DNA of 64,000 nucleotides from positions 1,600,001 to 1,664,000 of the forward strand of contig NZ_OY780933.1 in the NCBI RefSeq assembly GCF_963676065.1, read 5' to 3'. The notes below the pieces were generated by a model. That model saw only the letters and a list, made by a program, of their open reading frames with translations. It was not told where the DNA came from and ran no database searches. The position numbers and the translations under genes are program-made. Source of the stretch: Maridesulfovibrio sp. GTDB taxonomy: Bacteria; Desulfobacterota; Desulfovibrionia; Desulfovibrionales; Desulfovibrionaceae. Positions 1-64,000 of this stretch are shown piece by piece; positions within the stretch are counted from its first letter, which is position 1; each line of letters opens with the position of its first letter.

Positions 1-1
1 G

Positions 2-337
2 AAGATCGGCTACGTCAACCGCCGGGAATGCGAGAAGCAAATAAACGACTGGCTTGATGATGCGGGTCTTTCCGAGAGTGTTTTAAAGCTAAAGCTCGTT
101 TCGCTGCTCGATGCCAAAGAAACCAAGTTTTTTCAAAAGGATGGTCTCGTTAAAACAGCCGTTGAGGTTGAAAATTTAGGAGTTCAGCAGAAGGCTCTCG
201 ACATGGCTATGAAAATGAAGGGCATGTATGCGCCGGAGAAAAAGAAGGTCAGCTTTGAGGATGACGAAGGCAAGCAAGCGGTAGTCGGCTTTTTCGCGAA
301 AGTCATGGGGGTTGATGATGACCCTGCAGGAGATTGA
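2..337 (+). CDS. Phage terminase small subunit (partial, 5' end outside window)
   Basis: The open frame runs from the window edge to a TGA at 335-337 and gives about 111 C-terminal residues. It reads through a segment with a VNRRECEKQINDWL-like helix and then an ALDMAMKMKGMYAPEKK-like segment, which is the pattern I know from terminase small subunits (DNA-recognition partner of the packaging motor). The stop lies inside the next frame, so the two genes overlap by about 26 nt, the usual TerS-TerL arrangement. The call rests on the pattern and on position directly before TerL; the DNA-binding N-terminus is not visible. Confidence 0.72.
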   Translation, partial: KIGYVNRRECEKQINDWLDDAGLSESVLKLKLVSLLDAKETKFFQKDGLVKTAVEVENLGVQQKALDMAMKMKGMYAPEKKKVSFEDDEGKQAVVGFFAKVMGVDDDPAGD

Positions 338-1826
338 ACAGAACGTCCATAGCAAGAAATGGAGACTTGAGAACCTTTACTACATCAAGGACGTAAAGGG
401 CCAAGAGATCAAGTTCAAGCCCAACTGGGCACAGTCTCGTTTCAACAAGGACGCTCACTCTCGAAACATCATCCTGAAGGCAAGACAGCTGGGGTTGACA
501 ACATTTGCTTGTATCGACGCCTTAGACGACTGCCTGTTTAAGAAAAATTTTAAGGCTGGGATCATCGCCCACGTAAAGGAAGATGCCCACGAGTTCTTTG
601 AAGACAAGATTCAGTTTGCCTACGACAGACTGCCCGAAGAAATAAGGGCGGCGAATCCGGCAACTACCGACAAGGCAGGAAAGCTGGCCTTTGCAAACGG
701 CTCCTCGATCAGGGTTTCGACCTCGTTTCGTTCAGGGACACTGCAAAGGCTGCATGTCTCCGAGTTCGGTAAAATCTGTGCCCAGTATCCCAAGAAGGCC
801 AAGGAGATCATCACCGGGGCCTTAAACGCAGTTCATACCGGGATGCGTGTGGACATTGAGTCTACTGCTGAAGGTCGCCTCGGCAAGTTCTACGAACTGT
901 GTACCGAGGCTGAGAATCTTCAGCTTTCAGGCGGCAAACTGACAGATGAAGATTTTAAGTTCTGGTTCTTTTCATGGTTTCAGCATCCGGAATACCGGCT
1001 TGATCCACACGGGGTGCAGATCACCAAGGAGATGCAGGACTACTTCGCCAAGGTCGAAGCGGAAACTGGCATCACCTTAGAGCCTGAACAAAAGGCCTGG
1101 TACGTCAAAAGGTACGCGGTTCTTGGTGACGACATGAAGCAGGAGTTTCCGTCCACTCCTGCCGAAGCTTTTGAACAGACGATTCAGGGGGCTTACTTCT
1201 CCAGTCAGTTCCAGAAGATTCGGAAAGAAGGACGGATTTGCCGGGTTCCGGTTCAGGGCGGAGTGTCCGTCGACACATACTGGGATCTTGGGATGAACGA
1301 TGTAATGGCAATCTGGTTTGTTCAGGTCATTGGCCGGGAGTGCAGACTGGTCGATTACTACGAAAATTCCGGCGAAGGCTTGGAATTTTACGCCAGAGTC
1401 CTTCAGGAAAAGAGGGTTGAGAGAGATTTCTTCTACGGGACTCACTACGGGCCTCACGACTTGGAGGTCCGGGAATTGGGAACCGGGATAAGCAGGATTA
1501 AGCGGGCTGGGCAGCTTGGGATTGATTTTCAAGTAGTCCCAAGGGTTGGACAGAAGTCAGACTCCATTGAAGCTGCTCGTAATGCACTAAGTCTTTGTTG
1601 GTTTGATGATGAGCATTGCTCACTGGGTATTCAGAGACTGGAAGGATACCGCAAGAAATTTAACGACGTGCTCGGGACTTATTCATCACAGCCCCTGCAC
1701 GACATCTGCTCAAACGGAGCAGATGCATTTCAGCAGCTTGCAATGGCCTGCCCGCTGTTTAGCGGCAGAGGACGAGGGTTCAAGTCCCGCCCAATCAAAA
1801 AAGTTTCAAGGAGAGGATGGACATAA
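312..1826 (+). CDS. Phage terminase large subunit (packaging ATPase/nuclease)
   Basis: Packages phage DNA into procapsids by ATP hydrolysis and cuts the concatemer. The 504-residue length is normal for TerL. A terminase-type Walker A-like segment (KARQLGLTT, residues 56-64) is followed by a Walker B-like LHVSEF (147-152), then a C-terminal RNase H-like nuclease domain whose first acidic motif is DLG at about residue 325. The frame can start at TTG 312, ATG 315 or ATG 318; a GGGG run at 307-310 sits close upstream, so ATG 318 is also plausible. It overlaps the small subunit upstream and the portal gene downstream by 10 nt, so the packaging genes are translationally coupled. Confidence 0.9.
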   Translation: MMMTLQEIEQNVHSKKWRLENLYYIKDVKGQEIKFKPNWAQSRFNKDAHSRNIILKARQLGLTTFACIDALDDCLFKKNFKAGIIAHVKEDAHEFFEDKIQFAYDRLPEEIRAANPATTDKAGKLAFANGSSIRVSTSFRSGTLQRLHVSEFGKICAQYPKKAKEIITGALNAVHTGMRVDIESTAEGRLGKFYELCTEAENLQLSGGKLTDEDFKFWFFSWFQHPEYRLDPHGVQITKEMQDYFAKVEAETGITLEPEQKAWYVKRYAVLGDDMKQEFPSTPAEAFEQTIQGAYFSSQFQKIRKEGRICRVPVQGGVSVDTYWDLGMNDVMAIWFVQVIGRECRLVDYYENSGEGLEFYARVLQEKRVERDFFYGTHYGPHDLEVRELGTGISRIKRAGQLGIDFQVVPRVGQKSDSIEAARNALSLCWFDDEHCSLGIQRLEGYRKKFNDVLGTYSSQPLHDICSNGADAFQQLAMACPLFSGRGRGFKSRPIKKVSRRGWT

Positions 1827-4030
1827 TGCAGACAGCTCTACCTCAAGCAGTCACAGGCCAACCTACGGGGTTTAAGAAAGGGATGCTGTCCGTAATTCCC
1901 AATTCTGTTCTTGAGGAGCAGGAGAAGGCAGAGGCGCAGCGTAGAACAGACTTACGTCAATCCCGTCCTGAAATAGTGGGTCTTGCTGCTCATGTCCGTA
2001 CTTCTTGGCAGGCGGCTAAACAGGCCAAGCAGCCCATTGAAAAGCGCATGATCGAATGTGCCCGCGCTCGGAAGGGCGAATATGATCCGATGGATTTGGC
2101 GGAGATCCAGTCTACCGGAGGGTCAGAGGTCTATATGATGCTTGTTGACGAAAAGTGCAGCGGTGCGGCCTCATGGATACGGGATATTCTCATGCAGCCG
2201 GGTGAGGAGCCATGGGGGATTGACCCAACTCCTATGCCGGACCTTCCGCCTGAAATAGCTGAAGACATAGCAAAGCAGGTTCAAATTGAGGCTATGCAGA
2301 TGCTTCAGTCTGACGTGGAGATGTACCAGCAGATAACCGGACAGCAGGCTACACACCAGGACGTAGAAGATCGGCTCCGCGACATTCAGCCGCAGATTAT
2401 GGAGCGGTTCAAGACTCTTTATGACGATAACCTCCGAGCTATTACCAAAGAAGCCAAGAAGAGAGCTGACCGCGCAGAAGCTAAGATGCGGGATATAGCT
2501 GTTGAATCCAATTTTAAAGACGCTCTTGACGAGATGATTGAGGACATTGTCGAACAGCCCGCAGGGTTCATTTACGGTCCGCTGGTTGTTCGCAAGAAGC
2601 AGCTCGAATGGAGGCAGGACGAAACAGGAAAATCTCATCCTCATGTGGCTGAAAAGCTGGTTCTGACCTTCAGAAGAATTTCTCCATTTGATGTTTATCC
2701 CGGTCCTTCAGCCACCAGCATCGAGGACGGAGACATCATTGTCCGTCACCGTATGAGTCGTAAGGCTTTGAGTTCTATGATCGGAGTGAAAAGTTTTGAC
2801 GACGACGCAATACGGCAGGTTCTGGACCATTATAGCTCCGGCATGACCAACTGGCTTGCCATGGACAACGAAACTACTCGTGAACAACTCGAAGACCGTG
2901 GACAGGTTGTTTCCGACCCTTCCGGTAAAATCGACGTGCTGCAATATTTTGGAAGTGTACAGGGACGTATGCTCATTATGCACGGGGTTCCGACTGAACG
3001 TATTCCTGATCCTTTTGCGGAATATGATGCGGAGGTTTGGTTGTGCGGTTCCTATGTCCTCAAAGCGACCCTTAACGCTGATCCGCTGGGCCGCAAACCT
3101 ATCTACAAAGCCAGCTTTCGCAACGTAGCCGGTTCTTTCTGGGGGCGTGGAATCCCTGAATTGATCCGGGATTGTCAGCGTACCGCAAACGCCACTGTGC
3201 GCAGCATGATCAATAATATGGGACTGGCTTCCGGTCCTATGGTTGGTGTTGATGTTAGCGCTATGGACCCCGGCGAAGACCTGACTGAACTCCATCCTTG
3301 GAAAATCTTTCAATTCAACATGGAGAACAAACCTTCCGGGCAGGCTCCGCTCTGGTTTTTCCAGCCTAATTCAAATGTGGGCGAACTGATGAAGACCTAT
3401 GAATTTTTTTCCAATGAAGCAGACAACAAGTCCGGGGTTCCCAAATACTCATATGGCACCGGTAAGACTCAGGGCGCAGCGGGAACCAGTTCCGGACTTG
3501 CAATGCTTATCAGCAACGCTGCCCGAGGAATCAAGGGTGTTATCCGCAACATGGACAAGGGAACAATCAGACCGCCGGTTGAAGCCCTTTTCGACTGGGT
3601 GATGCTTTATCAGCCTGATCCTGCGTTGCAGGGCGATTGTAAGATAGTTGCTCGTGGATCGTCCGCACTGGTTGCCAAAGAGCAGCAGGCCGTGCGCCGC
3701 AATGAGGCTATGCAAATCATTCTGAATAGTCCGGCAGTCCTGAATATGATCGGACCTGAAGGACTGGCCGAGTTCCTTCGGGGATTTTTTCAGGCTCTGG
3801 ATATTGGTGCTGACGAGATTGTCCCGCGTAAGGAAGTCATAGCCGCTCAGAACAACAAGGACATGATCATCCAGCAGCTGTCCGCGCAAAATCAACAGCT
3901 TCAGCAAGTTCTTGGCGGTGGGCAAGCCCCGCAAGGACAGCCTCAACAACAGCTACCCATGGGAAGGGCAGTAGATGACGCCGGAGCCGTACAGGGCGGT
4001 ATGGAAGCAAATCTTTTTCCCGGAGGATAA
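1817..4030 (+). CDS. Phage portal protein
   Basis: Forms the ring at the capsid vertex through which DNA enters and leaves. The 737 residues begin after a good ribosome binding site (AAGGAGAGG at about 1808-1816) that lies inside the end of the TerL gene. The protein is acidic and helix-rich in the first third (residues about 100-250, with a predicted coiled-coil stretch) and ends in a glutamine-rich low-complexity tail, as many podovirus portals do. Identity rests on size, position directly after TerL and general resemblance of the central region (for example the segment around GRGIPELIRDCQRTANATVR) to large podoviral portals. The exact family is not certain. Confidence 0.82.
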   Translation: MDIMQTALPQAVTGQPTGFKKGMLSVIPNSVLEEQEKAEAQRRTDLRQSRPEIVGLAAHVRTSWQAAKQAKQPIEKRMIECARARKGEYDPMDLAEIQSTGGSEVYMMLVDEKCSGAASWIRDILMQPGEEPWGIDPTPMPDLPPEIAEDIAKQVQIEAMQMLQSDVEMYQQITGQQATHQDVEDRLRDIQPQIMERFKTLYDDNLRAITKEAKKRADRAEAKMRDIAVESNFKDALDEMIEDIVEQPAGFIYGPLVVRKKQLEWRQDETGKSHPHVAEKLVLTFRRISPFDVYPGPSATSIEDGDIIVRHRMSRKALSSMIGVKSFDDDAIRQVLDHYSSGMTNWLAMDNETTREQLEDRGQVVSDPSGKIDVLQYFGSVQGRMLIMHGVPTERIPDPFAEYDAEVWLCGSYVLKATLNADPLGRKPIYKASFRNVAGSFWGRGIPELIRDCQRTANATVRSMINNMGLASGPMVGVDVSAMDPGEDLTELHPWKIFQFNMENKPSGQAPLWFFQPNSNVGELMKTYEFFSNEADNKSGVPKYSYGTGKTQGAAGTSSGLAMLISNAARGIKGVIRNMDKGTIRPPVEALFDWVMLYQPDPALQGDCKIVARGSSALVAKEQQAVRRNEAMQIILNSPAVLNMIGPEGLAEFLRGFFQALDIGADEIVPRKEVIAAQNNKDMIIQQLSAQNQQLQQVLGGGQAPQGQPQQQLPMGRAVDDAGAVQGGMEANLFPGG

Positions 4031-4033
4031 GTG

Positions 4034-4282
4034 ATGTTTTTTCCCCACAATAAAAAAGATTCCCATAACAAGACTCAGATTGCACACGCTCTATGCTCAG
4101 TAGCTGAAAGTCATGGAGGGAAGTTCATCATCAAGGAAATCGAAAAAGAACGGGAGAATTTGCACAGACAGATGGAATCAGCCCCGACCGACCTTTTCCC
4201 CATGATGCAGGGGAAGTGTCAGGCTTACACCGAGATACTGAAAGCGTTTGAAGTTGCGGAGGAGATCCGCCGTAATGCTTAA
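4034..4282 (+). CDS. Small phage protein of unknown function
   Basis: An 82-residue acidic/basic helical protein starting directly after the portal stop (TAA at 4028-4030, then GTG-ATG). I do not recognise a family. The sequence is rich in Lys/Glu with an EIEKERENLHRQME-like helix, suggesting a helical bundle or coiled coil. Start could be GTG 4031 or ATG 4034; the portal 3' end GGAGG at 4021-4025 serves as ribosome binding site. It is the last gene before a non-coding stretch. Confidence 0.6.
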   Translation: MFFPHNKKDSHNKTQIAHALCSVAESHGGKFIIKEIEKERENLHRQMESAPTDLFPMMQGKCQAYTEILKAFEVAEEIRRNA

Positions 4283-4306
4283 GGAATAAATTTCAATGGC
4301 AAGGCC

Positions 4307-4415
4307 CCCTGAACACATGGAACAGAGAGCCTTGCGCGGTTCGGGCTGGATAGCCCGGTGTGGCAACCTAAACTATCCAACACCCGACCTCGCAAGTCAA
4401 TCTCCATGCTCAGGG
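4307..4415 (+). ncRNA. Putative structured RNA (long imperfect hairpin)
   Basis: Five helices nest without conflict: CCCTGA 4307-4312 with TCAGGG 4410-4415; CATGG 4316-4320 with CCATG 4404-4408; CTTGCG 4331-4336 with CGCAAG 4391-4396; TCGGG 4341-4345 with CCCGA 4383-4387; TGGATAG 4347-4353 with CTATCCA 4373-4379, closing a 19-nt loop. It lies in the about 300-nt gap between the small gene after portal and the scaffold gene. I know no RNA family that matches. A 53-codon ORF (ATG 4296 to TGA 4457, weak AAGGA at 4281-4285) overlaps it, but its product looks unlike a protein. Function is unknown: transcript processing, translational control of the scaffold/coat genes, or a packaging-related RNA are all possible. 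Confidence 0.45.
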
Positions 4416-4419
4416 CCCA

Positions 4420-4556
4420 CATTAACCCTCATGACCGGGAATACCGGACAGTTTTGAACAGCATTGAGCGGAACACCTGCATTAACCGGGAGACTCGGCA
4501 AGCCAAAGCCGAACACCTCACCGGGTAGGCTCTGTAAAATGACCGGACAAAGCTGA
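4420..4556 (+). other. Non-coding leader with short repeats before the scaffold gene
   Basis: This stretch carries repeated words: CATTAACC at 4420-4427 and 4480-4487; GAACACCT at 4471-4478 and 4511-4518; several ACCGG motifs. Small hairpins are possible (CCGG 4435-4438 with CCGG 4444-4447; TCGGC 4495-4499 with GCCGA 4508-4512). No convincing gene lies here on either strand. It probably continues the structured RNA just upstream into the leader of the scaffold gene. Confidence 0.35.
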
Positions 4557-4580
4557 ATGGCTCTCGAAGGAGTTGTACTT

Positions 4581-5618
4581 ATGTCCAAGGATAAATTTGA
4601 AGGAATGCCCGCGCAGGTTCGCGCACTGGGTGAACTGGCCGACGAGGAAGAAGCTCGCATGCGTGATGAAAGGAAGACCGGGGATGACAATCCTGATCAG
4701 GCTCCCGGAGAGCAGCAGCCTCATTCTCCCGCTGATCCTAAGCCCAAGCCTGAACCGCAGCCCGGCGAAAACTGGGAACAGAAGTTTTATACCCTTCAGG
4801 GAAAGTACAACTCAGAGGTTCCGAGGCTCCATGCTGACAATCGCGAACTGTCCAATCAGCTCATGTCTATCCGTGAGGAAATGACAGAACTGAAAGGACA
4901 ACTTGAAGAAAGCCGGAAAGCCCCGGAAGGACCCGCCGCATCAAAACCGAGCAGTGTCGACAAACTCAACCCTGAAAGCTTTGGCGATTACGGGCCGGAG
5001 ATTGTCGAGATTGTAAACACTCTGAACGGCTATGTTGACGCTTTCCAGAATCAAGGAACCCTCGTCAACAAACAGGCTGAAACAATCCGCACCCTGCAAT
5101 CACAGATTCAGGGAGTTCAGGAGACTCAGGGACAACAGGCACAAGCCACTTTTGGTGAAAAGCTGACCAAGAAGTGTGCTGAATGGGAACGGTTGAATAC
5201 CGATCCTGACTTTAATTCCTGGCTGGACGAAAACGGATTCAGGGAAACCTTGAATCAGCATGCCCAGAATGGTGACGTAATAAGGACAGCAAAGCTGTTC
5301 AATCGTTACCTGACTGAATCTGGCAAAGCCCCTGCAGCCCCCAAAACCCCTCCCGAAGAAGAGCAGGTTAAAAAACCTGCTCAGCCCGATCTTGAGGAGC
5401 ACCTTGCACCTCAGGTCAATGGAGGGGGAACTCCTCCCGCTGACGCTCCGACCTTCTCAAATGGTGACATTCAGGTGTTCTTCCAGAGATGGTCACAGGC
5501 TGAAGCAGGAGGCGGTTATCCGTTTGAAGCGTGTGGAAAGCTGATCAGCTCCGGTGAAGATGCGGCCAAACTTGATTACGAAATATCCCGCGCAAACAAA
5601 GAAGGGCGTATCCGATAG
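4581..5618 (+). CDS. Phage scaffolding (capsid assembly) protein
   Basis: Likely guides coat-protein assembly and then leaves the procapsid. The 345-residue protein is very acidic and rich in Pro, Glu and Gln; a coiled-coil region (about residues 70-115, NRELSNQLMSIREEM-like) is followed by a second one around 165-190. This composition and the position immediately before the coat gene are typical of podoviral scaffolds. The frame is open from 4557, but ATG 4581 is preferred because GAAGGAG at 4566-4572 lies 8 nt before it. No protease domain is seen. Confidence 0.75.
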   Translation: MSKDKFEGMPAQVRALGELADEEEARMRDERKTGDDNPDQAPGEQQPHSPADPKPKPEPQPGENWEQKFYTLQGKYNSEVPRLHADNRELSNQLMSIREEMTELKGQLEESRKAPEGPAASKPSSVDKLNPESFGDYGPEIVEIVNTLNGYVDAFQNQGTLVNKQAETIRTLQSQIQGVQETQGQQAQATFGEKLTKKCAEWERLNTDPDFNSWLDENGFRETLNQHAQNGDVIRTAKLFNRYLTESGKAPAAPKTPPEEEQVKKPAQPDLEEHLAPQVNGGGTPPADAPTFSNGDIQVFFQRWSQAEAGGGYPFEACGKLISSGEDAAKLDYEISRANKEGRIR

Positions 5619-5649
5619 CCCTTAGCGCGGCCCTCAAGCGAGGTCATAT

Positions 5650-6567
5650 ATGGCTTTTCCTGTAAACGGTGTCCCGTCTCATAGCGGGACCAACATCCCG
5701 GTAATCTTTTCGGGCAAACTGCTCGTAAAGTTCTACGGCGCTTCGATTCTGACTCATATCTCAAACACAGACTATGAGGGCGAGATCAAAGACAAGGGCG
5801 ATACTGTAAAAATCCGGCTGACCCCGGACATCACCATTAACGACTACGAGAAGGGAACCCCTCTCGTTTATGAAAACCCGAACTCGGCTACTGTCGACCT
5901 GCTGATTGATCAGGGCAAGTACTACGGCGTCAACATCTTTGACGTCGATAAGGCTCAGTCTGACTACGAGTTCATGGATAAGTGGGCTGAAGATGCCAGT
6001 GAGCAAATGAAGATCGTCATTGATACTGATGTTCTTTCTGCTATTCCCGCTGACGCTCATGCAAGCAACATCGGCGCAACAGCTGGTGCGCAGTGCGGAA
6101 ACATCAACCTCGGAACTGCTGGCGCTCCTGTAGAACTAACCAAGGCCAATGTGCTCGATAAAATCGTTGAGTGCGGACAGATCCTTTCTGAACAGAAAGC
6201 GCCTGCCACTGGCCGTTGGATGGGCATCCCTCCGTGGATGAAGACCCGTGCGCTGCTCTCTGACCTCAAGGACGCCTCCCTCACTGGTGATGGTCAGTCC
6301 TCTCTGCGTTCCGGGCGTTTGGGCGTTATCGGGGATTTTACTCTGTATGAATCCCTGAACATTAAGCATGTGGTTGACGGCACTGACAATTGTGCTTCCA
6401 TTCCCTTCGGACACAAAAGCGGACTGACTTTCGCTTCTCAGCTGGTCAAGAATGAAACCCTCAAAAACCCCACCGACTTCGGAGATATTCTTCGTGGTCT
6501 GCAGGTTTACGGTTTTGAAGTGATCAAGCCTGAAGTCATGGGCGTTCTGTACGCAACCGGTAAATAG
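5650..6567 (+). CDS. Major capsid (coat) protein
   Basis: A 305-residue protein preceded by a CGAGGT ribosome binding site at 5639-5644. The sequence is consistent with an HK97-fold coat protein: an N-terminal arm, a segment rich in beta structure (KGDTVKIRLTPDITINDY-like), a region with DVDKAQSDYEFMDKWAEDASEQM, and a C-terminal P-domain region. It resembles coat proteins annotated in podovirus-like prophages. Placement between scaffold and head-tail adaptor genes supports this, and no other gene in the window is a better coat candidate. It is followed by a strong hairpin that may set higher stability or partial termination. Confidence 0.82.
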   Translation: MAFPVNGVPSHSGTNIPVIFSGKLLVKFYGASILTHISNTDYEGEIKDKGDTVKIRLTPDITINDYEKGTPLVYENPNSATVDLLIDQGKYYGVNIFDVDKAQSDYEFMDKWAEDASEQMKIVIDTDVLSAIPADAHASNIGATAGAQCGNINLGTAGAPVELTKANVLDKIVECGQILSEQKAPATGRWMGIPPWMKTRALLSDLKDASLTGDGQSSLRSGRLGVIGDFTLYESLNIKHVVDGTDNCASIPFGHKSGLTFASQLVKNETLKNPTDFGDILRGLQVYGFEVIKPEVMGVLYATGK

Positions 6568-6580
6568 TAACAACTAAGCA

Positions 6581-6604
6581 GGGGAGTCGTTAGTTCGGCT
6601 CCCC
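6581..6604 (+). terminator. Hairpin after the coat gene
   Basis: A 9-bp stem (GGGGAGTCG 6581-6589 with CGGCTCCCC 6596-6604, one G-T pair) with loop TTAGTT, then TTAATT. The short T run suggests partial termination or a 3' stabilising hairpin rather than a full stop, since late genes continue downstream. Confidence 0.6.
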
Positions 6605-6619
6605 TTAATTGGAGTAAAT

Positions 6620-7111
6620 ATGGCTGAAGTAAGTTTCCTTATACGTGATGATGGCGTGGTTTTCCCTTTCGATGAGAGGACTGCCGGGCGCAAAGATATG
6701 CGGCTCATGTCCAAAGCAGAAATGGAGCGTTATCGGACAAGCCTGAAACCGGACGGCAAGAAGTTTGTGGCTGATCCTTCCGCAGCAAGTGCAGCAGAAC
6801 TGGTTGAGTCTGATCTGGCTATCAATCTTTATAACGGCGAATACCTGGAATCCACCCCGGAGAATCTCAAGACTCCCGGTGTAATTGTCCTGACTGCTAA
6901 ACAGGCCGAGATTGCGCAGGCTGTGAAGGATGAACTCGATAAGGAAGAAGCCGAGGACGTACAGTCTGCGGCTGATAATTCCGACAACCTCGAATCCATG
7001 ACCGTAATGCAGCTTCGCAGCCATGCTAAGGCCAGATTCAACCTCGACATGCCTAACACCATCAAGAAGGCCGAGGCCATCGCCATTATCAGGGCCAAGA
7101 CCGGCGTATAG
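6620..7111 (+). CDS. Phage protein with C-terminal HeH/SAP-like domain
   Basis: 163 residues with ribosome binding site GGAG at 6610-6613. The first half is unrecognised. The last about 37 residues (from ESMTVMQLRSHAK) have the spacing of a small helix-extended-helix domain of the SAP/LEM/Rho-N kind often found at the end of phage head-completion proteins, which may bind nucleic acid. It sits between coat and adaptor genes, where head-tail joining or decoration proteins are expected. The role is inferred only from position and this domain-like tail. Confidence 0.6.
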   Translation: MAEVSFLIRDDGVVFPFDERTAGRKDMRLMSKAEMERYRTSLKPDGKKFVADPSAASAAELVESDLAINLYNGEYLESTPENLKTPGVIVLTAKQAEIAQAVKDELDKEEAEDVQSAADNSDNLESMTVMQLRSHAKARFNLDMPNTIKKAEAIAIIRAKTGV

Positions 7112-7114
7112 TCC

Positions 7115-7783
7115 ATGAAAGCCTCAACAATCATAAACAGGGTCCGCAAAGACCTGCACGACGCTGACGGGATCAGGTGGACGGACGACGATATGTTCGA
7201 CTACCTGACCTCGGCGTGTCGTGAGCTCGTCAGTTTGCGGCCTGATACAAGAGCCGTTACCGAATCGGTCAAACTGGCTGCGGGTTCTACCAGACAGACA
7301 ATTCCTGCCGGAGGATTCCGTTTGCTGGATATAGTGCGAAATATGGGTGCTGACGGTGAAACTCCAGGTTATCCGGTTCAGATTACTGACCGTGATGCCT
7401 TGGATGACGCCAACACCTCTTGGCATATGGACGATCCTGAGGACGAAATCGACAACTTCACATTTGATGACACCAACCCCACGGTTTTTTATGTGACTCC
7501 GCCGCCGGCGGATTCGGTGTTTGTTGAGATGGTTTACTCCAAGTCTCCGGCCAGAATCGAGGACATGGGTGATCCAATTGTAGTTGATGAGGCCTACGAG
7601 GGAACCATCCGTAAATACATGATGCACCGGGCTTTTTGTACTGACGATGCCGCTCCTACTGATTTTCAGAAGGCAGCTCAGTACCTGAGTCAGTTTTATC
7701 TCTCTTTGGGAGAGGAAGCCAAGGCCAAGATTGCCTTCACTCCTAACCGACAGCTGCAACCATATAGCGGGCAAGGTGCGTAA
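7115..7783 (+). CDS. Head-tail adaptor-like protein (DUF6682-like)
   Basis: 222 residues. The N-terminus (ASTIINRVRKDLHDADGIRWTDDDMFDYL...) matches the pattern of the phage adaptor family I know as DUF6682: an N-terminal helix, a W-T/S-D-x-E/D turn, then alternating strands and a VEMVYSKSPA-like segment. Such proteins dock to the portal ring and connect it to the tail. It follows the previous gene by 3 nt and its stop overlaps the next start (TAATG), so translation is coupled. Confidence 0.7.
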   Translation: MKASTIINRVRKDLHDADGIRWTDDDMFDYLTSACRELVSLRPDTRAVTESVKLAAGSTRQTIPAGGFRLLDIVRNMGADGETPGYPVQITDRDALDDANTSWHMDDPEDEIDNFTFDDTNPTVFYVTPPPADSVFVEMVYSKSPARIEDMGDPIVVDEAYEGTIRKYMMHRAFCTDDAAPTDFQKAAQYLSQFYLSLGEEAKAKIAFTPNRQLQPYSGQGA

Positions 7784-8451
7784 TGGCTGTTAAGTGGAAA
7801 GAGTTCGAGTCATATATCAAGCCGGATATGACCGGGTGCCCCCGCAAGGTTGTAGCTGACGCTGCGAGAAGGGCGGCTATTGAGTTCTGTGAGGAAACGC
7901 AGCTTTGGGAAATGGTCAGCGAACCAAGTGCGATTATTGGCGGTCATGCTGTGTATACGCCGGATGCCCCGGATGACGCAGAGGTAACAGCAATCATTAA
8001 AGCTGTATTTGTCCGTAGAGACGAGCAGGGCAACGAGCTTAGCAGGACTGAGCTTCAACCACTGAATGATTCCGATCTATCCAGAATGGGCAATTGGGAA
8101 TCGTTGAAAGACCGGGCGCCCCGCTACTATCGCACCTATGAACCTGCCCGGGTGCAGTTGATTCCTGCGCCTACTGAAACGTTGACGGACGCTTTGGTTA
8201 TGACCGTGGCGGTCAAGCCCGCACACAACGCAAAGACATGCCCGCAGTTTCTTTTGTCTTCACATGCCGCGGCCATCGGGTTCGGAGCGAAAAGGGATTT
8301 GGCGTCCATACCAAATAAGACTTGGTCTAATCTCGGAAAGGTGGATTCTTACCGCAGAGAATTTCAAAACAAAATAAACATGTCTCGCCGCAACAAGAAC
8401 ACAGCGAATTCTCGCAAGTCGCTGAGAGTGCAGGCCATACGATTTATTTAA
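7783..8451 (+). CDS. Probable head-tail connector/tail protein
   Basis: 222 residues, starting in a TAATG overlap with the previous gene. The layout (an N-terminal DAARRAAIEFCEETQLW helix, then beta-rich centre with RYYRTYEPARVQLIPAPTE, and a basic C-terminal helix) is like a second adaptor or tail tube protein A in podoviruses, where two ring proteins follow the coat gene. I cannot name the family. The C-terminal about 40 residues are strongly basic (SRRNKNTANSRKSLR), which could contact DNA in the channel. Confidence 0.6.
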   Translation: MAVKWKEFESYIKPDMTGCPRKVVADAARRAAIEFCEETQLWEMVSEPSAIIGGHAVYTPDAPDDAEVTAIIKAVFVRRDEQGNELSRTELQPLNDSDLSRMGNWESLKDRAPRYYRTYEPARVQLIPAPTETLTDALVMTVAVKPAHNAKTCPQFLLSSHAAAIGFGAKRDLASIPNKTWSNLGKVDSYRREFQNKINMSRRNKNTANSRKSLRVQAIRFI

Positions 8452-8460
8452 GGAGAGCAT

Positions 8461-8883
8461 ATGCCGTTCACCAAGAATGAGAACAATAAAATTTTGGATA
8501 TGTATCTGCGCGGGGAGGCAATAACTCCGCCCGAAAGCCTCTACTTGGGGCTGTTCACCGCAGATACCGGACTGGCCGACAACGATCTGACTGTGGCTCA
8601 GGAAATTGAGTACGGCAACTACAGCCGGGTCAAAGTGCGTGACGCTGTGACTCAGACAACTTCGGCAGCTGTTAACGGCGAGTCAGTCAACGAAACCGCA
8701 TATGTATTCCCCGTGGCAACATCCCCCGGCGGTACTCCAACCCATGCAGTTCTACTGGATGCATCAACCGACGGTAATGTTATCGCGTTCGGCGCGCTGG
8801 CAATGATCGGTGGTTCCCGGCCTCTTGAGGCTGGCTTGGGGTTCGCCCTTGATCTGAATCAGGTGAAATGGAGCATGAGCTAA
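8461..8883 (+). CDS. Small phage structural protein (LYLGLFTA-type)
   Basis: 140 residues preceded by AAGGAGAG at 8451-8458. It carries the ESLYLGLFTADTG motif and the YSRVKVRDA...VFPVAT pattern typical of a widespread family of small phage virion proteins, usually annotated as tail fibre-associated or decoration proteins. Exact role is unknown. Its stop overlaps the next gene's start (TAATG), so it is part of the late operon. Confidence 0.6.
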   Translation: MPFTKNENNKILDMYLRGEAITPPESLYLGLFTADTGLADNDLTVAQEIEYGNYSRVKVRDAVTQTTSAAVNGESVNETAYVFPVATSPGGTPTHAVLLDASTDGNVIAFGALAMIGGSRPLEAGLGFALDLNQVKWSMS

Positions 8884-9176
8884 TGCCCGGTCTGAACTGT
8901 GGGCTGACCCTAATAGAGTTTCCGAACCACAGCGGAGTTTTTATTCGTAAAGCGACTGCGTCGTTTGACGCAAAGACAGAAGCTGACATCACTGGTTTTC
9001 TGGTTATTAGTGGGGAAGTCGATATGCATTCGCAGACAGTGGCTGTAGCTCTCGCAACTTATGCTCAGTACGGCGGAGCCTGTTTTATGGACTCGCAAGC
9101 GAACATGGAGGCCGAAGGGCTGAGACAAGGCCCCGATGGAGCCGTCCCGATCAATTTTCAGCGTGAATTTTATTAG
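8883..9176 (+). CDS. Phage protein of unknown function
   Basis: 97 residues. The frame is open from ATG 8868, but ATG 8883 overlaps the previous stop (TAATG) and has GGAG at 8870-8873 about nine bases upstream, so it is preferred. No domain recognised; composition is that of a small globular or virion-associated protein. It lies between the LYLGLFTA-type protein and the first fibre-like protein. Confidence 0.55.
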   Translation: MPGLNCGLTLIEFPNHSGVFIRKATASFDAKTEADITGFLVISGEVDMHSQTVAVALATYAQYGGACFMDSQANMEAEGLRQGPDGAVPINFQREFY

Positions 9177-9185
9177 GAGTAAGTC

Positions 9186-9902
9186 ATGGGTTTAAAATTC
9201 AATAATAACGGTTACGGGACACTCGGAGCAGGTATTACCGACGTCCAGACGACCATTACTCTATCATTAGGGCAGGGTGAAAGATTCCCTGAATATCCCA
9301 ATGGTAACGATTATTCATACATAACCATACAGTCTCTATCCAATCCGGGAGACGTAGAGGTCATGAGGGTCACTGGCAGAAACGGTGATGTTTTGACCGT
9401 GGAACGCGGGGCAAGCGACGAGCATCCGGCGAAGGCTTTTGTTGCAGGCGACTATGTCTATCTAGGCTTGCCGGCCGAAGCCGTGCGTGATCTTTTTCAG
9501 ATTGATTCCTCTCCTGCTCCGGGTACTTTCTCCGGTCCTTTCTTGTGGCTGACAGCAAAGACACGCACCGAGTTCGGTGAGGTTGTCTATATGGCACCTG
9601 ATTTCGAGGCTGGTAAGGCGGATGCTGACGTTGCTGCCTCTCTGCCCGGATTTTATATGTGTGTAGAGCCCAACGGCGTGAACGCTGGAGAACGGGGTAG
9701 GTATCTTGAAAGCGGGACCGTTACAAATTCTGCATGGAACTGGACCGGAGGGACTGTGTACTTGTCCCTGAACGAGGGAGAATTGACCCAGACTCCGCCG
9801 AGCGCTGACGGTCAGTTTGTGCAGCCCATAGGTGTCGCTATATCTACGTCAACTATTAACTTTAAGCCTAGCTTCATCGTTATTGAGACTAAAACCGCAT
9901 AA
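9186..9902 (+). CDS. Tail fibre/decoration-like structural protein
   Basis: 238 residues with AGGAG at 9175-9179. The N-terminal half (about 1-100) has the pattern of a common virion domain: a Gly-rich lead, GERFPEYPNGNDYSYITIQ, then VEVMRVTGRNGDVLTVERG. The C-terminal half (about 125-238) has the VYLSLNEGELTQTPPSADG and VQPIGVAIS pattern seen in phage fibres and decoration proteins. Both support a trimeric or beta-rich surface structure. The partner and receptor are unknown. Confidence 0.65.
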   Translation: MGLKFNNNGYGTLGAGITDVQTTITLSLGQGERFPEYPNGNDYSYITIQSLSNPGDVEVMRVTGRNGDVLTVERGASDEHPAKAFVAGDYVYLGLPAEAVRDLFQIDSSPAPGTFSGPFLWLTAKTRTEFGEVVYMAPDFEAGKADADVAASLPGFYMCVEPNGVNAGERGRYLESGTVTNSAWNWTGGTVYLSLNEGELTQTPPSADGQFVQPIGVAISTSTINFKPSFIVIETKTA

Positions 9903-9916
9903 TAGAGAGGTGAGCC

Positions 9917-11515
9917 ATGGCTGAGATTGTAAAGGTTTGCGGTGTAGCCAGAGATAAGATTGCGTCTATTTGCGGCATCCAGAATATCAAGCGGATTTGC
10001 AGTATTGACTTTTTGGTAGTCGTTTTCGGTACGCTCATGTCTTTTTTGATTCCTGATGACATGGAAATAACCGAGGGGCACACCGTAGAAGGAAGCACGA
10101 TTATTTCCGGTGATCCCGATAAATGGATTGCAACCAAAAGCAAGGATCATGCGGACGGTAAACAGCTAGTTTCTGCTATCATGAAATACTTGCTGACTAA
10201 TCCGGTAGTGATGGAAATTCAGGTTGAATCTACCGCCAGTGTCCTCAAGGTTACATGTGCGATCGCAATTCTGCCCGGGCACTTTGTTATTACCGATCAA
10301 GGGCGCAGTCAGGTTGTAAGTGTCGTTGACCACGGGAACAACCTTTATACACTGACGCTCGCTACGCCGCTAACAACTGCTCCGGCATCGGCGTACCTTG
10401 ATCCTCTTTGGGTGTCGCTTTTACCATTCAACTCCACAACTACCGGCTTTGACACCCAAGAACCTGTTGAGGTCGGCGATATTATTTTTGCGGATACGGG
10501 GCAGGGAACGGTATTAACAGTATCGGAAAATACAGGCGTATATAGTGTAACTCTAACCGAGGCTCTACCAAGTATTCCTGCTATGGCAGTAAAAAAATCT
10601 AACGCCACTCTTAAGGTCGGCGTAGGCGCCACGGGTGAATATATGAGCCCGGAACAATCACTTACACTGACTGGCACACCTACGACCACATCGTTTGACG
10701 TTAATGGTGGATACGCCACTGAAATTTATACTGAAGGAGGAATTTTCAACAGCCTTATTGTTGATGGTGTGGAACAAGAAGTAAGCAGTGTGAGTGAGAC
10801 TGTTAATGAAGGTAATGCGACACCTGTATTACCAACTATGTCTGATTATACTCAAGACGGATTTACTGTAACCGCATCGGCTGATGTTGGTGCTGGCCCA
10901 GCGTACGAAGCTGCTGGTGATGGACCAGATGCTTACGGATGGGCGTGCCCTGATTTAATCGGTTGGTGGCAAGTTCATTTACCAGAACCTAGGTTAATTA
11001 CTGGGTATGATCTATGGGCGGCAACATCGTTGAACTGGGATAGAGACTATACAGCCACTTCTTGGGTTTTACGTGGATCAAATGATGGTATTAACTGGAC
11101 TATTCTTGACACTAAAACCGATCAACCTAACTGGAGTGCTGGAGAACAGAGACAATACCCGGTATCCCCAGATCAGGCATATGAATACTATAAGGTAGAT
11201 GTTTCTACGTCAGAGAGTGGTTCAACCAATGGTATCGGTAAAATTCAGATGTGCTATGTACCGTATGTGTATACCACAACCATAATTCCGGCAACAGAAC
11301 TCCCGGCAGTCCCTGAATCTGTATCCATTCCTGATAGACTACTCGATCTTCCCTGCTCTTTAACTTGTGCAATTACTTCTGGCGGTCTGGAAATTTCCGG
11401 TGAAAAAATTGTCTTTGAAGATAACCCGGCCCTTCGTGCTCTGGCTATGGCTATGAAGATTCCTGCGGGATGGACAGTCAAAGACTTGAGCATCCTCCCT
11501 GAAAGGATGGGCTAG
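9917..11515 (+). CDS. Fibre-like virion protein with discoidin (F5/8 type C)-like domain
   Basis: 532 residues. The N-terminus has repeated Cys/Gly units (VCGVA...ICGI...), seen in other phage fibres. Residues about 305-440 resemble a discoidin/F5-8 type C or CBM32-like jelly roll: WWQVHLPEPRLITGYDLW, then WVLRGSNDGINWTILDT and YEYYKVDVSTS, the pattern of domains that bind sugars. A receptor-binding or glycan-binding role is inferred. The DNA of this module (about 10760-11290) uses many more A/T-ending codons (TTA Leu, AGA Arg) than its neighbours, which suggests acquisition from another source. It lies between a fibre-like gene and the tail stabilisation-like gene. Confidence 0.68.
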   Translation: MAEIVKVCGVARDKIASICGIQNIKRICSIDFLVVVFGTLMSFLIPDDMEITEGHTVEGSTIISGDPDKWIATKSKDHADGKQLVSAIMKYLLTNPVVMEIQVESTASVLKVTCAIAILPGHFVITDQGRSQVVSVVDHGNNLYTLTLATPLTTAPASAYLDPLWVSLLPFNSTTTGFDTQEPVEVGDIIFADTGQGTVLTVSENTGVYSVTLTEALPSIPAMAVKKSNATLKVGVGATGEYMSPEQSLTLTGTPTTTSFDVNGGYATEIYTEGGIFNSLIVDGVEQEVSSVSETVNEGNATPVLPTMSDYTQDGFTVTASADVGAGPAYEAAGDGPDAYGWACPDLIGWWQVHLPEPRLITGYDLWAATSLNWDRDYTATSWVLRGSNDGINWTILDTKTDQPNWSAGEQRQYPVSPDQAYEYYKVDVSTSESGSTNGIGKIQMCYVPYVYTTTIIPATELPAVPESVSIPDRLLDLPCSLTCAITSGGLEISGEKIVFEDNPALRALAMAMKIPAGWTVKDLSILPERMG

Positions 11516-11518
11516 TCC

Positions 11519-13294
11519 ATGCGAATTTCAATTAATTCGTTTATGGGTATGGCCCCTAGGCTTGCTGCGCAGAAGTTAAGAGCGGAGCAGGGGCAGATAG
11601 CCACTAACGTTGATCTATACGCCGGGGAACTACGGCCTATGCCTCGTCCCTCTGCGCTGGGTAAGCTTGCGGCAGGAAGCGTGAAGGCTTTGTTTCTCTA
11701 TCAGGATAGGTGGCTGACATTCAATGAGAACGCGGACTTTGTTCAAGGCCCTATCTATGAGGATCATTTGAATCGGGTCTACTGCTCGTTTGAGTTTCGT
11801 GCCCCCTCCTTATTTAAGAACGACGACATGTCCGTCAACGAGGACGGCGACGATGTAGTTGCACTGAGGACATTGGGTGTCCCTGCACCTATTTCTGCTC
11901 CGTCAGTTTCTGTCGTTGGCGGTACCGGAGACGTTACTGAATCCCGCACTTACGTAATTACTTATGTAACCGACCTCGGAGAGGAGGGCGATATCTCCCC
12001 GGCTTCAACTGTGGTTGATGTTAAAATTGATTCTACCGTTTCCTTATCTGGAATATCAGTTCCTTCAGCCGATAGCTTTGTAGTAAAGAAACGAATTTAC
12101 CGTTCCAATACAGGCAGCAGCGATACCAAGTTTCAGTTTGTCGCGGAGATTGATGCGGCAGCTGAATCTTATACGGACTCCATAGCTTCCAGCGATCTGG
12201 GCGAAACCCTTTCGACTGAGGGTTTTGTGCCTCCTCCGGCAGACATGCGCGGGCTTATTGCCCTTCCCGGTGGCATTATGGCCGGATTTACTGGCAAGAC
12301 TGTTTGTTTTTCAGAACCGTATCATCCGTATGCATGGCCTACTAAATATCAACTGACCACCAACTACGACATTGTAGGGTTGGGTCGTATCGGTTCGGTG
12401 TTGGTGGTGCTAACCTCGGCACTTGTCTATCTGGTGCAATGCGCCGATCCGGCAACGGCCAGTATGGATAGCTTCGACGACATTGCCCCTTGTGTGAGCA
12501 AGCGCGGTATTGTGTCCAGTCGATGGGGTGTAATCTACCCGTCAACGCAGGGGCTGGTTTCTGTTACCCTGACAGGCGTTAATTTGATCACCCGCGACCT
12601 GTTCACACGTAGAGAGTGGGATAAGCTGAAACCTGAGACAATCCACGGTTACATTCACGCTGACAAGTATATCGGTTTTCATCATCCTGATTCCGGTGGC
12701 AAGGGCTTCATCGTCGATCCGGTAGAGCCTGCCGCAAGGCTGGTTGATATCTCCCTGAATGCTGTGGCCGGTTACGTGCGGCCGGAAGATGATTTGTGTC
12801 TGGCCGTACCTGGAGGGGATGGACACAAGGTTTTGTCATGGGCTCAAAACTCTATGACTCCGCATGTCATGCAATGGCGGAGTAAGGATTTTCGCACTCC
12901 TCACACGCTCAATTTTTCTACAGCCAAGGTCATGTGTGACCCTCCGGATGTTGTTACCGCCGAAGAATGGGCAGTAATCCGCGACAAGCTTATCGGGCAG
13001 GAGGGTGAAGAGATTAAAGCGAACCCCGGTGGATGTCTAAATGATGGACATCTGGGACGTTACGCCATGAACGGCAGTCGTCTTGATGTTGTGGCTGCAA
13101 CGTATTCACCCCCGGCTCCGGTTGTTTTTCGCTTGTATGGTAACGGCAAACTTCGTCATGCCTGCGAAGTTGTGGACGGCTACCCATTCAGGCTCCCCGG
13201 CGGGTATTCTGCCCAGTCTTGGGAAGTGGAGGTTACCGGATCGCGTCCTGTTAAAGAAATCCATCTCGTAACCTCAGTATCGGAGCTAAGTTAA
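11519..13294 (+). CDS. Tail stabilisation/hub-like protein
   Basis: 591 residues, the largest tail protein here. It is beta-rich throughout, with an N-terminal segment (FMGMAPRLAAQKLRAEQGQIATNVDLYAGELRPMPRP) that resembles the start of podoviral tail accessory or stabilisation proteins, which close the head-tail channel, followed by what looks like a beta-propeller or Ig-like repeat region and a YLVQCADPATASMDSF strand. Position after the fibres and before the ejection proteins fits. The gene follows the fibre gene by 3 nt and its stop overlaps the next start. Confidence 0.6.
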   Translation: MRISINSFMGMAPRLAAQKLRAEQGQIATNVDLYAGELRPMPRPSALGKLAAGSVKALFLYQDRWLTFNENADFVQGPIYEDHLNRVYCSFEFRAPSLFKNDDMSVNEDGDDVVALRTLGVPAPISAPSVSVVGGTGDVTESRTYVITYVTDLGEEGDISPASTVVDVKIDSTVSLSGISVPSADSFVVKKRIYRSNTGSSDTKFQFVAEIDAAAESYTDSIASSDLGETLSTEGFVPPPADMRGLIALPGGIMAGFTGKTVCFSEPYHPYAWPTKYQLTTNYDIVGLGRIGSVLVVLTSALVYLVQCADPATASMDSFDDIAPCVSKRGIVSSRWGVIYPSTQGLVSVTLTGVNLITRDLFTRREWDKLKPETIHGYIHADKYIGFHHPDSGGKGFIVDPVEPAARLVDISLNAVAGYVRPEDDLCLAVPGGDGHKVLSWAQNSMTPHVMQWRSKDFRTPHTLNFSTAKVMCDPPDVVTAEEWAVIRDKLIGQEGEEIKANPGGCLNDGHLGRYAMNGSRLDVVAATYSPPAPVVFRLYGNGKLRHACEVVDGYPFRLPGGYSAQSWEVEVTGSRPVKEIHLVTSVSELS

Positions 13295-13596
13295 TGCGAC
13301 TGCCTAGTCTACCTACACTGCCAAAGATTGAGGACAGAAGTCTATATAACATCCTGACATCACTGATCGGGGTTATCCGTATACGTTTTTACGGGGGTAC
13401 CACTAAGGGTGAAACCGTAGTCCTGCATAAAGAATTACCGGGAGCCGTCGCGTCTATGGAGTCCGGTTTTACTGGGGTCTTAAACCCTATTGTGGAAGTT
13501 CGTCTGACTGATGGCGTTCTGGAAACGAGAACGACTGCTGTAAGCATCGAGAAGGGACGGATTGTTAATGTTCAAGAAAATGAGTGGGGTGCGTAA
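13294..13596 (+). CDS. Small phage protein of unknown function
   Basis: 100 residues, starting in a TAATG overlap with the previous stop and ending in the same kind of overlap with the next. The sequence is beta-rich with a hydrophobic segment near residues 18-33 (YNILTSLIGVIRIRFY). I do not recognise a family. Close coupling with the tail genes on both sides suggests a virion or assembly role. Confidence 0.55.
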   Translation: MRLPSLPTLPKIEDRSLYNILTSLIGVIRIRFYGGTTKGETVVLHKELPGAVASMESGFTGVLNPIVEVRLTDGVLETRTTAVSIEKGRIVNVQENEWGA

Positions 13597-14741
13597 TGGG
13601 CTTTGATGGGACAGCTAGTGGACATGGTGCCAGTAGCATGGGGAATGCCGGCAGTGGTGGACCTGGTGGATTCAGCAGCAGCAATCCCGGCGGTATGACT
13701 GCTCACGAAGCAGGAGTTCGCGGAGGCTATAAGGATGCTACAGGGACGCCGGGATCTGGTGGTTTCGGCGGTGGCAATGCAGGCTCGATCAGTGTTCATG
13801 ACGCCGCCGGAAATCTTACCAGCACTTACGACAATAAAGGAAACCTCACTGGCATCTACGACAAAGCGGGGAATCTTGTGGGTAAGCCCACAGGAATAGG
13901 CAATGGCATGATGACCACTACCGCAGGATGGCAGCATGCGCCGGGTAATATTGGGAATCCGTATGGCATAGGCGATCCGCGCAATACGAATTACGGCGGA
14001 TATCTGTCGGGCAAGAGGGGAATACAGCAGCGGGCCTATACGGGCTGGAATGATATCCGGACTGGGCTCATGTCTAACATGCAAAATATGGGGCTACCTC
14101 ATACGCAACAAGATGCCTACTTATCCGCCTTTGATGCGGGAAATCTTGATTCCATTCCTGATTCGCTCATGGGTACCAATGCAAGACAGGGAGCACTGTC
14201 TGCGCTTGAAACAATGAATGGTCCGGTGATGTCAGCACTGGGGCTGACTCAGACACCGGCAGAGGCAATCAACGACCTCGCCCGAGATCTGACCTTTTCC
14301 GAAGACGGCACGATGGGGCTTAAGCCGGGCGGTGTTTTCTCCAGAGTTTTCGGGGGCAGAGCCGGATACTCAACCCCTATCCAAGCCGGGATGGGGGTTG
14401 GCGGCATGCTCACCGGTCAGGCCATGGGCGGCATCGGCGGCAAGATCACGCAGGCGTTAGGGCAGATGAGCTTGACCAGCGCTTTCGGTCCTATGTCCGC
14501 ACTAAGCACGATGGGCAGCGTTTTAGACCTTGCTCAGACCGCGCAGGTCGCCGGGGTTTCCGCTCCGAATAGAAGCAATTTTTCTACAACACCTGAAGGA
14601 TCCGGACAACAGTACTATCAGCAGCCGACTATGATGGCCTCGGCGGGGGCGGCACAGACGACCAGTCAGCCCAGCGCGTCAACAGCAGTTAGCTATGGTG
14701 GATTCAGCCCATACAATGGGTATGGGTATACGTTGATTTAG
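13596..14741 (+). CDS. Gly-rich phage structural protein
   Basis: 381 residues starting at ATG 13596 in a TAATG overlap (the frame is open from GTG 13584). The first about 80 residues are a Gly/Ser/Asn low-complexity region, followed by three short repeats of a D-xx-GNL-T-x-xYD type (residues about 71-95) that recall YD repeats, and a Gly/Met/Ala-rich C-terminal half with possible membrane-active segments. Function unknown; the Gly-rich C-terminus resembles ejection proteins. It closes this block of late genes, and a strong terminator follows. Confidence 0.55.
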   Translation: MGFDGTASGHGASSMGNAGSGGPGGFSSSNPGGMTAHEAGVRGGYKDATGTPGSGGFGGGNAGSISVHDAAGNLTSTYDNKGNLTGIYDKAGNLVGKPTGIGNGMMTTTAGWQHAPGNIGNPYGIGDPRNTNYGGYLSGKRGIQQRAYTGWNDIRTGLMSNMQNMGLPHTQQDAYLSAFDAGNLDSIPDSLMGTNARQGALSALETMNGPVMSALGLTQTPAEAINDLARDLTFSEDGTMGLKPGGVFSRVFGGRAGYSTPIQAGMGVGGMLTGQAMGGIGGKITQALGQMSLTSAFGPMSALSTMGSVLDLAQTAQVAGVSAPNRSNFSTTPEGSGQQYYQQPTMMASAGAAQTTSQPSASTAVSYGGFSPYNGYGYTLI

Positions 14742-14794
14742 AAATTTGAAAATTGGTCTTTGAAAATCAAATAGCGAGTGGGTTTGATGAGAAA

Positions 14795-14843
14795 CCGCCG
14801 GGGGAAGTAATAACTTTCCTCGGCGGATATGATATATTTTTGT
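14795..14843 (+). terminator. Intrinsic terminator closing the structural block
   Basis: A 13-bp stem with two G-T pairs (CCGCCG 14795-14800 plus GGGGAAG 14801-14807, pairing with CTTTCCT 14814-14820 and CGGCGG 14821-14826), loop TAATAA, followed by an AT-rich tail with TTTTT at about 14837-14841. This divides the structural genes from the accessory pair and internal virion genes. Confidence 0.75.
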
Positions 14844-14912
14844 AAAGTTGTTATTTAGTGTATATTGGGGTACGGGCTAAGATATTACATTTAAGAATAA
14901 CAAAGGCGTGTT

Positions 14913-15293
14913 GTGAAGAAAAGTCTAGGCATACTGGTAATTATAGCTTTTTTCTCCTTCTTGGGGGGTGTTATAGGGAACGGCGGCTTTGTCTCTTTCA
15001 AAGCCTTGAGTCGTTTCGATTCAAAGTCGTACCTGCTGGAACTCCGTAAAGAAAAACTTTCTGACCTTTCCGAGACGACAATTGACGCGATTCAAAATAG
15101 CAACAGAGAAAGAATAATGGATATCTTCGCTGACCTTAATAAGTGGAACCAGTCGGCATTTGAAGATAAAAAAGTTTGGCTGGTAATTAGCCCCGCAGAC
15201 ATTAAACGTCAGATTAAATTTAAATGTGAAGATCAGGGGATAGACTCAAAATTCCTTTTAAAAAAAGCACAACGTTTGATGGTAAATAATTAA
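14913..15293 (+). CDS. Membrane-anchored phage protein sharing the C-terminal module of the giant polyvalent protein
   Basis: 126 residues starting at GTG 14913 (AAAGG at 14901-14905). The N-terminus is a single hydrophobic segment (residues about 5-23, LGILVIIAFFSFLGGVIG), a membrane anchor or uncleaved signal. The rest is charged and homologous to the last about 80 residues of the 3202-residue protein encoded at 18030-27638. A 106-bp DNA segment (15103-15208) is almost identical to 27457-27562. So the gene is either the source or the copy of that tail module. It is placed behind a terminator and before an exported protein, as an accessory or moron-like unit. Function unknown. Confidence 0.65.
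   Translation: MKKSLGILVIIAFFSFLGGVIGNGGFVSFKALSRFDSKSYLLELRKEKLSDLSETTIDAIQNSNRERIMDIFADLNKWNQSAFEDKKVWLVISPADIKRQIKFKCEDQGIDSKFLLKKAQRLMVNN
15103..15208 (+). repeat. 106-bp direct repeat, copy 1
   Basis: Matches 27457-27562 with four mismatches in 106 bases; the last 53 bases are identical. It encodes the DIFADLNKWN...VWLVISPADIK module in the same reading frame in both genes. Confidence 0.9.
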
Positions 15294-15310
15294 AAAGCTT
15301 GCAGGTTCTT

Positions 15311-15868
15311 ATGAAAAAAATATTCCTCTCTATACTAGCAATATTCCTCTTAGTCACTTCCGCCTTCGCAGCCCCACAGGTAGTAACGGAAACCCATACC
15401 TACGTTCTCGGTGATAATGACTCCAAGAATGATGCCCGTTCTATGTGCTTCCTTGAAGCAAAGCGTAAGATGCTGGAGAAAGCCGGGATTCTGGTCATGG
15501 GCCATACTCAAGCTGAAAGCGGCATGCTGACCAAGGACGAGATCAACAGCTACACGGCAGCACTGATCAAGGTTGAGAGCGCCGAAGAGAAGTGGCGGTT
15601 CAACGAATCAGGCTCCATGGTCGTGATTATGACCGTGCGGGCTGTTCTGGATTATGATGATATTCAGAGGCGGCTTAATGAGATTCAAAGAGGCTCGGAT
15701 AAGAAAGAAAAGAGCCCTTTCTCGGACGAGGAGTTTAAAAAAATTTACACACGGCCACTGGTTGTGGATTTTCCTGACGGGTCAACTTTGACTTTTTCTC
15801 CCGGTACTCCAGAGTCTGTAACTCAAAGAGTCTGCCGATACTACTGGGAAGTACGTAGCAAAAAATAA
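15311..15868 (+). CDS. Exported protein, LPP20/FlgT N-domain-like, in the phage late region
   Basis: 185 residues from ATG 15311 with a clear signal peptide (MKKIFLSILAIFLLVTSAFA, cleavage before APQ). The mature part has an AR..CFLEAKRKMLEKAGI.. segment and a TVRAVLDYDD strand that resemble the small alpha-beta domain of the LPP20/FlgT-N group of exported bacterial proteins. It is predicted to be periplasmic or surface-attached. An exported host-type protein among virion genes suggests a moron that alters the lysogen's envelope, but this is inference. The frame is also open from 15299; the weak GCAGG at 15300-15304 does not decide the start. Confidence 0.6.
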   Translation: MKKIFLSILAIFLLVTSAFAAPQVVTETHTYVLGDNDSKNDARSMCFLEAKRKMLEKAGILVMGHTQAESGMLTKDEINSYTAALIKVESAEEKWRFNESGSMVVIMTVRAVLDYDDIQRRLNEIQRGSDKKEKSPFSDEEFKKIYTRPLVVDFPDGSTLTFSPGTPESVTQRVCRYYWEVRSKK

Positions 15869-15943
15869 ATCTCCAAATAAAACACCTCATCACCCCTCTC
15901 ACCCGCTATTTGATTTCTCCATAACATAAACCACGGAGGAATC

Positions 15944-16840
15944 ATGGGCTGGGATAGTCTTGGCAGCTGGGGAAGTCTCCTATCAGGAGCCGCCGATTTA
16001 GCCGGAACAGCATACGCAATGTATCAAGGTTCTCAGACTAATGACACTGCCGCACAATATTACAATGCCGCTGGCGATGCCGCAAAAGATCAAGTCGCGT
16101 TCAGCAGAGAACAGTGGGCGCGATATAAGAGTGTCTACGGACCTCTTGAAGAAGCTCAGGTGAAAGAAGCCTTGCTTGACATGGAGGCTAACCGGCCTCT
16201 TAAAGCTGCGATTCTCGACGAGACTCAACGCAACATTGAAAACTACCGTCCAATAGAAGACCAGATGATTGCCGAGGCAGGTAAATCTGGTTCAGCGTTG
16301 GGACAGGAATATGCAGCAAGGTCCAGTGCTGACATTAATCAGGCATTCGGACAGCAGAAAGCTATCAATTCACGGAACCTCGGACGGATGGGGGTGAACC
16401 CTAATTCCGGCAGATTCGCTAACACCAACAAGTCCACAAATACCGCTCAAGCCCTGGCTTTGGCCGGGGGTAAAACTTCAGCTTTCCAGCGGGGGCAGAC
16501 AGAGGCTTTGAATCGTAAAGCCAATGCTCTCAATTACCGTCGAGGCTTACCTATGGTGCAAAAAGAGAACCCAAATGGAAGTGCAACGTTGAGCTCCGCT
16601 CTTAACGCGATGTCTTCAGGTGTCGCTAATACGGCGAGTCTTGCCGGAATAGCCAGCAATGCTGCTTCATCCAGCAACCAGACAGCAGGGTACTTACTAG
16701 GACAAGGAGCTCAGGCCCTTGGTAATGTAAACTGGGGCAATATTGGAAACCAGATCAGCGGCATGTTTTCATCCGGCAATTCTGGGGCAACAGGGACGAC
16801 AGCATTAGCGGGACTTAACGGTACATATTCAGCAAGGTAG
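15944..16840 (+). CDS. Internal virion (DNA ejection) protein
   Basis: 298 residues with GGAGG at 15934-15938. Ala/Gly/Ser/Asn-rich with an N-terminal amphipathic or membrane-active segment (SLGSWGSLLSGAADLAGTAYAMYQGSQ), a long helical centre (about 45-130), and an RNLGRMGVNPNSGRFAN motif common to ejection proteins of short-tailed phages. It probably leaves the head before the DNA to build a conduit across the envelope. First of three consecutive genes of this class. Confidence 0.72.
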   Translation: MGWDSLGSWGSLLSGAADLAGTAYAMYQGSQTNDTAAQYYNAAGDAAKDQVAFSREQWARYKSVYGPLEEAQVKEALLDMEANRPLKAAILDETQRNIENYRPIEDQMIAEAGKSGSALGQEYAARSSADINQAFGQQKAINSRNLGRMGVNPNSGRFANTNKSTNTAQALALAGGKTSAFQRGQTEALNRKANALNYRRGLPMVQKENPNGSATLSSALNAMSSGVANTASLAGIASNAASSSNQTAGYLLGQGAQALGNVNWGNIGNQISGMFSSGNSGATGTTALAGLNGTYSAR

Positions 16841-16848
16841 GAGGAGGT

Positions 16849-18021
16849 ATGTCAGATTTTACAGGATCAGCACTTAACGGAATAGTTCAGGGCATGCGCC
16901 TACATGATCAGGATCAAAGAGTTGAGGAGCAACACGATTGGAAGAAAGATAAACATCAATGGGAAGGTGAAACTCATCAGGCTTTGAATCTCCGGCGCGA
17001 CCTTGAAAATCAGGTTCTCCAACAGGGTATTAATGACGATCATGAATACCGTACAGCATTGAAAGTCAACCCCGGCACCATGAAGGCGGGGCAGGAAAAC
17101 AATGCCTATGATGATGCCAAGACAGAGCGTGAACGCGAACAGGACATGGCGCTCATGGCGCGTGGCTTTTTCCAGTTTGAGAATTCCGGTGATCCTAACT
17201 TTCTTACCGGGGCTATGGGGCAGACCTTTTTAGGCAAAGGCAAAAGCTATACTCCTCAGTGGGACAGAAATAGCAACACCTTTTCCATTATCAACCGTGA
17301 TGGAAAAGCGATTCTCAGCGCACAAGGCAAGACACAGGAAGAAATGATGGACAGGCTGCAGGATATGCTCATCATGGGCCTTTCCAATCCTGCAAACTAT
17401 TTGAAAGCCCGCAGTGCGAGAAGGCAGGCTCTTAATCTCGAAAACGTCAAGGCTGACAATGAACGGAATAAAATCAGATGGAATCGCGACGCAGGTATTG
17501 CTCTTGAGGGCGTGAAAGGGCTGAATAAAAGAAAAGCAATTGAACTTGAGCATGGGTTAAAAGAACAAGACAAGGATGACATTATTTTGCCCACTTCCGA
17601 TGGCAGGGGAGAACGGTTGACCCTTAAAGAAGCTCGTCAGCAGCTCACTGACATTAGCAAGTACCTCAAGGATAAGTCCGGAGATCAGTCTTTAGTTGCA
17701 ACCTTTGCTGCTATGCAGAGTGGACAGCTTTCACCAGAAGAGGTGTTTTCATCCAATGACGGAGAAATGTTGATTGAGCGCATTGAACAGATTGCAAGTA
17801 GCAATGCCGACAGCAGAGCACGCGGATATGCGCAGCGTTTTCTTGCAATTGTTGATGAAATGTACGGAGACTCTCCTTCTACTCCTAAGGCTAATTATGA
17901 GCCTGCACTTAATCCTGCAATTGCTGGGATGCGTGGGAACTCGCAACCTCCTAGCCCGATCAAGGAAAGTTATAATCCCCAGGCAGGAAGACATAGCGCT
18001 CAATCTTGGAGAGACTACTAG
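16849..18021 (+). CDS. Internal virion protein
   Basis: 390 residues, starting 8 nt after the previous stop with GGAGGAG at 16841-16847. Almost entirely helical and charged (QDQRVEEQHDWKKDKHQWEGETHQ near the N-terminus, long Gln/Arg/Glu stretches after), the signature of phage ejection proteins. It precedes the giant polyvalent protein by 8 nt, so the three are co-translated. No catalytic motif is seen. Confidence 0.68.
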   Translation: MSDFTGSALNGIVQGMRLHDQDQRVEEQHDWKKDKHQWEGETHQALNLRRDLENQVLQQGINDDHEYRTALKVNPGTMKAGQENNAYDDAKTEREREQDMALMARGFFQFENSGDPNFLTGAMGQTFLGKGKSYTPQWDRNSNTFSIINRDGKAILSAQGKTQEEMMDRLQDMLIMGLSNPANYLKARSARRQALNLENVKADNERNKIRWNRDAGIALEGVKGLNKRKAIELEHGLKEQDKDDIILPTSDGRGERLTLKEARQQLTDISKYLKDKSGDQSLVATFAAMQSGQLSPEEVFSSNDGEMLIERIEQIASSNADSRARGYAQRFLAIVDEMYGDSPSTPKANYEPALNPAIAGMRGNSQPPSPIKESYNPQAGRHSAQSWRDY

Positions 18022-18029
18022 GAGTCCAT

Positions 18030-21000
18030 ATGCATCAACATCCTGAAATCGCAAAATGGAACACTGACCCTGAATTTTCAGCACTTCCGGAAGAGGTGAA
18101 GGTTCAGAAAATCGGGAATTTTTTTGACCGTCAGTTGGTGGACAATGAGTTTTATTCTTTACCCAAAGCCGAACAGGTCGCAAGGCGTGGGCGGTTTGTT
18201 TCTTCCCATCTTCCTGCCGGGTCCGGTCAGTCCATCCAGCAGGCCCCGGAAGAGTCTTTTGTTGATTCGATTAAAGGCTTCTTTGATCCCGGTTTATCTG
18301 AGGAAGAAAAAGCACAATCAGCAATAGCCATCACCAACGCAGAAGACCAGAACCGCGGACCTCATGAATTTATGGGGCCTGACCGGAATGTGGTTACTGA
18401 TGTTGCTTTGAACCTTACTCGTGGCGCACTTGCGGATGCCCCTGAAACTCTGCTCCGCGCCGGGCGAACACTGGGTCTTGATACTGATGATGGAATTAAA
18501 GCCGTTCAGGATTTCAGAAATATAAATTTTCAGCCGTCGTTTCAGGCTTTGAATCAGCCTTTGCGCCGAGATATGACCGAGGGAGCTGCGTCGAGTGCCG
18601 CCAGCATGGTTGCCGGTGCGCCGGGAATGGTGGCAGGGGTAATAGGCGGACCAGTGGGAATGGCCGCAGGATATGCTACCAGCGGTGGTACAATCTATGG
18701 TCTGGCTGAATATGATCAGTTTATGGAAGAAGCAGAAAAGGCCGGACTTAATCGGGAAGATGTGAGACCAGAAGCTATAGCCTCGGCTGTCGCAGAAGGC
18801 GGACTTGAAGGGGTTTCCAATTTTCTGGATATGGTTTTGATGAAAGTCGGCAAACCCATCACCAGTGCTGCTACCAATCGTTTGAAGCTGTTCGCTACAA
18901 ACTACGCTAAGACCGTGGCTTCCGAAGTCCCTACAGAAATGGCACAGTCTGCATCTGAAGTAGCTCTACGGAACAAAGCAGGTTTTGAAGAGCAAAGCCC
19001 GTGGGAAGCTGCAAAGTCAGCTATTCGTCCGACGCTTTTCTCAGGTGTTGGCTTTGCCGGAGCCAGTACGCTTTCCAGAAGGCACAAGCCTATTCCTCAG
19101 GACAAGCCCACCGACTTGCTGAACGAGGGTTTGGAACCTCTGGAGGAGAAGCCTGTTCAGGCTCTTAACCTCTCCCAAGGCACAGCACGAGCCCTACCCT
19201 TGGATGCAATGCGCCAGCATTACCGACAGGAAGAGGCGAAGAATGGTCCGGCAGATAGTCCGCTAATGAATGCTATTGACGCTCAGTATGAACAGAATTC
19301 AGTGCCTTCCGCCTTACGTAGCGACATCATTGAGCGTAACCGCTTCCGTCCTTCTCCTGAGATTGAGGAGGGCATTAAAAGGGAAACCGCACTACGTGAA
19401 AACTCTCCTCTTGAAAGGTTCGACCACGCCGACACCCTTTCTGTTCAGCCGCAATCTCCAGTGGCTCCGACTCCTGTTCAAGAATCTTTTTCTTTATCTC
19501 CTCAGACAAATGAACACCTTGCGCCTACTCCCGTAGAGGAAACATTTTCATTATCTGGGCCTGAAGCTTATGTCGCTCCCGGCGAAGCCAAGGTAGTTGA
19601 AACTTCCCTTGGTCAGGCCGCACACGAAGCAGCCACTTCCCCCGTTAATAACCTCCCTGAGCCAACACAGGCCCAGAAGGAAGCCGGGAATTACAAGAAA
19701 GGTCACACCCGCATTCTGGGTATGGACATTGCCATCGAGAACCCTGCAGGTTCCGAGCGTTCCGGTAAAGATGATTCAGGCAAAGATTGGTCTGTACAGA
19801 TGGACCACCATTACGGCTACATTAAGGGCACTGTTGGCAAAGACAAGGACCACCTTGACCTTTTCATCAAAGACGGAGTTGAAGCCGATCAGGTGGAGAA
19901 TAAGCCCGTTTACGTGGTCGACCAGATTAATAAAGACGGTTCTTTTGATGAACATAAAATCATGGCCGGATTTGAGAACGAACAGGAAGCCCGTGCTGGC
20001 TACCTCTCCAATTATGAAGAAGGCTGGAGCGGTCTGGGTGCTATCACCGAAATGTCTCCCGAAAAGTTCAAGGGGTGGGTTAAGAACGGGAAGACAAAAA
20101 GGGCATTAGCATATAAGCGCCCATCTAAATCAGTTGGTTCCATAAATAAGCAAATCGAATCCGGCCCATACTCCCGCGAATCCCACGCCGATTTTATGGA
20201 CAAACTGAATAGCGGCGAAGTGGATTCTGAAACCTTCAAGCAGAACTTCAAGAAGGTTCAGGAAGGCAAATATTCCATCCTTGCTGACTTGAGCAAGCTG
20301 ACCAAGAAGAAGCTCCTGTCTATGACCGGCCTCCGCTACACCATGAGCGACAAGAAGGACACTCTTGTTCGTGCTGCATATGAAAGCATGGTCAATTCCT
20401 TTTCTCTGGGTAAGCCTATTTCTTACATGATGACCGCTGACGGTTTGAGTAAGGTTCGGGCTCTGGAAGACATAGTTAATTCTGTGACCGATGAAGATTT
20501 GAAAGCCCACGCTGAAGCTTACAGCAAACGCAGGGCCAAACAGGATGAATACATCAAGGGTAAGCAGAAAGCTTTGGATAATCCCGAGACCTATGAAGAC
20601 TATGAGTTCTTTGTCCGTGTTAAAGGAGTTGAGTCCCTTACCACTGAACAACATATGCGCTGGGACGAGCTTCAAGCTGAGAAGTCTGGTAAGCAGAAGG
20701 AAGCCCAGCGAGAGCAGCAGGCTACCGTTAAAGCCGTGCAGTCTGAAAGCGTCCAGATGGAATACAAAGGGCAGACCGTTCATTCCAAGCACGGACACGA
20801 TCTCTTCGTGGTTGGACTTGCTGAACGAGTAGACAAGCCTGTTTTTCAGGAACTCAAGAATAAAGCCAAGCAGCTAGGTGGTTATTATTCAATCTACCGG
20901 GCTAAAGGGGCTATCCCCGGTTTCCAGTTCAAGACCAAGGAAGCCGCTGACAAGTTTATAGGGCTGCAGGATGGCGATATTTCCAAGACCGACCTTATTG

Positions 21001-24000
21001 AACAGAAAGAGGATCAGTCTCAAAACAAGGCAGTCTCTAAGCTGAGGGGAATGGCTTCCTCCTTGCGTGAAAGCGCAGAGGAGAACCTTGGGCAGGAGCG
21101 CAAAACAAACACGGCGAGGAGAGCCAATCAAGCCGCATATGCTGAAGATCAGGCTCAAAAGAGTATCCAGTTCGCCCAGACCATGGAGAATCTTGCTGAT
21201 GCCATTGAGTCCGGTGAAGCCAAGATGCTTTCCGGTATCAAGGCCAAGACTCATGTGGAGTTGCTTGAATCTTTAACCCGAATAGCAAAACGGCAGCACG
21301 ATTCTGCCAATGATGTAAGCTATTCGCAAAGCCAGAAGACAACGGCAACCCCTGAACACATGAGTGCGGCTAAACTGCCCAGTTTGACCTTTGACCGGGG
21401 TGTCATCCTCGACATGGCAAAGGATGTTGAAACTATCCGGGGTGGTAAACGGCTTGCCTTGATGCTCAGGGCCAGAGCCAAAAGAGCGAAGCGCGTTCAA
21501 GGACGCCATGATCCCGTCTATAATTTCCGTTTGTATGATGAAAAGTTAATCCGCGATCTGGTTGCCAAGTTCAACCAGTCCGGCGATAAATATAAAGGCT
21601 GGCAGGTCCGTGACAAAGTTGCTGATCTTGACCGGCTGGCTCGCATGGGCATCACCACGGATGCCGAGCTGCGCGTTGCTCTGCGTGAATATCTCACTTA
21701 CCGCGGTAAAAAGATGAAGGCTGATCCGGTCAAGGAGGCTGAACGTGCTCTTGTTGGTCGCAAGATAGACGGCTACTTCCCGACTCCCAAGCCTATTGTT
21801 GAGCGCATGCTTGAAGAAGCAGAGGTTGAACCGGGAATGGATGTGCTTGAACCCAGTGCGGGCAAGGGCAATATTGCCGACCTCATCAAGGAAGATGAGC
21901 CGGAAGCCAACCTTGAAACCATTGAACCAGTGCAGGACCTGCGCACGATTCTTGAAGCCAAAGAGCATAATCTTGTTGGCCGGAATTTTCTTGAGCATGA
22001 CGGCGAATATGACCGCATCATCATGAACCCGCCTTTCGAGAAACGGCAGGACGTTGAACATGTAAGGAATGCTTACAAGTTGCTCAAGCCTGGTGGTCGG
22101 GTTGTAGCTATCATGTCTGAAGGTCCGTTCTTCGGTAAGGACAAAGTCGCTACCGACTTCAGGGAATGGCTGAATACTGTGGGCTGGTCTGAGAAATTGC
22201 CCGAAGGATCTTTCAAAAGTTCGGAACGTCCTACCGGTGTAGCAACCAGACTTGTCGTAATTGATAAGCCGGATGCTGTTTCCGGTGGCAATGCAGCCGA
22301 AACAAGCGTAAAATCCCCTGAAACAACCTCAATAGGAGCCGTTTCAGATGAGCGACACCAAGATACAGAAAGAAGACACAAACGAGTTCTGGGAGAACGC
22401 GACAGCGGAAGACGGGCTCGACCTTCTTCTGGCGATCAAGGACCAGAAGAGGGAAAAGGAACAGGATCAGAAAATCAGAACAGCAACCGAAGTACCCAAG
22501 GTTCAGCAGTAAGCGTACTCCACTCCGAAGGCGAGGACGCAGGTCATTATGAATTGCGTGAAGCTTCTGACCTTATTCCTTCCCATCAAGCGACTCAGGG
22601 ATTCAAAAAACATGAAGCCTATCCTGATGATGTTCAGGAGCGGCCTTATCATTCTGATAAGAACGAGCAGATCAAGGTAAAGACCAATGCGTCACAGCTT
22701 GATCCTCGTTTTGTCGTGTCTGATAACCCTGACGCTGTAAACGGCCCTCCTATCATCACCAGTGACGGTATTGTCCTTGGCGGCAACTCCCGGACCATGA
22801 GCATCCAATATGCCTACGAGAATTATCCCGATAAAGCCGGGAGCTATGTCGACGCCCTGAAGCGTAAGGCGGAAAGCTTTGGGCTGGACTCCAGCGACGT
22901 TAATTCATTCAGACAGCCGGTGCTTGTCCGTTCCATTGATGACAGCATCAGCCGTAAGGACATGGCCCGCAAAGCCCGTTTGTATAACCAGTCACGCATG
23001 CAGGGATTGGACTCCACTGCTGAGGGTATTTCCAAGGGTCGCATGATTTCCAAGCAGTCTATGGCGACTCTGGCTCAGGCTTTGGAAGACTTCTCGACCT
23101 TGCGCTCCTATCTTGATTCGAATAGCTCACGAAAATTGATTGATTCTTTGCTTGCAGATGGGGTTCTTGAATCTACGCAAATTGGCAAGCTCTCTAAAGG
23201 CACCGGTCTGCTTAACTCTGAAGGAAAGCGTCTTGTTGAGCTGGCTGTTCGTGGGCACATCATTGATGATTTCGACACTCTCGATAGATTGCCAGATAGC
23301 ATTCTGGAAAAATTGGACCGCATAGTCCCAGCTGCCTCCAAAGTCAAAAACAGAGGCGGAGACTGGGATATTACCCCCATTCTGAAAAATGCCCTGCAGC
23401 ATGTAGTCAAGTTCAGAGCTTCAAAGGCTGAAACATTGGATACTTACTTTGGGCAAGCCACTCTATTTGGTGAAGATTCAAGCAAGTCCAACCCTCTTGT
23501 GCAGAGGTTGGCGCGGGCTGCTGTGTCCGCCAAGCCTACCGTTTTCAGGGGAATGTGGACCGAGTACGCCAAGAAGGCCGTGGCAGATAAAAAAGACCAA
23601 GCAGCTTTACCCGGAGCGGAGCCTGTCTCGCCTGAAGAGGCCCAGAGGGCCTTTGAAGACAAAACACGGTTTTCATTTTCCAAAAGCAATCCTGCTAAAG
23701 GTTCTACAGTTGCCGAAGTAAAAGAGGTTATTTCCAAATTGGAAACAGCCTCTGTCAATGCTGGCCGCACTGAGGTTGTGCAGTCGGTCGAAGACCTGCC
23801 TCAGCACATTCAGGATGAATTCAATGCGACCGGCGGCGGGGTACTTGAAGCTGCGTACCATGACGGGAAAACCTACATTGTCGCTGACAGCATCCCGAAT
23901 TCAAAGCGGGCTGTACAACTGTGGATGCATGAACAAGGGGTCCACCATGGCTTGCGTGGCTTCTTTGGCGAGAAGGATTTGAAGCAGTTTTTGAGTAAGG

Positions 24001-27000
24001 TCCACCTTAGTGCAGCGAAATCCTCAATCTATAAGAACATCGTCGATCTTTATGGTTTGGATATTAATAAAGCCGAAGACCGCCAGATGGCTGCTGAGGA
24101 ATACCTTGCTCATGTTGGCGAAAAGGTGGGAGCCGGTGAAGCCCTTAGTGGGCGCGAAAAAAGCATATGGCAACAGATTGTTGCTATGTTCCGTCGTTGG
24201 CTGAACCAGTTGAGCTTTTCCAAGGACGCCACACTGACCTATGCGGAGATTGAGCAGACTGTAGCTGACGTTATTTCTTGGACCGTTCACGGCCCTGCAG
24301 GACAGTTAAGTTATGATGCTGATCCGGCGGTTGCCTTCTCCAAGGATGCGACAGAAGAGCAGCTTGAAGCCGGAAGACAGCTTCAGGAGGATATAGACGA
24401 GTGGAGCCAGCAACTTGATAATTTCAGTAAAGGCAAATTCAATAGTCGTAAAGATTTACAGTTGGGCGAAACCCCAGACGTACTCAGGAAATTAGGTATT
24501 CCTGCGCGCCCTATGGTTATGGTCCAAAGCGACGTTGCCAAAGTCATGTCGGATAGAGAGGATCACGCGATACCGCTTGAATCACTCAAGCAGCTTCCGC
24601 GACAGCTTGCAGCACCTGTAATGGTTTTCAAATCCGCAACAGTGCCAGACGCTTTTGTTTTTCTCACTGAGATTAAGCTGGGAAGAAAATCCGTGATGGC
24701 AGCAGTTCATTACGACACAAAAAGCCAGCATGTTAAAGTTAACAAAGTGGCAAGCATGTATGGTAGGTGGCCCAGTTGGTACGCTCGGCAGATGGAAGAA
24801 GGGAGACTTGTTTACAGAGACAAAAAGAAAAGCCTCGCTTGGGCGAGGACGAACGGGCTACAATTGCCCAAGGTTCCGCTCAAACGAGGCAACAATAAAA
24901 TAATAACTGAAAAAGATATTGTCAAGCCTGTATTGCCCGGTGATGCTCTGCGTTTCTCTCGTGGCGAAATGACTGCTCAGCAGGTAGTTGAAACAGTTAA
25001 CGAACCTGAAATCCGCAACTTCCTGAATGACAAGGATTTGTCAGCCCTACAGGAGGTCGGTTCACTCCCCCATTGGATTGCAAAGCGGTTTCCTGAGTTC
25101 CAGAAAATATATGAAGTCCATTTGGGTCGCATGGAAAAACGTTCGGCTATGTTCAGTGATTCGCTGGCAGAGGTAGAGGATTTCTTTACCGGGCTTAACA
25201 AAAAAGAGCTTCAGGAAATTTCTGATATGGTCTGGAAGCTGGACGGTGAAAAGATCAAGGATATTACTGAAAGTAAGTTTGTTGTTGCCACGGACAAGGA
25301 CGGTAAGAAAGTTCGCGAAAATGGACGTGCTGTCCTTGAGTCCAACCCTGAATTTTATGAGCAGTTTGAGAAATGGCTTAAAGGGCAGGGGATGTCCAAG
25401 AAAGCCGCTAAGGTTTTCCTTGCTGTGCGTAAGTCTTTGGATAGTGATTTCCTGCGGGCATATGATGCAATGCGCCAGATGTCGGATATCTCAGATTCTG
25501 ATCTGGATCAGTTTAGAAAGAATATCAATCATATTCAGAACTACTTTCCGCATCACCGGTATGGACAGTATTATGTAGCCGGTTATGCCGATGATGGGAA
25601 TGGTGCGCGTGTCTGCGTTTACCGGGAACATTTTGACGCACTCAACAAATTGCGTGCTAACACAATAGCTGCTGATAAAATTAAGGAATTAAAAGAAAAA
25701 TATCCTGATGTTCACACTTGGGATAAGGGTAAGAATCAGCGTCTTCCTGAAGAAGTCTATGGGGTGCCCATAGATAGCAACGCCATGGAACAGGTGATAG
25801 CGAGTGCCGCTTCATCAATTGCCGATCCTGATCAGGCCGGAGATATCCGCAACAAGCTGACTCAAGCGGTTTCGGATGTACTCAAGTCTCGTGGTTGGGG
25901 TAGTCATGCCATAGGACGCAAGAATATTCCGGGACATGAAACCGAAGACATTCGCAGAGTTCTGTATGATTACAAAGCAGGGTTGACCGGCTGGCTGACA
26001 AAGATGGAGGCCAGTAAGGAAATGACCGCCGCTGTGGGCAAAATTAATGCCCGGAAGAATCCGAAGCTGTACCGGTACGCTTTGACCTATGTTCAAAATA
26101 TGTTGCGTAACTCAGACAGCATTGACCGGGCCGTAGGCAACGTGAAGTCCTTAGCTTTCGCTTGGTATCTTGGCGGCAATATTAAAACCGCTGCGCTCAA
26201 CCTGACACAGAACATCATCACCGGTGTTCCTCGTCTGGGTATGGAGACAAACGCAGGAAGCATTAAAATTTTTAATGCAGCTGCAAGCAGCATTGTTTCA
26301 GCAGCCTCCGGATCAAAGAATCTTACCAAGGACGAACAGCGACTGCTTGATGATATGTATAAGGAAGGCATTATAACCGAAGCTTTCCTTGACGAGATCC
26401 GGGGTGAAGTTTCCGGCATATCCGGCTCCCGGGCTTGGAACAAAACTCTTAAATGGATGGGTATGCCCATGGCAATTGCTGAACGTTTCAACCGGGCTAC
26501 ATTGGCTCTCGCGGCGTACCGTGTTGCTCGTGACGGACAGCTCAAGAGGCAGGAAACAAAAGACGCTCTCGGTTTAAAGGAAGGCGACAAGGCAAGCTAT
26601 GACCAGAGCAAGCAATTTGCCGAGGGACTCGTTAATGATGCGCACTTTGTTTATGGCAAGGCGAATCTCCCTCAGCCGTTTCGTAGTTCTACACTCGGTA
26701 GGCTCGGTTCATCCATGTACACGTTCCGCACATTCTCCCACAACCTGCTTTCTTTGTGGGGCTGGATGCTCAGAAGTCAGGGCAAGGAGGGAGCAAAAGC
26801 TTTTGGTAAGAGTCTTTTTGCCACTGCATCCCTTGGCGGTGTAACAGCGTTGCCGTTTTACTATTCGGCTATGGCTATTACTCAAGCATTAACCGGAGAT
26901 GACGACGACTGGACTGAAGAGGTTCGCAAGAAGCTTCCTGAAAGCGATATTGCGAGAGATATAGTTTGCTATGGCGTTCCTGCTATGGCCGGGATCAGTA

Positions 27001-27638
27001 TGGGCGGTTCCCTCGGCATTGAGGTTCCGCTTGCCCGCCATATTGAACCAGGAGCAGACGCTGAATCTGTTGTCGCCGGGAACATCGGTGAAATTCTGGG
27101 CATCCCTTATGATTTGCTAATGAAGCCATCTAAAGTAGCGAAGTACAGTCGTGCAGGAGATAATTATCGAGCAGTTGAGGAAGCTGCCCCTACTGTTATT
27201 AAAAACATGATGAAGGCTTACCGGATGTACACCGAAGGTCAGACATCACTTTCAGGTAGACCAATCAATGAACCGGGTAAGATAGGCCCCCGCAAGCTTG
27301 AACTTGGTGAAGCGATTAAAAAGGGATTCGGCTTTCAACCCTTGGAGAGCACGAAGAATTGGAATAACTACCGGGCAAGATCCATATCTAGTAAGTTACG
27401 GAAAGATAAGCTTGCTAATCTCTCCAACAATCTGATCCGGGCTATTCGTGATAATGACAGAGAAAGAATGATGGATATCTTCGCTGACCTTAACAAGTGG
27501 AACAAGTCAGCATTTGAAGATAAAAAAGTTTGGCTGGTAATTAGCCCCGCAGACATTAAACGAGGGATTGCGTCCCGGGCAAAAGTTCGGGGTATGAGCA
27601 AACGAGATTTGTTTCGCATGGCCGAACAGATGAAATAA
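18030..27638 (+). CDS. Giant polyvalent ejection protein (3202 aa) with pyrophosphatase-like, methyltransferase, DdrB/ParB-like, metallopeptidase and MuF-C-like domains
   Basis: ATG 18030 is preferred over the open frame from 18006 because AGGAG (18020-18024) lies before it. By established knowledge of polyvalent proteins, such giants enter the host with the phage DNA and protect it. Segments in order: Gly/Ala membrane-active region about 189-222; inorganic-pyrophosphatase-like domain about 553-696 (GYIKGTVGKDKDHLDLF); helical linker domains about 700-1150; Rossmann methyltransferase about 1245-1415 with LEPSAGKGN and NPPF (1333-1336); low-complexity region about 1440-1495; DdrB/ParB-like domain from about 1506 (GIVLGGNSRTMSI); zincin-like peptidase with HEQGVHHG at 1967-1974, an HExxxH form known in these proteins; MuF C-terminal-like toxin/nuclease-type domain about 2140-2304; long helical region with a hydrophobic segment about 2928-2957; C-terminal module shared with the gene at 14913. 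The N- and C-terminal linkers belong to large polyvalent-protein-associated domains. Exact domain names need profile searches. Confidence 0.85.
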   Translation: MHQHPEIAKWNTDPEFSALPEEVKVQKIGNFFDRQLVDNEFYSLPKAEQVARRGRFVSSHLPAGSGQSIQQAPEESFVDSIKGFFDPGLSEEEKAQSAIAITNAEDQNRGPHEFMGPDRNVVTDVALNLTRGALADAPETLLRAGRTLGLDTDDGIKAVQDFRNINFQPSFQALNQPLRRDMTEGAASSAASMVAGAPGMVAGVIGGPVGMAAGYATSGGTIYGLAEYDQFMEEAEKAGLNREDVRPEAIASAVAEGGLEGVSNFLDMVLMKVGKPITSAATNRLKLFATNYAKTVASEVPTEMAQSASEVALRNKAGFEEQSPWEAAKSAIRPTLFSGVGFAGASTLSRRHKPIPQDKPTDLLNEGLEPLEEKPVQALNLSQGTARALPLDAMRQHYRQEEAKNGPADSPLMNAIDAQYEQNSVPSALRSDIIERNRFRPSPEIEEGIKRETALRENSPLERFDHADTLSVQPQSPVAPTPVQESFSLSPQTNEHLAPTPVEETFSLSGPEAYVAPGEAKVVETSLGQAAHEAATSPVNNLPEPTQAQKEAGNYKKGHTRILGMDIAIENPAGSERSGKDDSGKDWSVQMDHHYGYIKGTVGKDKDHLDLFIKDGVEADQVENKPVYVVDQINKDGSFDEHKIMAGFENEQEARAGYLSNYEEGWSGLGAITEMSPEKFKGWVKNGKTKRALAYKRPSKSVGSINKQIESGPYSRESHADFMDKLNSGEVDSETFKQNFKKVQEGKYSILADLSKLTKKKLLSMTGLRYTMSDKKDTLVRAAYESMVNSFSLGKPISYMMTADGLSKVRALEDIVNSVTDEDLKAHAEAYSKRRAKQDEYIKGKQKALDNPETYEDYEFFVRVKGVESLTTEQHMRWDELQAEKSGKQKEAQREQQATVKAVQSESVQMEYKGQTVHSKHGHDLFVVGLAERVDKPVFQELKNKAKQLGGYYSIYRAKGAIPGFQFKTKEAADKFIGLQDGDISKTDLIEQKEDQSQNKAVSKLRGMASSLRESAEENLGQERKTNTARRANQAAYAEDQAQKSIQFAQTMENLADAIESGEAKMLSGIKAKTHVELLESLTRIAKRQHDSANDVSYSQSQKTTATPEHMSAAKLPSLTFDRGVILDMAKDVETIRGGKRLALMLRARAKRAKRVQGRHDPVYNFRLYDEKLIRDLVAKFNQSGDKYKGWQVRDKVADLDRLARMGITTDAELRVALREYLTYRGKKMKADPVKEAERALVGRKIDGYFPTPKPIVERMLEEAEVEPGMDVLEPSAGKGNIADLIKEDEPEANLETIEPVQDLRTILEAKEHNLVGRNFLEHDGEYDRIIMNPPFEKRQDVEHVRNAYKLLKPGGRVVAIMSEGPFFGKDKVATDFREWLNTVGWSEKLPEGSFKSSERPTGVATRLVVIDKPDAVSGGNAAETSVKSPETTSIGAVSDERHQDTERRHKRVLGERDSGRRARPSSGDQGPEEGKGTGSENQNSNRSTQGSAVSVLHSEGEDAGHYELREASDLIPSHQATQGFKKHEAYPDDVQERPYHSDKNEQIKVKTNASQLDPRFVVSDNPDAVNGPPIITSDGIVLGGNSRTMSIQYAYENYPDKAGSYVDALKRKAESFGLDSSDVNSFRQPVLVRSIDDSISRKDMARKARLYNQSRMQGLDSTAEGISKGRMISKQSMATLAQALEDFSTLRSYLDSNSSRKLIDSLLADGVLESTQIGKLSKGTGLLNSEGKRLVELAVRGHIIDDFDTLDRLPDSILEKLDRIVPAASKVKNRGGDWDITPILKNALQHVVKFRASKAETLDTYFGQATLFGEDSSKSNPLVQRLARAAVSAKPTVFRGMWTEYAKKAVADKKDQAALPGAEPVSPEEAQRAFEDKTRFSFSKSNPAKGSTVAEVKEVISKLETASVNAGRTEVVQSVEDLPQHIQDEFNATGGGVLEAAYHDGKTYIVADSIPNSKRAVQLWMHEQGVHHGLRGFFGEKDLKQFLSKVHLSAAKSSIYKNIVDLYGLDINKAEDRQMAAEEYLAHVGEKVGAGEALSGREKSIWQQIVAMFRRWLNQLSFSKDATLTYAEIEQTVADVISWTVHGPAGQLSYDADPAVAFSKDATEEQLEAGRQLQEDIDEWSQQLDNFSKGKFNSRKDLQLGETPDVLRKLGIPARPMVMVQSDVAKVMSDREDHAIPLESLKQLPRQLAAPVMVFKSATVPDAFVFLTEIKLGRKSVMAAVHYDTKSQHVKVNKVASMYGRWPSWYARQMEEGRLVYRDKKKSLAWARTNGLQLPKVPLKRGNNKIITEKDIVKPVLPGDALRFSRGEMTAQQVVETVNEPEIRNFLNDKDLSALQEVGSLPHWIAKRFPEFQKIYEVHLGRMEKRSAMFSDSLAEVEDFFTGLNKKELQEISDMVWKLDGEKIKDITESKFVVATDKDGKKVRENGRAVLESNPEFYEQFEKWLKGQGMSKKAAKVFLAVRKSLDSDFLRAYDAMRQMSDISDSDLDQFRKNINHIQNYFPHHRYGQYYVAGYADDGNGARVCVYREHFDALNKLRANTIAADKIKELKEKYPDVHTWDKGKNQRLPEEVYGVPIDSNAMEQVIASAASSIADPDQAGDIRNKLTQAVSDVLKSRGWGSHAIGRKNIPGHETEDIRRVLYDYKAGLTGWLTKMEASKEMTAAVGKINARKNPKLYRYALTYVQNMLRNSDSIDRAVGNVKSLAFAWYLGGNIKTAALNLTQNIITGVPRLGMETNAGSIKIFNAAASSIVSAASGSKNLTKDEQRLLDDMYKEGIITEAFLDEIRGEVSGISGSRAWNKTLKWMGMPMAIAERFNRATLALAAYRVARDGQLKRQETKDALGLKEGDKASYDQSKQFAEGLVNDAHFVYGKANLPQPFRSSTLGRLGSSMYTFRTFSHNLLSLWGWMLRSQGKEGAKAFGKSLFATASLGGVTALPFYYSAMAITQALTGDDDDWTEEVRKKLPESDIARDIVCYGVPAMAGISMGGSLGIEVPLARHIEPGADAESVVAGNIGEILGIPYDLLMKPSKVAKYSRAGDNYRAVEEAAPTVIKNMMKAYRMYTEGQTSLSGRPINEPGKIGPRKLELGEAIKKGFGFQPLESTKNWNNYRARSISSKLRKDKLANLSNNLIRAIRDNDRERMMDIFADLNKWNKSAFEDKKVWLVISPADIKRGIASRAKVRGMSKRDLFRMAEQMK
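22348..22512 (+). CDS. Candidate overlapping small gene inside the polyvalent gene (+1 frame, 54 aa)
   Basis: ATG 22348 to TAA 22510, read in the +1 frame relative to the giant gene. AGGAG at 22334-22338 is nine bases before the ATG. The predicted product is an ordinary acidic helical protein (MSDTKIQKEDTNEFWENA, later AEDGLDLLLAIKDQKREKEQ). In the giant frame the same bases read as an Arg/Gly/Ser/Gln-rich string with no domain character, between the methyltransferase and DdrB-like domains. Either it is a real embedded gene or it is the relic of a separate gene absorbed when two genes fused. Confidence 0.45.
   Translation: MSDTKIQKEDTNEFWENATAEDGLDLLLAIKDQKREKEQDQKIRTATEVPKVQQ
27457..27562 (+). 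repeat. 106-bp direct repeat, copy 2
   Basis: The 3' end of the polyvalent gene. Same sequence as 15103-15208 apart from four mismatches, in the same coding frame. Confidence 0.9.
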
Positions 27639-27669
27639 GCTTACTCAATCTTCACTCATATAATTAACA

Positions 27670-27738
27670 GGGGTACGGGCCACATCAGTCCGCCCCCCTA
27701 TAAGAATCCTCGGTGTCAATGTTTTGCTGGGGATTCTT
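27670..27738 (+). terminator. Terminator region of the phage late operon
   Basis: Two hairpins follow the polyvalent stop: GGGG..GGGC (27670-27680) pairing with GTCC.GCCCC (about 27688-27697), then AAGAATCC 27702-27709 with GGATTCTT 27731-27738, followed by TATTTT. The second overlaps the 3' end of the small minus-strand gene, so it may end transcripts from both sides. Confidence 0.55.
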
Positions 27739-27922
27739 TATTTTGCGAGTATATGAGGTCGTCGAAATCTTCGGCGCTACGATCTATAGATTTTTTAATC
27801 CTTTCTAAAATATACGCCTCACCGCTTTTCTCCTCATCCCAGAGTTTTTCGATTACAACTTTCAATGCACAGCTTGAGCACATTAGATCCGATACACGTT
27901 TTTGATAATTTTGATCCGACAT
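27716..27922 (-). CDS. Small phage protein of unknown function
   Basis: 68 residues on the minus strand, with a strong GGAGGTGG ribosome binding site before the ATG at 27920-27922 and an AT-rich upstream region. It is a helical charged protein with a CSSC motif (residues 15-18). It runs against the late operon, so it is not part of it. Divergent from the small gene at 28077. Both may belong to the accessory end of the prophage. Confidence 0.65.
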   Translation of the reverse strand: MSDQNYQKRVSDLMCSSCALKVVIEKLWDEEKSGEAYILERIKKSIDRSAEDFDDLIYSQNKESPAKH

Positions 27923-28076
27923 TCTCCACCTCCGTAGGAATTGAAATCTAAATTTTGAGATCCGATGTGTATTAATAATTATTTAGCGATTAATATTCTC
28001 TTTAGTAAACCGTCAATATAATTGAATATATTATAGTTATGATTGTTCGTTAAACTGGTATATTAAGGAAAACATT

Positions 28077-28283
28077 ATGGAAGCAAACAGATATACAGCG
28101 AAGCGATCCGGGTTGGATTGGATCATCAAGGACAATAAGACGGGGGAGGTCGTGGGAACATTTCATCATAATCCGAGGATTCCGAAATTAGCAGAGAAAT
28201 TAGCCAAGACTGCGGCCGGAAAATTCAATGAATTGGTGGCAGCTAAGCTGACTTATAAGCGGCGGTATGAGCAGTTGCGGTGA
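28077..28283 (+). CDS. Small protein of unknown function near the prophage end
   Basis: 68 residues with AAGGAAA at 28065-28071. A short basic protein with a WIIKDNKTGEVVGTF beta-hairpin-like start and a helical C-terminus. No family recognised. It is the last gene before the tRNA-Pro and is divergent from the small minus-strand gene; the 154-nt AT-rich gap between them probably holds the promoters of both. Confidence 0.55.
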   Translation: MEANRYTAKRSGLDWIIKDNKTGEVVGTFHHNPRIPKLAEKLAKTAAGKFNELVAAKLTYKRRYEQLR

Positions 28284-28416
28284 GTCAAAACACGGTCAAA
28301 GAAACTATTCTTTAAAATTCGGGGGTTTGTTTTGAATATGGCAAGTTTAGTCAAATGGCAGTCAAGAAACCGCATAACTACATAAAGAAAGCTAAATGTA
28401 GACCAAAGTGTATATC
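28284..28416. other. Non-coding stretch between the last phage gene and tRNA-Pro terminator
   Basis: No gene is supported. A 15-codon ORF (ATG 28338 to TAA 28383-28385) is present but too short to judge. This AT-rich gap is where the prophage right junction is expected, next to the tRNA 3' end. Confidence 0.4.
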
Positions 28417-28456
28417 AAAAAAAAAAGGCTTACAACAATTAATGCTGTAAGCCTTT
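28417..28456 (-). terminator. Terminator of tRNA-Pro
   Basis: Minus-strand intrinsic terminator: an 11-bp stem (AAAGGCTTACA 28424-28434 with TGTAAGCCTTT 28446-28456) followed on the minus strand by a run of T from the A-rich stretch at 28417-28426. It lies 8 nt past the tRNA CCA end. Confidence 0.85.
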
Positions 28457-28464
28457 GAATTTAC

Positions 28465-28541
28465 TGGTCGGGGCAGGATGATTTGAACACCCGGCATCTT
28501 GCTCCCAAAGCAAGCGCGCTACCAGACTGCGCCATGCCCCG
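28465..28541 (-). tRNA. tRNA-Pro (anticodon UGG)
   Basis: The minus strand folds into a full cloverleaf of 77 nt including encoded CCA: acceptor CGGGGCA with TGCCCCG, D arm GCGCAG..GGTAGCGC, anticodon stem CTTGC-GCAAG with loop TTTGGGA (anticodon TGG), T arm with GTTCAAATC, then discriminator A and CCA. Its 3' end points to the prophage, which is the classical layout when a phage uses the tRNA 3' end as attachment site. Confidence 0.97.
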
Positions 28542-28654
28542 ATTTGTTTCGTGCAGAAAGAGGAAGTACTTGAATTGTATTTGGTTGGCAAGAACTAAAT
28601 ATAATTTTTTTTAATTTTGCCATTAATTTTTTATTTCACATTTTATTTAACCAC

Positions 28655-29668
28655 TTAGAATAAGCCTTCAATTTTGCATCCGCAATACTTACACATGCCG
28701 TTGTTCAGGCCGGCGTTGGTCATTTCGAATCCGAATCGTTTCAGCAGTTCCTTATGACAGTCCGGGCAGAAGGTGGAGGTGTTGTCATCTCCCGGTACGT
28801 TACCGATGTAGACATATTCTAGTCCTGCTGCTTTTCCTGTTTTTCTTGCCAGTTGCAGAGCTTTCATCGGTGTGATTGGGCAGTCCTGCATTTTGTAATC
28901 CGGGTGAAATCTTGAAATATGCCACGGAACTTCCGAGCCCAGTTTATCATTTATGAAAGCGGCCATCTGTTTTAATTCTTCCGGGGAATCGTTTTTACCG
29001 GGAATGAGCAGGGTGGTTACTTCCACCCACCAGCCGTTTTTCTTCATGTGCTTTAGGTTTTCAAGTACAGGATTCAGCCTTCCCGAGCATATCTTTTTGT
29101 AGAAATCGTCATTAAACGCCTTTAAATCAATGTTTGCGGCATCAATTAGACCTGTCAGCTCCTCGATGCATTCCGGGCTTTGGAAGCCATTGGAAACCAT
29201 TACGTTTTTTAGCCCTTTTCTACGCGCTAAACGGGCTGTATCCTGCATCAGCTCGAAAAAAATGGTCGGCTCGGAATAAGTGTACGATATGGATTCACAA
29301 TTATGGGCGATGGCCGCTTCCACAAGAATTTCCGGGGTGACTTTTTGTCCGGTTATTTCCCTGCCTGTTTTGGGGTGCTGCGAGAGGGAAGCGTTCTGGC
29401 AGAATGTGCAGCCGAAGTTACAGCCCTGCGTGCCCAGTGAAAAAGTTTTGGTGCCGGGGAGAAAATGGTAGAGCGGCTTTTTTTCCACCGGGTCCACATT
29501 CATCGCGGCTACCAGTTCGTAGGTGCGGGTCATGAGTTGGCCGTCAACATTTTGCCGTACACCGCATTTCCCATGTTTGTTATTGTCAATTATACAGAAA
29601 TGGCTGCATAGTCGACATTGTACCTGATCGTCTTTCAGTGATTTCCAGAGTCTGGCCGGATGGAGCAT
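28655..29668 (-). CDS. amrS: AmmeMemoRadiSam system radical SAM enzyme
   Basis: 337 residues from ATG 29668 (TAAGGAA ribosome binding site just upstream; the frame is also open from 29683). Radical SAM enzyme with the cluster motif CNFGCTFC (Cys 83, 87, 90), preceded by a four-Cys N-terminal region (C18, C21, C25, C35) and followed by a zinc-ribbon-like C-terminus (CPDC...CKYCGC). This is the AmrS/PflA-like family found with MEMO1 and AMMECR1 proteins, whose substrate is not known. The partner genes are not in this window, so the pathway is incomplete here. Confidence 0.85.
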   Translation of the reverse strand: MLHPARLWKSLKDDQVQCRLCSHFCIIDNNKHGKCGVRQNVDGQLMTRTYELVAAMNVDPVEKKPLYHFLPGTKTFSLGTQGCNFGCTFCQNASLSQHPKTGREITGQKVTPEILVEAAIAHNCESISYTYSEPTIFFELMQDTARLARRKGLKNVMVSNGFQSPECIEELTGLIDAANIDLKAFNDDFYKKICSGRLNPVLENLKHMKKNGWWVEVTTLLIPGKNDSPEELKQMAAFINDKLGSEVPWHISRFHPDYKMQDCPITPMKALQLARKTGKAAGLEYVYIGNVPGDDNTSTFCPDCHKELLKRFGFEMTNAGLNNGMCKYCGCKIEGLF

Positions 29669-29686
29669 ATTATTCCTTAGCAAATG

Positions 29687-29956
29687 CTATGGTTTGATTT
29701 CAGGAACGACAAAAATGGGGCCCAGCTGCTGGCTCTCATTGTCTTCGTCATCTTGTTTCGGAATGACTCTTATGGTGTTTGATTTATTGTCGGATTGAAT
29801 AGTTATATGGCTTTTGTTGCCGCCTCCGGTGCCCATGCGGATGGGTTTGCGGTCCTTGGCGGTATCCTTGTTGATAAACTTTGTGCCCGCTACGGCGTTG
29901 CCGCACAGGAATACTCCCAGAATAATTAAAACCGTGAGCAAAGATTTCTTGTACAT
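29687..29956 (-). CDS. Small exported protein of unknown function
   Basis: 89 residues from ATG 29956, with GGAG about seven bases before it. A signal peptide (MYKKSLLTVLIILGVFLCGNAVA, split here for length; cleavage after AVA) leads a short hydrophilic, Lys/Asp/Asn-rich mature part with a Pro/Val end. Likely periplasmic. It stands 18 nt upstream of the AmrS gene and may be cotranscribed with it. Confidence 0.65.
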   Translation of the reverse strand: MYKKSLLTVLIILGVFLCGNAVAGTKFINKDTAKDRKPIRMGTGGGNKSHITIQSDNKSNTIRVIPKQDDEDNESQQLGPIFVVPEIKP

Positions 29957-30053
29957 GGTATTTCTCCGTGGCATAGTATAAACTCTTATTAAGTCCTGTG
30001 CAAACTATGGACCCTTTCATTTATCATTATTAAAAAATGGGTAATGTTGTTCC

Positions 30054-30082
30054 TTGAACTCTTGCAGGATTCAGCATATACA
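30054..30082 (+). promoter_or_regulatory. Sigma-70 type promoter of purM
   Basis: TTGAAC at 30054-30059 and TATACA at 30077-30082, spacer 17 nt, about 35 nt upstream of the purM start codon. Sequence-only prediction. Confidence 0.6.
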
Positions 30083-30116
30083 GTCCGTTCTTAGAGACTG
30101 TTAGGAGAAATTATTT

Positions 30117-31163
30117 ATGGCAAGTCGTTCTGATGCATACAAGGCCGCCGGTGTTGACATTGATGCGGCCAATGATTTTATAGGCCGCATTAAAGGTATG
30201 GTGGGTTCCACCTTCACCAAAGGTGTGGTCACCGATATTGGCGGGTTCGGCGGGCTGTTCAAGCTCGATCTTACCCAGATGGACGAGCCTGTACTGGTTT
30301 CCGGTACAGATGGTGTAGGAACCAAGCTCAAACTCGCTTTTGCCGTGGACAAGCACGATACCATCGGTATTGATCTTGTGGCTATGAGCGTAAACGACAT
30401 CCTTGTTCAGGGTGCCAAGCCGCTTTTTTTCCTCGATTACTTTGCTACGGGGAAACTCGAATCCGGCGTTGCAGAAGAAGTAATCGCAGGTATTGTGGAT
30501 GGATGTAAGCAGTCCGGCTGCGCGTTGCTCGGCGGTGAAACCGCGGAGATGCCCGGTTTTTACGCTGACGGTGAGTATGACCTCTCCGGTTTTTGCGTAG
30601 GAATTGTGGATAACACCAAGATCGTTGACGGTTCTTCCATCACTATCGGTGATTCCATTATCGGTCTGGAGTCTTCCGGTATTCATTCAAATGGTTATTC
30701 TCTGGTTCGTAAGATTTTTGATGAGTCCGGACTCAAGGCGGATGACCTGCTGCCCGGCACTGATCAGAAAATCGGAGAAGCTCTGCTGACCCCTACCAGA
30801 ATTTATGTTGATGCGGTTCACAGCCTTTCCCGTGATATTGAAATCAAGGGGATGGTTCATGTTACCGGCGGCGGTTTCTATGATAACCTGCCCCGTATCC
30901 TGCCCAAGCAGGTTACCGCTGAAATTGATTTTAATTCATGGGAAATTTCTCCCGTTTTCAAATGGCTCAAGGAGCAGGGCGATCTGAGCTGGCCTGAAAT
31001 GCTGCAGATTTTCAACTCCGGTATCGGTTACATCCTCGTTGTACCCAAAGACCGTGAAGAAGATGTGCTCAGCAGACTTTCCGGTATGAAACTTAATTCA
31101 TGGAAAATCGGTAGAATCACCGCCCGTGATGGTGATTCCGAACAGGTTCAAGTTAATTTCTAG
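30117..31163 (+). CDS. purM: Phosphoribosylformylglycinamidine cyclo-ligase
   Basis: 348 residues, the usual length for PurM (AIR synthetase), which closes the imidazole ring in purine synthesis with ATP. It has the glycine-rich SGTDGVGTKLKLAF segment (about 61-75), DIGGFGGLF near residue 41 and GGETAEMPGFY near 141, all typical of the PurM/ThiL/HypE fold. TAGGAG at 30101-30106 is the ribosome binding site. The gene stands alone between its promoter and a strong terminator. Confidence 0.96.
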   Translation: MASRSDAYKAAGVDIDAANDFIGRIKGMVGSTFTKGVVTDIGGFGGLFKLDLTQMDEPVLVSGTDGVGTKLKLAFAVDKHDTIGIDLVAMSVNDILVQGAKPLFFLDYFATGKLESGVAEEVIAGIVDGCKQSGCALLGGETAEMPGFYADGEYDLSGFCVGIVDNTKIVDGSSITIGDSIIGLESSGIHSNGYSLVRKIFDESGLKADDLLPGTDQKIGEALLTPTRIYVDAVHSLSRDIEIKGMVHVTGGGFYDNLPRILPKQVTAEIDFNSWEISPVFKWLKEQGDLSWPEMLQIFNSGIGYILVVPKDREEDVLSRLSGMKLNSWKIGRITARDGDSEQVQVNF

Positions 31164-31182
31164 TTTTATTGCTGATAAATTT

Positions 31183-31218
31183 AAGGCCCTCAAACCGTTT
31201 GGTTTGAGGGCCTTTTCT
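31183..31218 (+). terminator. Bidirectional terminator between purM and selO
   Basis: A perfect 14-bp stem (31183-31196 with 31201-31214; AAGGCCCTCAAACC / GGTTTGAGGGCCTT), loop GTTT, then TTTCTT. It serves purM on the + strand and selO on the minus strand. Confidence 0.9.
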
Positions 31219-31223
31219 TATGC

Positions 31224-32678
31224 TTAAGTTCCGCAGAAAGTTTGATATACCCGTTCTTCCGGTTCCGGAGGAGCCATATATTCACTGCTCTCCGGTTGTT
31301 CCAAGTAGGGATTGGCGAGAATTTTGATCAGCTTTTTGGCTGGATTGAAATCGTCTTGCTCAACCGCTGCGGTGATGGCCTGCTCTATACGGTGATTCCG
31401 GGGAATGAAAACCGGGTTGACGCGTCCCATTGTCGTTATTGCTGTCGTTGCATCTATTTTTTGCCGGGCCAGTTCTTTTTCCCAGTCATCCAGCCAGACC
31501 GTGATTTTATCCTGATCAGCAAAACGCTCCAACACCGGTTTTCGGTCATCTGATAGAGCCTTGCTGAGTCCATGGAAGGTCTGGGTGAAGTCCGCTTTGG
31601 CTTCGTGCATAATCGCCAGCAGCGCATCAAGTAGTTTGCGGCCCTGCTCATTCGCAGACAGTCCGATCTTACTGCACATTTCTGTGAAATAGTGCTGCCG
31701 GAACTCGGCCCCGAAGCCTTGCACTATTTCTTCCGCATGGGATTTTGCCTGCTCGGGATCATCATAGATCAGCGGCAACAGGCACCCGGCAAGCCCGGCA
31801 AGGTTCCACTGGGCAATAGAGGGCTGGCGTCCATAGGCATACCTGCCGTAGCTGTCAATGGAACTGAACACGGTAGCCGGATCGTATCCGTCCATGAAGG
31901 CGCAGGGACCATAATCAATGGTCTCCCCGGAAATGGTTGTATTGTCGGTATTCATGACTCCGTGGATAAAGCCTATCCGCATCCATCCTGCTACCAGTTT
32001 GGCCTGAGCCGAGCAGACTTTTCCCAGAAACGCCGCGTATGGATTTTCAGCTTCTTTCAGCTCCGGGTAATGCCTCTCAATAGCGTAATCAGCCAGAGTC
32101 CGTATCCCTTCATGATCATTGCGTGATGCAAAGTATTCAAAGGTGCCGATCCTGATGTGACTGGATGCGACCCTTGTGAAAACAGCACCGGGAAGTTCCT
32201 GTTCCCGAAAAACTTTTTCACCGCTGCTGACCATAGCTAGAGCGCGCGTAGTGGGAATGCCAAGCCGGTACATGGCCTCACTTACAATATATTCACGAAT
32301 GACCGGGCCAAGGGGCGACCGTCCGTCCCCGTTGCGGGAGTATTGGGTCTGTCCGGCTCCTTTGAGCTGGATATCGTACCGCTGACCGTGGCTGTTGACG
32401 AATTCACCCAGCAGCACTGCGCGCCCGTCCCCTAGTCGGGGAACGAAATTCCCGAACTGGTGTCCGGCATATACCTGGGCCAGCGGTTGTGAACCCTGCG
32501 GGGGATTGTTCCCGGAAAACATCTGTGCCAGTTCGGAATCTGTTTCCGGCAGGGGAAAATCCATTTCCCCGGCTAGTTCCCGGTTCACCATAATGATTCG
32601 CGGGTCCTTGACCGGAGTGGGATTTATGAGCTGGTAGAATTTTTCGTCCAGCCGGGCGTAGCTGTTATCAAAGGGCAT
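31224..32678 (-). CDS. selO: Protein adenylyltransferase SelO
   Basis: 484 residues, the usual length for SelO/YdiU pseudokinases, which transfer AMP to Ser/Thr/Tyr of target proteins under redox control. Visible family segments: AGHQFGNFVPRLGDGRAVLLGE (about 68-89), IQLKGAGQTQYSRNGDGRSPLGPVIREYIVSEAM, and the DNTTISGETIDYGPCAFMDGYDP active-site region. It ends in TFCGT, with a Cys where the animal selenoprotein has selenocysteine. It is the last gene of an operon with the two envelope genes upstream (gap 9 nt). Confidence 0.95.
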   Translation of the reverse strand: MPFDNSYARLDEKFYQLINPTPVKDPRIIMVNRELAGEMDFPLPETDSELAQMFSGNNPPQGSQPLAQVYAGHQFGNFVPRLGDGRAVLLGEFVNSHGQRYDIQLKGAGQTQYSRNGDGRSPLGPVIREYIVSEAMYRLGIPTTRALAMVSSGEKVFREQELPGAVFTRVASSHIRIGTFEYFASRNDHEGIRTLADYAIERHYPELKEAENPYAAFLGKVCSAQAKLVAGWMRIGFIHGVMNTDNTTISGETIDYGPCAFMDGYDPATVFSSIDSYGRYAYGRQPSIAQWNLAGLAGCLLPLIYDDPEQAKSHAEEIVQGFGAEFRQHYFTEMCSKIGLSANEQGRKLLDALLAIMHEAKADFTQTFHGLSKALSDDRKPVLERFADQDKITVWLDDWEKELARQKIDATTAITTMGRVNPVFIPRNHRIEQAITAAVEQDDFNPAKKLIKILANPYLEQPESSEYMAPPEPEERVYQTFCGT

Positions 32679-32687
32679 GGCTACGCT

Positions 32688-33284
32688 TTACTTCTGTTTC
32701 CAATTGCCGTTTGCGGTCTGGATGAACCAGCCTGAAGGTGCGCCCTGCTGCCATTTTTCGGCGAAGATGGCCTTTACCTTGCCTATTTCGCTACCGGGAA
32801 TATTCATGGAGGCGGCAACTTCGGTGTAGAGCTGTTCACGGGTATTATTATCCTGTGAAATCAATCGGCGCAGGTTTGCGGTCTGCTTTATGTTTAACCC
32901 GTCTTTATTGATGATCTGAATATAGCCCTCTTTGTTGATTCCTATGTTGCCTGCATTATAGAAAGGAATCAGTTTTTTGTGGTCTGCGGCGATGCTTTTT
33001 TTCAGTCCGCGGATGGCTGAATTGGATTTATTCAGGCTTTCTATGTCTGATTTGGATACGGATTGGGCATGGGCCTCTTGCGGTGTTACGAGGGCGATAA
33101 AAATTTCAAGAGCAGACTGGTCGTCTGTATTTTTCTGATTGATATCAGTTCCGTAAACGTCCTCTACAATATCTTCAGCGGCTCGCTCCACCTTGGCTGC
33201 CGGAAAGTAGATATTTACTGTGACACAGGCCACAAAGGAAAGAAGGCTGAGTAAAGTTAAAACCTGCGCGGTTTTCTTAAGCAT
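32688..33284 (-). CDS. YnbE-YdbL fusion: lipoprotein with DUF1318 domain
   Basis: 198 residues. A lipoprotein signal with lipobox FVAC (Cys20) is followed by a short YnbE-like segment (VTVNIYFPAAKVERAAEDIVEDV), then a Ser/Gln-rich linker and a C-terminal YdbL (DUF1318) domain about 90-190 with NKDGLNIKQTANLRRLISQDNNTREQLY. In E. coli YnbE and YdbL are separate genes next to ydbH, a part of an envelope phospholipid-transport system with TamB and YhdP; here both are one protein and directly follow the YdbH-like gene. YdbL is thought to prevent excessive YdbH-YnbE assembly; fusion would tie both to the outer membrane. Confidence 0.8.
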   Translation of the reverse strand: MLKKTAQVLTLLSLLSFVACVTVNIYFPAAKVERAAEDIVEDVYGTDINQKNTDDQSALEIFIALVTPQEAHAQSVSKSDIESLNKSNSAIRGLKKSIAADHKKLIPFYNAGNIGINKEGYIQIINKDGLNIKQTANLRRLISQDNNTREQLYTEVAASMNIPGSEIGKVKAIFAEKWQQGAPSGWFIQTANGNWKQK

Positions 33285-33301
33285 GATGAACTCCTGTAAT
33301 G

Positions 33302-35407
33302 TTAATTGCCGATAACCCGTTTCAGCCTTTTGAGCATGTCGGAAAAGCTGATCAGGTTTTCGGGATTGCTGTTTACCACATTAATGCCGAATAAAGGCGG
33401 TCTTTTAATGATATACTCGATTCCGTCATCCCTGATCAAGCCTCTGATCTTGAATATGTCGGCATCGAGGGTACATTCCAGACCTAATCCGGCGTAACCG
33501 AATTCCTTGAAAAATTGTGAAAACATACCCACGCCAGCCCCGGTAAGCCCCGAACCTGTCCCGATTACCGAGAGAGTATTCACCGCCTTGAGACTGATAT
33601 CGCCGGATTTACCGGAACCGGGAGTAGTCCGGGCCAGCAGGTGGAAGGCTGCGGGCTGGGCATAGGCAATAATCAGACCGGTCAGGTCCAGATCCATGCG
33701 ACCGGTGATGCGGCCTATATCCAAAGCCTGACTGAGTGGCTCAAGGTCGAGATGTTTTATTTTGAAATCCGCACCGTACTGCCTAGAATCCTCGAACGGA
33801 TTTTCCGCAAAAATTTCATCTATTTTCATTTCCCCTCCGTAAACTTTACCGAAAAGTTTACCCGTGGTGGAGAGGTGGTCTTTCAGCAGCCAGAATTTAA
33901 GGTCGCCGCTGATCTGTCCGTCAACAGGCAGTGATTTCGGGGAGAGCGGCAGAAGATTTATGTTTCTAGCTACAACTTTACCATTGAGGACAAAATTATC
34001 GTCAAACGGGTTGCGCATTTTCAAGCTCAAAAGCTTAAGGGTGCCTCCTTCCAGATGGATGACCGGGATAGTTCCGAATTCAATGGAATTGGAAGAAACA
34101 CTGACCGGAAAATCAAAGTTTCTGACCTTGAGCTCCCCGGCGGTGATTTTTTTTATTCTGATCGTGCCGGACTGGGAATAGGGCAGTGTCTTATCCGTTT
34201 GCGGGAGGAAATTTTCATTTAGTGAAAGCACAAAGGGCAGTCCGGCGGTTATCCCTTCGAAAACTGCCTTGTCCTTGCTTACCGTGCAATTTTCAAAGTT
34301 CATTTTGCCTTTCAGATGTGTTCTCGTCCTGTTTCCGTCGAATTTGCAATGCATGGAAAATTTGCCGCTGCCGTCAAGGCCTTCAAGGGAAAAGGGATCT
34401 ATTGCGAAGGTTCTGAAGGGTGTTGCCAATTCATCTGTTCTGAGCGTCGATGTACCGGAAAAATGTAGATCATCGAATATGCTTCTCAAGTCGGCGGAGG
34501 CTTTCAGGATGCCCATACCTTTCCATTCTGTGTGGGCCGTGATGTTCATATTCCCGTTGCTGTCCGGCAGCGGGAATTTAATTTCAGAAAAGAGAGGATG
34601 TGCTCCGAAATTTACATAGAAGGTTTCATAAAGAGCTTCGCCGGATTTAATATTTATGGTCAGGGCTGAGCCATTCTTTTCAAAAGGGTGGTTAATTGTA
34701 ATGCTTCCGGCCATGCTGTCCACCAGCGCCATTCCATCTGGCGAGCTCGCGGACAGTGCGGAAAATTTAAGACTCAGGTCAGCTTCCGGGGAATTTTGTA
34801 TATTACGCAGCGCAACATCAAGCGAGAATTGTCCTGATCTGTCCCATTTTTCAAAACCCGGTATATTTAGTTCCGCAACCCGTTCAAGCAGCGGCAGCGG
34901 GTTATCGATTCTCAGCAGGCAGTGGCCGGATTCTTTCGGGGAGTAAATTAGCGAAGCGTTAATTTCTGGTAACTGTCCGGCATTAATACGCAGTTTGCTT
35001 AAATTAACGGCGCCGGAGGCCGGATCAATAATACCGGACCCGGTTAAGGTCAGGTCCGGTGTGTTTAACCCAAGCTGGGGGATTTTAATTCCCAGTGCGC
35101 GGATATTCATCTTGATTCGCTCAAGTTTTAACAGCCCATCCGCCATATCAAAGCGTGTATCAATCGTGACCGGACCGGATTTTATCGGGCCGTCCTCATT
35201 AATATATTTACCGCTGAATCTGAATTTAGTTCCCTGCAGATGCTCGATATACCCTTTTAATTTACCGGAAATTCCGGCTTGCGGCAGATTTACGGCAAAT
35301 TGCCAGCGCAGCCCGAAGCTGTTTTCCTTTGCAGAAGCAGGATGTGCGAAGATTATTGTCAGCAGCAGGAATATGCAGATGCTGAAAAAGGTAAAGCGGC
35401 TGTTCAT
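33302..35407 (-). CDS. YdbH-like AsmA-family envelope protein (phospholipid transport)
   Basis: 701 residues from ATG 35407 (the frame is open from GTG 35422; neither start has a good ribosome binding site). A signal or anchor segment (FTFFSICIFLLLTIIFAHPASA) is followed by a very beta-rich, Leu/Gly/Asp-periodic body as in AsmA/TamB/YdbH bridges, which span the periplasm as hydrophobic grooves. The C-terminal third (LKFWLLKDHLSTTGKLFGKVYGG, LDLEPLSQALDIGRITGRMDLDLTG) matches YdbH. First gene of the operon with the YnbE-YdbL fusion and selO, which supports the function. Confidence 0.8.
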   Translation of the reverse strand: MNSRFTFFSICIFLLLTIIFAHPASAKENSFGLRWQFAVNLPQAGISGKLKGYIEHLQGTKFRFSGKYINEDGPIKSGPVTIDTRFDMADGLLKLERIKMNIRALGIKIPQLGLNTPDLTLTGSGIIDPASGAVNLSKLRINAGQLPEINASLIYSPKESGHCLLRIDNPLPLLERVAELNIPGFEKWDRSGQFSLDVALRNIQNSPEADLSLKFSALSASSPDGMALVDSMAGSITINHPFEKNGSALTINIKSGEALYETFYVNFGAHPLFSEIKFPLPDSNGNMNITAHTEWKGMGILKASADLRSIFDDLHFSGTSTLRTDELATPFRTFAIDPFSLEGLDGSGKFSMHCKFDGNRTRTHLKGKMNFENCTVSKDKAVFEGITAGLPFVLSLNENFLPQTDKTLPYSQSGTIRIKKITAGELKVRNFDFPVSVSSNSIEFGTIPVIHLEGGTLKLLSLKMRNPFDDNFVLNGKVVARNINLLPLSPKSLPVDGQISGDLKFWLLKDHLSTTGKLFGKVYGGEMKIDEIFAENPFEDSRQYGADFKIKHLDLEPLSQALDIGRITGRMDLDLTGLIIAYAQPAAFHLLARTTPGSGKSGDISLKAVNTLSVIGTGSGLTGAGVGMFSQFFKEFGYAGLGLECTLDADIFKIRGLIRDDGIEYIIKRPPLFGINVVNSNPENLISFSDMLKRLKRVIGN

Positions 35408-35423
35408 CTGCTGATTATACACG

Positions 35424-35580
35424 TGGGGAGGCTTACTGAAAAGCAGGACCGTCCAAAAGAAAAAAGGAAGATCTGACCATCGCAGTCAAATCTTCCCTGC
35501 TTAGGCAGAACAGAATTAAACATTAGTGCATGACCGGGCTTGCGAAGATAAATAATTATCGTCAAAAGCGGGCTACAAAG
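35424..35580. other. Intergenic region between two minus-strand genes
   Basis: The AAGGAAGATCTGA...TCAAATCTTCCCT pair of short inverted segments (about 35464-35500) forms a hairpin-like element, with no clear T run. No gene is supported. Confidence 0.35.
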
Positions 35581-36858
35581 CTAATTCTTGTTTCCGTCAC
35601 CCAGATAAGGATTAAAGTATCCGAAGTTCACCCACGGGCACTCATGTTTTATCCGTTTGCGGAAGTTTATAAAGCCCATACCCGGTCCGAATTCATAGGG
35701 TTCCATTAGCTCCATGTACAGGTCGGGATCGATATTCAGGTTGCGGAGCTGAATGAAATCGAATTTGGTTTTTTTCGCCACTTCAACGAGCGCGCTTACT
35801 TCGAATTCCGTATCGCTGATACCGGGAAAGTAAAGATAGTTGAGCGAAACGTGCAGCCCAAGTTCCTTGGCTTTGGCGATGGTCGCCATTACGTCATCGA
35901 ATTTGTAACCCTTGGGTCGGTAGTAGGTATTGTAAACAGGTTCACGCAGACTGTTCAGGCTGACCCGGATAGAGTTGAGACCCGCAGCGGCAAGCGGTTC
36001 CATTGATTCGGTTATGGAGCCGTTGGTGTTGATGTTTACCGTACCAATACCGCCTTCAGCACGATATTTACGGATTGCTTCAGCGAGCAGCACATGTTCG
36101 GTAAGGGGTTCTCCTTCACAGCCCTGTCCGAATGAAAAGACGGGTTTGCGTTCACGTTTGGCGTGGTAATGCATAACTTCGGTGATTTCTTCAGCTGTGG
36201 GCGTAAATTTGATACGTTCCTGCGGTGAGGGAAAACCGGAGTCTTCCGGCTGTTCGGAAATGCAACCGATACAGCGGGCGTTGCAGGTACGGGCCGTGGG
36301 AAGAGGTGCTTCAAAACGGCCGAGTGCGAGATTTTTCGCAGCTGGGCAGCCGTAGGTCAGGGCACAGCCGCAAAGATGACGAACCAGCCTGTTTTCAGGC
36401 AATTCTTTCATCATGCGATTGGCACCGGCATCAATCTTCTTATTCGGTATTCTGGTGAAAACCTGCCGTTTATCTTCATCCACCTTTTTTGCGGTAACCC
36501 AGAACTTACCGTTGGCATAGCCCACTGCGCCGTATGAAAACATGGGCAGTACCGGTGCGTCTTCTGTGTTTCCATAGGCGGCAAGACCGGTCAGGGTGTG
36601 GCCCGGACAGGGGAACGCAGTGACGGCGGTTCCTTCCACCTCTACTACTTCTCCGCTTTCAGGGTCCAGTCCAATAGGAAAGCGTCCGGGGAGGAGGAAA
36701 AATTCGCTGTCCGGGGGCAGGGGGATATATTCTTCCGGTTTGGGCTGGAACAGTTCATCGCCCCGGCGGCACATCATTTCAAGTTCAGGGTGGTCATATA
36801 TCTGTCCGTCTTCATCAGCGAATACGAGCAACGGACGTGGTTTCTTTTTGGCTGCCAT
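35581..36858 (-). CDS. Radical SAM protein of unknown specificity
   Basis: 425 residues. The cluster motif CNARCIGC sits at Cys 192, 196 and 199, and is preceded by extra cysteines (HLCGC..YGC, 161-171), possibly for an auxiliary cluster or zinc site. The first 180 residues are a separate domain with a PMFSYGAVGYANGKFW segment that I do not recognise. The barrel follows with GCEGEPLTE and NTNGSITES, the two standard SAM-binding segments. It is the third gene of an operon with the histidine kinase and EAL-HDOD protein (23-nt gap). Substrate unknown; likely a modifying or activating enzyme of Desulfovibrio-type genomes. Confidence 0.8.
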   Translation of the reverse strand: MAAKKKPRPLLVFADEDGQIYDHPELEMMCRRGDELFQPKPEEYIPLPPDSEFFLLPGRFPIGLDPESGEVVEVEGTAVTAFPCPGHTLTGLAAYGNTEDAPVLPMFSYGAVGYANGKFWVTAKKVDEDKRQVFTRIPNKKIDAGANRMMKELPENRLVRHLCGCALTYGCPAAKNLALGRFEAPLPTARTCNARCIGCISEQPEDSGFPSPQERIKFTPTAEEITEVMHYHAKRERKPVFSFGQGCEGEPLTEHVLLAEAIRKYRAEGGIGTVNINTNGSITESMEPLAAAGLNSIRVSLNSLREPVYNTYYRPKGYKFDDVMATIAKAKELGLHVSLNYLYFPGISDTEFEVSALVEVAKKTKFDFIQLRNLNIDPDLYMELMEPYEFGPGMGFINFRKRIKHECPWVNFGYFNPYLGDGNKN

Positions 36859-36881
36859 TAAATCCGGTCCTGTTTTTTGAT

Positions 36882-38288
36882 TTATGGTTTGGGAATGGTT
36901 GTGATCAGGGTAGTACCCTTTTCTTCGGACGTTGTGAATGAAATATCTCCGCCTGAAGCGTCAGCGATTAGCCGGGCGCTGTAGGTGCCCAGACCGGTCC
37001 CGTGCTTTTTGCCGAAGGTGGCGTAGCGGTCAAAGAAAGTATCACGGATGCTGACCGGGATTTCTCCCCTGTTATGGATTTTGGTCGTGATGAAGCGTTG
37101 ATCCTCGCTGATACTGATCGTTATGGCTGAGTTTTCCGGGGCAGCCTCTGCAGCATTTTTCAGCAGGTTGGAGAACATGGTGATAATCAGTGAAGCTTCA
37201 CCGTAGCAGACTATTGAACTTTCTTCCTGAACAGGTTCCCCGTCAAATAGGCAGATAACTTCAAGATTCTTGTCGTCCACCAGTTGATTCAAGTCGCCGA
37301 TAGCGGCGCTAATGGCATTATAGAGATTGAATGGGTGGGCGTCAGCTTTGAGTGATCCGGTTTCAAGCCGTATCAGGGTCAGGGATGTATCTATCTGGCG
37401 GATCATGCGTTCACTGGTTTTACGGACGATTTCCGCCAGTGATTGAAATTCATCCGTAAGCCCGGCTTCGGTCTCTAGAATACGTGACATTCCGACGATA
37501 TTTGCTGTGGGAGAGCGCAGATCGTGTCTTGCGATTCGTTCCATCTCTTCGCGCAGCTGCAACTGCTGGCGCTGTTCGGTTATATCGATGGCCAGCACCA
37601 TAAACACAGAAGGAGCTACCTGATCTACAGTTAAGTCCCAGAAGCGGTCATAGGCTGTGATCGATTTCAGTGAATGGAGGTTGTATGCCTCGATATCGCT
37701 GAAAAGATCCCGGCGCACCTCATCTGAAAGTGAGGAAAGAAACGGCGGGGCCTGCTCGTATTCAAAAGCCGGAAGCTGATCATGTGCGGCCTTGTTGGCA
37801 AGTATTGTTTCCTGCGTTCTGGTACTTACCAGCAGGGCAGGAAAGGGCAGACTTTGCAGGATCAGTTTGTAAAGCCTTGCGTCCTCTTCGTTAATTTTTT
37901 GGCGGATATGCCGACCTTGAAATTCATGGATAAAGCCGAGCAGTTTCTCCGGAGTTGCAGAAGAGGGCAGGAAAGATACATTCTGGAAGTCGAAAAGAGG
38001 TTTGAATGATTCCGGCCTGTCTGTATCAATGATGAACAGGGCCGGGGCTTCGCTGTTTACTTCACGGATGCTCGAAAAAGTTTGCACTGTGTCTTCCTGT
38101 TCAGCCATGATGGTCAGGTCCGGCTGGCGGCTGGCATAGGTGAACAGGGTTTCTTTAGGAGATAGGGTAATAGATACCTCATGCCCGAGGTCGTGCAAGG
38201 CCGGGATAAGGGTATGGATCAGCGGATTTTTACCGGTGATCAGAATGTTCAGTTTTGCGTGCTCATCACTGTGGCGTGTGTGAGGCAT
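36882..38288 (-). CDS. Soluble sensor histidine kinase
   Basis: 468 residues from ATG 38288 (AGGAG six bases upstream; the longer frame from 38408 would overlap the upstream gene). Order of parts: receiver-like domain (about 12-130) that lacks an obvious phospho-acceptor, PAS-like sensor region (about 140-240), dimerisation domain with phospho-His 255 in IARHDLRSPTANIVG, and an ATPase domain with N box NLLKNAAEAAP and G box GTGLGTYSARLI. No membrane segment, so it senses an intracellular cue. It lies downstream of the EAL-HDOD protein, so the two probably act in one pathway; no response regulator is adjacent. Confidence 0.87.
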   Translation of the reverse strand: MPHTRHSDEHAKLNILITGKNPLIHTLIPALHDLGHEVSITLSPKETLFTYASRQPDLTIMAEQEDTVQTFSSIREVNSEAPALFIIDTDRPESFKPLFDFQNVSFLPSSATPEKLLGFIHEFQGRHIRQKINEEDARLYKLILQSLPFPALLVSTRTQETILANKAAHDQLPAFEYEQAPPFLSSLSDEVRRDLFSDIEAYNLHSLKSITAYDRFWDLTVDQVAPSVFMVLAIDITEQRQQLQLREEMERIARHDLRSPTANIVGMSRILETEAGLTDEFQSLAEIVRKTSERMIRQIDTSLTLIRLETGSLKADAHPFNLYNAISAAIGDLNQLVDDKNLEVICLFDGEPVQEESSIVCYGEASLIITMFSNLLKNAAEAAPENSAITISISEDQRFITTKIHNRGEIPVSIRDTFFDRYATFGKKHGTGLGTYSARLIADASGGDISFTTSEEKGTTLITTIPKP

Positions 38289-38325
38289 GTCTGCTCCTGT
38301 TTGCACTTTGGCGGCAGGTCGTTGC

Positions 38326-39597
38326 TCAGGCTGTTCCGGGAATCTGAAAGAAGCTGTTCGCCCAGCGAGTCGCTTCGTAGTAGCTTTTGGAAACTTGTAT
38401 CGGGTCAAGCTGAAGTTCCCCTAAGAGTATTTCCAGATTATCCCACTCTCCTGATTCAAAAAAAGTGGTTAGTTCCAGATACCTGCTGTATACATTTTCT
38501 TCATCGCAGAGGGCGGCTTTGACCTCGGCTTCAAGCGGCAGGTATCCGGTCAATTCTTTCATGGGCAGGTCGAACATTGCTTCAAGCAGCGAAAAGAGAC
38601 CCAGCAGAAACATCGAATCCGGCGCTATGTCTTTGTCTGATCTCTCGGCTACAAGCTGTAAAAATTTTGCCCGCTGAGTGGCAAGTTGCGGAAGCTCCCG
38701 GCTTTTCCCTTCCGGATTCAGGTCTGTGAGCAGGATAACCCGCAGCCAGTTTTTGAGCATCTTCCATCCTGCTAGAACCAAGGCCTGCTTGATGGACGTA
38801 ATCTTTTGAGAGAATCCGAAGGTAGGGGAGTTGAGCAGGGTCAGTAGTCTGAAACTGATTGAAACATCATTTTGCAAAGCCTCGGCCATGACCTGAAAAT
38901 CAGGAGAAGGGTCTTCGATAAGCTTAAGCAGTTTGAGCTTTACAATTTCACCTGAACGCAGTTTCCTGCCGTTCACATTTTCCGGCCTTTTAAAGTAAAA
39001 ACCTTGAAATAAGCTGAAGCCAAGCTTTCTGGCTAATTGGTATTGCTCAGTAGTTTCTACGCGTTTGGCGATAAGCTCGGTCTCGTATTGACCGCACATT
39101 TGGCAGATCTTTTCCAGCTTAGCTTCGCTTGAGGAAAGAAAGTCCACGATAATCGCATCGGCGTAAGCAATTAAAAATTCGCCCTGCGGTCTGGCCTCAA
39201 AATCATCAATGGCAATACAGAAACCGTCTTTGGATAATTCCTTCAACGCCTTGATAAGGTTGGGGGTGGGCGGTGTCGTCTCCGGTATCTGGACAACTGT
39301 CTTTCTGGCAGGCAGGGAGTATGGAACTTTGTCCATAATTGCTTTGTGGGAAAAATTGACTACGATTTTTACATTGTCAGGGATATTTTCCCCAGGGGCG
39401 GCACAAAGATCTGCCGCTACCATCAATGTCGCCTTGTAACTGTCTGAAATGTCAGCGCTGGTGGCTTCATGGCTGTTACGAAAAAGCAGCTCGTAGCCCC
39501 ACAAGGATTGGTCTGCCTTTAAAATAGGCTGACGGGCGAAGAATATTTTGTCGTAAAGTGGTTCTCTGCCGGACATATTATTTTTACCTGCATACAT
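38326..39597 (-). CDS. EAL-HDOD signalling protein (YuxH-like)
   Basis: 423 residues: N-terminal degenerate EAL domain (about 20-200; FARQPIL, YELLFRN in place of EAL, IAIDDFEARP) and C-terminal HDOD domain (about 210-420; LNSPTFGF near 265). The EAL active-site residues are not all present, so it probably binds but does not hydrolyse cyclic-di-GMP. HDOD proteins of this type act in motility and virulence regulation. ATG 39597 has a weak site; ATG 39576 has AGGT about 11 nt upstream and is a real alternative. First gene of a three-gene operon. Confidence 0.85.
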   Translation of the reverse strand: MYAGKNNMSGREPLYDKIFFARQPILKADQSLWGYELLFRNSHEATSADISDSYKATLMVAADLCAAPGENIPDNVKIVVNFSHKAIMDKVPYSLPARKTVVQIPETTPPTPNLIKALKELSKDGFCIAIDDFEARPQGEFLIAYADAIIVDFLSSSEAKLEKICQMCGQYETELIAKRVETTEQYQLARKLGFSLFQGFYFKRPENVNGRKLRSGEIVKLKLLKLIEDPSPDFQVMAEALQNDVSISFRLLTLLNSPTFGFSQKITSIKQALVLAGWKMLKNWLRVILLTDLNPEGKSRELPQLATQRAKFLQLVAERSDKDIAPDSMFLLGLFSLLEAMFDLPMKELTGYLPLEAEVKAALCDEENVYSRYLELTTFFESGEWDNLEILLGELQLDPIQVSKSYYEATRWANSFFQIPGTA

Positions 39598-39680
39598 TTG
39601 TTTCTTAACTATATTGTTTTGAAATGAATATCCAGAACTTCGCGATAATTAGAAGCGATATCATTTGTATGCAGAAAATA

Positions 39681-39713
39681 AAAAAGGCGGAACCGCAAAA
39701 AGCGGTTCCGCCT
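39681..39713 (-). terminator. Terminator of the rplM-rpsI operon
   Basis: A perfect 12-bp stem (39685-39696 with 39702-39713; AGGCGGAACCGC), loop AAAAA on the + strand, followed on the minus strand by TTTTTT. Very strong. Confidence 0.95.
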
Positions 39714-39746
39714 GAATGGTCTTGCGAAAAAACTCGCAGTACTTTC

Positions 39747-40139
39747 TTAACGCTTGGAGTACTGGAATTTAGCACGTGCGCCGGGCTGACCGTATTTTTT
39801 ACGCTCTTTCTTACGAGCGTCACGAGTCAGGAGGCCTGCACGTTTGAGGATAGGACGAAGTTCAGGATCAACTTCAAGCAGTGCACGGGAGATACCGTGT
39901 CTTACTGCCTGTGCCTGACCTGCCACACCGCCACCGTCAGCGTTGACTTTGATGTCGAACTTGCCGAGGTTTTTGGTAAGTTTCAGGGGCTGCTGAACGA
40001 TCATCTGCAGGGTTTTACGAGGAAAGTAATCTTCGTAAGGTTTACCGTTAACGGTGATTGCACCGGTTCCCTCATAAAGGCGGGTACGGGCAACAGCGTT
40101 TTTTCTTCTGCCAGTAGCGTAATTGAAATCTTTACTCAT
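39747..40139 (-). CDS. rpsI: 30S ribosomal protein S9
   Basis: 130 residues, usual length. Contains [20 protein letters not shown] at the N-terminus and ends in KFQYSKR, which reaches the tRNA in the P site. It follows rplM by 19 nt, the conserved arrangement in bacteria, and is closed by a strong terminator. Confidence 0.98.
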
Positions 40140-40158
40140 TTTATTGCTCCACCCTTAA

Positions 40159-40587
40159 TTAGAATTCCAGTACTTTGGGCTGCTGCGCAGTGTGAGGATG
40201 ATCAGTACCAGCGTAAACTTTCAGCTTTTTGATCATTTCTCTGCCGAGGCTGCTCTTAGGAAGCATGCCGCGAACTGCGGTCTCGATGACTACTTCAGGA
40301 TTTTTTTCCAGCATAACCCGGAGGGTTCTGGATTTCAGACCACCGGGGTGGTTTGTGTGCTTGTAGTAGTACTTTTTGTCCATCTTGGCGCCGGTCACTT
40401 TGATTTTGTCTGCGTTAAGCACGACAACGAAATCGCCGGTATCAACATGAGGAGTAAACATTGCTTTGTCTTTTCCTCTGAGTTTGTTGGCGATCTGGGT
40501 AGCAAGGCGACCGAGTACCATATCTTCTGCATCAACTACGAACCATTCGCGGCTGATGTCTTCTTCTTTAGGAATATATGTCTTCAT
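40159..40587 (-). CDS. rplM: 50S ribosomal protein L13
   Basis: 142 residues, normal for L13, with [20 protein letters not shown] near the start, [16 protein letters not shown], and a C-terminal [17 protein letters not shown] segment. Its first assembly role is on 23S rRNA. AAGGAG upstream of the ATG (minus strand), and a good promoter at 40623-40652. Confidence 0.98.
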
Positions 40588-40622
40588 TAGAAATGCTCCT
40601 TACATGAAATCTGGGAAGGGGC

Positions 40623-40652
40623 TTTATACAAGCATTAACTGTCGGATGTCAA
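40623..40652 (-). promoter_or_regulatory. Sigma-70 promoter of rplM-rpsI
   Basis: On the minus strand TTGACA (40647-40652) and TATAAA (40623-40628), spacer 18 nt, about 36 nt upstream of the rplM start. Near-consensus, as expected for ribosomal protein genes. Confidence 0.75.
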
Positions 40653-40678
40653 GCTTAAAAGTAGCCCTTTTTTACAGA

Positions 40679-43321
40679 TTATGACTCTGCAACCAGTTTC
40701 TTGAGGGTTGCGAATGCTTTTTCAATTCCAGCGGGGTTGGTTCCACCGGCCTGCGCCATATCGGGCCTGCCGCCACCACCACCGCCTACCTCAGCTGCAA
40801 CGGGTTTGATTAATGCGCCGGCCTTGAATCTATCGTGCAAGTCCTTGGTCACGGCGATAATCAGGGAAACTTTACCGTCATCAACCTGTGCGGCAAGGCA
40901 GAAGATACCGGAATCCATCTTGGATTTTAAGGCATCAGCCTGATCACGCAGGGCTTTGACATTGGTAACTTCGAGCTTGGCTGCGAGCAGTTTGACTCCG
41001 CCAATCTCTTCTACGGAACTCATGAGGTCCGCACCTGCACCGGAAGCCAATTTTGACTGAAGCTTGTCATTGGCCCGGGTCAGTTCCTTCACCTGAGACT
41101 GCAAAGCCGCGATTCTTGCGGTCAGCTGTCCCGGTGCTGCTTTGAGCATTGCGGAAGATTTTGCTACTTCAGCGCGCTGCTCCTGCAGAAATTTAAGAGA
41201 ATTCCATCCGGTAGCGGCTTCGATGCGGCGGATACCCGCAGCTACGCCGGATTCGGACAGAATCATAAATGTTCCGGCTTCACCGGTCGCTTTGAGATGT
41301 GTTCCACCGCAAAGCTCCATGGATTCTCCCGGAATTTCAACTACTCTGACTACATCACCGTATTTTTCGCCGAACAATGCGGTGGCGCCTTTTTTGACAG
41401 CCTCGTCATTGCTCATCTCCTGTACGACAACGGGAGTGTCGCCCAGTATAGCACGGTTTACCTCATTTTCAACCTGACTGATTTCTTCGGTCGTCATGGC
41501 CGCAATGTGGGTGAAGTCAAAACGCAGTCTGTCAGGTCCCACCAGTGACCCGGACTGCTTTACGTGGTCTCCCAGAACATTTTTAAGAGCTGCGTGCAGC
41601 AGGTGTGTAACTGTGTGGTTACGCTCTGTTGCGGCTCTTGTTTCCTGGGAAACCTCAAGCTTGGCTTCCTGATCAATGAGCAGTTCGCCTTCACTTACGA
41701 AAATTTTAGATGCGGTAAGACCGGCGGAAGCCTTAACTGTTTCCAGCACTTCAGCATTACCTGTCATGGTTCCGACAGCTCCGGTGTCGCCCATCTGACC
41801 GCCTGATTCTCCGTAGAAAGGAGTAGCAGCTGTGATTATCCAGCCTCCCTGTCCCTGAGTCATGCGTTCAAGATGCTGCCCTTCTTCCGAAAGCAGATTA
41901 ACAATACGTGATTCAGTGGACAGCTCGGAATACCCGGTGAAGCTGTTCTTGAGACCGGCTTCCAGAACCTGACGGAAAATAGCGCCGGAATTCTTTTCTC
42001 CGGAACCTTTCCACGCGGCCTTGGCGCGGTCTTTCTGTTCTTTCATCGCAGCATTAAAGCCGTCTTCATCAACCTGAAACCCCTGTTTTTCAGCAACATC
42101 ATTGATAATGTCCAGCGGAAAACCAAAAGTATCATAGAGTTTGAAAGCGGTTTCACCGGTGATGACTTTTTCGCCCGCTTTGCCCAGTGCTTCCATTTCT
42201 TCTTCAAGGATGATCAGCCCTTTGTCTAGAGTCTGGCTGAAACGTTCTTCTTCTTCCTTGACCATGCGGGCCATGAAATCTTTGTTGCTCAGCAGTTCCG
42301 GGAACTGACCGCTCATCTGCTCAACAACCATACCGGTAGTTTCGTGCAGGAAAGGATCGGTCAGGCCGAGCAGGCGGCCAAAACGGAATGCGCGGCGGAT
42401 TAAGCGGCGCAGCACGTAACCACGTCCTTCATTAGAAGGTAGGATCTGATCAGTGATCAGAAAAGCAATGGAGCGGGAATGGTCGGCGATAACCTGAAGA
42501 GCTGTATCGATTTCAGGGTCATCTTTATATTTAACGCCAGCTTTTTTGGCTACAGCCTGAATCATGGGCTGAAAAATATCGGTTTCGAAGTTGGACTGTA
42601 CGCCCTGACAAACAGCAGTAATGCGCTCAAGGCCCATGCCTGTATCAATGGAGGGGCGCGGAAGCGGGACGCGGTTGCCTTCTTCGTCCTGGTCGTATTG
42701 CATGAACACGAGGTTCCAGATCTCAAGGTAGCGGTCACAATCACATTTGCCGATACCGCAGTTGGGGCCGCAGCTCATGTCCTCGCCCTGATCTATGTGT
42801 ACTTCGGAGCAGGGACCGCAGGGGCCGGTGTCGCCCATGGACCAGAAGTTTTCTTTCTCACCGAGACGGTAAATACGTTCAGCGGGAAAGTTAACAGCTT
42901 TTTGCCACAGTTCATCCGCTTCATCGTCATCAGTATAAATGGTGACGTAAAGTTTATCTTTGGGGAGATTCAGTTCTTCAGTCAGGAATTTCCAGCAAAA
43001 TTTAATGGCGTCTTCTTTGAAGTAGTCGCCAAAAGAAAAGTTTCCGAGCATTTCAAAGAAGGTGTGGTGACGAGCTGTACGGCCTACATTTTCAAGGTCG
43101 TTGTGCTTGCCGCCGACGCGCAGACATTTCTGGGAAGTTGTCGCCCGTACATAATCCCTTTTTTCCTGACCGAGGAAAGTGTTCTTGAACTGCACCATCC
43201 CTGCATTGGTAAAAAGCAGGGTCGGGTCGTCCTTGGGAACAAGGGAAGAGCTGTGTACGATTTTATGACCGTTCTTCTCGAAATACTTAAGGAATTTTTC
43301 TCTGATTTCACTGGCCTTCAT
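40679..43321 (-). CDS. alaS: Alanyl-tRNA synthetase
   Basis: 880 residues, standard length. Class II catalytic core with [16 protein letters not shown] (about 34-49) and the [14 protein letters not shown] motif 2 region; editing domain with NHTVTHLLH and, later, CGGTHL; C-Ala domain at the end with a [15 protein letters not shown] loop. Charges tRNA-Ala. Ends far from the next gene, with the rplM promoter just downstream of it. Confidence 0.98.
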
Positions 43322-43380
43322 GGCTGTCTCCGTAATAACTATAGCACCGAAAAGAGGTATTTCAATCCGGTTTTATTTCT

Positions 43381-43404
43381 GGTTCCCCGCCGAAGCGGGG
43401 TACC
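43381..43404 (-). terminator. Hairpin between recA and alaS
   Basis: GGTTCCCCGC 43381-43390 pairs with GCGGGGTACC 43395-43404 (one T-T mismatch), loop CGAA. On the minus strand it is followed by AGAAATAAAA, a weak T/A tail. It could stop recA transcripts partly or act as leader of alaS. Confidence 0.55.
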
Positions 43405-43431
43405 TTAAAAACTAAGTTGGGCCAACAGGCT

Positions 43432-44499
43432 TTACTCTGCCGGACCTTGTTCGTCAACCTTATCGTCTACATTCGCGTCGGGGTCCTCTTTGACGCCGAG
43501 GTGAATGAGCAGTTTATCTTCAATCTGCTGCCGCAGTTCCGGTGTTTCAAGAAGGAACTGACGTACGTTTTCCTTACCCTGTCCTAAACGTTCAGAGCCA
43601 AAAGCATACCATGCACCGGATTTGTCCACGACGCCGTGGTCAACTCCAAGGTCGAGCAGTTCTCCCTCGCGGGACATGCCTGTTCCGTAGAGAATATCCA
43701 CCAGCGCTTCACGGAAGGGCGGCGCAACTTTGTTCTTAATAACCTTAATTCTTGTTCTGGAGCCGAAAACTTCATCCTTATCTTTAAGGGTCTGGATTCT
43801 ACGGATATCCAAGCGTACTGAGGCGTAGAATTTCAGGGCGTTACCGCCGGAAGTTGTTTCGGGGCTGCCGTATCCTGTCATACCGATTTTCATACGTATC
43901 TGGTTGATGAAAAGTACGACAGCTTTGGATTTGTGGATGGTTCCGGTCAGTTTTCTAAGGGCATGTGACATAAGTCTTGCCTGTCCGCCGACCTGGGTTT
44001 CACCCATGTTTCCTTCAAGCTCGGCCTGAGGAATGAGTGCTGCAACGGAGTCAATGATCACAATATCGATGGCTCCTGAGCGTACCAGCAGGTCGGTAAT
44101 CTCCAGAGCCTGTTCGCCGTAGTCCGGCTGGGAAATGAGCAGTTCGTCAGTGTTTACGCCAAGTCTTTTGGCGTATTTTACATCAAGGGCGTGCTCTGCA
44201 TCAACAAATGCAGCTGTTCCGCCTGCTTTCTGGCATTCTGCGATAACATGCAGGGCAAGTGTTGTTTTACCGGAAGATTCCGGGCCGTATACCTCAGTGA
44301 TTCTGCCCTTAGGGATGCCGCCGATGCCCAGAGCCATATCAAGGCTGATGGACCCGGTGGGAATCACTGGAATATTATGCGCTGCATCGGAATCAAGGCG
44401 CATGATTGAACCCTTACCAAACTTACGTTCAATGGTAGTCAGGGCTGTGCTTAAGGCCGCCTTGCGGAGTTCTTCGGGATTTACATTCTTTTTGCTCAT
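43432..44499 (-). CDS. recA: Recombinase RecA
   Basis: 355 residues. Walker A GPESSGKT at 72-79; a VIIDSVAAL Walker B region; [17 protein letters not shown] and the DLLVR-type loop regions; an acidic C-terminal tail. Central enzyme of homologous recombination and of LexA/S24 repressor self-cleavage. Its upstream 200 nt hold a near-palindrome TTGT-C-ACATGT-ACAA at 44547-44561 that could be an operator; I see no perfect E. coli-type LexA box. In alaS-recA order with a hairpin between them. Confidence 0.98.
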
Positions 44500-44546
44500 T
44501 TTTTCTCCATATGGGTTGGACGTTCAACGTATCCTGTTCTTGCTTA

Positions 44547-44561
44547 TTGTCACATGTACAA
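44547..44561. promoter_or_regulatory. Near-palindrome upstream of recA, possible operator
   Basis: TTGT C ACATGT ACAA: a perfect 14-bp palindrome apart from one inserted C. It lies 48 nt upstream of the recA start codon, between divergent genes. Could be an SOS-type operator; not tested. Confidence 0.35.
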
Positions 44562-44718
44562 GGGGTACGGGGGCGGTTGTTCGTCCTTCTGCCTGCATGA
44601 ACCGAATTTTCGACACAAGAGGCAAGTGATTTCCATATCAAACACATTCTGATTTTGCAATGGAAATGGACGTTCGGATTTTGTTGCGGTTTTTATGAAA
44701 TGAGGTTACAGCCGCCCC

Positions 44719-45771
44719 ATGAATAAACAATATGACGCTTTGGCCCTGTTTTCCGGGGGTCTCGACAGTATACTGGCCTGCAAGGTCATCCAAGATCAGG
44801 GGTTGAAAGTCTTAGGTCTGCATTTTATCACGCCTTTTTTCGGTAATCCCGAAAAGATTGATCACTGGCAGAAAATTTACGGTGTGGAAATCATTCCTGT
44901 AGACATCAGTGAAAAATATATTCAGATGATGATGGATGTGCCCGAACACGGTATGGGAAAGCTGGTCAATCCTTGTGTTGACTGTAAAATTATGATGATC
45001 AGCCATGCCAAAACCTTAATGAAAGAGTACGGGGCTAAATTTATCATTTCCGGTGAAGTTACCGGGCAGCGGCCGATGTCACAGCGTCCGCCTGTCCTTA
45101 ATGCCATCCGCAACAGCTCCGGTACTGAAGATATACTTCTCCGTCCGCTCTGTGCACGTTCACAGCCCGAAAGCGCCGCGGAAAAGTCCGGTCTTGTCGA
45201 CCGTGAAAAATTACCAAATATTTTTGGTCGCGGCCGTAAGGTTCAGCTACAGATGGCCAAAGAGTACGGTTTTTCAGAAATTCCCACTCCTGCCGGCGGT
45301 TGCAAGCTCACCGAGCAGGAGAATGCTGCCCGCTATTTCCCGCTTCTGCGGCGTCTTAATGAAGCGGACGTTAATTCTTTTCAACTCGCAATTACAGGAC
45401 GGCAGTTCTGGGCCGGAAACAAGATGCTGGTTATCGGGCGCAATCAGAAGGACAATGAGCGCATTGAAGACCTTTATGAAGCGGATGATTATCTCTTTGA
45501 GGTTAGCGGCTTTCCCGGTCCGCTCAGCATCGGACGAGCCTATTGCGGTGATGAATGGACGCAGCAGGAAGTTCTCGACGCAGCAGCCATGACCGCTTCA
45601 TTCTCGCCCAAGGCAGTTAAGTCCGGTGAGGAAATTCACGTGGCCGTTATCGGGCCTGAAGGGGAAATGGTTGTAAAGATTATGCCCAGTCGTGAGACTC
45701 CTTTTGCCCACCCCACACTTGACGGCCTGAAAGAATGGAAAAAAGAACGCGCAGAGGCAAAAAAGGCGTAA
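44719..45771 (+). CDS. PP-loop tRNA-thiolation-like protein with C-terminal NFACT-R-like domain
   Basis: 350 residues. N-terminal PP-loop ATPase with SGGLDS at 12-17, as in ThiI/MnmA-type tRNA thiolases, then cysteines CVDC (about 86-89) and GGCKLT near 192. The last third (about 215-300: RQFWAGNKMLVIGRNQKDNERI...DDYLFEVSGFPGPLSI) resembles the NFACT-R RNA-binding domain. Such a PP-loop plus NFACT-R protein is known in several bacterial lineages and probably thiolates or otherwise modifies RNA. No THUMP domain is present, so it is not canonical ThiI. A weak GAGGT lies upstream. Divergent from recA. Confidence 0.75.
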   Translation: MNKQYDALALFSGGLDSILACKVIQDQGLKVLGLHFITPFFGNPEKIDHWQKIYGVEIIPVDISEKYIQMMMDVPEHGMGKLVNPCVDCKIMMISHAKTLMKEYGAKFIISGEVTGQRPMSQRPPVLNAIRNSSGTEDILLRPLCARSQPESAAEKSGLVDREKLPNIFGRGRKVQLQMAKEYGFSEIPTPAGGCKLTEQENAARYFPLLRRLNEADVNSFQLAITGRQFWAGNKMLVIGRNQKDNERIEDLYEADDYLFEVSGFPGPLSIGRAYCGDEWTQQEVLDAAAMTASFSPKAVKSGEEIHVAVIGPEGEMVVKIMPSRETPFAHPTLDGLKEWKKERAEAKKA

Positions 45772-45943
45772 GAATCCTGAACTAGTTAACTGAAGCGTAC
45801 CTTTTCGGCGAGGAAAAGCCTGTCGGAAATGCTTTAGTATTGAATCGCGACCTGTTATTATGTGCCGGATTTTAGGCAATAATTGAAACACGTCCGAAGT
45901 TTCATATCAAAAGCGCGTAGCGCATCAAAATTAAGGGATTTAA

Positions 45944-46891
45944 ATGCTTTCCAATGTATTGTTCTTTGTTCTGAGTATCTTTCTGTTATGGTTCGGTGCC
46001 GACTGGATTGTAGAATCTGCTTCAAAGATTGCAAAGAAATACAAGGTGTCAGATCTGGTTATCGGATTGACAATTGTGGCTTTCGGTACATCCGCGCCTG
46101 AATTTTTGGTTACGGCCACTGCCGCATTCAAGGGACTTTCCGATATTTCCCTCTCGAATGTTGTGGGCTCCAATATTTTTAATCTGGGGTTCATTCTGGG
46201 CTTGATGGCCTTGATCAAGCCCCTGCCGACCAACAGGTCTTTGGCTTTGCGTGATGCACCGCTACTGCTGGCAACCACTGCCCTCATTCTGGGGCTGGCC
46301 TATTTTGATATGCTGGACCGTTCCGCCGGGATTATGCTGTTGTGTATCCTTGGCGGCTACATCGGCTACCTGATGGTTCATTCAAAAAGGGCGGCCGGCG
46401 CCATGGCCGGTATTGTGCCGGAAGTGGAAGATGATGACGGGACTGAATTGAGTGGCAAGGATTGGCTCAAATTACTGGTCGGATTCGTGGGTATCGCTTT
46501 GGGCGGGGAATTTATGGTTGATTCAGCCTCGGAGATTGCACGTCATTTCGGCGTTTCCAACTGGGTGATAGGTATGACTATCGTCGCGGCCGGAACTTCT
46601 CTGCCGGAGCTGGTTACCTGCCTTGCCGCTTCGCTGAAAGGTCGCAATGAAATGTTGCTCGGTAACCTGATTGGGAGTGACTTTTTTAATTTCGCTGGTG
46701 TTCTAGGTCTGACCTGCCTGATGCGGCCTCTGGAAGTTTCTCCGGACGCATTGCCAGGATTGACCGTACTGGTAGGAATGGTCGGGCTGGTGCTTGTTTT
46801 TATCCGAACAGGCTGGAAAGTCAGCAGACTGGAAGGTGCGATCCTCGTACTACTGAGCATAGGGCGATGGGTATTTGATTTTATGGGCTAG
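45944..46891 (+). CDS. Calcium/sodium antiporter (CaCA family)
   Basis: 315 residues with about ten membrane segments. The two alpha-repeats of K+-independent Na+/Ca2+ exchangers are plain: FGTSAPEFLVTATAA with VGSNIFNLGF (about 45-80), and AAGTSLPELVTCLAAS with LIGSDFFNFAGVLG (about 221-260). Both carry the acidic residue for Ca2+ binding. AAGGG at 45933-45937 is the ribosome binding site. A short AGCGC-gta-GCGC hairpin lies upstream (45912-45923). Closed by a strong bidirectional terminator. Confidence 0.92.
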   Translation: MLSNVLFFVLSIFLLWFGADWIVESASKIAKKYKVSDLVIGLTIVAFGTSAPEFLVTATAAFKGLSDISLSNVVGSNIFNLGFILGLMALIKPLPTNRSLALRDAPLLLATTALILGLAYFDMLDRSAGIMLLCILGGYIGYLMVHSKRAAGAMAGIVPEVEDDDGTELSGKDWLKLLVGFVGIALGGEFMVDSASEIARHFGVSNWVIGMTIVAAGTSLPELVTCLAASLKGRNEMLLGNLIGSDFFNFAGVLGLTCLMRPLEVSPDALPGLTVLVGMVGLVLVFIRTGWKVSRLEGAILVLLSIGRWVFDFMG

Positions 46892-46913
46892 AATTTTTTT
46901 ATACAAACCCCAA

Positions 46914-46952
46914 AAAAAAGACCGGCGGAGTAACTCTGCCGGTCTTTTTTTA
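46914..46952 (+). terminator. Bidirectional terminator, antiporter and molbindin genes
   Basis: A stem of about 17-20 bp (AAAAAAGACCGGC 46914-46926 with GCCGGTCTTTTTT 46938-46950, extended inside by GGAG/CTCT), loop TAA. T runs on both strands serve the convergent genes. Confidence 0.95.
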
Positions 46953-46969
46953 TTCATGCCAAGTCTTGA

Positions 46970-47176
46970 TTATTTGGCAACCATAACGCTGGTTGCTTTA
47001 ATCATGGCTTTGATATCATCACCTTTTTTAAGTCCCATTCTTTCAACGGAATTTTTAGTGATGATAGATACTACTTCCACTCCCGGAGCAACTTCAATTA
47101 CAACCTCGGCATTAACCATGCCAACAGTGATTTCTTTGATTTTTCCGGGGATAAGATTTCTTGCGCTAAGTTCCAT
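46970..47176 (-). CDS. Molbindin-type protein (Mop/TOBE domain)
   Basis: 68 residues from ATG 47176 (AAAAGGAG just upstream; the longer open frame to 47233 lacks support). A single Mop domain: LSARNLIPGKIKEITVGMVNAEVVIEVA, then VVSIITKNSVERMGLKKGDDIKAMIKATSVMV. It binds molybdate or tungstate oligomerically, as storage or buffer for the cofactors of formate dehydrogenases and other enzymes. Convergent with the antiporter. Upstream region may carry TTGACG as a -35 box. Confidence 0.92.
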   Translation of the reverse strand: MELSARNLIPGKIKEITVGMVNAEVVIEVAPGVEVVSIITKNSVERMGLKKGDDIKAMIKATSVMVAK

Positions 47177-47372
47177 TATAATCTCCTTTTTTTTATTTTC
47201 ATGCAAATTGAACCTTTTAAAAAGATACGTCAAGTTAGTAAATAATAATATTAACTTTATTTCACCAATATTATTGGCGCTGAAAGAGGTTCCATAATCC
47301 CTCGCATTTCATTTTTATATAACGTATGGGTATACTGAGAAAAGTTAATTCGTCAGGAATAAGGAGTTACTC

Positions 47373-48821
47373 ATGTCGCAGAGTTCAAGCGGTGCTTTCA
47401 GACATCCCAAGCCATTTTATCTACTCTTCTCCGTGGAAATGTGGGAACGGTTCGGTTATTACGGGATGCAGGCCCTTCTGGTCTTATTTATGGTCAAGAA
47501 GCTGGGGTTCGATGATAATCTGGCGGACCAGACCTTTAGCGCTTTTGCCGCGCTTGTTTATGCATTTATCTGCGCAGGTGGATATATCGGGGATAAAATT
47601 CTCGGTAATCGCCGGACCATGTTTTTGGGGGCTGCTGTGCTGGCTGCCGGATACGGACTGCTGGGATTCGACTGCGAAAGGTTTCTTTATCCGGCACTGG
47701 GAATCATCATTGCCGGGAACGGATTGTTTAAGGCCAACCCCTCGGCGCTGGTTTCCAAGCTTTATGAAAAAGGCGACTCGCAGGTGGACGGCGCTTTTAC
47801 TCTCTATTACATGGCGATTAATGTCGGTTCGTTTGCGGCTATGTCTCTTTGTCCCATCATTCAAAAACATTATGGCTGGGATGCCGGATTTTTTACCTGC
47901 TTTATCGGTATGGGCATAGCCATAATCAACTTCATTGTTTTTCGTTCCATTCTTGATCCCATCGGTTCAGATCCTGATTTTGAACCGCTGAATATTAAAA
48001 AACTGTTACTGACCGTGATCGGGACCGCAGGCATTGCCGGTATTTCAGCTTTACTGCTGGTTCATCTAACTCTTGCCCATGAAATTCTTTACGGCGCTCT
48101 TGTGGTTGTTGCCGTTCTTTATGTGCGTGAAATTATGCGCGCCGAGCCTCACGAAAAGGCCAATCTCATCATCTGCTTGATTCTTATGGCCGAAGCGATT
48201 GTTTTCTTCGCCCTTTATCAGCAGATGCCCACTTCTCTTAATCTTTTCGCTGCCCGCAATGTAAATCCTTATATCTTCGGCATTCCGGTGGAAGCGGCTT
48301 CTTTTCAGGCTTTGAATCCGTTTTGGGTCATGGTCCTGAGTCCCGTACTGGCCGTTCTTTATGCCCGTCTGGATCGCGGCGGCAGGGATCTTTCACTTCC
48401 CGGTAAATTTGCGCTGGGCATGATGATGTGCTGCGCTGCATTCATGACGCTTGCGTTTGTTGCCAAATATCATGCCGATGCAAACGGTTTTGTTTCCGGT
48501 AACTGGCTGGTGTTGAGTTATGGCTTTCAAAGCCTCGGCGAGTTGCTGGTCAGCGGACTCGGTCTGGCGATGGTGGCTCGTTTGACCCCGGAACGCTCCA
48601 TGGGGTTCATGATGGGGGCATGGTTTATGTTTCAGTCGGTGGCAATGGTTATCGGCGGAGAGATAGCCACCATGGCGAGTGTTCCCGAACACGGGGTGAC
48701 TGCTATGCAGTCTTTGCAAATTTATGATTCACTGTTCTTAAAAATCGGTACTGCAACCGGAGCTATCGGTCTGGTTATGACCGCATTTGTGCCGGTGCTG
48801 AAAAAGTATATACGCGACTAG
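47373..48821 (+). CDS. POT-family proton-dependent peptide transporter
   Basis: 482 residues with about 14 membrane segments. The N-terminal FSVEMWERFGYYGMQALLVLFM (first helix, with the ExxERFxYYG motif of proton coupling) and the FTLYYMAINVGSF signature near residue 145 define the POT/PTR2 (DtpT-like) family. Takes up di/tripeptides. A good AAGGAG lies at 47361-47366. Two hairpins follow it; no operon partner is visible. Confidence 0.93.
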   Translation: MSQSSSGAFRHPKPFYLLFSVEMWERFGYYGMQALLVLFMVKKLGFDDNLADQTFSAFAALVYAFICAGGYIGDKILGNRRTMFLGAAVLAAGYGLLGFDCERFLYPALGIIIAGNGLFKANPSALVSKLYEKGDSQVDGAFTLYYMAINVGSFAAMSLCPIIQKHYGWDAGFFTCFIGMGIAIINFIVFRSILDPIGSDPDFEPLNIKKLLLTVIGTAGIAGISALLLVHLTLAHEILYGALVVVAVLYVREIMRAEPHEKANLIICLILMAEAIVFFALYQQMPTSLNLFAARNVNPYIFGIPVEAASFQALNPFWVMVLSPVLAVLYARLDRGGRDLSLPGKFALGMMMCCAAFMTLAFVAKYHADANGFVSGNWLVLSYGFQSLGELLVSGLGLAMVARLTPERSMGFMMGAWFMFQSVAMVIGGEIATMASVPEHGVTAMQSLQIYDSLFLKIGTATGAIGLVMTAFVPVLKKYIRD

Positions 48822-49059
48822 TTTTGTAATAATTATCTATGTCAAACAGGGAAACAGGCGGTGAATCAGGCAGTATTCCAATTGCCTGATTCTTTGATGT
48901 GTCAGGCGGGCGGGAGGCCTGCCTGAATGTATCGTCAATTGTAAAATCCACCGAAAGTCCTTGCCTGTTGGGCTTAAGCTGTTTATTTATACTTTTGAAG
49001 TAAGTGAAAATGCGGATGGAAAATGTCCGCTCTTAAAAAAGATTCCAAGGAGACTAATT
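48822..49059 (+). other. Intergenic region with tandem hairpins
   Basis: Three inverted repeats follow the peptide transporter: AATCAGGCA 48864-48872 with TGCCTGATT 48883-48891 (then CTTTG), TCAGGC 48902-48907 with GCCTGA 48921-48926, and GCGGA with TCCGC (about 49014-49031). The first may terminate the transporter transcript. No gene is supported; the rest probably holds the promoter of the next gene. Confidence 0.45.
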
Positions 49060-49791
49060 ATGAGTAGGTTTGGTGCAGCCGGTTCCGTTAGTGCGAGACC
49101 GGAAGTCCTTAATGCTTTTATGCGCGGTATTTACAGCTGGATGAGTGCAGGATTACTGGCAACCGCTGCCGTGGCATGGGTGACTCTTTCCTCCCCGGCG
49201 GTTATGAATCTGGTCTTGGCCCAGAATCCCGAAACCGGAATGATCTCCCCGACCATGCTTTTCTGGGTTGCGGCAATCGGTGAAATTGGTCTGGTCTTCT
49301 ATTTGAGCTTGCGTATTTCCAAACTTTCAGCAAGTGCCGCTACCGGGCTGTTTATGGCTTACAGTGCGCTTAACGGACTGACTCTCTCCACCATTCTGGT
49401 CGCTTATACCACGGCTTCCATTTTTCAGACTTTTCTCGTTACCGCGGGAATGTTCGGAGCCATGTCCCTGTACGGTCTGACTACCAGAAAAGACCTGACC
49501 GGCATGGGATCATTTATGATGATGGGCCTTTTCGGTATCCTCATCGCCATGGTGGTGAACTTCTTCATGCACAGTTCTGCTATGACATTCGCCATTTCCG
49601 TACTCGGCGTATTCATCTTTGCAGGTCTGACTGCTTACGATTCTCAGAAGCTCAAGGATATGGGCGAGTATATCCCCGCTGACGATGAAACCGCTGTAAG
49701 ACGCGGCACCATACTCGGTGCGCTCACTTTGTACCTTGATTTCATCAACATGTTTATTTTCCTGCTTCGCCTCATGGGTAACCGCGAGTAG
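49060..49791 (+). CDS. Bax inhibitor-1/YccA family membrane protein
   Basis: 243 residues from ATG 49060 with AAGGAG at 49047-49052 (the open frame begins at 48961 but upstream sequence does not look coding). Seven membrane segments; the family pattern ends in AGLTAYDSQKLKDMG and a C-terminal ALTLYLDFINMFIFLLRLM segment. In bacteria this family affects FtsH proteolysis or acts as a pH-dependent Ca2+ leak channel. A strong terminator follows, so it is a single-gene unit. Confidence 0.93.
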   Translation: MSRFGAAGSVSARPEVLNAFMRGIYSWMSAGLLATAAVAWVTLSSPAVMNLVLAQNPETGMISPTMLFWVAAIGEIGLVFYLSLRISKLSASAATGLFMAYSALNGLTLSTILVAYTTASIFQTFLVTAGMFGAMSLYGLTTRKDLTGMGSFMMMGLFGILIAMVVNFFMHSSAMTFAISVLGVFIFAGLTAYDSQKLKDMGEYIPADDETAVRRGTILGALTLYLDFINMFIFLLRLMGNRE

Positions 49792-49813
49792 TTACAGCAG
49801 CTTGTACATTTAC

Positions 49814-49855
49814 AGGCACGCTTAAACTCCGTAGGGTTTAAGCGTGCCTTTTTTA
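49814..49855 (+). terminator. Terminator of the Bax inhibitor-1 family gene
   Basis: A perfect 14-bp stem (AGGCACGCTTAAAC 49814-49827 with GTTTAAGCGTGCCT 49836-49849), loop TCCGTAGG, then TTTTTT. It lies only 20 nt before the lpxK start. Confidence 0.95.
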
Positions 49856-49874
49856 ATGTCTTTTATTTAGGAGA

Positions 49875-50960
49875 ATGTCCTTGTCGCTTTTGTTCAAGGT
49901 CCAGAAAATTTTAAGACCGATTCTTTTGCCTGTTTCAAAAGGATATGGGGCTGCGATGGCCCGTCGGGAGCGAAAGTATGTCCATGGCGAATACGAAAGG
50001 TTCAGACCTGCGTGCCCGTGTATTTCCGTGGGTAATATCGGCTCAGGGGGCAGCGGTAAAACTCCGCTGGCGGACTGGCTGCTCAAGTGGGCGGAGCGGG
50101 AAGGGCTGAAGACTGTTCTGCTGACCCGTGGTTACGGTGCCAAGCCTGCCCGGCTTCCTTATCCGGTAAATGGATTCAGCCCGGTTGATGAGGCCGGGGA
50201 CGAACCGCTTATGCTGGCTAACGCAAATCCGCAGGCTAAAATAATTGTCGATCCTGTCCGTAAACGGTCCGGGGCTTGGGCAATGGGAGAATTCAAGCCC
50301 GATCTGATGCTGCTGGATGACGGATTTCAGCATATGGCCGTGGAGCGCGATCTGGATTTTGTCTTGCTCACTCCCGATGATTTTACTTCGGGCTGGAATC
50401 AGGTAATACCCTGCGGAACATGGCGCGAGAGTGTGCTGGGAATGCAACGGGCGGATGTTTTCTTCGTGAAGAGTGGCCCGCGGGCTTTTACGCAGATGCG
50501 TTCATTGATAAAACAGAGGCTGGCGGAATTCGGCAGACCCGTATTTCAATTTGAGCTTTGCGCCAAGGGTCTTAAGCTGCTTGGCGGTGGCGAACGGCTT
50601 GGATTCGGCAGTGACAAATACCTGCTTTTTGCCGGTATCGGCAAACCTGAGATTCTTCGTGAAGACGCTGTGGAATATATGGGCCGCAAACCTGAAGAAT
50701 TTATGATTTTCAAGGATCACCACGCATACACAGCGCAGGACGTGGAACTGATCCGTAAAAAAGCGGCGGCAATGGGAGTTAAGAAAATTATATGTACTCC
50801 CAAGGACGCTATTAAACTGACAAAACTTGGGTGTGAAGATTTCTACGTAATTGACTTGGAAGTGGAATTTACAGAATCAATATTTTTTGACCGGACAGAA
50901 GAAGCTCCCTTCAATAGCTGGTGGAATAAACAAATATTAACTGACGCATACAGCAAATAA
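49875..50960 (+). CDS. lpxK: Tetraacyldisaccharide 4'-kinase
   Basis: 361 residues, usual length for LpxK, which phosphorylates the 4' position of lipid A disaccharide at the inner membrane. P-loop GNIGSGGSGKT at 53-63 and the DDGFQH motif near 142. An N-terminal amphipathic helix (RPILLPVSKGYGAAMARR) anchors it to the membrane. TAGGAGA just upstream of ATG 49875. The presence of lipid A biosynthesis confirms a Gram-negative host. Confidence 0.96.
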   Translation: MSLSLLFKVQKILRPILLPVSKGYGAAMARRERKYVHGEYERFRPACPCISVGNIGSGGSGKTPLADWLLKWAEREGLKTVLLTRGYGAKPARLPYPVNGFSPVDEAGDEPLMLANANPQAKIIVDPVRKRSGAWAMGEFKPDLMLLDDGFQHMAVERDLDFVLLTPDDFTSGWNQVIPCGTWRESVLGMQRADVFFVKSGPRAFTQMRSLIKQRLAEFGRPVFQFELCAKGLKLLGGGERLGFGSDKYLLFAGIGKPEILREDAVEYMGRKPEEFMIFKDHHAYTAQDVELIRKKAAAMGVKKIICTPKDAIKLTKLGCEDFYVIDLEVEFTESIFFDRTEEAPFNSWWNKQILTDAYSK

Positions 50961-51047
50961 AACGTACCCTCCTTTACGTTTAAACGGCCTGAAAAAAGAG
51001 AATGTATTAATAATCCGGAAGGCCGCCGGAACAGACTCCAATAATTT

Positions 51048-51068
51048 AAAAGCGCTACAGCGCATGAT
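51048..51068 (+). promoter_or_regulatory. AGCGC-taca-GCGC motif upstream of rnr
   Basis: AAAGCGC-taca-GCGCATGATA at 51049-51068 lies 20 nt before the rnr start codon. A closely similar motif (AAAGCGC-gta-GCGCATCAAAA, 45910-45930) lies at the same distance before the antiporter gene. Function unknown; short hairpin. Confidence 0.35.
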
Positions 51069-51084
51069 ATAATCAGGAATTAAA

Positions 51085-53325
51085 ATGGGAAAAAAGAGAA
51101 AAGCTAAGAATCCCGGTATGATTAAGCCTCACGAGGCTATGAATGTATTTAAGAAAAGTCGTAACCCCTTATCACTTGGGGATTTAGAAAAAAGGCTCGG
51201 CCTGACCAAAAGGCACCGTAAATTTGTTAAGAATATACTGAAAGATCTTGTCCGTGACGGTAAAATCATCAAAATCGGCAGTGTTTACGATTTGGTTGAA
51301 AAGATGAATATGGTTACCGGAAAATTGCAGGTTCAACGCTCCGGCGCTGCATTTTTGCTACCGGACGATCAGAATCGTAAGGATATCTACATCCACACCA
51401 AAAATTTGAGCGATGCATGGCACGGTGACCGTGTAGCCGTGGCAATTACCGGTTCCCACTGGGGAGGCAAGCGCGAAGAGGGACGTGTGGTCCGGGTTCT
51501 CGAACGCGGCAAACAGGTCTTTCCCGTCCGTGTCATAAGGCCCTCGGGAGCAACGGCTCTACTGTGTCATCCTACTGATCCAAAGCTGGATTTCGGCATA
51601 GTTGTCGAGCCTGGCGAAGCCGTGAAAGGCGGTCCTGCTCAGGATCAAAACGGCGAGGAAATCTATCCGGCTGAACAGATTGATGCGGAAGTGGATTACA
51701 CACGTATTTCGAAAGGGGATATCCTGCTGGTTGCCCCCGGCGAGCAGATTAATCCATCACTCTGGGAAGGGCGTATTCTAAAAGTGCTCGGTGAAGAAGA
51801 TGACGTCACCGTGCAGGAATCCATCGTCAAAGCCAATCACGGCATCTCTACGGCTTTTCCTCCCAAGGTATTGGCTGTGGCTGAGGCTTTGCCTGATGAA
51901 CCGGGTGAAGATGATTTTGCCGAGCGCGAAGATATGCGCGGCATTCCTTTTGTGACTATCGATGGCGAAACTGCGAAAGATTTTGATGACGCCGTATTTG
52001 TTGAAAAGACTGATGACGGTTATCGACTGCGAGTGGCTATCGCTGATGTCAGCCATTACGTTGCCATGCAGTCTCCTCTGGACCGTGAGGCCCTGAAGCG
52101 AGGTAACTCCTACTATTTCCCCAAGTCTGTGGAACCGATGTTTCCGGAAGCTCTCAGTAACGGGCTGTGCAGCCTGAATCCCGATGTAAATCGTCTGGCA
52201 ATGACCGCTACCATCGAGTTTGACAAAAGCGGTGCTCCGGTCCGTTCCTCTTTTGCTCCCGCGGTTATCCGCAGTCACGCGCGGCTTACTTATACTCAAG
52301 TCTATAAGGGCGTAATCCTCGGTGAGAAGGAAGAACAGCAAAGTTTTGGCGATTTTCTGCCCATGCTTCAGCTGTGTGAAGAACTGGCTCGCAAGATTAA
52401 TACGCGACGTAAGGATCGCGGCAGTCTGGAATTCGATCTGCCGGAGCCGGAAATTATTTTCAATTCTCAGGGGCGTACTGTTGATATTCGCCCGCGAAGC
52501 CGTAATTTTGCGCATCAGATCGTTGAGGAGTTCATGATTGCGGCTAACGAAGCGGTGGCTGAATTCCTGACAGAAAAAGAGCTGGGCTGCCTGTATCGTG
52601 TCCATCCCGGTCCGGATTCTGAAAAACTTACCAATCTTTTTAAAGTATTGCGTAAGATAGGAATCAGCAAGCAGATCCCGGACCCGGTCACTCCGCAGAC
52701 CCTGCAGGCTGTTATCAAGGACTCCGAAGGTTCGGATCAGGAATATCTGGTCAGCAGGCTATTGCTGCGCTCCATGAAGCAGGCCAAATATGGACCGGTA
52801 AATGAGGGCCATTTCGGACTTGCATCGGAATGCTATTGCCATTTTACCTCACCGATCAGGCGCTATGCTGATTTGGTGGTGCATCGTCTGCTTAAGGTTG
52901 CGCTGGGTGATGAGCATCAGGCTATTCCCGGTCATAAACAGCTTGGCCGTATCGGTGATTCCATCAGTGGAACAGAACGGGTCGCCATGGAAGCGGAACG
53001 CGAAATCCTTAAACGGCTGACCATTATTTTCCTTAAGGATAAGATAGGCGAAGAGTTTCACGGGGTTATATCCTCCATTGCTGAATTTGGCTTCTGGGTC
53101 GAATTTCAGGAGGTTATGGCTGAGGGTATGGTACGTCTTGCTTCGCTGGAGGATGATTATTATACTTTCTGGGCAGACCGGCAGATGATTGTCGGCGAGC
53201 GCACCGGGAATGCTTTCCGCTTAGGGCAGAAAATTACCGTTCGGCTGGAATCGGTCAGTCTGGAAATGCTGGAAGCCAATCTTTCTCTTGTCTCCGGAGC
53301 GGAAGATTATAAGAAGTTCGTATAA
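51085..53325 (+). CDS. rnr: Ribonuclease R
   Basis: 746 residues. Domain order: N-terminal winged-helix (to about 80), cold-shock domains (about 85-250), RNB catalytic domain from about 285 with GIPFVTIDGETAKDFDDAVFVE (the Asp motif for Mg2+), and a C-terminal S1 domain (GVISSIAEFGFWVEFQEVMAEGMV). Degrades structured RNA 3' to 5'. Start at ATG 51085 with AGGAATTAAA upstream. Closed by a terminator. Confidence 0.96.
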   Translation: MGKKRKAKNPGMIKPHEAMNVFKKSRNPLSLGDLEKRLGLTKRHRKFVKNILKDLVRDGKIIKIGSVYDLVEKMNMVTGKLQVQRSGAAFLLPDDQNRKDIYIHTKNLSDAWHGDRVAVAITGSHWGGKREEGRVVRVLERGKQVFPVRVIRPSGATALLCHPTDPKLDFGIVVEPGEAVKGGPAQDQNGEEIYPAEQIDAEVDYTRISKGDILLVAPGEQINPSLWEGRILKVLGEEDDVTVQESIVKANHGISTAFPPKVLAVAEALPDEPGEDDFAEREDMRGIPFVTIDGETAKDFDDAVFVEKTDDGYRLRVAIADVSHYVAMQSPLDREALKRGNSYYFPKSVEPMFPEALSNGLCSLNPDVNRLAMTATIEFDKSGAPVRSSFAPAVIRSHARLTYTQVYKGVILGEKEEQQSFGDFLPMLQLCEELARKINTRRKDRGSLEFDLPEPEIIFNSQGRTVDIRPRSRNFAHQIVEEFMIAANEAVAEFLTEKELGCLYRVHPGPDSEKLTNLFKVLRKIGISKQIPDPVTPQTLQAVIKDSEGSDQEYLVSRLLLRSMKQAKYGPVNEGHFGLASECYCHFTSPIRRYADLVVHRLLKVALGDEHQAIPGHKQLGRIGDSISGTERVAMEAEREILKRLTIIFLKDKIGEEFHGVISSIAEFGFWVEFQEVMAEGMVRLASLEDDYYTFWADRQMIVGERTGNAFRLGQKITVRLESVSLEMLEANLSLVSGAEDYKKFV

Positions 53326-53331
53326 AAAATA

Positions 53332-53367
53332 AACCCCGCTCAATCTATGATAGAGCGGGGTCTTTTT
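53332..53367 (+). terminator. Terminator of rnr
   Basis: A 9-bp stem (ACCCCGCTC 53333-53341 with GAGCGGGGT 53353-53361), then CTTTTT. The complementary A-rich side (AAAAAATAAA) makes it usable for the convergent minus-strand gene too. Confidence 0.9.
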
Positions 53368-53386
53368 AGCTATGGGCGGTTCAAAC

Positions 53387-53686
53387 TTAGCTGGTGGCAA
53401 TTTTTTCAATGCGGCGAGCTATTTTGCAAAAGAGTGTGAGTTCACACACTTTTTCATCAATTTCACAGACATAAATATTTTCACATTCTGCTATAGCGTT
53501 TAGTGATTCGTATACCTTGACCAGATTTTCCGGGCTAATTCTTCCACAGAGATCAACGATCATATCTTTTAGATCTGCCGGAGCATCGTCAAGCAAAGAC
53601 AGCTGGACTCCGGCGTCACCGAAATCAAAGTCAAAATGCTCTACGTACTCAGCGGCTAGATTTTTAATAATCAGGTCATTACTCAT
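53387..53686 (-). CDS. Conserved-looking small protein of unknown function
   Basis: 99 residues on the minus strand, with GGAGAG before ATG 53686. It is an acidic protein rich in Asp, Leu and Cys (DLCGRISPENLVKVYESLNAIAECENIYVCEIDEKVCELTLFC). The two cysteine-containing strands suggest a compact alpha-beta fold. I do not recognise a family. It is convergent with rnr. Confidence 0.6.
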   Translation of the reverse strand: MSNDLIIKNLAAEYVEHFDFDFGDAGVQLSLLDDAPADLKDMIVDLCGRISPENLVKVYESLNAIAECENIYVCEIDEKVCELTLFCKIARRIEKIATS

Positions 53687-53842
53687 TCATCTCTCCACTA
53701 TTCCACCAATTAGCTACATACTTACTACAAACGTATATTTTTTGAAAGAGTTCTCTGTTTATAAAAATAGTTGCAGTATCGGATTATGAATGTTAAGTAT
53801 AGATGAACTTTTTAGTTAAACAGTTGTTAATTTGAGGTGCCG

Positions 53843-54499
53843 ATGCAAACTAAAGATTTTGATTCCTTTTTTGAAAGACTGAAAGAATATACGGATATTG
53901 CAACACAGGCTCAACTGGCGCGGGAACTGGGCGTCGGCAGAGCTGCAGTCTCTTTGGTTAAAAAGAAGGGAGCTGTTCCTCCACGCTGGATTCTTGAACT
54001 TTCAGTGCGATATAATTTAGATTCAACTTGGCTTGAATCAGGTGTTGGCTCGCCTCGTGCTGAAGTCAGCGCTGCCGAATTTGCTGATGAATTCGCCCGT
54101 ATTCCGAAGGTGGCGGCACGACTTTCCGCAGGTGGAGGGTCCTTTGAAACAGGGGGCGAAATAGAAGGGTTTTACGCATTCCGCAAGGATTGGATCGGCA
54201 GTAAAGGTAACCCTATTGATATGGTTTTGATGGAAGTTTACGGCAACAGTATGGAGCCTGAATTGAAGGAAGGGGATATTGTTTTGCTGGATCAGTCCCG
54301 TAAGGATATTCTCGCCGGAGGAATATACGCTGTGGGAGTAGAGGATACTGTCATGGTTAAAAGGGTTGAAAAGAGACCCGGCCAGGTTGTTCTGCATAGT
54401 GACAACAAGGATTATGCCCCGATTCACCTTGGTGGAGATGAACTTGAGAATGTGCGGGTTCTGGGGCAGGTTGTCTGGGTTTCACGTGAATACCATTAG
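53843..54499 (+). CDS. S24-family repressor (CI-like)
   Basis: 219 residues. N-terminal CI-type helix-turn-helix (TQAQLARELGVGRAAVSLVKKKG, about 21-43) and a C-terminal S24 peptidase/LexA fold with catalytic Ser136 in GNSMEP and Lys173 in MVKRV. The AG at 96-97 in RLSAGGG is a likely RecA-stimulated cleavage site, so the repressor could be inactivated in the SOS response. ATG 53843 with GAGG at 53834-53837 (GTG 53837 also possible). It stands in host sequence, far from the phage genes seen here, and so may be a host regulator or the remnant of another element. Confidence 0.88.
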   Translation: MQTKDFDSFFERLKEYTDIATQAQLARELGVGRAAVSLVKKKGAVPPRWILELSVRYNLDSTWLESGVGSPRAEVSAAEFADEFARIPKVAARLSAGGGSFETGGEIEGFYAFRKDWIGSKGNPIDMVLMEVYGNSMEPELKEGDIVLLDQSRKDILAGGIYAVGVEDTVMVKRVEKRPGQVVLHSDNKDYAPIHLGGDELENVRVLGQVVWVSREYH

Positions 54500-54523
54500 G
54501 TCCATACAACATGTGTTTTTCTT

Positions 54524-54549
54524 GGCCTCCTCTTTGGGAGGCTTTTTTT
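54524..54549 (+). terminator. Terminator of the S24 repressor gene
   Basis: GCCTCC 54525-54530 pairs with GGAGGC 54537-54542 (loop TCTTTG), then a run of eight T. Compact and strong. Confidence 0.9.
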
Positions 54550-54559
54550 TGGTGTTTTA

Positions 54560-54591
54560 TTGGACGGTTAGTAAGTTTTAGTAAACTAAAA
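54560..54591 (+). promoter_or_regulatory. Promoter overlapping a 16-bp palindrome, possible S24 operator
   Basis: TTTTAGT AA ACTAAAA at 54576-54591 is a perfect 7-bp inverted repeat with a 2-nt spacer. It overlaps a possible promoter, TTGGAC 54560-54565 and TAAACT 54582-54587 (spacer 16 nt). The half-site TTTTAGT recurs at about 53807-53815, upstream of the S24 repressor gene. This fits autoregulation plus repression of the downstream gene, but is a sequence-only prediction. Confidence 0.5.
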
Positions 54592-54729
54592 GTGGTATAT
54601 TTGTGTACATATGTTTATTTAAGATTGACATAGGTGTTTTGTTGTGATTAATTGAAGTCGTCACATGGCAAGGGAACGTCTCATCGGCGGTAATTTTGTC
54701 CACCTAAGAACACGGAGCAGGAGTCAGTC

Positions 54730-54897
54730 ATGCAGGAAAGATTTTGCAAATGCGGTAACCGGGTAATGGTCCAATACCACAGCAAAAAAGATGCAGCATG
54801 GTTTACCCGTTTCTGGGTGATGGGAAACACTTTCGGCAAGACCATCCGGGTCTGTCCGGTTTGCGGTTCCCCTCTTGATATCAACAGTCTCAACTAA
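54730..54897 (+). CDS. Zinc-ribbon mini-protein (55 aa)
   Basis: ATG 54730 to TAA 54895-54897, with GGAGCAGGAG at 54714-54723. The Cys pairs CKC (6, 8) and CPVCG (42-46) form a four-Cys zinc ribbon. The rest is basic and aromatic (YHSKKDAAWFTRFWVMGNTFG). Function unknown; small zinc ribbons of this size are often transcription- or ribosome-associated. It lies 230 nt downstream of the S24 gene and the palindrome lies in its upstream region. Confidence 0.7.
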   Translation: MQERFCKCGNRVMVQYHSKKDAAWFTRFWVMGNTFGKTIRVCPVCGSPLDINSLN

Positions 54898-55256
54898 ATA
54901 GTTAATCATTTTTACCTGCGCATTTTTGCAAACAGAAACGCGGAAGCTTTTAAGGCGATAGTTTTTCGCATGAATATTTTTCTAAATTTCCGTGGGCTTC
55001 TCCCCTGTTGCCTGCGCGAAAAAGCACCATCTCATCACACACTTAATTCATCTCTCATCATCATGGCAGGCTGTCTTCCGGGCAGTCTGCCATACCCCCC
55101 TGATCCTGTATGTGGAATTGATATCCGTAAGAGGAGTTCTTTTTTGTTTATGCGGGATCAGCCCTCTAGGAGGGCTATACCGGCTGGACCGCAGGCGGGC
55201 GGACTGATAAAGGGTTTGTTGTTAATTCTTTTAAGCCTGATTTTGCGGAGGACCGG
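54898..55256 (+). other. Gene-poor leader region with hairpins
   Basis: About 360 nt without a convincing gene (the long frame at 54970-55314 runs into the next gene in another frame and has no protein-like composition). Hairpins: GGCAGGCTG 55065-55073 with CAGTCTGCC 55083-55091 (loop about nine bases), and AGCCCTC with GAGGGCT (about 55158-55174). Could be a leader of the UPF0489 gene. Confidence 0.4.
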
Positions 55257-55967
55257 ATGGGTAAATGGATTGTTGATTTTCAAGGGCGTAACCACTCCAC
55301 AGCAATTAAGCTGAATTTCCTGTGGCAGCAGGATAATATTTTCATCATGGATAATCACCGGGCGGCATTATGGTGCTGGCTTGATGTATTGAAAAAAAGT
55401 GAATCAGTTAACCTCTTCCATGTTGACCGTCATTTTGATGCTCTGTTTTCCGCTAAGGATTATGCTCATTTCCCGCATGATGATTTTGAGGGTTTTGGGA
55501 TAAAGGAATATCTTGAATTCGGTTATGATAATGATTTTTTTGCCGTAACGCCTTTGTTCCGCTGGGATAACTATCTGGGTCTATTTATTGAAAAGTATGG
55601 CGAGAAGATAGGTGAATGGGCTTTTGCTACCCATGGCAAAGGTTCGGCTCCCCGGAATATAGGTTTCGCGGCCTATGAACCGTGGGAATTGCCCGCCGCT
55701 CTGAATAAATTGGAGGGGAATTGGATATTCAACCTTGATCTTGACTATTTCTTCGGCCGTATGGCCGATAATAAAATGGGGCGTTTATTTACCGATGCTT
55801 ACATAAATGATTGGGGAAATGAACTTCGCAAGGCTTATGATACAGGGACAATTAAAGTTCTGACCATTAGCCTCAGTCCGGAATGCGCTGCCGGGTGGGC
55901 GGGGGCTGAAGCCGCGCTCGCCGCATTCAATGAGGGACTGGGAATCAGTTTTACCCTACCTGAATAG
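55257..55967 (+). CDS. UPF0489 family protein (peptide-arginase-like)
   Basis: 236 residues with GCGGAGGA at 55244-55251. The MDNHRAALWCWLDVL segment (about 31-45), HVDRHFDAL (about 55-63), and the DLDYFF motif (about 161-166) resemble the metal-binding His/Asp residues of the arginase-like fold; UPF0489 includes enzymes that convert arginine in peptides to ornithine. No peptide precursor gene is seen nearby, so the substrate is unknown. Closed by a terminator at 55977-56012. Confidence 0.72.
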   Translation: MGKWIVDFQGRNHSTAIKLNFLWQQDNIFIMDNHRAALWCWLDVLKKSESVNLFHVDRHFDALFSAKDYAHFPHDDFEGFGIKEYLEFGYDNDFFAVTPLFRWDNYLGLFIEKYGEKIGEWAFATHGKGSAPRNIGFAAYEPWELPAALNKLEGNWIFNLDLDYFFGRMADNKMGRLFTDAYINDWGNELRKAYDTGTIKVLTISLSPECAAGWAGAEAALAAFNEGLGISFTLPE

Positions 55968-55976
55968 AGTTTTTGT

Positions 55977-56012
55977 AAAAACCGGTTTTCCATAATGGAG
56001 ACCGGTTTTTTT
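55977..56012 (+). terminator. Bidirectional terminator
   Basis: AAAAACCGGTTTTCCA pairs with TGGAGACCGGTTTTTTT around loop TAA, one bulge. T runs on both strands serve the convergent genes at 55257 and 56361. Confidence 0.9.
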
Positions 56013-56022
56013 GTAACAACGG

Positions 56023-56361
56023 TTAGTCCCTGTTCCATACTTTGAATTTGTGATTGGCAAAGAAGTCGGTATATAGCTCTTCGGCTTTTTCTTTAAACTT
56101 TTCGTCATGCATTATCAGTACGCTTAGAGCTTCGTATTTAAAATAAGCCACTACATCTTCCCAATCTATTTCTTCTTTATTATTCTTAAATCTAAACCCT
56201 TGAAGGCCGGGTTCCACAAGTTTTTGAGTCATGGGATCATCAACGCCGGCCGTCTTAAAAAAATCACAAATTTCATTTTTTACATTTTCTGGCCAGTCTG
56301 TTTCGCCAAGGGGAATGAGGTCCTGAAATTTATTTTCCTGTCCTTTTTTTAAGATATACAT
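56023..56361 (-). CDS. Protein of unknown function
   Basis: 112 residues from ATG 56361 (GGAG about seven bases upstream; the longer open frame to 56460 is hydrophobic noise). Acidic and helical, with a DWPENVKNEICDFFKTAGVDDPMTQKLVEP segment. No family recognised. No signal peptide, so probably cytoplasmic. Confidence 0.6.
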   Translation of the reverse strand: MYILKKGQENKFQDLIPLGETDWPENVKNEICDFFKTAGVDDPMTQKLVEPGLQGFRFKNNKEEIDWEDVVAYFKYEALSVLIMHDEKFKEKAEELYTDFFANHKFKVWNRD

Positions 56362-56677
56362 ATTAAACTCCGTATTTTTCCATATTGTTATATTTATTAT
56401 GGAATAAAAGTAATTCTTTTTCAAGAAAATCCGGTCAGATAAAATGAAAATCAACTGCAATCAAGATCATGTCGGCATACTGACTGGTAAATGTAACCAC
56501 TTCGCCATGAAGCCTGCTGCTATGATGTGTAGATCTATCTCCATAGACACTTCTCCCATTCTGAGGAAAATGTACCAGCCTCTTCCCAGCTGTTCCCCCC
56601 GGTCCTTCCTGACACCCGGCCGGGGGGAAATCAGGGGGAATTAAAGTTATCGCCTGCAATATCTTCCATTATTAAAT
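56362..56677. other. Intergenic region with a strong hairpin
   Basis: A perfect 10-bp stem (TTCCCCCCGG 56593-56602 with CCGGGGGGAA 56620-56629) lies just after the minus-strand gene at 56678, probably its terminator, but lacks a T run. The AT-rich part near 56385-56430 is likely the promoter of the 56361 gene. No gene is supported; a 66-codon open frame at 56444-56644 has no ribosome binding site or protein-like composition. Confidence 0.45.
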
Positions 56678-57247
56678 TTATTCTTTGACCCGCAAAAATC
56701 TTCCTATGATCTGACCTGTCGCCGGAGCTTTACGTGCGTCGTCAAATTCAGTCTTAAGGAAAGTCAGCGCTGAGCAGTCCTGTGAAAATACGAGCGTTCT
56801 GATCTGAGAATTTCCGCCTTTTCCATAATCGATGATGTCTGTAATGTAGAGAGTATTTCCGGAAACAGTTACGGACCTGTTGACCTCATTTTTGTCAAGT
56901 TTCCATTTATATTGCACGTAATCTTTATTGGCTGGGATGATATAATTATCGTAGTGGCTGCCGTCTGTTTTCTCGCCTGTTGCGATGTGAAGCGTAGCTT
57001 CTGCTGTAACCATGTTGTTCTTATAGTGTACGGTCACCCGGCCTTTGAAGGTTCCTGCAAACCGGGAATTATTCATTCTTGCGGTTTCTTGCGTATTAGT
57101 CTTTTGAGGGGCGGGGGCTTTTGTTTCTTCGGCTTCAAAAATTCCGTAGCGCGGACGTTTGAGATCTCTAAGGTTATTCATATCCTGCGCCAAACCGGCG
57201 GAGCAGGTTATGAATGTCAGGAGCATTGCGATAAAAAAAATCTTCAT
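56678..57247 (-). CDS. Exported protein of unknown function
   Basis: 189 residues with a signal peptide (MKIFFIAMLLTFITCSAGLAQ, cleavage near GLA) and GGAG upstream of the ATG. The mature protein has a low-complexity linker (EETKAPAPQKTNTQETARMN) and a beta-rich domain (about 60-189) with FKGRVTVHYKNNMVTAEATLHIATGEK. No family recognised; likely periplasmic. Confidence 0.65.
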   Translation of the reverse strand: MKIFFIAMLLTFITCSAGLAQDMNNLRDLKRPRYGIFEAEETKAPAPQKTNTQETARMNNSRFAGTFKGRVTVHYKNNMVTAEATLHIATGEKTDGSHYDNYIIPANKDYVQYKWKLDKNEVNRSVTVSGNTLYITDIIDYGKGGNSQIRTLVFSQDCSALTFLKTEFDDARKAPATGQIIGRFLRVKE

Positions 57248-57328
57248 ATGTGTGACTCCGTTGTTTTGCTAGAGATATTTGCTGGTCCAGTGTATTGTAT
57301 CGGCATATTTATCAGGAGGAAAATGATT

Positions 57329-57787
57329 ATGGTCAGGTTTGCTTTTATCTCTTTGCTGTTCGCTTTGGTCTTTTTTGTATCTGTACCCTATCTTCATGCT
57401 GAAATGAAGATTACCCTTAAAGACGGAAAGGTTCTTAATATTCCTGTCTCTGAAAATGAGGTGGAATCAATCCAATATGCTGAGCCGGATGAACCGGAAG
57501 AAGTTTTTCCGGAAAAAGCTATCCGGGTCCAAAGTGCTAAGTACGGAAATGTCAGCTTCGAACTGGAAGGACAGTTGGGGTATAAACAGTATTTCTGCAA
57601 TGCCAAAGAGGCGCTGGTAAAAAAATGTGACGGTAAAAATAAATGCCGGGCTGTTGTCGGCAATTCCTTCTGTGGTGATCCCTATCCAGGAAAAGGTAAA
57701 TATTTATATGTTGAATACACATGCGGACAGAAACTCAAACGGGCAAAAAAATCTCAGACTGAGATAATGATATTGAGCTGTCCGTGA
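57329..57787 (+). CDS. Secreted protein with SUEL-type (galactose/rhamnose-binding) lectin domain
   Basis: 152 residues from ATG 57329 (AGGAGG at 57314-57319, nine-base spacing; ATG 57323 is too close). A signal peptide ends near HAE, then a short KITLKDGKVLNIPVSENEVESIQY motif, then a domain at about 65-132 with the SUEL lectin pattern: IRVQSAKYGNVSF, C90, C100, C106, C115 and C132, and SFCGDPYPGKGKYLYVEYTC. The GDP-x-x-G-KYL-V-Y-C ending is distinctive of SUEL lectins, which are mostly eukaryotic but have bacterial members. Function inferred: binding galactose- or rhamnose-bearing glycans outside the cell. Confidence 0.72.
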   Translation: MVRFAFISLLFALVFFVSVPYLHAEMKITLKDGKVLNIPVSENEVESIQYAEPDEPEEVFPEKAIRVQSAKYGNVSFELEGQLGYKQYFCNAKEALVKKCDGKNKCRAVVGNSFCGDPYPGKGKYLYVEYTCGQKLKRAKKSQTEIMILSCP

Positions 57788-57867
57788 TCTGGCTTTGAAT
57801 TATCCGGTAGGCCCGTTTTTTGCTTTCATCAGCTGAAGTGAAAAATATTCCTGCTGGAGGTTAGCGT

Positions 57868-58041
57868 ATGCGGAATACTTTGGCACTGGGCCTCGTACTG
57901 CTCAGTGGCATGCTGCTTTTAAATTCAGGGCTTGAGGTCTACCGTTGCTTTGTTCCCAATAAAATAGAAGAACCGCGACCGGTCCGGCTTGTCCGGATAG
58001 AAGGAAAAAATTGTCCCCTTTATTTTCCACAGGGGCAGTAG
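57868..58041 (+). CDS. Small exported or membrane protein (57 aa)
   Basis: ATG 57868 to TAG 58039-58041, with GGAGG at 57856-57860. A hydrophobic N-terminus (LALGLVLLSGMLLLNSG) is followed by a short basic tail with two Cys (RCF, KNC). Unknown function. Its transcript ends in a terminator shared with the next minus-strand gene. Confidence 0.55.
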   Translation: MRNTLALGLVLLSGMLLLNSGLEVYRCFVPNKIEEPRPVRLVRIEGKNCPLYFPQGQ

Positions 58042-58046
58042 GAAAA

Positions 58047-58817
58047 TCACCCCCCTTCCTGTAAATCAGGCAGGGGGGTGTTTTTTATGAATTCGTTAAA
58101 ATCATGCAGAAAACCGGATTTCTCCCGGTTGACCATCAGGTGGAGTTTAAAGGTGTAAAGAGGCTTATCAAGCATCTTGAACTCATTCATTACATGTCCT
58201 GATCTTTTTACCAGTCCGGGTAGGGTGCTTTTATTGCAAATCGCCGCATCTACCCTTTTTTTTAGCAGGAGTTCCAGCATCTGGCTGGTTGAGTAGACAG
58301 CGTGCCGGTTAAGCTGTCCTTTTTTAAAATACTCATCCAGCGGTCCGTAAGAATTACCATGCAGAACTGCAATGGTTCTTCCTGTCAGAGAGAGCAGATC
58401 CGATTTTGTAAGTGGAGAATTTTTGCGTACCAGCAGATAGTCTCCTACCGTCCATAAGGGTAGTGAGTTTCTGTATTTTGAGTTTATTTCATCACAGAGG
58501 AACATAGGTGAACTCAGAGCAAAAGCGTCTGCTTTTCCGGTCGCGAGTATTTTGCCGATTCTTGCTCTTGGCAAACACTTATATTCAAGGTCGTATTCTG
58601 GGTGCTGGGCCTGAAATTTATCCAGCATATCGATAAATAACCCATGCATACTTTTTGAGGGTTCCTTTTTACTCGTTACAATGTAAAAGGGTGGGAACTT
58701 GTATCCGAATATTATTTTTACATGCTGGCAGGACGCAGAGCCCGCATAACTGAATGTAGGCGTCAGCAGGAAAAATACAATTGATATTATAAAAGTTTTT
58801 ATCGGTGATATGGACAT
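58047..58817 (-). CDS. Periplasmic substrate-binding-like protein (SBP_bac_3 type)
   Basis: 256 residues from ATG 58817 (ribosome binding site weak; the longer open frame to 58946 overlaps the divergent gene at 58873). A signal peptide (FIISIVFFLLTPTFSYAG) leads to an amino-acid-binding-like fold: IFGYKFPPFYIV, then GLFIDMLDKFQAQHPEYDLEYKCLPRARIGKILATGKADAFAL, and RTIAVLHGNSYGPLDEYF. No transporter genes are adjacent, as is common for orphan binding proteins in these genomes. Confidence 0.75.
   Translation of the reverse strand: MSISPIKTFIISIVFFLLTPTFSYAGSASCQHVKIIFGYKFPPFYIVTSKKEPSKSMHGLFIDMLDKFQAQHPEYDLEYKCLPRARIGKILATGKADAFALSSPMFLCDEINSKYRNSLPLWTVGDYLLVRKNSPLTKSDLLSLTGRTIAVLHGNSYGPLDEYFKKGQLNRHAVYSTSQMLELLLKKRVDAAICNKSTLPGLVKRSGHVMNEFKMLDKPLYTFKLHLMVNREKSGFLHDFNEFIKNTPLPDLQEGG
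58048..58086 (+). terminator. Bidirectional terminator
   Basis: CACCCCCC 58048-58055 with GGGGGGTG 58073-58080, extended by CCTG/CAGG, loop TAAAT, then TTTTTT at 58081-58086. It overlaps the end of the minus-strand binding-protein gene. Confidence 0.85.
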
Positions 58818-58872
58818 ATCTTTTTTGAATATGGGTTTATAGTTTAAAACTGGTTTGGGAGATGATGAGTAG

Positions 58873-59913
58873 ATGTATCCTTTATTGAAGTTTTTTTCAG
58901 CTTGTTTTTTGTTTCTCGCTGTTTTGGTGACAGGATATTTTTTCATAAAATGGTTTACTGCGCCGCTTTTTCATATCGGAAGTCTGGAGCAGGGGCAGGT
59001 TCTGAGGTTTAATGACACAGATTTGCTGCCGGAATTTGAAAATGAAGAGTTGCGAGTGCTCAGTTATAATCTGGGATTTGCCGCCGGACCGGTTCAGATT
59101 ACTTTGGCCGATGATCATCCGGAATCTTTCTATACTTCCAATCTAGATAAATTTATTGAGCTGGTCAGGGCAAAAAAGGCTAACATTCTGCTTTTGCAGG
59201 AGGTGGATCTTGATTCAAAACGCTCTTGGTACATGAATCAGCTTGATTACATCATGCAGGAGCTGGGTTGGGGATATGCAGCTCCGGTGGTGGACTGGGA
59301 TATGTTTTTTCCTTTTAGAAAAGAACGCAAAATAACCAAAGCCACCGTGGTTATATCCAAATTTCCTATGGTCAGTAATGAGTACACACTGACTTCCTGT
59401 AAGCCTAATTTTGAAAATATGCTCCTGAATCTGTTTTACTATCCGCTGCTTTGGAAATCCACAATGCAGCGGGTAGGGCTGAAGGTAAACGGTAAAATTC
59501 TGGATATCTATAATGTCCATCTGTGTGTCTGGAATAGAGCGGCCCGTGTGGCACAGGCAGAATTTCTGACTGAATGGATAAATAGGGAGAGTGCCGGCAA
59601 TAATTATCTCATCGGCGGGGACTTCAATTTTCAGGCTTATATCCGGGGCACGCCAGTTCCAAATGATGATTTAAAGAAGATACCGTTTATAAAAGGATTT
59701 CGGGAGCGTTTGAAAGGTTGCGGTGAGATCCTGAGCAACTTCAATAGTTCGGCTGAGGAGCTTCATAAAAATTATACATTTGCAGAACGCAAACATCGCT
59801 ACGACTTTCTCTTTTATTCCCAAGGACTGCATCGTGATGGGGGTGAAGTCGTTAGGACCATTGACTCCTCTGATCATTTTCCGGTGTTCGGACGATTTAA
59901 AATTGCGGAATAA
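58873..59913 (+). CDS. Endonuclease/exonuclease/phosphatase-family protein, membrane-anchored
   Basis: 346 residues. N-terminal membrane anchor (CFLFLAVLVTGYFFIKWF, about 10-27), then an EEP domain with ILLLQEVDLDSKRSW (metal Glu), GGDFNFQAY, and SSDHFPVFG at the end (catalytic His). The enzyme may be a phosphodiesterase of lipids or nucleotides; substrate unknown. Divergent from the binding-protein gene. Confidence 0.82.
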   Translation: MYPLLKFFSACFLFLAVLVTGYFFIKWFTAPLFHIGSLEQGQVLRFNDTDLLPEFENEELRVLSYNLGFAAGPVQITLADDHPESFYTSNLDKFIELVRAKKANILLLQEVDLDSKRSWYMNQLDYIMQELGWGYAAPVVDWDMFFPFRKERKITKATVVISKFPMVSNEYTLTSCKPNFENMLLNLFYYPLLWKSTMQRVGLKVNGKILDIYNVHLCVWNRAARVAQAEFLTEWINRESAGNNYLIGGDFNFQAYIRGTPVPNDDLKKIPFIKGFRERLKGCGEILSNFNSSAEELHKNYTFAERKHRYDFLFYSQGLHRDGGEVVRTIDSSDHFPVFGRFKIAE

Positions 59914-60046
59914 ATAGTGCTGATAAGTAGAATAATGCAATTGAATAGGAGTAACCTATCTGTAGGGCTAAAAAAATGCTATAAGAACAAACAGTAAAAA
60001 AAAGTTGCGTTATGTTCGGTTCATGTCACGAAACTTGGGGGACGTG

Positions 60047-61108
60047 ATGAAGATAAATAAAAGTTCTTTTGCCGTAGTTAGTCTGGTTTTATTTTTTGCG
60101 TATTACGTTCTTATTATTCCGCAGGCCGAGGCAAAAGATATTTTTATTGTTCACAGCTATGCTTTGGATAATATCTGCGGCGACCCGCAACATCAGGGAG
60201 TTTTGGAAAGTCTGGCCAAGGCCGGATTTGTGGAAGGGGATAACCTTACGGTGTACAAATACGCTATGGATACCAAGAAGGTGAACAATACCCCGGAATT
60301 GATCGCTCAACAGGCTGAGATTGTCCTTGAAAAAGTGAAAGCGCAGCATCCTGATGTTCTGGTTCTGCTGGATGACAATGCATTCCGGACCGTGGGGCTA
60401 AGGCTTGTGGATACGGATATCAATATTGTCTTTTGCGGCTTGAACGGGCAGCCCGAAGATTATGACCGCAAGGTAAAGTGGATGACTTCGAAGAGCCGTC
60501 CGGGTCACAATATTACCGGAGTATATGAGAAACTTCATTTTATTGAAGCGTGTCTGGTTCAGCAGAAGATTATTCCTGACCTCAAAAAAATTTTGGTGAT
60601 CGGAGACGAATCTCCCACCGGAAAGGCCATTCTGAAGCAGATTAATAAAGAGCTGGAAGAGTCCGAGTTAGGTCCGGGCCTTGAGATAGAAATACGCATA
60701 GCCCCCAGTTGGGAAGAGTATAAAAAAATACTGGGTCAGGCCTGCTCCGATTCATCAATCGGGACAATTTATCCCTCGGCAACTTTACTTAAAGACAGCA
60801 AATCCGGAGCACATTCTACCTCGGAGATTGTTGAATGGACCGTAGCCCATTGCCGAACTCCGGGAATTCCCTTGAATTACTCCTTTGCCCGGCTTGGAAT
60901 GCTGGGAGGTGTAGGAGTTGATTTTATCGCTATGGGCAGGCAGGCAGGGAAAATGGTAGCGCAAATAATGAAAGGGACGTCCCCCGGTGATATCCCTATC
61001 GAAGAAGCCGAGCGTTATGCTTTGGTTTTCAATCTTAGAAGGGCCCGTGAACTGGGAATGGAAATTCCGATTGATATACTTATGGCTGCTGACGTTGTTT
61101 ACAAATAG
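60047..61108 (+). CDS. ABC-type substrate-binding protein (PF04392-like)
   Basis: 353 residues from ATG 60047 (GGGGGACG upstream; the longer open frame from 60005 lacks support). A signal peptide (SFAVVSLVLFFAYYVLIIPQAEA) then a periplasmic-binding fold with DIFIVHSYALDNICGDPQHQG, VLVLLDDNAFRTVG and ILVIGDESPTG; it matches ABC_sub_bind proteins often paired with sensor kinases. It lies 20 nt before the hybrid kinase, suggesting that it senses a ligand for it. Confidence 0.85.
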   Translation: MKINKSSFAVVSLVLFFAYYVLIIPQAEAKDIFIVHSYALDNICGDPQHQGVLESLAKAGFVEGDNLTVYKYAMDTKKVNNTPELIAQQAEIVLEKVKAQHPDVLVLLDDNAFRTVGLRLVDTDINIVFCGLNGQPEDYDRKVKWMTSKSRPGHNITGVYEKLHFIEACLVQQKIIPDLKKILVIGDESPTGKAILKQINKELEESELGPGLEIEIRIAPSWEEYKKILGQACSDSSIGTIYPSATLLKDSKSGAHSTSEIVEWTVAHCRTPGIPLNYSFARLGMLGGVGVDFIAMGRQAGKMVAQIMKGTSPGDIPIEEAERYALVFNLRRARELGMEIPIDILMAADVVYK

Positions 61109-61128
61109 AAGATATCCTTTTCGCTGCG

Positions 61129-64000
61129 ATGAAGAATAAAATTTCTTATAAATTGTCCTCGCTGGTGGCTGCCGCAATTTGCGGTATGGCCCTTGTTGCT
61201 GCTCTGGCTATGGGCGGCGTATTTTCCTACAGCTATTTTAATACCCTTAAGGATGAGTTCCATAACCGGGTAAGCGCTGAAGGGCAGGAAGTCAGTCTTG
61301 AACTGTACAGCTTTCTGCATCGGGCCATGGCCCGCCTTGGCGAGCTCAGCAAGGATAACTCCATCCGTGTAGCTACGATGATGGGAGTGGACTATCCTCT
61401 TTCCGAAAAACTTTCCGAGTATGACCAGTCTCCGCTGGGCCTTGATTTTTATGTCATGCGTAAGGATGACGGCAGGATTTTCGATTCTTCCGGAAAGATG
61501 TTCTATAAATCTTATGTACTTGCTGCGCTTCTCGACCCTCCTCACCGTTGTTCATTCTGCAGGAAAGATGATGGCGGATTTATAACTGTTTTTTCGCTAC
61601 CTATCCGCAGCCGCTCAAAGATTGTGGGAAGCGCCGCCTGTCTGGTTGATTTCTCCCGGTCGGAGGTGAAATCCACAATACAGAATTCTGAAATGAGCAG
61701 AATGGTGCTTTTTGAGAAAGGAAAGGCTTATGATCTCCTTACCGGAGCCCCCCTGCCTTTTGAGCTTGATGAAGAAGTCGCAAATGGGGATCTTATAAAC
61801 GTCACCCTGAATAACGACCAGCACGGGGTTCTCTATCGCAGTTCTCTGGTTCCTGGATTGTCTTATTTTGTATCTAATGACAGTCTTGACGAGTCCTTGC
61901 AGCATACATTTTGGTTGCTGTTTCCTCTTTTCGGCGCGGTAATCGGGCTATGTCTCATGGTTTCTCTTTACCTCAGCAGTATCCTGACCCGTCCGTTAAG
62001 CGAAATGACTGATTCCGCGGAAGAGATTTCCAATGGCCGGGAAGAGGATCTCCCTGACCGTAAGAGTATGATCACTGAGATCAACGCCTTGGGGGGAGCT
62101 CTCGCTTCCATGCTGGAAAGCCTGCGTAAAAACAGAGGGTTGGAACAGTATCAATTCTTTTTTGATAACGTTGATGATCTCGTCTGCATTACCGATATTG
62201 ATGGCTTTTTTCTAAAGGTCAACAGCCGTGGAACGGATTTTCTGGGCTACGGGTATGATGAGTTTTTGAAAAAAACAATTTTTGAAATTATGCCTCCTTA
62301 TGAGCGCGATAGTTTGCGGTGCATCCTGAACAGTATCTTTACCGACGAAGGAGCCATGCAATTTGAATGTCCGGTAATTGCCAAATCCGGGGAGATTGTG
62401 CACACGGATGTTAGGTCTCGGAGGATTGCTTACGAGGGACAAAATGTTTTGCTGAGCGTTGTCCGTGATGTTACTGACCGTAAGCGTGATGAAGAAGAGC
62501 TCCAGCGTTATGCCGCCGAGATTCTGAAGGCCAAGGAGGTGGAAGAGAGAAATTCCGCCCATATGGCAGAGACTCTGAAAAAGCTGGAAGAGGCCATGGC
62601 CCGTGCGGAAGTGGCCAACCGCACCAAAAGTGAATTTCTAGCCCAGATGAGTCATGAAATTCGTACCCCCATGAACTCTATTCTGGGCATGGCTGATATG
62701 CTTTCAGATACTCCACTTACTGCTGAACAGAAGAGTTATGTATCTATTTTCAGCGATTCAGGTAGAGCCCTGATGAATCTTATCAATGATATTCTGGATA
62801 TTTCAAAGATTGAATCCGGTAAGCTGCTTCTTGAAAATACGGTATTTAATATTGATGATCTAGTTGATGAGGTCGCAGGCATCATGTCAGTAAGTGCATG
62901 GAAAAAGAGACTTGTTTTTGCCTGCCATGTGGACCCTCTTTGTCCCGAACAATTCAAAGGTGATCCAACCAGAATCAAACAGATTCTGGTCAACCTGCTC
63001 AGCAATGCGATAAAATTCACCGATACCGGCAGTGTGACGCTGGCTATTTCAAGTCGGTCCGGTTCGGCGGATAAGGCAACACTGCACATGGTTGTCAGTG
63101 ACAGTGGAATAGGTATTTCCGAGGAGAAGCTGAAAGTAATTTTTGATAATTTTGTACAGGCGGACTCCTCGACTACCCGCAAGTACGGCGGAACCGGGCT
63201 TGGGCTATCAATTACCAGAAATCTGGTGGAGATGATGGGCGGTAATATTACCGTGCATAATTTAACCTCCGGCGGGGCAGAATTCAGGGCCGATATTCAA
63301 GTCGGGCAAGTTTCTTTACCGGAAGAGGGTAGCGCAGCTGTCAGAACTGCTGTGCAGGAGCGTGAAATTCTGGTCATTGATGAGCATGATCTGGTCGGAA
63401 ACTATATCTGTAAGTGCCTCACTCAATGGGGAGCAAAATGTATGCATTCCGGTGATTTGAATTTCGCCTGCGTGCAAAATAAGTCCTGCCGGAGCAATGC
63501 CGAGCTGATAATTGTTTCTGACAGACTGGGAGAAGAGGACGGACTTAGCGAAGTTGAGGCTATTAAAGCCAGATTGAATTGCAAAAATCCAGTACTCTGC
63601 ACTATGTCATCTTCGCCCGGGGTGAGCAGTAACCGGCCTGAAATTAATTATCTTTTCGGGGTTAAAGGCAGTATGGGCTGGCCTGTAACCCGCGGCGGAC
63701 TGAGGCGAGCAATGCTCGAAATCTATGGCATTAGCGTTAACCGGCCGATAGAAAAGGAAAGTTTTGTCGAACTGAATCCGCTGCGTCTACTTATTGCCGA
63801 TGATTCGGAAAACAACCGCACGCTTTTTGACTTTTTCCTCAAGGATACACCTTTCAGGCTCTGGTATGCCAGCGACGGTGAAGAGGCTGTGCAGATTTAC
63901 CGTGAAAATAATTTTGACCTTGTACTGATGGATATCCAAATGCCCGTTAAAGACGGACTTGATGCTACTCGGGAGATCAGGGCTTACGAGCTGGAAAACG
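61129..64000 (+). CDS. Hybrid sensor histidine kinase (partial, 3' end outside window)
   Basis: 957 residues are visible from ATG 61129; no strong ribosome binding site is seen, so translation may be coupled to the previous gene. Layout: membrane segment about 12-34; periplasmic sensing domain (Cache-like) about 35-255 with CSFC; second membrane segment about 265-285; HAMP about 285-340; PAS about 350-460; histidine kinase with phospho-His509 in QMSHEIRTPMNSILG; ATPase domain with N box LLSNAIKF and G box GTGLGLSITRN; a first receiver domain about 745-860 (D751, D798 region, partly degenerate); a second receiver from about 885 with phospho-acceptor D935 in LVLMDIQMPVKDG. More domains may follow. 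Confidence 0.9.
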   Translation, partial: MKNKISYKLSSLVAAAICGMALVAALAMGGVFSYSYFNTLKDEFHNRVSAEGQEVSLELYSFLHRAMARLGELSKDNSIRVATMMGVDYPLSEKLSEYDQSPLGLDFYVMRKDDGRIFDSSGKMFYKSYVLAALLDPPHRCSFCRKDDGGFITVFSLPIRSRSKIVGSAACLVDFSRSEVKSTIQNSEMSRMVLFEKGKAYDLLTGAPLPFELDEEVANGDLINVTLNNDQHGVLYRSSLVPGLSYFVSNDSLDESLQHTFWLLFPLFGAVIGLCLMVSLYLSSILTRPLSEMTDSAEEISNGREEDLPDRKSMITEINALGGALASMLESLRKNRGLEQYQFFFDNVDDLVCITDIDGFFLKVNSRGTDFLGYGYDEFLKKTIFEIMPPYERDSLRCILNSIFTDEGAMQFECPVIAKSGEIVHTDVRSRRIAYEGQNVLLSVVRDVTDRKRDEEELQRYAAEILKAKEVEERNSAHMAETLKKLEEAMARAEVANRTKSEFLAQMSHEIRTPMNSILGMADMLSDTPLTAEQKSYVSIFSDSGRALMNLINDILDISKIESGKLLLENTVFNIDDLVDEVAGIMSVSAWKKRLVFACHVDPLCPEQFKGDPTRIKQILVNLLSNAIKFTDTGSVTLAISSRSGSADKATLHMVVSDSGIGISEEKLKVIFDNFVQADSSTTRKYGGTGLGLSITRNLVEMMGGNITVHNLTSGGAEFRADIQVGQVSLPEEGSAAVRTAVQEREILVIDEHDLVGNYICKCLTQWGAKCMHSGDLNFACVQNKSCRSNAELIIVSDRLGEEDGLSEVEAIKARLNCKNPVLCTMSSSPGVSSNRPEINYLFGVKGSMGWPVTRGGLRRAMLEIYGISVNRPIEKESFVELNPLRLLIADDSENNRTLFDFFLKDTPFRLWYASDGEEAVQIYRENNFDLVLMDIQMPVKDGLDATREIRAYELEN

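Follow-up and report, generated by a model that had tools for sequence, protein, structure and literature searches.

The window analysed here, a 64-kb stretch of a Maridesulfovibrio genome, carries a group of prophage head genes in which a non-coding gap separates a small open reading frame (ORF) from the gene presumed to encode the scaffold protein. The features of this region are given below in window positions.

1817–4030, plus strand: portal gene (SU10_portal; PF23899, E 7.7e-13; phrog_332 and phrog_1216).
4031–4282, plus strand: 83-aa ORF before the element, with a similar small ORF in relatives.
4285–4580, plus strand: full extent of the conserved non-coding element, which forms the leader of the presumed scaffold gene (268/296 columns identical to L002).
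4581–5618, plus strand: inferred scaffold gene, 345 aa, located between portal and coat and presumed to be the target of the element.
5650–6567, plus strand: major coat gene (Phage_capsid_4; PF25209, E 5.2e-07; phrog_267).

The terminase was likewise recognised by its PHROG profile. The 345-aa protein matched phrog_13678 alone, a profile of unknown function, and no Pfam family; its scaffold identity is an inference from its location between portal and coat, which is the same in the window and in relatives. At the end of the structural genes, positions 18006–27638 hold a 3210-aa ORF for a giant multi-domain phage protein, in which InPase, MuF_C and ddrB-ParB domains exceed the Pfam cut-offs and a methyltransferase match falls slightly short. 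Elsewhere in the same genome (G000:C1:2790761-2792020) lies a second, distant relative of the portal (26% identity, E 1.6e-39), so that another prophage is probably present.

A preliminary description of this DNA had drawn attention to five nested, uncrossed helices at 4307–4415. Folding of this segment gave a minimum free energy (MFE) of -50.9 kcal/mol vs -29.98 +/- 3.49 kcal/mol in 200 dinucleotide shuffles, none of which was as good (z = -5.99), and the predicted helices, a 6-bp base followed by stems of 6+2, 6, 3+4 and 7 bp with an extra 3-bp stem at the tip, were close to those claimed. The antisense strand folded equally strongly (z = -6.00), as a hairpin would give. The hairpin is therefore real; its proposed extent was too narrow, for a second rod and a hairpin containing the Shine-Dalgarno (SD) sequence follow directly on its 3' side. 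The whole gap 4283–4580 was strongly folded (about 290 nt, z = -4.97; z = -4.77 for 4297–4583), and its predicted structure consists of two long rods and then the SD hairpin, in which copies of a recurrent internal loop, described below, are carried as follows.

4307–4415, plus strand: rod 1, the hairpin noted at first, carrying loop copies 1 and 2 (z = -5.99).
4449–4555, plus strand: rod 2 of the MFE fold, carrying loop copies 4 and 5; it would span 4436–4566 if copy 3 were included.
4557–4576, plus strand: hairpin of the MFE fold that pairs the SD bases GGAG (4569–4572), alternative to copy 3.

The four SD bases had unpaired probabilities of 0.16, 0.005, 0.046 and 0.006. The SD was mostly paired in both folds examined, the MFE fold and the one that includes copy 3, so that the resting state is probably one of low translation. 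An on-state in which the SD region pairs with copy 3 was considered; some of the SD, however, remains paired when that fold is enforced.

The only homologue that aligns with the gap was L002, a viral contig. Over all alignment columns, the identity between the two was 90.5% in the gap (4285–4580) vs 50.9% in the 83-aa ORF, 65.8% in the final 2 kb of the portal gene and 62.5% in the part of the scaffold gene compared, and the conserved stretch starts at the end of the 83-aa ORF and stops at the scaffold start codon. The 24 substitutions were spread 10/8/6 across the three frame positions without a codon pattern, and the alignment contains single-base indels. Open frames 47 to 97 aa long run across the stretch, and one of them has the same end in the window and L002. 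Considering the lack of frame bias, the indels and a conservation above that of the flanking genes, a coding reading was rejected, in keeping with the earlier impression that no convincing gene covers the hairpin. Between the window and L002, 12 of the 86 predicted pairs vary; pairing is retained in 2 of these through changes on both sides and in 4 through a change on one side, and is lost in 6. The expectation that the pairing would be kept in related phages thus held for half of the varying pairs and failed for the other half, in the one homologue that aligns, and these changes alone give only fair support for the exact structure. Stronger evidence than plain covariation is provided by the recurrent internal loop, which the preliminary description did not contain.

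The element occurred at one place in its own 4.2-Mb genome at E <= 0.001, and an interspersed repeat (REP or MITE) was rejected for this reason. A blastn search of 50,697 phage records gave no match, a search of 199 genomes of a family sample and 348 of the class recovered only the genome of the window itself, and exact-pattern searches found L002 and otherwise just matches of 15 to 19 nt. The statement that no known RNA family has this shape agrees with Rfam 15, in which no family reached the gathering score at the element; the sole match in the window was a tRNA at 28468–28541. Matches to mir-3596, let-7 and DUF3085 RNA, which appeared in 4200–4650 when E values up to 10 were admitted, were below threshold and were taken as chance. 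At gathering score, the loci of 12 relatives contained nothing from Rfam 15 except two group I introns (L091 9317–9669 and L100 9617–9847; RF00028, 88 and 80 bits), which probably interrupt the coat gene, since the coat match resumes at residue 45 just after them.

The internal loop was first noticed from small hairpins in the leaders of relatives. It is an asymmetric loop, R[AYAC]...[RC]Y, which reads 5'-R A Y A C - inner stem - R C Y-3'; its outermost letters, R and Y, form a pair, and the two arms occur in either order. Five copies are found in the gap.

4312–4316, plus strand: copy 1, AACAC, partner GC at 4408–4409; outer stem 6 bp, inner 5 bp; kept in L002.
4379–4383, plus strand: copy 2, AACAC with arms reversed, partner GC at 4345–4346; outer stem 7 bp, inner 4 bp; kept in L002.
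4440–4444, plus strand: copy 3, AATAC, partner GC at 4560–4561; outer stem 5 bp, inner 2 bp; kept in L002.
4472–4476, plus strand: copy 4, AACAC, partner GC at 4529–4530; outer stem 5 bp, inner 4 bp; present in L002, where the outer stem has one A-C mismatch.
4512–4516, plus strand: copy 5, AACAC with arms reversed, partner AC at 4493–4494; outer stem 5 bp, inner 3 bp; kept in L002.

Copy 3 is absent from the MFE fold and needs an alternative stem, which lies 2.1 kcal/mol above the fragment MFE when enforced. The gap holds five RAYAC pentamers, all used in loops; at the frequency of the pentamer across the window, the expected number is 0.74. In 1000 shuffles of the gap the loop occurred 0.098 times on average and never more than twice, vs five times in the 298 nt themselves, and a chance origin was rejected. 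When both strands of the 64 kb were tiled at 298 nt, the tile at the element contained 4 copies and every other tile at most 2. All five loops recur in L002 with two differences within them, both C to U at Y, and L002 contains a sixth RAYAC as well. In the window the reversed-arm copies lie inside both rods and the normal copies outside, and the arrangement therefore resembles an enlarged, nested version of the motif of the relatives.

The distribution of the loop was examined in a first set of 76 sequences (the window, eight relatives and 67 loci). The scaffold start could be placed in 56 of them, and 39 loci were left after removal of near-duplicates, L002 among them. A match required stems totalling at least 7 pairs and was counted in the zone if it started within 200 nt of the scaffold start; this is the same set in which the motif was spotted and the thresholds were chosen. 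The zone contained 36 matches, distributed over 21/39 loci, vs 16 matches in 312.6 kb of sense sequence and 12 in 324.7 kb of antisense sequence outside it. Dinucleotide shuffles of the zones yielded a mean of 0.72 matches (maximum 4 in 200 rounds), 59 control loop patterns with other letters or another order gave 0 to 5 matches each in the same zones, and the antisense strand of the zone had a match in none of the 39 loci at either 6 or 7 pairs. The variable loop letter was C or U in 32/36 matches. Upstream positions accounted for 25/36 matches and the coding region for the other 11. With 6 pairs and AYAC only, 25/39 loci had matches; no match was present in 18/39 loci at 7 pairs and in 13/39 at 6 pairs.

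A second set was taken from the best 80 of 598 relatives of the coat protein and was reduced to 52 loci by removing overlap with the first set, duplicates, loci with an unplaced coat and short upstream stretches. In its zone, -1400 to -800 of the coat, which was fixed after the match bins had been seen, there were 15 matches in 31 kb vs 35 in the remaining ~409 kb of sense sequence and 15 in 440 kb of antisense sequence. Eight more matches lay at -600 to -200 of the coat, some of them perhaps from coding constraint. When the second set was searched with a covariance model built from 12 first-set hairpins, 12 matches had E <= 1, of which 9 were sense and 3 antisense; 8/9 sense matches were located at -1230 to -886 of the coat, including all three that had E < 0.01. 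This model misses the enlarged copies of the window itself, where its two matches are elsewhere, antisense and at E 0.5 to 0.8, and pair counts on the hairpin alignment are partly circular because its rows were chosen for pairing. The enrichment in the second set is genuine yet weaker than that in the first set.

The motif is not universal, as 18/39 first-set and 41/52 second-set loci had no match in the zone, the remaining 11/52 of the second set having one. One stretch each was scanned from P22, HMO-2011, CRP-13, Jace, Dorothy, phiM6 and RHph_TM3_14A, whose portal or coat is more distant, and no sense match was present within 200 nt of the scaffold gene or its likely counterpart; matches away from the scaffold numbered two in HMO-2011, one in CRP-13 and one in Dorothy. 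Among the distant-portal loci L010–L034 and L142–L149, scanned in stored orientation, the cluster appeared in L026 alone, a close relative; many of these loci stop short of the scaffold start, since most end about 1.5 kb after the portal match.

The hairpins of the relatives are about 25 nt long and are placed at the ribosome-binding site. Among 35 first-set hairpins with AYAC on the 5' arm, 11 begin between -37 and -33 of the start codon and another 11 between -84 and -63, with one hairpin at each of these two distances in eight loci; their terminal loops vary, and the AYAC/RC internal loop is constant. Across both sets, 33/87 loci with a placed start (39 + 48) have the motif beginning before or at the start codon, including L189, whose start looks wrongly placed. 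In L157 and L160 a GTG start lies at the loop and SD-like bases lie in the 5' arm, in L168 the ATG falls by eye in the loop, in L172 the ATG overlaps the 3' arm, and in L165 the SD is possibly inside a weak covariance-model match (E 0.12). L006 and L026 carry the reversed-arm form distally and the normal form proximally.

Similar hairpins were also observed at other positions. Those ~60 to 110 nt inside the scaffold gene (L026 3935, L092 4198, L103 6882, L121 7639 and L126 3967) are either second binding sites or a coding coincidence. In L156, L157, L160 and L175, motif-like hairpins within the scaffold gene occupy similar positions, roughly between -510 and -470 relative to the coat; a conserved peptide or coding coincidence may account for them. 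In L125 (10326) and L128 (6369) the same loop hairpin precedes the coat match, not the scaffold, by ~60 to 80 nt. L113 has a hairpin-model match at 10996–11021 (24.3 bits, E 0.0004), ~1.6 kb after the coat gene, from which it follows that the loop may serve other genes too.

Judged from sequence, the element is most probably a conserved cis-regulatory RNA with five putative binding sites, most likely a translational operator. The phage-specific regulatory RNA contemplated in the preliminary description is supported by the conserved island, the loop common to related phages, its restriction to the sense strand and its position at the scaffold translation start; the last two points, sense-strand restriction and placement, favour a translational operator. 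We accordingly regard it as likely, with a good margin of doubt, that the element would control translation of the presumed scaffold gene through a multi-site operator in the mRNA leader. At each site the asymmetric loop R[AYAC]/[RC]Y would break up a stem; such sites take the form of small hairpins in the relatives and number five, in two long rods, in this prophage, where the SD would be enclosed in structure at the base of the second rod. A protein made during head assembly may bind the loops and hinder ribosome entry, and scaffold synthesis would thereby follow assembly. A protein ligand is suggested by a loop that stays constant while the stems vary, and a head protein by the presumed scaffold function of the controlled gene.

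The scaffold protein itself is a tentative first guess for this ligand, with chances somewhat short of even. The likely ranking places it first, followed by another head protein or the product of the small ORF, and then by a host factor. The small ORF is found in phages with and without the motif, and its product is a predicted three-helix bundle (pLDDT 91.4). Its PDB profile matches all had E >= 0.46, a fold search gave no match at E <= 0.001, a PHROG match was obtained for 1/25 members (E 0.0045), and four Pfam families were matched by one member each. A bolder proposal, which we hold with slightly less confidence than the first guess, is that of an undescribed RNA-recognition system of tailed phages, in which a head-assembly protein, most likely the scaffold, would read AYAC/RC and repress its own translation. 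Under such autorepression, free scaffold would sense the progress of assembly, and with its five sites in two rods the operator would act multivalently, as a sharp, cooperative switch.

Other explanations were weighed against the translational operator. The one that survives best, still unlikely, is that the element is an operator or stability element whose reader is not a phage head protein but a host factor, such as an RNase, a ribosomal protein or some other RNA-binding protein. Placement at the start site would be the same in both cases, and a loop common to phages of different hosts could point to a conserved host protein; against this, few copies of the loop occur in the rest of the window, and in the scanned loci it is confined to the scaffold start. 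A transcriptional element, whose RNA would act on RNA polymerase by antitermination, as in HK022 put, or attenuate head-gene transcription, accords with tandem hairpins within a late operon. It is improbable in view of hairpins that are fixed relative to the SD and start codon in the relatives and of a scan of 3950–4700 that found no terminator-like and no sense promoter-like site, with one weak antisense promoter-like site at chance level.

More improbable still is an element acting as DNA, namely a linker at which head-gene modules recombine, a packaging site or a cruciform. The conserved stretch does end at gene boundaries, as recombination linkers may, whereas the loop is sense-only in the start zone (36 sense vs 0 antisense), and a duplex-DNA signal would have no reason to follow the sense strand. 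The phi29 pRNA is a separate transcript acting on the packaging motor, and a free structural or packaging RNA of that manner would suit about 290 strongly folded nucleotides (z = -4.97) among head genes. The relatives, however, have just ~25-nt hairpins at the ribosome-binding site, and neither a terminator-like nor a sense promoter-like site was seen next to the element, an absence that counts as weak in such scans; this explanation is very improbable, and the packaging RNA once considered for the hairpin is not supported, since the hairpins shared by the relatives sit where ribosomes bind. Least probable of all is a chance hairpin or the constraint of an overlapping gene, for which the crossing open frames, one ending alike in L002, might speak and against which stand the shuffles, the unbiased substitutions, the indels and the same loop in relatives.

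If the translational operator is correct, a group of phages and prophages with an SU10-type portal and a Phage_capsid_4 coat controls head assembly via a compact RNA motif. Such a motif would be directly assayable, would offer a handle on how tailed phages keep the proportion of scaffold to coat, and could yield a new protein-RNA pair as a tool. In the open-licence literature, covered mostly as titles and abstracts, no paper was recognised for such a motif before a scaffold gene.

Several known systems resemble the element in part. HK022 put RNA is a pair of tandem phage hairpins that acts on RNA polymerase. By description, the element is like it in consisting of tandem phage RNA hairpins, and differs in that the hairpins here are placed by the SD and start codon. 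In target, the nearest known system is the scaffolding protein gene of phage P22, which was reportedly found by Wyckoff and Casjens in 1985 to be autoregulated, the scaffold protein repressing its own synthesis at a post-transcriptional step. The kind of target gene is the same, and so would be the logic if the operator reading is right; unlike the element, P22 has a 13-nt gap before gene 8, and NC_002371 contained no sense-strand loop match in 1500–7000. The C-loop and other internal-loop modules recur, according to the accounts in PMC12510878, PMC3854523 and PMC7583486, and the element is like them in having an asymmetric internal loop recurring in unrelated stems, a likeness that serves as a lead only.

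The nearest known system in working would be the replicase operator of single-stranded RNA (ssRNA) phages, of which family the element is not a member. As outlined in PMC3561173, the coat-protein operator of MS2, GA, PRR1 and M is located at the replicase start, and its recognition involves a terminal-loop adenine together with a purine left unpaired in the stem. This combination of adenine and purine was not found in the 35 hairpins, which have a constant AYAC/RC internal loop, varied terminal loops and often tandem sites. The placement in the initiation region expected of an operator of this type was found: in 19/33 loci the nearest hairpin has its 3' end between -25 and -8 of the start codon, and hairpins cover the start codon in L157, L160, L168 and L172. 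Both systems thus present a short hairpin with a sequence-specific unpaired feature at the translation start of a phage gene, in this case in a tailed phage with a DNA genome.
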